27,093 nucleotides of DNA, from contig OMRN01000383.1 in assembly GCA_900313265.1 (NCBI GenBank), positions 1 to 27,093 of the forward strand, read 5' to 3'. Position 1 is the first letter of the stretch; every line of letters starts with the position of its first letter. The DNA comes from an uncultured Lachnospiraceae bacterium (GTDB lineage: Bacteria > Bacillota > Clostridia > Lachnospirales > Lachnospiraceae). A model generated the notes under the pieces. The model had not been told where the DNA came from, searched no databases, and saw only the letters and a list, made by a program, of their open reading frames with translations. Both the position numbers and the translations under genes were made by a program. This document shows positions 1-27,093 of this stretch, one piece after another.

Positions 1-543
1 AATATTCTGGGTTGTATTGCCGGCCTCATCTTCTTTTATAATTTGTTCTTCGGGAATGCCGGCATCGATCAGATAATTTTTCATTCCTTCTGCTTCGGTT
101 TCGTCTTCGTTACTTCCCTGACCGCCGGAAACAATGCACACGGTATCGGGATTATTCTTTAAATATTCTGCGGCGGTATCCAGGCGGAATTTTAAAACCC
201 TCGAGGGACCGGTGGAACGCATCTGGGCTCCGAGAACAATGATATAATCCAGATGATCCGGAGCGCGGTCGTTAAAATGAATCAGAATACAAAACTGGGT
301 ATAGGCAAAGACGGATATTATCATTCCGATTAATGCAAGACAGATGATACGGGCCGGGACGGGGATATGTTCATACAGCTTAAAATGCGTAAATGCAGCC
401 AGCGCAAGAAAACCGGCGCCGGTAAAAAACCAGACCATAAAAAAAGGGGTACCGCTTTTGGCACTTAAAACAACAATACCGTAAAGAACGGCGACTGCTG
501 CGATTACGATGAAAATAATTGTCAGAACGGTTTTTCCGTGCAT
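1..543 (-). CDS. YdcF/SanA-like DUF218 membrane protein, 3' end cut by window edge
   Basis: The minus strand is open from an ATG at 543 to the window edge, giving 181 residues of a longer protein. The N-terminal ~90 residues hold about three hydrophobic segments. They are followed by a DUF218 core: DYIIVLGAQM, an Arg-rich R-x-L-K-F-R-L-D stretch, then CIVSGGQGSNEDETEAEGM, a Gly-Ile-Pro segment and EAGNTTQNI. The S-G-G-Q-G, E-A-x-x-M and N-T-x-x-N signatures are typical of the family, whose members sit in the membrane and are linked to envelope functions without a settled reaction. A good ribosome site (AAAGGA) lies 6 bases before the ATG. It sits 79 bases downstream of aroA on the same strand and may be co-transcribed with it. 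The C-terminal end of the domain is missing only because of the window edge. Confidence 0.85.
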   Translation of the reverse strand, partial: MHGKTVLTIIFIVIAAVAVLYGIVVLSAKSGTPFFMVWFFTGAGFLALAAFTHFKLYEHIPVPARIICLALIGMIISVFAYTQFCILIHFNDRAPDHLDYIIVLGAQMRSTGPSRVLKFRLDTAAEYLKNNPDTVCIVSGGQGSNEDETEAEGMKNYLIDAGIPEEQIIKEDEAGNTTQNI

Positions 544-622
544 ATCATTCCTTTCGAAGGATTCTTATACTGCCGAAAACAAAACAGAACACACCGGAAT
601 AAAAATTCCATTTGCCGGATTT

Positions 623-1894
623 TTATGAAAAACAGGTTTCAATGACGGATATAAACTCCGGAAAAGATTTATTTAAGCAGTTTATGTCGTCGATTTCCAC
701 ATTTTTCCGATGAATGACACCGAGCAGTACCGCGCACATGGCCATCCTGTGATCGTGATAAGAGGAAAGAACAACCGGGGAACTGCCAAAGGATTCCGCT
801 GATTCCCCGTTGCGGGGATAATAAGAGGATCCATAAATAATCAGCGTATCTTCGCTTTCTTCCGTCTTTACATGAAAAGCATCCAGCTGTTCCCTTACGG
901 CTTTTACGCGGTCGGATTCTTTAATCCGAAGTCTTCCGATTCCGCTTAGTACGGTTTTTTCAAAAAAGAACGGAGCGACACATGCCATGTAGGGAGCGAT
1001 ATCCGGCGTGTCATTACAGTTAACGGTTGTTTCTTTAACGGCGGGACCGTTATGATAATCAATGCCGTCGGTCTGCTTAAGGAAATCCAGAATGGCAATA
1101 TCCCCCTGACGGGAGGAGTAATTCAGATTATTTACCGTGATATCGGAAAAAAGCTTCAGGCAAAGCAGAAATGCTCCGTTACTCCAGTCCCCTTCCACAT
1201 TAAGTTCTTTCGAGGGAAACTTTCGATACCCCGGTGCATCGACAGAATAGACGTTTTCCTTCAGGCAGACAGGGTTATCGTATTTGGAAAGAGCATCCTC
1301 GGTCAGTTTAAGATAATGAACGGATTTCAGTTCGTTAAAAATACAAATCGTGCTCGGAGCATCCAAAAGCGGTAAAGCCATTAAAAGTCCGGAGATATAC
1401 TGCGAGGAAACACTTCCGTCTATTGTATATTCACCCGGGGTCATGGAACCCGAAACGAGTATACGTCTGGTGCTTTCCTCTTTCCGGATGGTGATTCCGT
1501 GAGGAAAAAGGGCATCCTGAAGTTCTTTTACCGGACGATCAAAGAGGCGCCCTTTGGTTTCGAAAATGATTTCCCGTACGCCTGTTAAGCGGTGAGAACC
1601 AAGCAGAAATGCCGCTGCAACGGGAATCATGAACCGAAGGGTGGAACCGCTTTCGTTACAGAAAAGAATGACATCTTCCGTGTTTTTTTCTTCGGATGCA
1701 TTCCGAATGGCTTTGTCAAGTGCCGATAAACAGGCTTTGGTTGCCAGGATGTCTTCGTTATCGCTTTGTTCGGGCGAAAGATTTGCCCGGTCTCCGCACA
1801 GGAAACGGACAATCAGCTCGCGGTGTGCAATTGATTTCGAAGCGGGGGCGTCGATGGAAAAATCAATGGTTTTATTTTCGAAACACAGGTTCAT
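623..1894 (-). CDS. aroA: 3-phosphoshikimate 1-carboxyvinyltransferase (EPSP synthase)
   Basis: This enzyme transfers the enolpyruvyl group of PEP to shikimate 3-phosphate, the sixth step of the shikimate pathway in the cytosol. Family signatures are in order: APASKSIAHRELI near residue 16 (with the substrate-binding K20), SGSTLRF in the PEP-site region, GSVSSQYISGLLMALPLL in the middle, and near the C terminus GRLRIKESDRVKAV and YHDHRMAM. At 423 residues it is the usual length. I chose the ATG at 1894 rather than a GTG at 1915, because a strong ribosome site (CGGAGGAAG) lies between them, 7 bases before the ATG; the longer form would translate its own ribosome site. An extended -10 promoter lies about 100 bases upstream. 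The DUF218 gene follows. An aromatic amino acid leader candidate lies at the far right end of the window, but on the other strand and 25 kb away. Confidence 0.96.
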   Translation of the reverse strand: MNLCFENKTIDFSIDAPASKSIAHRELIVRFLCGDRANLSPEQSDNEDILATKACLSALDKAIRNASEEKNTEDVILFCNESGSTLRFMIPVAAAFLLGSHRLTGVREIIFETKGRLFDRPVKELQDALFPHGITIRKEESTRRILVSGSMTPGEYTIDGSVSSQYISGLLMALPLLDAPSTICIFNELKSVHYLKLTEDALSKYDNPVCLKENVYSVDAPGYRKFPSKELNVEGDWSNGAFLLCLKLFSDITVNNLNYSSRQGDIAILDFLKQTDGIDYHNGPAVKETTVNCNDTPDIAPYMACVAPFFFEKTVLSGIGRLRIKESDRVKAVREQLDAFHVKTEESEDTLIIYGSSYYPRNGESAESFGSSPVVLSSYHDHRMAMCAVLLGVIHRKNVEIDDINCLNKSFPEFISVIETCFS

Positions 1895-1991
1895 TTTCTT
1901 CCTCCGAGTGTTCACGGGATTGCGGAAATTCTGAAGCCGTAAAGCAATCCGTTATCATAAGCCGGGGCCGGAGATTTTTGACTCCGATATC

Positions 1992-2000
1992 ATTATATCA
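1992..2000 (-). promoter_or_regulatory. aroA: Extended -10 promoter for aroA
   Basis: Read on the minus strand the sequence is TGATATAAT, a perfect TATAAT with the TGn extension that can replace a good -35 box. The corresponding -35 position (about 2015-2020, TTTCTC on the minus strand) is poor. It lies about 98 bases upstream of the chosen aroA start and is divergent from the plus-strand promoter at 2042-2070, so the two promoters are back to back within 80 bases. Confidence 0.6.
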
Positions 2001-2041
2001 AAGGAAGCGGTTTCGAGAAACAGAGAATTTCGGGGGCGTTC

Positions 2042-2070
2042 TTGAGAAAAAGGGAATGCGATGGTATTAT
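2042..2070 (+). promoter_or_regulatory. Sigma-A promoter for the PIG-L/MATE gene group
   Basis: TTGAGA (2042-2047) and TATTAT (2065-2070) are separated by exactly 17 bases, which fits a vegetative sigma-A promoter. Transcription would start near 2077, leaving a leader of about 105 bases before the ATG at 2182. The leader contains complementary 6-base arms (TTGGTT and AACCAA) but no recognised riboswitch. The next three genes overlap one another and probably share this promoter. Confidence 0.6.
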
Positions 2071-2181
2071 ATAAGTTGGTTTACAGGGTTTTTGCGCTTT
2101 TTAACGGGAAAAGAACCAAACCGTAAAATTCGTAATTAAATAAATACAATATTATATGACTTGCAGGAAGAAAAGAAAAAA

Positions 2182-3807
2182 ATGAATTTGCAAAACAGAA
2201 GTAAAAGAAATCACATAACATACACTTTGAGAGGGGTTATCTGTCGGCCGGCGGTAATGGGTTGTATACTGCTTGCCTGTTTGTTTCTTATTCCTTCGTT
2301 TCATACACTGAAGGTTCATGCCGAAGAGGCCGATTCTCTTTCGGTAACGCTTACTTCCTCGGGAGGTCAGGATACATCGAAATTAAAAGATTCCTCCACG
2401 GAAAGCACGGTTGCGTTTAACTCGGGAGAGGTGCTTACCGTAAAAGCGGAAGAACCCATGCAGGGACTTTATATCAAATGGAGAAACTGTCCGAATACGG
2501 AATGGATATTAAAATTCGGTGGAGAAGAAAGAAAATGCGGAACCAACGGATTCCTGCATGAATATGTGGAACTTCCCGAAGGTGTTACGGAATGCGAAAT
2601 CCGTTTTTCGGAAGGAATTTCCATGTGTGATTTGTTCGCATACGGAGGGGGGGATCTTCCCGGGAGCGTGCAGCGCTGGGATCCGCCCTGCGACAAAGCG
2701 GATTTTCTGGTTTTCTCGACCCATGCGGACGATGAGATTCTTTTCCTCGGAGGAGTGCTCGTTGATTACGCCGGCGTGGAAAAACTGAACGTTCAGCTTG
2801 CCTATATGACGAATTACTGGAATGCGGCCATCATCCGTGAACATGAGAAACTGGACGGAATCTGGGAATGCGGTGTTCATAATTATCCGGTTATCGGACC
2901 GTTCCCCGACGAATGGGCAAAGACCTATGATGATGCCGTAAAAATTTATGACCCCGAAGAAGTACGCGGTTTTGTCACGGAGCAGATCAGACGGTTTAAA
3001 CCGCAGGTGGTGGTAACCCAGGATTTAAAGGGTGAGTACGGGCACGGCGGACATGAAATGCTGGCACAGTCCGTTATTTATTCCGTGGATAATTCCATGA
3101 ATGATACGGTTTATCCGGATTCGGCGGCAATGTACGGAGTCTGGGATGTACCGAAAACGTATCTGCACCTTTATCCGGAGAATACCATCCATCTGGATTT
3201 ACATATTCCGCTTGAAGAGTTCGGAGGAAGAACAGCCATCGAAGTAGCCGCGGATGCTTATAAGAAACATGTATCCCAGCAGTGGTGCTGGTTCTATGTT
3301 TCGGATGATGAAGATTACGATTACAGTGTGGCGGATTTCGGAATGTACCGTACCACGGTCGGCGCGGATACCGGAAACGATATGATGGAGAACCTGATTT
3401 CCTATGCGGAGCAGGACCGTATCGAGAAAGAACGTCTGGAAGAAGAAAAACGGCAGAAAGAAGAACAGGCCAGACTCGAAGCGGAGAAAGCATCGGAAGA
3501 GGCTTCCGAAAAAGCATCGGAAGAAGCGGTGATTGAAAAGAAGGAAAAGACGAAAAAGACGGGCCTTACGATTGTCATCGTGATTGTTTCCGTTTTGGTT
3601 GTTCTTATCGCGGCATTCTTTGCATATGTTTATGTAAGAAGGAAGAAAGAAGAAGAGAGAAGAAGAAAACGCCGTCTGGAAAGAAGAAGGCGCGAGCGGG
3701 AAGCAGGAAACAATTTTACGGCAGAACGTCAAAGCAGGACTTCTGCGGAAAAACGGTCCTCCTCAAATGGCGGAGGAAGGAAACCGTCGAATCGAAAAAG
3801 AAAATGA
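2182..3807 (+). CDS. Secreted, C-terminally membrane-anchored PIG-L/LmbE family deacetylase
   Basis: The family comprises zinc-dependent de-N-acetylases acting on GlcNAc-type substrates. The PIG-L metal motif is seen as FSTHADDEILFLGG (H181, D183, D184, E185 in a 541-residue protein), and a second His pair lies in GEYGHGGHEM (H288, H291). A signal peptide covers residues 1-47 with likely cleavage after VHA. Residues ~48-165 form a beta-rich segment before the catalytic domain. After it comes a charged Glu/Lys/Arg helix (~402-450), a single membrane helix (~462-486) and a strongly basic tail ending in RKRK. This implies an enzyme held on the outer face of the membrane. The ATG at 2182 is preferred over the TTG at 2161; AGGAAG at 2165-2170 is its likely ribosome site, at a rather long spacing. 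The stop overlaps the next start by ATGA. The substrate is unknown; the nearby glycan locus makes a surface or precursor glycan plausible. Confidence 0.85.
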   Translation: MNLQNRSKRNHITYTLRGVICRPAVMGCILLACLFLIPSFHTLKVHAEEADSLSVTLTSSGGQDTSKLKDSSTESTVAFNSGEVLTVKAEEPMQGLYIKWRNCPNTEWILKFGGEERKCGTNGFLHEYVELPEGVTECEIRFSEGISMCDLFAYGGGDLPGSVQRWDPPCDKADFLVFSTHADDEILFLGGVLVDYAGVEKLNVQLAYMTNYWNAAIIREHEKLDGIWECGVHNYPVIGPFPDEWAKTYDDAVKIYDPEEVRGFVTEQIRRFKPQVVVTQDLKGEYGHGGHEMLAQSVIYSVDNSMNDTVYPDSAAMYGVWDVPKTYLHLYPENTIHLDLHIPLEEFGGRTAIEVAADAYKKHVSQQWCWFYVSDDEDYDYSVADFGMYRTTVGADTGNDMMENLISYAEQDRIEKERLEEEKRQKEEQARLEAEKASEEASEKASEEAVIEKKEKTKKTGLTIVIVIVSVLVVLIAAFFAYVYVRRKKEEERRRKRRLERRRREREAGNNFTAERQSRTSAEKRSSSNGGGRKPSNRKRK

Positions 3808-5213
3808 AAACGGATTTAAGAACGATTCCCCGCGGGAAGAAGGAACTCTTTATCCGGGCGATGATGCTGGCACTTCCGATGATTATTCAAAACGGAATTA
3901 CCAATGCGGTCGGGCTTGTGGATAATATGATGGTCGGCTCTTTGGGACCGGAGAGCATGACCGGGGTTTCCATCGCGGGGCAGTTATTTTTTGTATTTAA
4001 TCTTGCGGTATTCGGGGCTTTGTCGGGCCCCGGTATTTTTGGTGCACAGTTTTACGGAAACAACGATATTGAAGGGGTGCGCAGGGTTTTTCGAATCAAA
4101 CTCTGGGCGGTTTTTTTAATTACACTTCTCGGAATTGTGATTTTTATTTTCGATGATGACCTTTTAATCGGACTTTACATGAAGGGCAGTGCCGAGAAAA
4201 TAGACCCCGTTCTGACGATGGAGAGATCGAAGGCATATCTGCGAATCATGCTGGCCGGTCTTTTGCCGTTTTCGCTGACACAGGTGTATTCTTCTTCCCT
4301 TCGGGAAACCAACGAAAGTGTTCTTCCGATGATTGCGGGACTTTGCAGTGTGGTTGCGGATATTTTATTTAACTATCTGCTGATTTTCGGAAAAGCCGGA
4401 TTACCGGCCCTGGGTGTAGAAGGCGCTGCAATCGCAACGGTCATTGCCCGTTTCATCGAATTCGGTGTTCTGATTACGGCCGCACATGTAAGAAGGAGTC
4501 GTTATCCGTTTTTACAGGGTGTATATAAGACGCTTCTGGTTCCGAAAAGTATCCTTGTTCCGGTAGTGAAAAAGGGGATACCGATTCTGATTAACGAATT
4601 TATGTGGGCTTCCGGAATTGCCGCCTTAACGCAGTGCTATTCCATAAGGGGACTGGATGTGCTGACCGCCCTCGGAATCAATAATGCACTGAGCAATGTC
4701 ATGAATGTGGTATTTGTAGCGCTCGGAAGTGCGGTCGGAATTATCGTCGGGCAGATGCTGGGAGCCGGAGAACTGAATCTGGCAAGGAAAAGCGCGTTTC
4801 GTCTGATGTGGTTTTCGGCGGGAATCTGTGTTTTTATCAGTATTGCTCAGATTCTTATCGCACCGTTTTTCCCGCTTGTATATAATGCGGATGAAAGCAT
4901 CCGGCGGATGGCAACACACATCATGATTATTACCGCGCTGTTTTTCCCGGTTCAGGGATTCTTAAATACGGAGTATTTTACCATCCGTTCCGGCGGAAAA
5001 ACGCTGGTCACGTTTCTGATGGACAGTATTTTTACCTGGGTGGTTGTTGTAGCGACGGTTTTTGTGCTAAGCCGTTATACAAACATCGGAGTATACGGAA
5101 TCTATACGATTTCCCAGGCACTGGATTTACTGAAAATTGCATTCGGCGCATTCCTGATTTATAAGGGTGTTTGGCTTAACAATCTTTCTAAAGGGGTGGC
5201 GACGAATGGCTGA
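3804..5213 (+). CDS. MATE family multidrug/flavin-type efflux transporter
   Basis: This is a 469-residue polytopic protein with about 12 hydrophobic segments, the standard MatE length. The start LALPMIIQNGITNAVGLVDN followed by MMVGSLG and the repeated second half (KKGIPILINEFMWASGIAAL) match the two-fold MatE repeat. MATE proteins export cationic compounds using Na+ or H+ gradients; the substrate cannot be told from sequence. It overlaps the deacetylase gene by 4 bases (ATGA) and the next gene by 8 bases, so translation is likely coupled. A lipid-flippase role (the distant MOP superfamily member Wzx) is less likely, because the conserved N-terminal MatE features are those of efflux pumps and a separate Wzx-like gene exists at 21871. 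Confidence 0.92.
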   Translation: MKTDLRTIPRGKKELFIRAMMLALPMIIQNGITNAVGLVDNMMVGSLGPESMTGVSIAGQLFFVFNLAVFGALSGPGIFGAQFYGNNDIEGVRRVFRIKLWAVFLITLLGIVIFIFDDDLLIGLYMKGSAEKIDPVLTMERSKAYLRIMLAGLLPFSLTQVYSSSLRETNESVLPMIAGLCSVVADILFNYLLIFGKAGLPALGVEGAAIATVIARFIEFGVLITAAHVRRSRYPFLQGVYKTLLVPKSILVPVVKKGIPILINEFMWASGIAALTQCYSIRGLDVLTALGINNALSNVMNVVFVALGSAVGIIVGQMLGAGELNLARKSAFRLMWFSAGICVFISIAQILIAPFFPLVYNADESIRRMATHIMIITALFFPVQGFLNTEYFTIRSGGKTLVTFLMDSIFTWVVVVATVFVLSRYTNIGVYGIYTISQALDLLKIAFGAFLIYKGVWLNNLSKGVATNG

Positions 5214-5958
5214 GAGGGAACTGTTTTTAAAAGCAAAAGAAACCATGCTCGGGAAAATGCAGGGTGAGCGTGGCATCGGAACCATGTCGGAAAAGAGTGT
5301 CCATTCGGTACTTAAATATTATTATGCACCGAACGAATCATATCACGAAATACCGTTCGGACCTTATGTGGCGGATACCTGTGTGGATGGCGAAATTCAT
5401 GAAATCCAGACCAGACAGTTTTACCGGATGATGAATAAACTCACATTTTTTATAAATGAGGGAGCGGAAGTTCATATCGTTTATCCGGTAAGCGTTGAAA
5501 ATACGATTATCTGGATTGATCCGACTACAGGCGTAGTTCAAAAAAGCCGTACCGTAAAAACACCAAAACGGATTTATAAAGTATTCCGGGAACTGTACGG
5601 AATACGTGAACTTCTTGATAATGAACATTTGCATCTGAAACTGGCGCTTTTAAAAACGGAGGATTACCGTCTTTTGGACGGATATGGTACGGATAAGAAA
5701 AAACGTGCCACCAAAACAGATAAGATTCCGGTTGAACTCGTCGATGAAATGGTTTTTGAAAAGCTTTCGGAAACGGTTTCTCTTTTGCCGGACAATCTGC
5801 CGGAAGAATTCTCCGTAAAAGAATTCGCGAAATCCACGGCGCTCGGAAAAAACGATGCTTCTGTCGGTCTGCTTTTGCTGCATCGGCTGGGCGCGCTTAA
5901 GAGAAGAAAAGAAGGACGTGAATATATTTATAAAAAAATGATTCCAAAAAAGCCGTAA
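5206..5958 (+). CDS. Uncharacterised protein with possible PD-(D/E)XK-like fold and C-terminal winged helix
   Basis: I do not recognise this 250-residue protein as a named family. The N-terminal half contains, in order, E29 in GIGTMSEKSVHSVLKYY, E48 in SYHEIPFGPYVAD, D57, and E66-I-Q68 in GEIHEIQTRQF, then K78. This spacing resembles restriction-endonuclease-like folds, where an Asp precedes an E-x-K or E-x-Q strand. The last ~50 residues (EEFSVKEFAKSTALG through LLLHRLGALKRRKEGREYIYKK) look like a winged-helix segment with a basic wing. There is no signal peptide or membrane helix. The ATG at 5206 is chosen over a GTG at 5167 because an AAAGG/GGGG site precedes it and the longer form would lie deep inside the transporter gene. 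The function is unknown; a DNA-acting role is inference. Confidence 0.75.
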   Translation: MAERELFLKAKETMLGKMQGERGIGTMSEKSVHSVLKYYYAPNESYHEIPFGPYVADTCVDGEIHEIQTRQFYRMMNKLTFFINEGAEVHIVYPVSVENTIIWIDPTTGVVQKSRTVKTPKRIYKVFRELYGIRELLDNEHLHLKLALLKTEDYRLLDGYGTDKKKRATKTDKIPVELVDEMVFEKLSETVSLLPDNLPEEFSVKEFAKSTALGKNDASVGLLLLHRLGALKRRKEGREYIYKKMIPKKP

Positions 5959-5967
5959 AGCTTTTTT
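5946..5967 (+). terminator. Weak A/T-rich hairpin overlapping the stop codon
   Basis: AAAAAAGC at 5946-5953 and GCTTTTTT at 5960-5967 form an 8-base stem around a 6-base loop that contains the TAA stop. The T run is part of the stem, so it could terminate on either strand, but only two G-C pairs support it. It is a weak call. Confidence 0.35.
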
Positions 5968-5974
5968 CGTTTCA

Positions 5975-6003
5975 TTGCATTTAACGGACATCTTTGTTAT
6001 AAT
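5975..6003 (+). promoter_or_regulatory. gpmI: Sigma-A promoter for gpmI
   Basis: TTGCAT (5975-5980), a 17-base spacer and a perfect TATAAT (5998-6003) lie about 90 bases before the gpmI start. The start point would be near 6010. The leader then contains a perfect hairpin (6020-6036), with TAACCCG and CGGGTTA around a GAA loop. That hairpin lacks a T tract, so it is not a terminator; it might affect mRNA stability or be an operator. Confidence 0.7.
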
Positions 6004-6093
6004 TCTCGTTAGATGATTCTAACCCGGAACGGGTTAAAACAATAATACATTCGGGACAGTCCTGATGAATAGAATAGAGGAGGAATAGTACCA

Positions 6094-7668
6094 ATGACAA
6101 AACCTGTAGTATTAGTTGTAATGGACGGTGTCGGCGAAACACCGGAAGAACTCGGAAACATGGTCCTTCGGGCCAACACGCCCACACTGGATGAATTGAA
6201 GGCGAACAACCCCTGGCAGAAAATCAAGGCCCACGGCGGCGCTGTAGGTCTTCCCAGTGACGATGACATGGGAAACAGCGAGGTTGGACATAACGCTCTT
6301 GGCTGCGGCCAGATTTACTCCCAGGGAGCCAAGCTTGTAAATGAATCCATCGAATCCGGAAACATTTATTTAAGCGATACATGGAAGGATCTGGTTTCTT
6401 CCGTTAAAGAGGGAGGCAAGACCCTGCATTTTATCGGTCTTTTATCCGACGGTAATGTACACTCCAATATCAGCCATCTTCTGGCAATGTTAAAAGAAGC
6501 GAAAAAAGAAGGTGTTAAGAAGGCGAGAGTACACATTCTTCTTGACGGCCGTGACGTTCCCGCAACAAGTGCACCCGAGTATATTGAGAAACTTGAGAAT
6601 ACGCTTGCCGAGCTGAATGATGCGGACTTTGACGGACAGATTGCTTCCGGCGGCGGACGTATGACCATCACCATGGACCGTTACCAGGCGAACTGGCCGA
6701 TGGTAAAAGCAGGATGGGATATTCATGTTCATGGCGAAGGACGTCAGTTTGCAAGTGCAATGGAAGCGGTTGAGACCCTTCGTGCCGAGACAGGTGCCAT
6801 CGATCAGGATCTCGGCGGATTTGTCATTGCCAAAGACGGCAAGCCGGTAGGCGCCATGGAAGACGGAGACAGTGTCATTCTCTTTAACTTCCGCGGAGAC
6901 CGTGCTTTGGAACTTTCCATGGCATTTGACGGGGATGCTTCCTTTGACAAATTTGACCGTGGAGCCATTCCGAATGTGAAATATGCCGGAATGCTGGAAT
7001 ATGACGGAGATTTAAAGATTCCTCATCACTATCTTGTTAACCCGCCTCAGATTAAAGATACTCTTACCGAACTGCTTGTAGAGAATAACATTAAAGAATA
7101 TGCCGTATCCGAAACCCAGAAGTACGGTCATGTAACTTACTTCTGGAACGGCAACCGTTCCGGAAAGGTTTCCGAAGAACTTGAGGATTATTGTGAAATT
7201 CCTTCCGATGTTCGTTCGTTTGACGAGTGTCCGTGGATGAAGGCAACCGAGATTGCGGACCGTGTAATCGAGGCAATTGAAAGCTATAAATACGGATTCA
7301 TCCGTTGCAACTTCCCCAACGGCGATATGGTTGGTCATACCGGAAATCTGGATGCAACCGAGATTGCGGTTGAAAGCGTGGACCTTGAACTTGCCCGTAT
7401 CAAGAAGGTCGTTGATGAGGAAGGATGCATCCTGATTGTAACCGCAGATCACGGTAACTCCGATCAGATGCTTGAAAAGAACAAAAAGGGCGGTGTTTCC
7501 GTTCGTACCGCACACAGCTTAAATCCGGTTCCTTTCATCATTTATGACAAGGATGCTCGCCATGAGATGAAGGAAGGTGCTTTCGGACTTGCCAATGTTG
7601 CGCCTACGGTAGCAGGCCTTCTTGGCATCAAGCCTTATGACAGCTGGGAAGAGAGCATGCTTAAATAA
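6094..7668 (+). CDS. gpmI: 2,3-bisphosphoglycerate-independent phosphoglycerate mutase
   Basis: This cytosolic Mn2+-dependent enzyme interconverts 3- and 2-phosphoglycerate in glycolysis and gluconeogenesis through a phosphoserine intermediate. Alkaline-phosphatase-superfamily metal residues are visible: D11 in VVMDGVG near the start, the catalytic S62 in MGNSEVGHNALG, the substrate loop LLDGRDVPATSA, RYQANWP, FNFRGDRALEL, and the C-terminal TADHGNSDQM and RTAHSLNPVPFI. Length is 524 residues, close to the family norm. The start follows a strong GAGGAGG site. It has its own promoter and a downstream hairpin terminator, so it looks monocistronic. Codon use appears more biased than in the glycan genes (frequent CTT, CGT, GGC), as expected for a highly expressed enzyme. 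Confidence 0.98.
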   Translation: MTKPVVLVVMDGVGETPEELGNMVLRANTPTLDELKANNPWQKIKAHGGAVGLPSDDDMGNSEVGHNALGCGQIYSQGAKLVNESIESGNIYLSDTWKDLVSSVKEGGKTLHFIGLLSDGNVHSNISHLLAMLKEAKKEGVKKARVHILLDGRDVPATSAPEYIEKLENTLAELNDADFDGQIASGGGRMTITMDRYQANWPMVKAGWDIHVHGEGRQFASAMEAVETLRAETGAIDQDLGGFVIAKDGKPVGAMEDGDSVILFNFRGDRALELSMAFDGDASFDKFDRGAIPNVKYAGMLEYDGDLKIPHHYLVNPPQIKDTLTELLVENNIKEYAVSETQKYGHVTYFWNGNRSGKVSEELEDYCEIPSDVRSFDECPWMKATEIADRVIEAIESYKYGFIRCNFPNGDMVGHTGNLDATEIAVESVDLELARIKKVVDEEGCILIVTADHGNSDQMLEKNKKGGVSVRTAHSLNPVPFIIYDKDARHEMKEGAFGLANVAPTVAGLLGIKPYDSWEESMLK

Positions 7669-7669
7669 G

Positions 7670-7680
7670 GTGACTGTCAC
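7670..7680. repeat. 11-base perfect inverted repeat after gpmI
   Basis: GTGAC and GTCAC flank a single T directly after the gpmI stop codon. It is too short for a terminator by itself and there is no T run beyond TTT. It could be a protein site or chance. Confidence 0.3.
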
Positions 7681-7705
7681 TTTCAATAAGTAAGAAAAAC
7701 ATAAG

Positions 7706-7741
7706 ACCGACTGTTTTCATCATAGAGAACAGTCGGTTTTT
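7706..7741 (+). terminator. Rho-independent terminator of gpmI
   Basis: ACCGACTGTT (7706-7715) pairs perfectly with AACAGTCGGT (7728-7737) across a 12-base loop, and the stem is followed by a T run reaching 7741. This is a convincing intrinsic terminator and separates gpmI from the glycan locus. Confidence 0.9.
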
Positions 7742-7744
7742 CGA

Positions 7745-7773
7745 TTGCAATATCCATAAAGAAATAATATAGT
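7745..7773 (+). promoter_or_regulatory. Probable promoter of the glycan biosynthesis locus
   Basis: TTGCAA (7745-7750) and TATAGT (7768-7773) are 17 bases apart, starting 4 bases after the gpmI terminator T run. The start point would be near 7780, giving a short leader of about 30 bases before the aminotransferase ATG. It is the only good promoter I see before the long co-directional gene run. Confidence 0.5.
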
Positions 7774-7809
7774 TATAAAGGGTTATTATGGTAAAAAGGA
7801 ATCATGATT

Positions 7810-8979
7810 ATGGAAAGAATTCTGCTTGCATCTCCGACGATGCACGGAGAGGAAAATAACTACATAAAAGAGGCTTTTGACCGCAACTGGATAGCACCGC
7901 TCGGTTTTAACTGCGACGGATTCGAAGACGAAATGACGGAGTATCTCGGAGGAAATATGCATGCGTTTGCAACGGTTTCCGGAACTTCGGCGATACATCT
8001 TGCCGTAAAACTTGCAGGTGTCAGACCGGGGGATTATGTTCTTTGCTCGGATCTGACTTTCTCGGCTACGGTAAATCCCGTGAGTTATGAAGGAGGCATT
8101 CAGGTTTTTATCGACTCGGAGAAAGAAACATGGAACATGAGTCCGGAAGCACTCGAAGAAGGATTCTCAAAGTATCCGGATGCTAAAGTTGTTGTGCTGG
8201 CACATCTTTACGGGACTCCTGCAAAATTGGATGAAATAACGGAAATCTGCAGAAAGCACGATGCGATTTTGATTGAAGATGCCGCAGAAGCGCTGGGTGC
8301 GGAGTACAAAGGAATTAAATGCGGTCATTTTGGAAATTACGGCATTCTTTCCTTTAACGGGAATAAAATTATTACCACATCCGGAGGAGGAATGCTTCTT
8401 AGCCGGACAAAGGAAGACCGGGATAAGGCACTTTTCTGGTCTACGCAGGCAAGGGAAAATGCTCCGTGGTATCAGCATACGGAACTCGGTTATAACTACC
8501 GTATGTCCAATGTGGTGGCCGGAATCGGCAGGGGACAGCTAAAACATATCGAAGAACATAAGCAGCTTAAAAAGGAGATTTATCAAAGGTATAAAGAGGG
8601 TTTTAAAGACCTTCCCGTTCAAATGAATCCTTATGCGGAAGATTCGATGCCGAACTTCTGGCTTAGCGTTCTTACCGTGAATGAAGAATACATGTGCCGT
8701 CAGGAGAGGACGGATAACTGTACGACATGGGTACATGAACCGGGAAAAAGCTGCCCGGATGAGATAGAGAGTATTCTTTCCGAAAACAATATTGAATCCA
8801 GACCGGTCTGGAAACCGATGCATATGCAGTCGTATTATGCAGACAGGGATTTTATCGGAAGCGGTTTTTCGGAAGAAATTTTTAAGAGGGGACTTTGTCT
8901 TCCTTCGGATATCAAGATGACAAAAGAAGATCAGGACAGAGTGATTGGAATTGTAAAAAAATGTTTCGGAGGTAATTAA
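7810..8979 (+). CDS. PglE-like DegT/DnrJ/EryC1/StrS sugar aminotransferase
   Basis: This is a PLP-dependent aminotransferase of 389 residues. It follows the Campylobacter PglE pattern closely: NWIAPLG near the start, GTSAIHLAVKLAGV, LTHLYG-like LAHLYGTPAKLDEI, IEDAAEALGA, the PLP lysine K186 in SFNGNKIITTSGGGML, STQARENAPWYQH, GYNYRMSNV and the late IESRPVWKPMH. PglE moves an amino group to C4 of UDP-4-keto-6-deoxy-GlcNAc, giving the precursor of N,N'-diacetylbacillosamine. That reaction is inferred from similarity. The second ATG (7810) is preferred over 7804 because AAGGA at 7796-7800 is then 9 bases away rather than 3. The required 4,6-dehydratase (PglF type) is not in this window. The next gene starts one base after the stop and encodes a NeuD/PglD-like protein, the expected next enzyme. 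Confidence 0.92.
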   Translation: MERILLASPTMHGEENNYIKEAFDRNWIAPLGFNCDGFEDEMTEYLGGNMHAFATVSGTSAIHLAVKLAGVRPGDYVLCSDLTFSATVNPVSYEGGIQVFIDSEKETWNMSPEALEEGFSKYPDAKVVVLAHLYGTPAKLDEITEICRKHDAILIEDAAEALGAEYKGIKCGHFGNYGILSFNGNKIITTSGGGMLLSRTKEDRDKALFWSTQARENAPWYQHTELGYNYRMSNVVAGIGRGQLKHIEEHKQLKKEIYQRYKEGFKDLPVQMNPYAEDSMPNFWLSVLTVNEEYMCRQERTDNCTTWVHEPGKSCPDEIESILSENNIESRPVWKPMHMQSYYADRDFIGSGFSEEIFKRGLCLPSDIKMTKEDQDRVIGIVKKCFGGN

Positions 8980-8980
8980 G

Positions 8981-9535
8981 ATGGGGAAGAATATACTGAT
9001 TCTCGGTGCGGGACAGTACGGATGCGTGGTTCGGGAAACGATTGATGCAACGGGTGCATTCGACAGGATTGAAATGCTGGATGATAACCGGGAGGATGTT
9101 TACGGACGAATTGAGGATATGGAAAAATTTGTCGGTGAGTTCTCCTGCGCAATTGTTGCCATCGGAAATAATGAAACACGTTATCGCTTGCTGGAAAGAG
9201 CGCAGGCGAGCGGATTTGAGATTCCGTGTATTGTTCATCCGAGATCCTATGTCTCGCCGTCTGCCAAACTGGAACCGGGAGTCATCGTGGAACCGTTTGC
9301 TGTTATTCAGGCCAACGCCGTTGTCGGAAAGGGATGTATCATTTCATCCACGGCGGTGGTGAATCATAATGCAACTCTTGGTGTCGGGGTGCACTGCGAC
9401 TGCACTTCCGTTGTTTCGGCCAGAGCCATCGTACCGAAATTCTATAAGGTAAAAAACGGCGAAGTGTATTATGCATTTGTGCAGGATGAGGGAACAAAAC
9501 GATACCGGGCTTATACCGCGGAAGACGGAATGTAA
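8981..9535 (+). CDS. NeuD/PglD-like sugar acyltransferase with unusual C terminus
   Basis: A Rossmann-like N terminus (NILILGAGQYGCVVRETI) that would bind the nucleotide sugar leads into left-handed beta-helix turns (VSPSAKLEPGVIVEPFAVIQ, NAVVGKGCIISSTAVVNHNA). The His in VVNHNA fits the catalytic base of PglD-type acetyltransferases. The usual final coils ending in a V-x-G-x-P-A-R-like element are absent. Instead the protein ends in KFYKVKNGEVYYAFVQDEG and a short charged tail, for 184 residues rather than the 210-220 usual for the family. I found no continuation of the helix in another frame, so it is not an obvious frameshift. It may use a different acyl donor or be regulatory. A complete homologue is encoded at 14655. 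The ribosome site is GGAGG, overlapping the end of the aminotransferase gene. Confidence 0.85.
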   Translation: MGKNILILGAGQYGCVVRETIDATGAFDRIEMLDDNREDVYGRIEDMEKFVGEFSCAIVAIGNNETRYRLLERAQASGFEIPCIVHPRSYVSPSAKLEPGVIVEPFAVIQANAVVGKGCIISSTAVVNHNATLGVGVHCDCTSVVSARAIVPKFYKVKNGEVYYAFVQDEGTKRYRAYTAEDGM

Positions 9536-9580
9536 AGCGGATTTGCGCTTTGTGAATAAAAGGGGAGAAAAACGTTTTAA

Positions 9581-11140
9581 TTGAAGATTTTACCGGGTTT
9601 TACAAAAGAAACTTTTACAAAAGACCGCGTGTTGGAACTGGTACGCTGGGGGATTTATCTTTGCTGTTTTGTCGGGATGATTCTGCATCTGAATGCACAC
9701 GAGAATGTCTTATATGAAGTTCAGAAGGGACTTCATCGGGATATTGTGTTCATTTTCTTTTTTATTTTTCTTTTTACCCTGCAGAAAATTAAACTGATTA
9801 ACTGGCAGTCTGCGCTTGTAAGCGGAGTCTTTCTGCCGGTTTGCGTTTTTCGTATTCTTTCCTATGCCGGATCTGCGGAACTTTTTCAAACTGCAGTGCT
9901 GGACCATATTGTTTACTGGATGGCATTAATGCTGATTACGGATATGGTAGTAAGCGGAAGGGTGAGATCCTTAAAGAAAGCAAATGTGGCACTTTTTGCA
10001 TTTCTTTGTTTTCTTACGGTCTGGCTTATATATAACAGAGAGGGCCGTGCCGTTCCGTTTTTCTATCTGTACTGTATTCTCCTTTGCCTTATTCCGGTTT
10101 CGGAAAAAGAATGGAACCGGGTAATTGACGCACTGGTTGCTGCAGGTTTTGTCAGCCTGATTGTTGTCATTATCGTTTCGGAAGGGGTAAACCCCGTTGA
10201 AGCGTCTTTAGCCGGAGGAGAAAGGTGGTATGCGTATTTCCTTACACTCGGAACATTCGGGCAGTTTATCGGACTTGAAACGGTGCTTGCTGTGGTGGCT
10301 CTGTTTCGGATTAAAAGCCGTTATCAAAATAGTCTGATACTGTATTTTATCTGTGGAGTATGGCTTTTACTGAATGCGGTACTGGCTCTTCTTTGCGGGG
10401 CATTAAATTATTTTGTCGGACTGACACTGTTTTTGGCGGTACTGTTTGTTTTCGGATTTCGAAAAACCAGATTTCCGTGGCTTGTCATTCGTGCACTTAT
10501 TGCAACTTCCGTCCTTCTGATGGCAGGTATTCTGATTCTGGATGTGATTCCGGTTATTGTTTCGCCGGACTATGATGCGGATGCTGTAATGCGTATAATC
10601 GGATATACTCCTTTGAGGTTCTTTCCGGGAGGTGCACAGGAAGTTGTCGCAAAAATGGAAAGCCTCCACACATACCGTCAGGCAAATTATAATTTTGTAT
10701 CGGACAGTACGGCGTTTCAAAATAATCCGATTATGGTGTTTCTGGATATGCTCGGTTCGGGGAGAGCAAGCATTTGGAATGTATTTCTTGCGAATACATC
10801 TTTTGAACCGAACAGCGGAGGACTTTATATCGGAACATTTTTCGTCCTTCATGCACATAACGAGTTTATCCAGTTAATGTTTGAATACGGATTTTTTGTC
10901 GGAGGAATGAATATTCTGTTCTTTATAATCGGATGGATTGTTGTTGTAATCCGGTATGTAAAGGATAAAAAAGAAATCTTTCTTCTGCCGCTTTTAATGA
11001 TTCCGATGATGCTCGGTATGTGGGTGGGGGAAACTTCATCGGTATTTTATCAGTTGACGGGGATTTCGTTAATCTGTCTTATGACTGTAGTTCTTTTCGG
11101 GATACCGGATAAGACGGGAGAGGAATTAAAAGGTGCATGA
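9581..11140 (+). CDS. Wzy/O-antigen-ligase-like polytopic membrane protein
   Basis: This 519-residue protein has about 11 hydrophobic segments and one long non-membrane loop (~residues 330-420). Near that loop it carries GSGRASIW and then HAHNEFIQLMFEYGFFVGG, the arrangement typical of the Wzy_C/O-antigen ligase superfamily, which polymerises or transfers undecaprenyl-linked glycans on the outer face of the membrane. The reading frame can only open at the TTG at 9581, because a stop codon precedes it directly. The nearest ribosome-like site (AGGGGAG) is unusually far away (about 14 bases), so the start is uncertain. The stop overlaps the next start (ATGA). A second Wzy-like domain occurs at 19479, so one of the two may act as a ligase and the other as a polymerase. 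Confidence 0.8.
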   Translation: MKILPGFTKETFTKDRVLELVRWGIYLCCFVGMILHLNAHENVLYEVQKGLHRDIVFIFFFIFLFTLQKIKLINWQSALVSGVFLPVCVFRILSYAGSAELFQTAVLDHIVYWMALMLITDMVVSGRVRSLKKANVALFAFLCFLTVWLIYNREGRAVPFFYLYCILLCLIPVSEKEWNRVIDALVAAGFVSLIVVIIVSEGVNPVEASLAGGERWYAYFLTLGTFGQFIGLETVLAVVALFRIKSRYQNSLILYFICGVWLLLNAVLALLCGALNYFVGLTLFLAVLFVFGFRKTRFPWLVIRALIATSVLLMAGILILDVIPVIVSPDYDADAVMRIIGYTPLRFFPGGAQEVVAKMESLHTYRQANYNFVSDSTAFQNNPIMVFLDMLGSGRASIWNVFLANTSFEPNSGGLYIGTFFVLHAHNEFIQLMFEYGFFVGGMNILFFIIGWIVVVIRYVKDKKEIFLLPLLMIPMMLGMWVGETSSVFYQLTGISLICLMTVVLFGIPDKTGEELKGA

Positions 11141-13854
11141 ATAATAAGCAGGAAGGACATAAAACAATATCGATTGTGGCGGTGGTAATACTGTCGGTAA
11201 TTACCTCGTTTCTTGCTGTCGTTTTTGTTCTGAAGCTGATAAAACTGTCGAACCCTTCGAACATAAGCGGAGAAAATACGGTAACCGTTGCAATTTCCGA
11301 AAATGATTCCGAAGAGGCTTCAAAGGATGAAAAAGATATCGATAACGGACTGGTATCGTCAAAGGAAGTGTCGGAAGGCCTTTTCCCGGGGCAGATTCTT
11401 ATGACGGATAAAGATGTTTTAGCAGGGGCCGGTCAGGCTTTCTGGGGAGGAGCGGCAACCGTTTCTTTTGAAGTTTCCGGAGGTGATGAGGAAGATCTGA
11501 TTATCATCGAATTTACGGCACAAAGTGACAATGAATGTCCGGTTCCGGTTGAGGTTCTTTTCAACGGGGATCAAAAGGTTACGATTGAAATCAATGATAA
11601 ACGAAACAGGTATTATGTTCCTTTTTATATAAAAAAAGGAGGAAGGATTCTTTCCCTTCGTGCATCGGCTGATATGGGGGAGGATGTCCGTCTTTCTTAT
11701 GCCGATTTCTGTGTGGTGGATTACGGGAAGGATTGTTTTCTTTCATCTCTTAAAACAGGACGGTATTTAACGGAAGAATTCATTACGGAAAAAACGGAAT
11801 GGGAAAAGGATGCCATGGTGGCAACAAATGCGGTTTCCGACGGGGAATTTTTATATCTGATTCGCTTCGGGGATCTGATTGTATACAGACAGAAGCAGGA
11901 TGCCGTAAAAGAGGGTGTTCTTAATGATAAGAATCTAAGTGATTCGCTAAAAGAAGTCGGAAGGCTGAAGAACTTAGGACAGGTATTCGGGGTTCGATTT
12001 TTCCCGGAAAAAAAGCTTCTTCTGGTTTGTTCAAGAGAACGCGGCGTATATTTTATCAATGTAAAGAATCCCGTGAAACCGGTTCTTTATTCCCATTATG
12101 AGACATCTGCACCCTGTTACGGAGGAAATGTTTACGGAGATTACGCATTTTTATGCAATCGATACAGCGGAATTGAAGTAGTGGATGTTTCCGATTTGAA
12201 ATGTCCGGAATATGTAACGGTAATCCGTTCGAAAAATGATTCGGATTACCGGAACTGTGAGGTTTATGAAGGATTTTTGTATGCCGTTGCAGAAGAAGAG
12301 ACGGGAATTGACTGTTATGATGTAAAGAATCTCGGAACGATAAAATATCTTGGCCGGACAGAACTTGACGGACAGGCGCAGGCATTGGAAATCGCCGGTA
12401 ACCGGCTGTATGTCGCAACTTCGAAAAACAGCACCCATAAAGGAAGCGGAGTGAGCGGAATTATCAGTTTCATGCAGGGATCCGGAAACGGACTGGAAGT
12501 ATATGAATTATCCGAATCCGGAAAAATCAAACTCCTTTCACGTGAAAAAATTGACGGGCGGACCAATCTTTATCCTTCCGACACATGGGATATCAGTATT
12601 TACGGGGATTACGCGTATGTGTCCCTAATGAACGCCGGATTGTATATTTATGATATTAAAAATACGGATGCGGCAAAGAGAGCCAAGGCTTTTCATATCG
12701 TGGCATCCAAAGATTCGAAGGGCTTTGTGAGTCTGAATCCCGGGGAAGATATTATGCCGTATCCTCTTTCGGAAGAATCCCATTCATCGATTCAGCATAC
12801 GGCCGTTCTTAGAGGAATTGCATATGTGGTGTCCGATTCGGGAGTTTACCGCTTACCGGCTATGGATGATGGGAAACCGGAGGATTCCCGGATAGAGAGT
12901 GTGGCATTACAGGGTTTGACAAAAGAAAAGCCGATTCCTTCGGCAGATGGGTATGAAATCGACGTTTTTAAGACGGACGGACCGGCATATGATGTGGTTA
13001 CGCTTCCGGACGGAAATCTGGCAATTGCCTGCGGTGAGGCGGGAATCCGGATTACGGATAAGGAAATGAATCCGTTGGGATTACTGGATACCGGACATTC
13101 CGTAAAGGATCTGGCCGTCTTTGAAGATTATGTATATTCCGCGGAAAGTGACAGTATGGCAATTTATTTTTATGAAGAGGGTTCGCTTTCGGAAGTCGGA
13201 AGGGTAATTGATGAAGCATACAATGCCGAATTAAGTTCCATAGCGGTTTCCGCTGACGGACGACTGGCTTTAGTACAGGCCGGATACCGAAGATATCGTC
13301 TGATTAACTGTACGTATCGTTCCCATCCGTTTTTTAAGAAAAATCCCGATGATACCGAAACGGGAGAAATGAACGGACGAAATCTGTGTGTCGGACTGAT
13401 TGACGAAAAGGTTCTCGGAATCGGCGGTACGGAAGCGATTTTGTGGTTTGAAGACGGCGATTCGGACGATTATGTTTCGTATCTCGAAGACAAGTCGGAA
13501 CTTACAATGAATGAATGGACGAATATGGCATCTTTGGGAAGTGAGTGTATCTTAATAACGGAAAAAGGCTATACGGTTTATAATCCCGAAACGGGAGAAA
13601 TCAGTACGGAATATGAAAGCGGAGATGATTATTTTAACGGGGAATGTGTAGTGGACGAAAATACGTTAATTATTGTTAAACCCCGCACCGGAGAAGTGAA
13701 TATAATGGATCTTTCGGATATTGGAAATCCGGTGCCGGTTCTTCATCTGGATACGGATTATACGCCGGATCTTCCGATGTGCGCAGATAATGTTATTTAT
13801 ATTCCGTTAAGATATGATGGGGTAATGCGAATCATCCGGTCGGCTGAAGATTAA
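11137..13854 (+). CDS. Large membrane-anchored beta-propeller protein with LVIVD-like repeats
   Basis: A 905-residue protein with one N-terminal membrane helix (~10-35) and a long outer part. An acidic linker (~40-75) leads to a beta-sandwich-like region (~90-190), then to a series of propeller blades. Several blades carry the LVIVD-type pattern of a hydrophobic strand, an Asp and a short turn: VYFINVKNPVKPVL, IEVVDVSDLKCPEYV, IDCYDVKNLGTIKYLG, LYIYDIKNTDAAK and, near the C terminus, VNIMDLSDIGNPVPVL. Such proteins are found at bacterial surfaces and usually have no assigned enzyme activity. It is translationally coupled to the Wzy-like gene (ATGA) and sits inside the glycan locus, so a role in assembling, binding or anchoring the glycan is plausible but unproven. 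The second half is a less regular propeller, so there may be two. Confidence 0.75.
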   Translation: MNNKQEGHKTISIVAVVILSVITSFLAVVFVLKLIKLSNPSNISGENTVTVAISENDSEEASKDEKDIDNGLVSSKEVSEGLFPGQILMTDKDVLAGAGQAFWGGAATVSFEVSGGDEEDLIIIEFTAQSDNECPVPVEVLFNGDQKVTIEINDKRNRYYVPFYIKKGGRILSLRASADMGEDVRLSYADFCVVDYGKDCFLSSLKTGRYLTEEFITEKTEWEKDAMVATNAVSDGEFLYLIRFGDLIVYRQKQDAVKEGVLNDKNLSDSLKEVGRLKNLGQVFGVRFFPEKKLLLVCSRERGVYFINVKNPVKPVLYSHYETSAPCYGGNVYGDYAFLCNRYSGIEVVDVSDLKCPEYVTVIRSKNDSDYRNCEVYEGFLYAVAEEETGIDCYDVKNLGTIKYLGRTELDGQAQALEIAGNRLYVATSKNSTHKGSGVSGIISFMQGSGNGLEVYELSESGKIKLLSREKIDGRTNLYPSDTWDISIYGDYAYVSLMNAGLYIYDIKNTDAAKRAKAFHIVASKDSKGFVSLNPGEDIMPYPLSEESHSSIQHTAVLRGIAYVVSDSGVYRLPAMDDGKPEDSRIESVALQGLTKEKPIPSADGYEIDVFKTDGPAYDVVTLPDGNLAIACGEAGIRITDKEMNPLGLLDTGHSVKDLAVFEDYVYSAESDSMAIYFYEEGSLSEVGRVIDEAYNAELSSIAVSADGRLALVQAGYRRYRLINCTYRSHPFFKKNPDDTETGEMNGRNLCVGLIDEKVLGIGGTEAILWFEDGDSDDYVSYLEDKSELTMNEWTNMASLGSECILITEKGYTVYNPETGEISTEYESGDDYFNGECVVDENTLIIVKPRTGEVNIMDLSDIGNPVPVLHLDTDYTPDLPMCADNVIYIPLRYDGVMRIIRSAED

Positions 13855-13939
13855 AAAACGGAACATACGATGTAAAAATCAAAAAACGATAAACAATGAA
13901 CAACAATAAACAGCGTAACAGAAATACGGATTATATAGG

Positions 13940-14716
13940 ATGGAAAAAGTAAAAAAGAGAAGAAAACATAAAATGTACGGACCGTATGAACGATATGTAA
14001 AACGTCCGCTGGATTTTATCCTTTCCCTGACGGCACTTTCGGTTTTAAGTCCGCTTCTTTGCACGGTTTCGATTCTAATTGTATTCGATATGGGGCTGCC
14101 GGTTATTTTTAAGCAGCGCCGGATCGGAAAAGATGACAAAGAATTCAGTCTTTACAAGTTTCGGTCCATGACAAATGAAAGAGATAAAAACGGTGTTTTT
14201 CTTCCGGATGATAAAAGGATAACGAAACTCGGAAGATTTCTTCGAAGGACATCCATTGATGAACTGCCGAGCCTTGTGAATATTCTGAAAGGAGAAATGG
14301 CAATAATCGGTCCGAGACCTTTGCCAACCAGATATTTAACAAGATACAATGAGAAACAGAGACGCCGGCATGAGGTAAGGCCCGGACTGTCCAATCCCGC
14401 AACCGTGAACGGACGGAATGCGCAGACATGGGAGCAGCAGTTTGAAGGGGATGTCCGGTATGTCGATCACATTAGTTTTTTCACCGATTTAAAAAGTGTG
14501 ATTCAGACCGTGAAAGTGGTGCTGTTAAAAGAGGGTGTCACGGCCGACGACGGCGGCGCAAGGGGAGAATTTATCGGCAGTGCGAAAATCGAAGATTTAA
14601 AGACCGATGCCGAAGGAAATTATATGAAACTGAAAGGATTACGGAAAGAGAAAGATGAAAAAGATTTATATTGTCGGAGCCGGAGGACTCGGAAGAGAGG
14701 TCCTTTGGTGGATTAA
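13940..14716 (+). CDS. PglC-like polyprenyl-phosphate phosphoglycosyl transferase
   Basis: Members of this monotopic family move a sugar-1-phosphate from UDP-sugar to undecaprenyl phosphate, starting glycan assembly at the inner membrane face. Visible signatures are YVKRPLDFILSLTALSVL (re-entrant membrane helix), VIFKQRRIGKDDKEFSLYKF, RSMTNERD, the catalytic pair in RTSIDELPSLVNILKGEM, IGPRPLPTRYL and RHEVRPGLSNPATVNGRN. The stretch after RPGL differs from the common G-W-A-Q version. The start is uncertain: ATG 13940 gives a basic 11-residue extension, ATG 13973 gives the usual PglC-like start, and neither has a strong ribosome site. The C terminus runs 62 bases into the next gene in another frame, adding about 20 basic residues. 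Similarity to PglC suggests a bacillosamine-type sugar phosphate substrate. Confidence 0.92.
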   Translation: MEKVKKRRKHKMYGPYERYVKRPLDFILSLTALSVLSPLLCTVSILIVFDMGLPVIFKQRRIGKDDKEFSLYKFRSMTNERDKNGVFLPDDKRITKLGRFLRRTSIDELPSLVNILKGEMAIIGPRPLPTRYLTRYNEKQRRRHEVRPGLSNPATVNGRNAQTWEQQFEGDVRYVDHISFFTDLKSVIQTVKVVLLKEGVTADDGGARGEFIGSAKIEDLKTDAEGNYMKLKGLRKEKDEKDLYCRSRRTRKRGPLVD

Positions 14717-15311
14717 GGATATTAATAAAGTGAAGCCCACATGGGAAATTGAGGGATTCTTAGACGACAACCCAAACGCACTTGACGGTTTGGAATGTGA
14801 TTACCGCATCGTCGGTTCCGTTAAAGATAAAGAACCGGAAGAGGATGAGGAATTTGCACTTGCCGTAGCGTCTCCTGTTTTAAAGAGGGAGATTGTGCAA
14901 ATTCTAAAATCGAAGGGCGCGAAGTTTGCCGCGGTTATTCATCCGACGGCGATGGTAAGTGAATTCGCTCATTACGGAGAGGGTCTTATTTTATTTCCCT
15001 ATTCGAAACTTTCCGTGAATTCCACGGTCGGTGATTTTGTTACGATTCTTTCGTCACCGATCGGTCATGATACCGTAATAGGGGATTATTCCGTTATCAG
15101 CGGAAACTGCAACATCATCCGGAATGTCACAATCGGCAAAGGAGTTTTTCTGGCAGCAGGCGTATGTATTGCACAGGATATTCATGTCGGGGATGATGCT
15201 TATATCGGTCTCGGAAGTGTGGTTTTAAAAGATGTGGAGCCGGGAACAACCGTATTCGGAAATCCGGCGAGGGTTTTACCGAAGAATAAGGTCGGCGGAG
15301 GAAAAGTATGA
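14655..15311 (+). CDS. NeuD/PglD family sugar O/N-acyltransferase
   Basis: This 218-residue protein has the full family layout: a Rossmann-like N terminus (KIYIVGAGGLGREVLWWI) for the nucleotide sugar, and a left-handed beta-helix made of hexapeptide turns from about residue 95 to the end. The His in SSPIGHDTVIGDYSVIS is the likely catalytic base, and the helix closes with VEPGTTVFGNPARVLPKN, the acyl-CoA-side element missing from the paralogue at 8981. The expected reaction is acylation of the C4 amine of a UDP-amino sugar (PglD) or O-acetylation of a sugar. It overlaps the upstream gene by 62 bases and the ligase gene by ATGA. An ACP and an acyl ligase lie directly downstream, so the acyl donor may not be acetyl-CoA. 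Confidence 0.93.
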   Translation: MKKIYIVGAGGLGREVLWWIKDINKVKPTWEIEGFLDDNPNALDGLECDYRIVGSVKDKEPEEDEEFALAVASPVLKREIVQILKSKGAKFAAVIHPTAMVSEFAHYGEGLILFPYSKLSVNSTVGDFVTILSSPIGHDTVIGDYSVISGNCNIIRNVTIGKGVFLAAGVCIAQDIHVGDDAYIGLGSVVLKDVEPGTTVFGNPARVLPKNKVGGGKV

Positions 15312-16849
15312 GAAGCCGGCTTGCGGATCTGTTATATGAAAATGCTGTCAAAACTCCGGATAAAACGGCAATATACTGTGACGGTGAAGAGATTTCCTAT
15401 AAGCAGATGGCGAATCTCGTCAGCCGGTATTCCAATCTGCTCCTTTATCTTGGAGCCGAATACGCAGATCATATTGCCATTCCCATGAACAACAGTATCG
15501 AATCCGTTGCATTATTCTTTACTGCTGCGGAACTCGGGGTCTGTGTGGTTCCGTTAAATCCGTCCCTGCCCGTGGAAGCGGTCAGAACGGCCATGCTTTC
15601 GGCAGATGTAAAGCATGTCATTGCCAGAAAAGCGTTTTATGTGCAGTGCGAGAAAAACGGAGGAATCGATATTCCCGGATTTGCGATTTGTCTGGATAAA
15701 GAATATCCCGGGACGGTTCCTTTTAAAACGATTGATGAAATGTCGAATTTCCGTCCTGAGGAGATACATGATATCAGCGGTTTGGAGAGCCTTATTCTTA
15801 CCATGACTTCCGGATCTACCGGCTCTCCGAAGCCGATTGATTTAAGTCAGGATAATAAGTATGACCGGGCTATGGCACATATCCGTGTCTATAATCTTAC
15901 AAAAGACGACCGGATTCTGGCGGCAACGCCTCTTTATCATTCGCTGGCGGAAAGGCTGGTCATTTTGCCGTTGATTCTGGGAGCGTCGTCCATACTGCTT
16001 CCGCGTTTTACACCGGCTTTGTGGCTTAAATGTGCGGAAGATTTAAAGCCGACGTTTACGATTGTCGTATCGGCACAGCTTGCACAGATCCGCGAACTTC
16101 TCGGAGATTCCGAAGAAAACCGGATTGGCAGTTTCCGCTCGATTGTATCTTCGTCCGCGCTTTTGGAACCGCTCGTAAAATACGATTTGATTCGTATTCT
16201 AGACTGCGAGTTTCACGAAATGTACGGAACTTCGGAGGTTTCAACGGTTACCGATATCTGTTTTCAAAAGGATAAAAGGAAGAAAAATTCTGTGGGAAAA
16301 CCGTTTGACGAAGCGAACATCCGCATCCTTCGCAACATAAACGAAACGACGGATGAGACGGACTGTGTTTGCGGAGAAGTCGGGGAAATAGCCGTTAAAT
16401 CAAAACTTCAATGCAAGGGATACTATAAGCAGGAGGAAATAATGAAATCGTCAATGGCCGGTGATTACTTCCGGACGGGTGATTTAGGCTATCTTGACGA
16501 GGACGGATATCTGTACTTTTTCGGAAGAAAGAAGGAATTAATCATTACCGGGGCGGTGAATGTATATCCAAGCGATATCGATACGGTAGTCGGGAAAATG
16601 CCGGAAATCAAGGAGTGTGCGGCTTTTTCCTATCCGGATGAAAGGCTCGGTGAGGTGGTGGCGCTGGCCATTGTTCCGAAAGAGGGAGCCGAGATTAATC
16701 TGCATGCCGTTAAGACGTATTGTGCACGGAATCTCGCCGATTTCCAGCAACCGCATAAATATTTTATCGTGGATGCCCTTCCGAGAAATGCGATGGGAAA
16801 ACTTCTGCGAATGACCATACTCGATGCCGTTCGTAAGATGAACTTATAA
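15308..16849 (+). CDS. AMP-dependent acyl ligase (class I adenylate-forming enzyme)
   Basis: The enzyme would activate a carboxylic acid as an acyl-AMP and pass it to a thiol, here probably the carrier protein encoded 38 bases downstream. The phosphate-binding loop TMTSGSTGSPK lies at residues 165-175. It is followed by ATPLYHSLAERL, EMYGTSEV, the GEVGEIAV and FRTGDLGYLDEDGYLYFFGRKK hinge region split around residues 360-405, and the C-terminal catalytic lysine K498 in PRNAMGKLLRM. All key residues appear present and length (513) is normal. Substrate cannot be read safely; the family includes fatty-acid, hydroxy-acid and amino-acid activating members. Its place between a sugar acyltransferase and an ACP suggests it supplies the acyl group for an N- or O-acylated sugar. 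The start overlaps the previous stop (ATGA), so translation is coupled. Confidence 0.92.
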   Translation: MRSRLADLLYENAVKTPDKTAIYCDGEEISYKQMANLVSRYSNLLLYLGAEYADHIAIPMNNSIESVALFFTAAELGVCVVPLNPSLPVEAVRTAMLSADVKHVIARKAFYVQCEKNGGIDIPGFAICLDKEYPGTVPFKTIDEMSNFRPEEIHDISGLESLILTMTSGSTGSPKPIDLSQDNKYDRAMAHIRVYNLTKDDRILAATPLYHSLAERLVILPLILGASSILLPRFTPALWLKCAEDLKPTFTIVVSAQLAQIRELLGDSEENRIGSFRSIVSSSALLEPLVKYDLIRILDCEFHEMYGTSEVSTVTDICFQKDKRKKNSVGKPFDEANIRILRNINETTDETDCVCGEVGEIAVKSKLQCKGYYKQEEIMKSSMAGDYFRTGDLGYLDEDGYLYFFGRKKELIITGAVNVYPSDIDTVVGKMPEIKECAAFSYPDERLGEVVALAIVPKEGAEINLHAVKTYCARNLADFQQPHKYFIVDALPRNAMGKLLRMTILDAVRKMNL

Positions 16850-16886
16850 AAAAACGAACTTAAAAGGGGTTTAATCAGGAAGAAAA

Positions 16887-17150
16887 ATGGAAGAAATAAG
16901 GAACTTTATTGTAGATTATATCGAACGGGAATATACAATTCCGGGAGGAACCGATTTGGACCGGTTTAATTATGTGGAAGAAGGATATATTGATTCCATC
17001 GGACTGATTCAGTTTATTGCCGTAATCGAAGATGAATACGGAATTGAGTTTTCCGATGAGGAACTTTCCGGGGAAGAAATAAAAACGGTCGGGAGTCTTG
17101 TGAAACTGATATGTGAAAAGAGAGATTTCTATATGGGGGAAGGATGTTAA
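16887..17150 (+). CDS. Stand-alone acyl carrier protein
   Basis: This is an 87-residue acidic, all-helical carrier protein. The phosphopantetheine attachment serine is S37 in EEGYIDSIGLIQF, a D-S-I variant of the usual D-S-L. The third-helix region (EDEYGIEFSDEELSGEEIKT) matches ACPs of dedicated ligase/ACP systems more than fatty-acid AcpP, which has a D-S-L-D motif. The ribosome site is AGGAAG, 5 bases before the ATG. It sits 37 bases after the adenylating ligase and ends one base before the oxidoreductase start, so it forms a functional unit with the ligase. A phosphopantetheinyl transferase must come from elsewhere in the genome. Confidence 0.93.
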   Translation: MEEIRNFIVDYIEREYTIPGGTDLDRFNYVEEGYIDSIGLIQFIAVIEDEYGIEFSDEELSGEEIKTVGSLVKLICEKRDFYMGEGC

Positions 17151-17151
17151 G

Positions 17152-18327
17152 ATGAAGGATATCGTAACAATCGGCGTGGTCGGTGCAGCGCGTGCACTTG
17201 AACTTCATGCATTCGGATATAAGCGTTCGAATATTCCGTGCCGTTTAAAAACGGTTATGGCCAGACGCCCGGAACAGATTAACCGGGCCGTTGAGTTATA
17301 TGGTTTTGAAAAAGGAACCACCGACTTTGAGGATCTTTTAAACGACCCGGAAATCGATGTCATTGATATATGTACGCCTCCGTATGTTCATAAGGAAGGT
17401 ATCATCAAAGCCATGAAAGCGGGAAAACATGTTATCTGTGAAAAACCGCTGGTTGGCTATTTCGGTCAGCCGGGAGATCCGGAACCAATCGGAGAAAAGG
17501 TTTCCAAAAAAGTGATGTATGAGTACCTGTTAAAAGAACTGGAAGATATTGCAAAGGTACGAAAAGAAACCGGAAAGAAGCTGATGTATGCGGAGAATTT
17601 CGTATATGCTCCTGCGGTACTGAAAGCCGGAGAAATCATTCGGGCAAGGAAAAGCCGAATTCTTTATATGAAAGGAGAGGAGAGTTTAAAAGGCTCCAGT
17701 TCACCGGTCGCCGGGGAGTGGAAAAAAACGGGCGGCGGTATTTTTATGAGAAACGGAGTGCATCCTCTTGGCGCAATTCTTTATTTAAAGGAACAGGAAT
17801 CGCTGGCACTGGGCCGGAACATTACGGTAAAAAGTGTCATCGGAGATATGGGATATGCAACAAAAAGTTTAAACGAGCATGAGCACCGGCACATAGAAGC
17901 AAGGCCTCAGGATGTGGAAGATGCGGGAACGGCAATTCTTACTTTTACGGACGGAAGTAAAGCCACGATTATTTCTACGGATAATCTTCTTGGCGGAAGT
18001 AAGAATTATGTGGAAATTTATGCAAACGATGCTGCCATAAACTGCCGGCTGACCATGAATGATGCGATGGAAACATATATGGTAGATGATGAGGGTATGG
18101 AAGGCGTTTATCTTTCCGAGATGCTTCCCATCGTCACGGGGTGGAACAAGCCTTTTGTCGCGGATGAAATGCTTCGCGGATACTGTAACGAGATTGTGGA
18201 TTTTATGGGTGCGGTTTTGGAAGACCGTGAACCGGAGGGTTGTTTTGAACTTGCCGCACAGGTCATGAAGGTTACATATGCGGCATATTATTCGGCAGAA
18301 GAAGGCCGGAGAATCGATCTGGTGTAA
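17152..18327 (+). CDS. Gfo/Idh/MocA family NAD(P)-dependent oxidoreductase
   Basis: A Rossmann fold (TIGVVGAARALELHAFGY) is followed by the family signature ICTPPYVHKEGI and the catalytic EKP at residues 97-99 in HVICEKPLVGYF. The second domain has GGGIFMRNGVHPLGAILYL with the likely active-site H204. Members oxidise or reduce hydroxyl groups of sugars, inositols and UDP-sugars. An extra charged stretch after EKP (about 104-135) is longer than in short members. At 391 residues it is a normal size. The ATG at 17152 is used because the GGGGGAAGGA site lies 7 bases upstream; the longer form would begin inside the ACP gene. In this locus it probably modifies a nucleotide sugar (for example C3 oxidation before amination or epimerisation), but the substrate is not known. 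Confidence 0.9.
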   Translation: MKDIVTIGVVGAARALELHAFGYKRSNIPCRLKTVMARRPEQINRAVELYGFEKGTTDFEDLLNDPEIDVIDICTPPYVHKEGIIKAMKAGKHVICEKPLVGYFGQPGDPEPIGEKVSKKVMYEYLLKELEDIAKVRKETGKKLMYAENFVYAPAVLKAGEIIRARKSRILYMKGEESLKGSSSPVAGEWKKTGGGIFMRNGVHPLGAILYLKEQESLALGRNITVKSVIGDMGYATKSLNEHEHRHIEARPQDVEDAGTAILTFTDGSKATIISTDNLLGGSKNYVEIYANDAAINCRLTMNDAMETYMVDDEGMEGVYLSEMLPIVTGWNKPFVADEMLRGYCNEIVDFMGAVLEDREPEGCFELAAQVMKVTYAAYYSAEEGRRIDLV

Positions 18328-18369
18328 TTTCTTAAGATGTATAAATTATGAAACGAAGGACGGACAGAC

Positions 18370-19479
18370 ATGAGAGTACTTGTATTCGGAATGAGCGGAA
18401 GATTAACGGGCGGAATCGAAACGTTCTTACTTAATATGAGTAAGTTCATGAGCAGTGAATGTATTTTTGACTATGTCATCATGGACGGTATGAATATTCA
18501 TTCCGAAACGATTCGAAAAAACGGAGGGAAAAGCTATGCGGTTGCACCTCTTCGGGAGAATCCCCTTCGCAGTTTTGTGATGCTTTATAAGGTGATTCGA
18601 AAAAACCGTTTGTCTCATCCGGTTGCCTATTTTAATCTGTTTTCCATGGTACATGTTGTTCCGATTCTTTTATGCCGCATAAGCGGCTACCGGATTGTTC
18701 TTCATGCTCACAACAGCAATCTTCAGCAAAACAGCAGATTATACCGCTTTCTGCATAAAACCGGCCGGTTATTGCTAGAAAGGATGAAGTGTCTTCGTAT
18801 AACGAATTCGCCTGCTTCCGCGGCGTTTATGTTCGGGAAGGGATCAAAGGCAGGAATTGTCTACAATGCCATTGATGTGGACCGTTTTCGATTTAATCCC
18901 GGTATTCGTAAAAAAGTACGTGAGGAATACGGTCTCGGTAAAAAAATTGTTGTCGGTTTTTCGGGCAGGCTCTCTTCTCCGAAGAATCCTCTGTTTTTGG
19001 TGGAAATCTTTAATGAATTCCATAAACTTTGCGGGGACAGTGTCCTTATGATAGCCGGAGACGGAGAACTGTCTGAGGCGATGAAGAAGAAAGTCGGAGA
19101 GTACGGGCTTACAAAAGATGTTATTTTTCTCGGACATGTGAAGGATGTGGAAAAGTATTATCAGGCATTCGATTTATTTATTATGCCGTCGCATTTTGAG
19201 GGACTCGGAATCGCGCTTGTGGAAGCACAGAGTGCGGGGCTTCCGGTTGTGACATCCAAAGACGTGGTTCCGGCTATCGCAACCGTAACGAAACAGTGTA
19301 AAAGAGTAAGCGTAAAGAGTCCGGCAAAAATCTGGGCTGCGGATAGTATGAAACTATTCCGGGAATGGGAAGGAATGAACCGGGACGATGCTTATGAGAT
19401 TATGAAGAGTTCAAAATATAACATTCGAAGAGAATCGCGTAAACTGGAGTATCTGCTTATGCGCGAGGGAAAACGTTAA
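18370..19479 (+). CDS. GT4-type glycosyltransferase (GT-B fold)
   Basis: This 369-residue enzyme has the GT4 layout. The N-terminal domain holds FGMSGRLTGGIETFLLNMSK, with the glycine loop that contacts the acceptor and donor, and HAHNSNLQQ near residue 115. The C-terminal domain has VVGFSGRLSSPKNP, LMIAGDGEL, VIFLGHVKDVEKYYQAFD, and the nucleotide-sugar site MPSHFEGLGIALVEAQSAGLPVV, which carries the E-x7-E pair. No membrane helix is apparent, so it acts at the inner face of the membrane on an undecaprenyl-linked acceptor. It is the only recognisable glycosyltransferase in the locus besides the initiating enzyme. The stop overlaps the next start (TAATG). It resembles EpsF-type exopolysaccharide transferases; donor and linkage are unknown. 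Confidence 0.93.
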   Translation: MRVLVFGMSGRLTGGIETFLLNMSKFMSSECIFDYVIMDGMNIHSETIRKNGGKSYAVAPLRENPLRSFVMLYKVIRKNRLSHPVAYFNLFSMVHVVPILLCRISGYRIVLHAHNSNLQQNSRLYRFLHKTGRLLLERMKCLRITNSPASAAFMFGKGSKAGIVYNAIDVDRFRFNPGIRKKVREEYGLGKKIVVGFSGRLSSPKNPLFLVEIFNEFHKLCGDSVLMIAGDGELSEAMKKKVGEYGLTKDVIFLGHVKDVEKYYQAFDLFIMPSHFEGLGIALVEAQSAGLPVVTSKDVVPAIATVTKQCKRVSVKSPAKIWAADSMKLFREWEGMNRDDAYEIMKSSKYNIRRESRKLEYLLMREGKR

Positions 19480-21860
19480 TGAAAGGTAATATTACAAAGG
19501 AAAAACCGCAGAGAGAAAAAAAGAATGTTCTGTATATTCTGCGCTGTATATACAGCGTGTTTATCGGCATCCTGCCGCTTTTAATGTTTGTGCGGCTGCC
19601 GTTTACCGAATACGGTCTCGGGACATTTTTTGCGCTTCTTTTTGTTCCGTTTGTTGTATTTTGTATGATTAAGGAACGAAAGAAGTTTAATTTTGACGGA
19701 ATCTGTCTGATTGTATTTTTTGTCTATATTTTAATTCGAAGCATAAACAGCAAATCGGCGCTTTTATGTTATATGGCTGCATTCATACACATTACGGGCA
19801 TATATGCCACCATCGAATGGAAGGTATTAAAAAAGACAATCGTTTCCGTTTCGATTTTTTCGTCCCTGGCTGTATTGTACCAGCGTTATCTGCTTTTATT
19901 CGGACTTAAGGTATCCTTTCTTCCGAATCCGATTCTGCTTTCCGAGTTTGCCAAGAAATCCTCGTTATACGACGGGAAAACATTCATCCGTACCTCGGGA
20001 ATTTTTATCGAGCCGTCGCATTTTGCGGAGTATGCACTGATCGGGCTGATTTTTCTTGTTATTACGGCAAATGCGAGAAAGGTAAAAAAATCGGATTATC
20101 TATGGGCGTTTATCATTTCACTGGCGATTCTGGGAAGTACATCCGGAGTGGGAATTGCGGGTCTTGCAGGCGTAATAGGATTTTATATTCTGTTTGTCGG
20201 ATTCGGTGAAAAACAGCCGGTTTATAAACGTTTCATCGTCCTCATTTCCATTATGGTTTTAGGCTTCGGTCTGATGTTTCTTATTCCGACAACCAGATAT
20301 TCCTTAATCCGGATTTGGGGAAAGGTGAATAAATACAATGCCGTATGGGGAAGAACGGCACATTTTAAATATTATATGAGTGAGATTACCGGAGCGGCTC
20401 AGTGGATATTCGGAAAAGGCGCAACGGAATTCGAACATTTTCTGCTGGCATTTGCCAAAATCATTTATCAGTTCGGTTTCATCGGGCTGGCACTTCTTAT
20501 CGGATCACTGGGGAGCTTTGTTTTTAAGAAAAACCGGACGGTGATGGCGATAAGTCTTTTATACATCGGATTCTTATTCTCTACCGGTTTGGTACGCTTC
20601 CTTAATCTGATTTTTTATTTCGGTGTTATTATGGCGGCGCAGGCTACCTTCCGTGAAATTGTTAAACAAAGAACGGAGGGAACGAATCATTCTTTACGGG
20701 AAAACAGGCCGAAGAAACTGGGACTGGTCACATACAGCAATTATAATTACGGTTCGGCACTTCAGTGCTATGCCACACAAAAGTATTTTTCCCAAAAAGG
20801 ATGCGAGTGTGTACTGATTGAAAAAAATGACGGAAAATTCGAAGCAAAACTGGATCAGATTATTAATGCGATACTTGCCGGAATCATTTCTCCGGGCAGC
20901 ATAAAGCAGATTGCCGCACGTCTTAAGGCACAAAGTGCAAAGAGTCTGACTCTGACGGCGGAATCGGTCAATGCCGTGAAGACTTTTAAAAAATCCTTTG
21001 TTCAAACCGAGCAGTATTCGCATGAGGAACTTTATGAAGAGGGAGACTCGCCGGATTATGATTATTTCCTTGCCGGAAGCGATCAGGTCTGGAACGGGGA
21101 CCGGATTGACGGCTATGACATGTTCTTTTTACGGTTTGCCGCGAAAGAGAAACGAATTGCCTGGGCTCCGTCCTTTAGCGGAGAGAGTGTTGCAAAATAT
21201 AATCTGGCTAAGTACAGGAAATATATTTCCGCTTTTTTCAAACTGTCCGTTCGGGAAGAAACCGGCCGGAAACTGGTTTATGATCTGACAAAACGTGAAG
21301 CGGAAGTTTTATGCGATCCTGTTATGCTGCTTTCCAAAGAAGAATGGCAAAAGGAGTATAAGGATCATACGAATATTCATTTGCCGGAATCCTTCGTTAT
21401 GGCGTTTTTTATTGACGAACCATCCGAAAAAGCGATTTCGATGCTTCGTAAATTCTCATCGGAAAACAGGATGATTGTATCCTTTGGTTATCGCTATGCG
21501 CCTTATAAGGAGATTGCCTCGATGAACCATATCGACGGATCCCCTTATGATTTCTTAAATCTTTTGGACAATGCTTTGTATGTTGTTACGGATTCATACC
21601 ACGCGACGGTTTTCTCGGCTTTGTTTCACAAGCCTTTTCTGGTTTATGAACGAAATTATACACACGCACAGAACCAATCGGTAAGAATCAAAGATTTCCT
21701 GAATGATATCGGAGCATCCGACCGGTGGGAGGTTTCGTCGCAGTCGGATCCCGGAAGGTTATCCGATGACAGCGAAGTATATGTTCGCACGGATATGTAT
21801 TTAAAACGCATGAAGGAAAAAGCGGACGCCTATACGGAACCTCTTTTGGGAAACGGGTAA
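19479..21860 (+). CDS. Fusion of Wzy-like polymerase and polysaccharide pyruvyl transferase
   Basis: Residues ~15-395 are a polytopic membrane domain with about 10-11 helices and features of Wzy/O-antigen polymerases, including TSGIFIEPSHFAEYALIGL, GSTSGVGIAGLAG and the loop WGRTAHFKYYMSEITGAAQW. After a short linker rich in Arg, Asn and Ser (~398-413) comes a complete PF04230 polysaccharide pyruvyl transferase domain: GLVTYSNYNYGSALQCYATQ, FLAGSDQVWNGDRIDGYD, VREETGRKLVYDL, AEVLCDPVMLLS and VTDSYHATVFSALFHKPFLV. Such domains add a pyruvate ketal to a sugar from PEP. The fusion gives 793 residues in one open frame. At the joint (20675-20680) there is a strong GGAGGG ribosome-like site but no in-frame ATG, GTG or TTG nearby, consistent with two formerly separate genes. 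The transferase domain should lie in the cytoplasm, where PEP is available. Confidence 0.88.
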   Translation: MKGNITKEKPQREKKNVLYILRCIYSVFIGILPLLMFVRLPFTEYGLGTFFALLFVPFVVFCMIKERKKFNFDGICLIVFFVYILIRSINSKSALLCYMAAFIHITGIYATIEWKVLKKTIVSVSIFSSLAVLYQRYLLLFGLKVSFLPNPILLSEFAKKSSLYDGKTFIRTSGIFIEPSHFAEYALIGLIFLVITANARKVKKSDYLWAFIISLAILGSTSGVGIAGLAGVIGFYILFVGFGEKQPVYKRFIVLISIMVLGFGLMFLIPTTRYSLIRIWGKVNKYNAVWGRTAHFKYYMSEITGAAQWIFGKGATEFEHFLLAFAKIIYQFGFIGLALLIGSLGSFVFKKNRTVMAISLLYIGFLFSTGLVRFLNLIFYFGVIMAAQATFREIVKQRTEGTNHSLRENRPKKLGLVTYSNYNYGSALQCYATQKYFSQKGCECVLIEKNDGKFEAKLDQIINAILAGIISPGSIKQIAARLKAQSAKSLTLTAESVNAVKTFKKSFVQTEQYSHEELYEEGDSPDYDYFLAGSDQVWNGDRIDGYDMFFLRFAAKEKRIAWAPSFSGESVAKYNLAKYRKYISAFFKLSVREETGRKLVYDLTKREAEVLCDPVMLLSKEEWQKEYKDHTNIHLPESFVMAFFIDEPSEKAISMLRKFSSENRMIVSFGYRYAPYKEIASMNHIDGSPYDFLNLLDNALYVVTDSYHATVFSALFHKPFLVYERNYTHAQNQSVRIKDFLNDIGASDRWEVSSQSDPGRLSDDSEVYVRTDMYLKRMKEKADAYTEPLLGNG
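20675..20680 (+). promoter_or_regulatory. Vestigial ribosome-binding-like site at the domain joint
   Basis: The GGAGGG core sits exactly in the linker between the polymerase and pyruvyl transferase domains. Eight bases later only an out-of-frame ATT occurs; in frame the codons encode Asn-His-Ser-Leu. It looks like a remnant of a former gene boundary or a pausing site. Confidence 0.35.
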
Positions 21861-21870
21861 AGTGGTAAGA

Positions 21871-23367
21871 ATGAATAAAAAAGCGGGCATTACAAAAATC
21901 AATATTGCGTGTTCCGTGCTGCTTCAGTTAACCGTTATCGCCGGCGGGATTGTGATTCCGAGAATTATTCTTACGCTGTTCGGGTCTGAAGTAAACGGTC
22001 TGGTTTCTTCCGTCAATCAGTTCCTGAATTATATCCAGCTTGTGGAGGGCGGACTCGGCGGTGTTGTCATGGCAGCATTGTATAAGCCTTTGCATGATAA
22101 AGACATGAAAAGTGTTTCGGAAATTTATTGTCATTCGGCTCATTTTTTCAGGCAGATCGGTTTTATCTATATAGCATATCTGGTTATTTTAGCCATTGTG
22201 TACCCGCTTCTCGTAAATACGGGATTTGGATATTTTTACAGTGTGGCACTGATTGTTGTGCTCGGTGTGAATCTGGCGGTTCAGTATTTTCTGTCGGTGT
22301 CCTACCGGCTTTTGCTGAATGCTGACAGGAAAGTTTATGTGGTGACTTTGATTCAGTCCGTGATTAATATTCTGAATGTTGCCTCTGCGGTTTTCTGCTT
22401 TTATTTCTTCAAAGATCTGCTTTTTATCAAAATCATCAGTGCACTCATTTTTCTGATTCAGCCGGTTGTATTTTCCGTCTATGTTAAGAAACACTATCCG
22501 ATTGAGAATAATCTTCCGTTGAAAAAAGGGGTCTTAAGCCAGCGATGGGTGGCGTTCGGTAATAATTTTGCTTATTTTGTCCACAGGAATACCGATATTG
22601 TGGTTCTGACCGTATTTTCCACACTGTCGACGGTTTCGGTATACTCGGTTTATATGATGGTTGTTATAGCATTAAGAGGTGTAATTGAGGCGGTCTCTAC
22701 CGCATTCGTTCCGTCCTTCGGAAAAGCACTGGCCGGAGGGGACAGGGAGGAACTGGCCAAAACCTTTGACATATACGAATTTGTCGTTCAGATTTCGAGT
22801 TATGTTCTTTTTTCCTGCTGCCTGATACTGATTGTTCCTTTTGTCATGATCTATACGATGGGAATTAACGATGCGGATTATTATCAGCCGGTTTTTGCCG
22901 TACTGATTGTTATTGCGGAGTTTATATGCGGTATTCGGGAACCCTTTATTCGCGCGGCATCCGCTGCGGCCATGTTTAAAAAAGTTGCACCTCATGCTTT
23001 TATCGAAGCGGCGCTCAATATAATGATTTCCCTTATTCTGATCGGAAAATACGGGATTGCCGGAGTGGCAGTCGGAACGATAGTTGCAATGGTATACCGG
23101 ATGATTGCGCAGATGGTTTTGGTAGGAAAAGGAATTCTTCACCGTTCGATGGCAAAATCCGCTTTAAGAACGGTCGTGCTTGTTATCGTATTATTGGGGA
23201 CGTATTTTCTGTTCGGATGGTTTGGCCCGAATGGCATTGAAAGTATAGGGGCATGGATTGTTTACGCTGTCATAACATTTGTAATTCAGTGTATTGTAGC
23301 GGCAATGCTTGGCATGATTTTATACCGGAATGCAATGACGTCATGCTTTAAGAAACGCGAAAAGTGA
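21871..23367 (+). CDS. Wzx-like lipid-linked oligosaccharide flippase
   Basis: This ~498-residue protein of the MOP superfamily has 12-14 hydrophobic segments. It starts ITKINIACSVLLQLTVIAGG, then VIPRIILTLFGSEVNGLVSS, a common opening in Wzx/RfbX-type exporters of Firmicutes. It would move the finished undecaprenyl-linked unit across the membrane for the polymerase. The ATG at 21871 is chosen over the GTG at 21862, though neither has a strong ribosome site; the gene begins about 10 bases after the polymerase fusion stop. It closes the glycan gene run. A perfect 7-base hairpin (23385-23404) follows the stop but has no T run. Confidence 0.88.
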   Translation: MNKKAGITKINIACSVLLQLTVIAGGIVIPRIILTLFGSEVNGLVSSVNQFLNYIQLVEGGLGGVVMAALYKPLHDKDMKSVSEIYCHSAHFFRQIGFIYIAYLVILAIVYPLLVNTGFGYFYSVALIVVLGVNLAVQYFLSVSYRLLLNADRKVYVVTLIQSVINILNVASAVFCFYFFKDLLFIKIISALIFLIQPVVFSVYVKKHYPIENNLPLKKGVLSQRWVAFGNNFAYFVHRNTDIVVLTVFSTLSTVSVYSVYMMVVIALRGVIEAVSTAFVPSFGKALAGGDREELAKTFDIYEFVVQISSYVLFSCCLILIVPFVMIYTMGINDADYYQPVFAVLIVIAEFICGIREPFIRAASAAAMFKKVAPHAFIEAALNIMISLILIGKYGIAGVAVGTIVAMVYRMIAQMVLVGKGILHRSMAKSALRTVVLVIVLLGTYFLFGWFGPNGIESIGAWIVYAVITFVIQCIVAAMLGMILYRNAMTSCFKKREK

Positions 23368-23384
23368 CCGTCTGCTTCGTTAAA

Positions 23385-23404
23385 ATCCGTTTCGGGGAAC
23401 GGAT
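23385..23404 (+). terminator. Hairpin after the flippase gene, weak terminator candidate
   Basis: ATCCGTT (23385-23391) pairs perfectly with AACGGAT (23398-23404) over a 6-base loop. No T run follows, so it could slow RNA decay or act as an inefficient terminator rather than a full intrinsic one. Confidence 0.3.
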
Positions 23405-23520
23405 GTGGATGCGGAATGAATAAACATTATATAAACATTGAATTTATCATTTTAAACTCCGGCAAAATATGGTAAGGTTATAGTAGGGTAGTTTGTAACT
23501 GTTTTATGGGGGGATGTTTT

Positions 23521-24861
23521 ATGGCTATAATTCTGCTGGTTGACGATGAATCTTCCAAGCTTGAACAAACAAAGCAGATGCTGGAAGAATCATACGACCT
23601 CTTATGCGCTGCTTCCGCCAGGGAGGCGCTTTCTGCCTGCGAGAGCGTGAAACCGGATTTGGTTATCACCGATTTTATGATGCTTGATATTACCGGTTTT
23701 GAAATGCTTCAGATTCTGCAGGATTTCTACATGGAGAAATTCCCTGTTATTTTTATGACGGAAGATTCCACGGAAGAAGCCGACGGAAGAGAGTACTTCC
23801 ATTCGGGAAATGTTGAATTTCTCACCAAACCGGTGGAACAAAGTCTTTTACTTGATACAATAGCGGACCTTATGTCACACAGGGATGATATCGAAGAAGC
23901 GGAAATCACCATTGACAAGCTGACGGGGTTTTTATACGAAACCGGAATTACCGAGCATTTTCCAGCGGCCTGTGCCGGTAAACAGGGGACGCTGATGATT
24001 GTGGATCTGGACAGTTTCAAACTCATCAACGACCTTTACGGCTATGAGGTGGGAGATAATGTTTTAGGTAATTTTGCGGATATTTTAAAGAATAATTTAA
24101 AAGATGATGATCTTTTCGGCAGAGTCGGAGGCGACGAGTTTATCATTTTTACGACGGATATTATTACGGAAGGGGAGCTTGCCGATTTTACCAACCGTGT
24201 TAACAAACAGCTTGTGATTCGCTCCAGGGAACTGTTAAGCGGAGAGAGAATGATCCCTCTCGGCGTTTCCATCGGGGCGGTTTTTGTTCCGAAATCCGGA
24301 ACGAATTACGACGAACTGTACATTCTGGCCGAAAAGGCGCTGGAAATGGTAAAGCAGAACGGAAAGCACGGTTATGTGGTTCACCATGAAGTCGGAAAAA
24401 TCGATGTTTTCGACTCGGATCCGGAAGAGGATATGCGAAGACTCAGCCATATTCTGGAACAGAATAACGATTCGGACACGGCTTTATGGTTAAACCAGGA
24501 CGATTTCAGCAGTGTATACCGTTTTCTGTCGCGTTTTCTTGCCCGTTATCAGGATGAGAATGCGTACGGAAAAGCCTATAAAGTATTATTTACCATCATT
24601 CCGAATGACGAAAATATGGACGGCGAACGTTTTGAGGAAATTGTCCGCCGGTTCGGGGATACGGCAGTCAAGCAGCTTCGTAAAAGCGATTTGATGATGC
24701 AGAGCAAGAACAACCAGTTCCTGCTTCTGTTGCCGGTTCTGGATGAGAAATACGTCAATGTGGTAATTCAGCGAATCAAACTCAGGTTCTTCAGAAGCGG
24801 TCTGATGAGTGAAGTTTCCATTCTTCATACCGAGGAACTGGCCGATTTCTCGAATCACCGC
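23521..24861 (+). CDS. REC-GGDEF response regulator with a second, degenerate GGDEF domain
   Basis: Residues 1-120 are a CheY-like receiver with the acidic pair D8-D9, phospho-acceptor D51 in LVITDFMMLD, the Thr in VIFMTEDS and the Lys in FLTKPVE. A GGDEF domain follows (~135-285), with VDLDSFKLINDLYGYEVGD and intact GRVGGDEF (203-207), so diguanylate cyclase activity is expected; its I-site Arg is Lys (K194, D197). A third region (~355-440) has the same fold pattern (YKVLFTIIPND, then LRKSDLMMQSKNNQFLLLLP) with KNNQF in place of GGDEF but an intact RxxD at R387-D390. The ATG at 23521 is chosen because GGGGGG lies 7 bases upstream. No histidine kinase is adjacent. It may link a signal to glycan or envelope output through c-di-GMP, which is inference from location. 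Confidence 0.9.
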
Positions 24862-24908
24862 TGATGATTTTATCATCATAATTCGAAAGCCGGAAAAATT
24901 CAGGTCAG

Positions 24909-26846
24909 ATGCGAAAAAAAGAAAAGAACAATTCATACGGGTTAAAAAAGCTTGCCGGGATTATATTCATAATTCCGGTATGTCTTGTTATGAGCATTTT
25001 TCCGGCATGTAACAAACCGGAACCGGACCCTTTGGAGGAAGAAGTAATTGCCTGGGAAAAGGATACTTTTCCGCAGTATGATATGGACGGATATTACGAG
25101 GAAGACCAGATTCTTCTGCCTAGATTTTCCCATTCTTTTGCGGGTTTTGCCGAGGTGGAGGGAAGGCAGGGCGTGGCCTGGGAAAACGGAATGTATTATG
25201 TTTCCGGGACCGGTTCTTTGTGGAAGTATAATGCGCACTGGCGACAGGCCGGAGTTAACAGATTCCCGTTTCGTGAGATTCCGGACAGCGTGAATCATAT
25301 CGGGGATATCGATGTCTATAACGGAGAGATTTATGCGGCGGTCGAATACTTTAATGCCGGCAGTTCAAAGAATCCGATGGTGGCGATTTATGATGCAAAA
25401 ACGCTGAAGTTTAAACAGTCTTTTCCGATTGATGCATCGAGCGGTCAGACGGAAATATCCGGGGTCACGGTAGACTACGATAACCGGATTATCTGGACCT
25501 GCTGCTGGACGCAGGGCGAATGCGGCAGATATCTTTATAAATACGATCTTTTAAGCAAAAGGTATCTTGGAAAGGTTCAGCTTCAGGCAATGCCCTCGCA
25601 GGTGCAGGGAATTGCGTATTACGACGGATGGATTTATCTGTCGGCGGATGACGGAGATGCGGATTTAAAAGAACCGGATCATGTTTACCGTTGTCAGGTT
25701 GACCTTTTAAAAAGTGCATTCCGTGTGGGGATGGAACAGGAAATAAGTGACGTGACTATGCTCGGAGAACTCGAGGGGATTACGTTTGACAAAGCAAATC
25801 TTCGGATGGTTGTCGTGTATAACTACGGAATTCGTATCCGGCTCGGCAAATCCTACGGTTTCTATCCGGGATTTGACAGGGAAATTCATGAAGTATACAC
25901 CTATGATCTTAAGAAAAAAATCCGTCCGGTCGATTATTCCGCGTCTGTCAACTGGGTGGAAAAACCGGGAACGCTTTCGCATGATGCGGATGTGTTTATG
26001 ATTCTTCCTGCGGTTGATGCACACAATACAAAGCGCGGAAATGAGGATATCACGAATAACCATACCGTGGGATTATTCCGTAAAACACTGAATATGGAAA
26101 AAGGAATTGTGGATGGTTCGGCGGACATTTATGCACCCCTTTACCGTCAGGCGACCATCGGCTGCTATATTCAGGATGACGGTTATGCAAGCGACCGAAG
26201 CGATTCGGTAAGCGGAGGTGCCGGATATGCCGATCTGGCCTATTCGGATATACGTTCCGCATGGAGTTATTATGCGAAAAATCTGAACAATTCACGTCCG
26301 GTTATTCTGTTCGGATACGGCGAGGGCGGGGATATGGCGCTTCGGCTGTTAAAGGAATTCGGCGATGAGGGAATTTTAAAAGAACGTCTGGTGGCGGCTT
26401 ACATTATCGGAACCGGAGTGACGGAGGAAGACCTTTCGAAATATCCGTATTTACAGATGGCCGGGGGCGAGGAAGATACCGGTGTCATCGTCAGTTTTAC
26501 CGCAATGAATCCCGATGCGGCCATGCTTCTTTCCAAAGAATATGCCATTAACCCGCTGAACTGGAAAACGGACAATACCGCAGCCGGAAAGAGACTGAAC
26601 AAGGGATGTGTGCGTGTGTCCTCTCTCGGAATTGTTACGGATACTTATCCGAATTTCTGCGGGGCTTATCTGGATGAGGCAAGCGGACGGCTGATTGTAA
26701 CCAACATGGAAAATTCCGATGCGGTTATTCGTAAAGAGGAAGGTTATTATCCTCCGGGAGATTATACGGCATATGATTTAATGCTTTTTTACCGGAATTT
26801 GGAAGAAAATGTCGGAAAGAGGATTCATGCATTTTTGGCACAATGA
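24909..26846 (+). CDS. Putative lipoprotein: beta-propeller-like half joined to a DUF3089-like hydrolase half
   Basis: The N terminus (KKLAGIIFIIPVCLVMSIFPACNKPEPD) fits a lipoprotein signal with Cys at about residue 35, though the lipobox F-P-A-C is weak. Residues ~60-350 have repeated short beta motifs (GVAWENGMYYVSGTGSLWKY, IGDIDVYNGEIYAAVEYF, VTVDYDNRIIWTCCW, GIAYYDGWIYLSADDGD, LEGITFDKANLRMVVVY) like a propeller. From ~357 the sequence follows DUF3089 alpha/beta hydrolases: ADVFMILPAVDAHN, VDGSADIYAPLYRQA, RPVILFGYGEGGDMALRLL, NPLNWKTD and YDLMLFYRNLEENVGKR. The usual G-x-S-x-G elbow reads G469-Y-G-E-G473, so the serine nucleophile is replaced by G471, and the late His position appears to be T620. 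It is therefore probably not an active esterase. It starts 45 bases after the GGDEF gene and may be co-transcribed with it. Confidence 0.78.
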   Translation: MRKKEKNNSYGLKKLAGIIFIIPVCLVMSIFPACNKPEPDPLEEEVIAWEKDTFPQYDMDGYYEEDQILLPRFSHSFAGFAEVEGRQGVAWENGMYYVSGTGSLWKYNAHWRQAGVNRFPFREIPDSVNHIGDIDVYNGEIYAAVEYFNAGSSKNPMVAIYDAKTLKFKQSFPIDASSGQTEISGVTVDYDNRIIWTCCWTQGECGRYLYKYDLLSKRYLGKVQLQAMPSQVQGIAYYDGWIYLSADDGDADLKEPDHVYRCQVDLLKSAFRVGMEQEISDVTMLGELEGITFDKANLRMVVVYNYGIRIRLGKSYGFYPGFDREIHEVYTYDLKKKIRPVDYSASVNWVEKPGTLSHDADVFMILPAVDAHNTKRGNEDITNNHTVGLFRKTLNMEKGIVDGSADIYAPLYRQATIGCYIQDDGYASDRSDSVSGGAGYADLAYSDIRSAWSYYAKNLNNSRPVILFGYGEGGDMALRLLKEFGDEGILKERLVAAYIIGTGVTEEDLSKYPYLQMAGGEEDTGVIVSFTAMNPDAAMLLSKEYAINPLNWKTDNTAAGKRLNKGCVRVSSLGIVTDTYPNFCGAYLDEASGRLIVTNMENSDAVIRKEEGYYPPGDYTAYDLMLFYRNLEENVGKRIHAFLAQ

Positions 26847-26856
26847 GAAAAGGATT

Positions 26857-26886
26857 GTTGTATTTTTACAACCCGGAAAAATCCGG
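26857..26886 (+). terminator. Two short adjacent hairpins after the lipoprotein gene
   Basis: GTTGT/ACAAC (26857-26872) and CCGGA/TCCGG (26873-26886) form perfect 5-base stems back to back. The sequence after the second is A/T-rich but not a T run, so this is a weak terminator candidate. Confidence 0.35.
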
Positions 26887-26901
26887 ACGGTAAATTTTAA
26901 A

Positions 26902-26930
26902 TTGACAGAACGATAAAAATAGTTTATTCT
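26902..26930 (+). promoter_or_regulatory. Strong sigma-A promoter at the right edge
   Basis: A consensus TTGACA (26902-26907), a 17-base spacer and TATTCT (26925-26930) make this the best -35 box in the window. Transcription would begin near 26937, about 45 bases before the start codon of the short reading frame at 26982. Both hexamers overlap the inverted repeat described separately. Confidence 0.8.
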
Positions 26931-26935
26931 GTCAA
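26902..26935. repeat. Perfect 9-base inverted repeat spanning the -35 and -10 boxes
   Basis: TTGACAGAA (26902-26910) and TTCTGTCAA (26927-26935) are exact reverse complements separated by 16 bases. The left arm contains the -35 hexamer and the right arm overlaps the -10 hexamer. Since it lies upstream of the start point it acts as DNA, and would suit two repressor half-sites about 25 bases apart. Confidence 0.6.
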
Positions 26936-26981
26936 AGGATAAACACTTTGTCCTTTTAAAGTACTATAGTGGAGACAAAAA

Positions 26982-27093
26982 ATGACTTTCGGTAAAAGTA
27001 ATGCACAATTAAATAAGGCATCCGCTTTTGCTTTTTCCTTTTTCAAAGCCTTTTCTTTTGAAGGCTTTTATTGGCGTTGGTATTTTAAGAATG
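26982..27093 (+). CDS. Phe/Tyr/Trp-rich short reading frame, probable attenuator leader peptide (cut by window edge)
   Basis: An ATG with a GGAGAC ribosome site 5 bases upstream opens a frame of 37 codons to the edge. Of its residues 16-35, 12 are aromatic: seven Phe (at 16, 18, 20, 21, 24, 26, 29) then Tyr30, Trp31, Trp33, Tyr34 and Phe35, ending FYWRWYF. No ordinary protein N terminus looks like this. A ribosome stalling in this run when charged Phe, Tyr or Trp tRNA is scarce would be the classical attenuation mechanism seen for pheL and trpL leaders. The controlled genes would be aromatic amino acid biosynthesis genes beyond 27093. Without the terminator/antiterminator region in view the mechanism is inferred. 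The alternative is the start of an unusual membrane peptide. Confidence 0.7.
   Translation, partial: MTFGKSNAQLNKASAFAFSFFKAFSFEGFYWRWYFKN
27045..27068 (+). promoter_or_regulatory. Hairpin within the leader reading frame
   Basis: AAAGCCTT (27045-27052) and AAGGCTTT (27061-27068) form a perfect 8-base stem around an 8-base loop, placed over the Phe codons and directly before the Tyr-Trp-Arg-Trp run. In attenuators such a stem is the pause or 1:2 hairpin, whose right arm can also pair with a later segment outside this window. Confidence 0.55.

Follow-up and report, generated by a model that had tools for sequence, protein, structure and literature searches.

A putative leader peptide and attenuator for aromatic amino acids before a pheA-aroF-trpB2 operon in a Lachnospiraceae genus

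A contig of an uncultured Lachnospiraceae bacterium ends inside a short open frame crowded with codons for Phe, Tyr, and Trp, and the question raised is whether this frame encodes the leader peptide of an attenuator controlling aromatic amino acid synthesis or is the cut start of something else. The window, i.e., the whole stretch of 27,093 nucleotides analysed here, is the entire contig C128 of a genome designated G000 (2.24 Mb in 477 contigs, 73% complete), and nothing past 27093 is readable at the leader locus in this genome. On the basis of sequence comparison with close relatives, we consider that the frame very probably belongs to a ribosome-mediated transcription attenuator before a pheA-aroF-trpB2 operon, and that the leader probably reads all three of Phe, Tyr, and Trp. 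The original prediction, made from the window, had proposed an aromatic leader peptide with an attenuator; its observation of the aromatic-rich frame is confirmed, and its attenuator interpretation is supported, though the window alone cannot show it.

The leader frame and its homologues

The frame occupies 26982..27093 on the plus strand, where 37 codons can be seen before the contig end cuts it. The segment 26982-27092 is stop-free and translates as MTFGKSNAQLNKASAFAFSFFKAFSFEGFYWRWYFKN, in which 12 of residues 16-35 are Phe, Tyr, or Trp, exactly as originally counted; codons for Phe-Tyr-Trp-Arg-Trp-Tyr-Phe at 27066..27086 (plus strand) are assigned as the control codons from the translation and from their conservation in relatives. 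In all six frames of the window, no other stop-free stretch of 20 residues contains 12 or more aromatics. Dinucleotide shuffles of the whole window reached 12 aromatics in 20 residues in 0 of 60 cases and 10 in 6 of 60, and local shuffles gave an open frame with 12/20 aromatics in 0 of 2000. We have here a short frame with clustered codons for the amino acids of the pathway, as expected of a leader attenuator.

When 99 genomes, among them G000, were searched at the protein level, strong homologues of the leader (E 3e-11 to 3e-8) were found in seven of the 30 other genomes of the same genus (G002, G004, G015, G018, G024, G025, and G028), and all genomes with such homologues belong to this genus. 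The homologous leaders have 41-43 codons, and in 7/7 the stop codon lies six codons past the last whole codon of the window. The sequences AFAF, FF, and Y-W-R-W-x-F are invariant in all eight leaders, the window included, so that both a stop within a few codons and conserved aromatic codons, which the original prediction had anticipated for related leaders, are present in 7/7 relatives. Indels within the frame among the eight leaders are multiples of three, and pN/pS is 0.41 when all eight are compared in pairs.

Twelve weak protein matches (E 0.03-0.9) were also obtained, and the seven that were read (in G048, G089, G083, G075, G031, G073, and G002) were judged to be chance or unclear. A frame at L010 in G048 contains YWVWYYKN, which resembles the leader end; it is preceded by an in-frame TGA, and no aromatic gene was recognised adjacent to it. 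When a leader profile was compared with 397 genomes of the family (334 genera), a sample containing few other genomes of the leader's genus, six matches were obtained at E <= 0.01. Two of these are in G000 and G015; the remaining four (E 0.002-0.008), in frames beside which no aromatic gene was recognised, were judged to be chance. The leader sequence family looks restricted to the genus to which G000 belongs.

Signals for expression of the frame are found immediately upstream. The sequence GGAG at 26971..26974 (plus strand), 7 bases before the ATG, provides the ribosome binding site that had been predicted, and a sigma-70-type promoter match, TTGACA-17-TATTCT, is located at 26902..26930 on the plus strand. 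Inspection of the alignment by eye places TTGACA...TATTCT or TATCCT at the same position in G002, G004, G015, and G025, and a shifted promoter, TTGAC...TAAAGT, further down in G018, G024, and G028. The promoter of the original prediction thus stands as a match whose place is common to four of the relatives, but not as a statistical signal of the single sequence, for which one match in the region compares with a shuffle mean of 1.4, i.e., the chance level. Because single-sequence statistics are at the chance level, both this promoter and the hairpin described below rest on conservation in relatives.

Between the promoter and the leader, an inverted repeat of fixed length, CACTTTG...TAAAGT, is found at 26944..26962 on the plus strand, and ACTTTG-N7-AAAG occurs by eye at the same spacing in 8/8 leader genomes. 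Its exact pattern is present in 6/31 genus genomes, namely in four at the leader and in two (G012 and G022) elsewhere, where it takes the same place before an AMP-ligase-like gene (L196 and L191, respectively); the reversed control pattern matched in 2/31 genus genomes. Considered as a candidate operator of an aromatic regulon, the repeat is possibly the binding site of a regulator.

Downstream genes and the layout of the leader RNA

In 7/7 relatives the leader is followed by an intrinsic terminator, a stand-alone prephenate dehydratase gene (pheA), a DAHP synthase gene (aroF), and then trpB2, which encodes a TrpB-like protein. The trpB2 gene is whole in G004, G015, G025, and, on a second contig, G024, and its start is seen before the contig end in G002, G018, and G028. 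In an NCBIfam search with the three G025 proteins, DAHPS (TIGR00034) and TrpB-like (PRK12391) scored over the cut-offs, and the prephenate dehydratase was found at 8e-63, under its cut-offs. The three genes are those for making the amino acids that the leader is proposed to sense. DAHP synthase, which had been named as the expected target, turned out to be the second gene behind the leader in the relatives, with pheA first and the TrpB-like gene third, and the expectation of aromatic biosynthesis genes downstream holds for 7/7. Neither of the outcomes that would have spoken against the original prediction, a frame continuing as a long protein or an unrelated next gene with no terminator, was seen.

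In the visible sequence of G000, the leader's own stop codon, the segment called region 2 below, and the terminator are absent, the contig ending first; the same segment as in the relatives would be expected there. A search of the G000 assembly (73% complete) for prephenate dehydratase and DAHP synthase gave no match; the former query, which also had no match in G001 and G013, matches 28/31 genus genomes, and the latter was used without such a control. Another G000 contig, C146, begins 32 bases before trpB2, the ATG being 33 bases in. Its TrpB2 is 98% identical to that of G025, the genes after trpB2 are the same next genes as in G004, and 30 of the 32 bases before trpB2 match by eye the aroF-trpB2 spacer of G024. 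Since C146 opens just ahead of trpB2 and neither pheA nor aroF was located in the assembly, both genes most likely fall into the gap that separates C128 from C146.

On the other side of the leader, gpmI is directly upstream in G018, G024, and G028, and one frame lies between them in G025 and G004. The window has gpmI at 6094-7668, and the region between gpmI and the leader (about 7804-26846) carries genes that look by eye like an exopolysaccharide cluster, which may be an insertion in the G000 lineage. Near the other end of the contig, a further gene of the aromatic pathway, aroA-like (3-phosphoshikimate 1-carboxyvinyltransferase), is located at 623-1915 on the minus strand (TIGR01356, E 1.8e-64, below the curated cut-off).

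The leader RNA of the seven relatives contains complementary segments that can form mutually exclusive pairings, as had been expected for an attenuator. Region 1 (UACCUUUUUCC) lies over the Phe codons, and region 2 (GGGAUGAAGGUA) contains the leader stop codon. Region 2 can pair either with region 1 or with region 3, the latter pairing being the antiterminator GAUGAAGG/CCUUUAUC, and regions 3 and 4 make up the terminator GGCCCTGTCC-TTTATC-GGACAGGGC, which is followed by a T-rich tail in 7/7 relatives (the loop is TTTGTC in G028), in agreement with the T run that had been foreseen. Over the seven relatives, pairing energies are -14.1 to -19.0 kcal/mol for 1:2, -15.6 to -18.7 kcal/mol for 2:3, and -20.8 to -24.2 kcal/mol for 3:4. 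In G024 the leader stop codon is UAA, not UGA, and the pairing is kept.

Of these pairing elements, the window holds only region 1 and a hairpin. The region 1 core, CCTTTTTC, is at 27037..27044 on the plus strand over the Phe codons, its partner region 2 falling beyond the contig end, and two flanking positions (27036 and 27045) differ from the relatives. The hairpin, also over Phe codons and inside the 1:2 loop, is at 27045..27068 on the plus strand; its arms AAAGCCTT (27045-27052) and AAGGCTTT (27061-27068) are exact complements over 8 bases, just as first noticed. It is assigned from this exact repeat and from covariation in the relatives, where no pair is invariant, 97.5% of cells are paired, and two pairs have changed on both sides; a comparable hairpin is present in L082, L083, L084, L110, and L146. 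The fold of 124 nt of the window is as stable as those of shuffles (z = -0.01; 94/200 as good).

Helices were counted in an alignment of the seven relatives and G029 (8 genomes). In the helices of 1:2, the hairpin, and the terminator, taken together, paired cells make up 98.1% of 264, versus 36.8-62.5% when the helices are slid by 1-3 columns; neither this percentage nor the covariation score was attained by any shuffle (0/500), and 68/500 had at least as many pairs with changes on both sides. In the antiterminator, 88/88 cells are paired over the 8 genomes with one compensatory change, U-A to C-G, in G029, whose leader stop codon has also moved; these values are reached by 126/500 shuffles, because the clade is nearly invariant there. 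Covariation support for the terminator and the antiterminator, both of which hardly vary in the clade, is thin.

In the proposed mechanism, expression of the operon would be set by the supply of charged aromatic tRNAs. RNA polymerase would start at the promoter and probably pause at the Phe-codon hairpin while a ribosome begins the leader, and we infer that a pause hairpin placed in the 1:2 loop keeps polymerase and ribosome in step. When charged tRNAs are sufficient, the ribosome would reach the stop codon inside region 2 and mask this region; the 3:4 terminator would then form and transcription would stop. Stalling on codons for Phe, Tyr, or Trp would leave region 2 free, and formation of 2:3 would allow transcription of the genes. 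For the stall geometry we used the size of the ribosome footprint, the last aromatic codon being at least about 25 nt from region 2 in alignment columns. Without translation, 1:2 and 3:4 would both form, and transcription would stop.

T-boxes, trpB2, and the proposed sensing of Trp

T-boxes were detected in 31/31 genus genomes, in 30 of them over the Rfam cut-off, and none was found at the leader, which fits the original remark that many Clostridia use T-boxes instead. Among 24 trpB2 loci found, 15 were scanned for a T-box. A T-box lies 68-224 nt before the trpB2 match in G003, G005, G007, G010, G014, G017, G021, and G029 (70-86 bits against a gathering score of 93; E 4e-17 to 3e-13), and a ninth, in G023, was recognised by comparing the positions of T-boxes and trpB2. 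No T-box was found before trpB2 in the scanned G004, G015, G024, and G025 of the leader clade, in G000 of the same clade, where only 32 bases before trpB2 exist for scanning, or in G012 and G022. The spacing between the aroF and trpB2 matches is 41-123 bases in the seven relatives versus 371-424 in four sisters; a T-box takes about 220, and the spacer of the leader clade is therefore too short for one.

All eight trpB2 T-boxes have TGG after GTTGAA, which we take to be the position of the specifier codon, and with UGG at that place they appear to be of the Trp type. Among the eight genomes with these T-boxes, six have a Phe/Tyr leader and G029 has a Phe-rich one, and no leader was found in G017. 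Thus, among the leaders found within the genus, Trp codons occur only in those whose operon includes trpB2. Outside the genus, leaders with Trp and no trpB2 found are known (e.g., L082, L110, L120, and L146), so this rule is not general.

Leader composition appears to track the operon within the genus: Phe/Tyr or Phe where trpB2 has its own T-box, and Phe/Tyr/Trp where trpB2 directly follows aroF. We are somewhat inclined to explain this by a sensor swap, in which an ancestral Trp T-box between aroF and trpB2, kept in the sisters, would have been lost in the window's lineage, and a peptide leader with Tyr-Trp-Arg-Trp, at the head of a shorter pheA-aroF-trpB2 operon, would have taken over Trp sensing, one leader then reading all three aromatic amino acids. 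In the same proposal, pheA of rumen Clostridia and Treponema would more widely be controlled, as a common arrangement, by peptide leaders rather than T-boxes, the leader sequences being unrelated but built on one layout. Replacement of one RNA sensor class by another becomes testable among close relatives, and a leader with all three aromatics where the Trp T-box is missing should interest specialists. Attenuation by a peptide leader of the classical type is indicated here for aromatic synthesis in Lachnospiraceae whose genomes make use of T-boxes as well.

One sister locus, L223 (G005:C20, 1355-12010), looks like a shikimate super-operon headed by a Phe/Tyr leader; its last gene, trpB2, is preceded by a Trp-type T-box, and this one cluster combines two classes of RNA sensor. 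Its elements are arranged as leader, CM-PDT, aroB-like, aroC-like, aroE-like, aroQ-like, aroA-like, tyrA-like, aroF, J-domain-like, T-box, and trpB2, where gene names were given by eye and PDT, aroF, and trpB2 were assigned by tblastn.

An alternative that we regard as rather unlikely, though worth weighing, is that the same attenuator senses in practice Phe only and that the YWRW stretch is incidental. The predominance of Phe codons in the leader and the first place of pheA among the genes would suit this explanation, as would the Phe-rich G029 leader, which has a single Tyr and lacks Trp, and the absence of Trp from several distant leaders. It accords poorly with the invariance of Y-W-R-W-x-F in 8/8 leaders while neighbouring residues vary, and with an operon that includes aroF and trpB2; moreover, leaders without Trp occur in sister genomes whose trpB2 has a T-box.

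We consider it highly improbable that the leader RNA is itself a T-box or another tRNA- or ligand-sensing riboswitch with an untranslated frame. The occurrence of T-boxes throughout the genus, and their position before trpB2 in sister genomes, give this explanation its plausibility, whereas conservation of the coding type, a stop codon inside region 2, and the lack of Rfam matches at leader loci stand against it. All 4227 families of Rfam release 15 were scanned. Ten weak matches at E up to 10 were obtained for window positions 26700-27093, none over its family cut-off, the best being to an sRNA family (E 0.089, below the cut-off), and no match at E up to 1 was found in eight leader loci (L076-L081, L083, and L132). 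At the gathering score, a further 20 pheA loci of the genus and 20 of the 80 wider loci gave no match either; T-boxes may be overlooked at this threshold, those before trpB2 having lower scores. The T-box family RF00230 gave no match at the leader, with the detected genus T-boxes as positive control.

The DNA is indeed T-rich there, and the contig end cuts the frame before any stop codon, but the frame is hardly likely to have arisen by chance or to begin an ordinary protein, because 7/7 homologues stop six codons on and are then followed by a terminator, no local shuffle reproduced the frame, and pN/pS is 0.41 across the eight leaders.

Known systems and other aromatic leaders

The attenuator favoured here would add to known ones such as E. 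coli pheL-pheA and Corynebacterium aroR-aroF. According to PMC11802643, E. coli pheL is a Phe-rich leader before the prephenate dehydratase gene, regulated by charged tRNA-Phe. Our leader resembles it in being Phe-rich and upstream of such a gene, but differs in having Tyr and Trp as well, in its Lachnospiraceae operon pheA-aroF-trpB2, and in showing no sequence match to it in the Rfam scans; the E. coli enzyme is described there as fused to chorismate mutase (PMC11802643), whereas that of the leader clade is unfused. The aroR leader of C. glutamicum also has several aromatics (Phe-Tyr-Phe) before a DAHP synthase operon, and it is described with Phe and Tyr only (PMC11802643, PMC4046766); it belongs to another phylum and has another sequence, and the Lachnospiraceae leader has Trp and its operon trpB2. 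The Acholeplasma candidate uORFC-13-1 is similar as described in PMC8632094, being an upstream frame whose U run encodes Phe, with a terminator ahead of aroF, but it has a short Phe signal, occurs in other organisms, and targets aroF directly. Histidine leaders of Firmicutes (hisS/hisZ; his operons) are likewise classical peptide leaders in a T-box-rich phylum, and exchange between T-box and leader is described for them in PMC2965389 and PMC9413887; the amino acid, genes, and sequences are different. The Trp-type T-box of sister genomes presumably controls the same trpB2 gene, but it is a tRNA-binding RNA with no peptide and is absent in the leader clade. In a literature search with weak coverage of subscription journals, we recognised no account of a pheA gene preceded by an aromatic leader in either Clostridia or Treponema.

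Within the genus, 12/31 genomes have a different leader, typically MNAIG..NSKLNNGFYYFIQAYFYVSLFAFYF..RTE, before chorismate mutase-prephenate dehydratase; the layout is the same, and the leader stop codon lies within sequence that is complementary to the loop of the terminator. No leader was found in eight genus genomes (G006, G012, G017, G019, G020, G022, G027, and G030). In a wider scan of genome contigs, the best 80 of 546 relatives were kept, of which 78 had enough upstream sequence. An automatic test for an aromatic leader plus terminator was passed by 21/78 loci versus 1/1560 shuffles; many of these loci are related, so that the counts are not of independent events, and the test missed at least three true cases (L077, L079, and L080) through a crude estimate of gene starts. 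The 21 passing loci belong to Lachnospiraceae, Ruminococcus, other Clostridia, and Treponema or related spirochaetes, and pairing between stop region and terminator beats shuffles (p<0.05) in only 11 of them. Judged from these sequences, the aromatic-leader kind of control is much wider than the leader sequence family.

Two further leader types were observed. In Ruminococcus and other Clostridia (L119, L121, L123, L137, L150, L152, and L155), leaders with a YARFYAG core stand before pheA; the pairing between stop region and terminator did not beat shuffles in L119, L121, L123, L150, and L155. In Treponema and Spirochaetaceae (L085, L090, L097, L107, L135, and L139), short Phe/Tyr-rich frames of a separate type precede a pheA-type gene, and a terminator that has TTCTATTCTTTATCG as its core comes after each frame.
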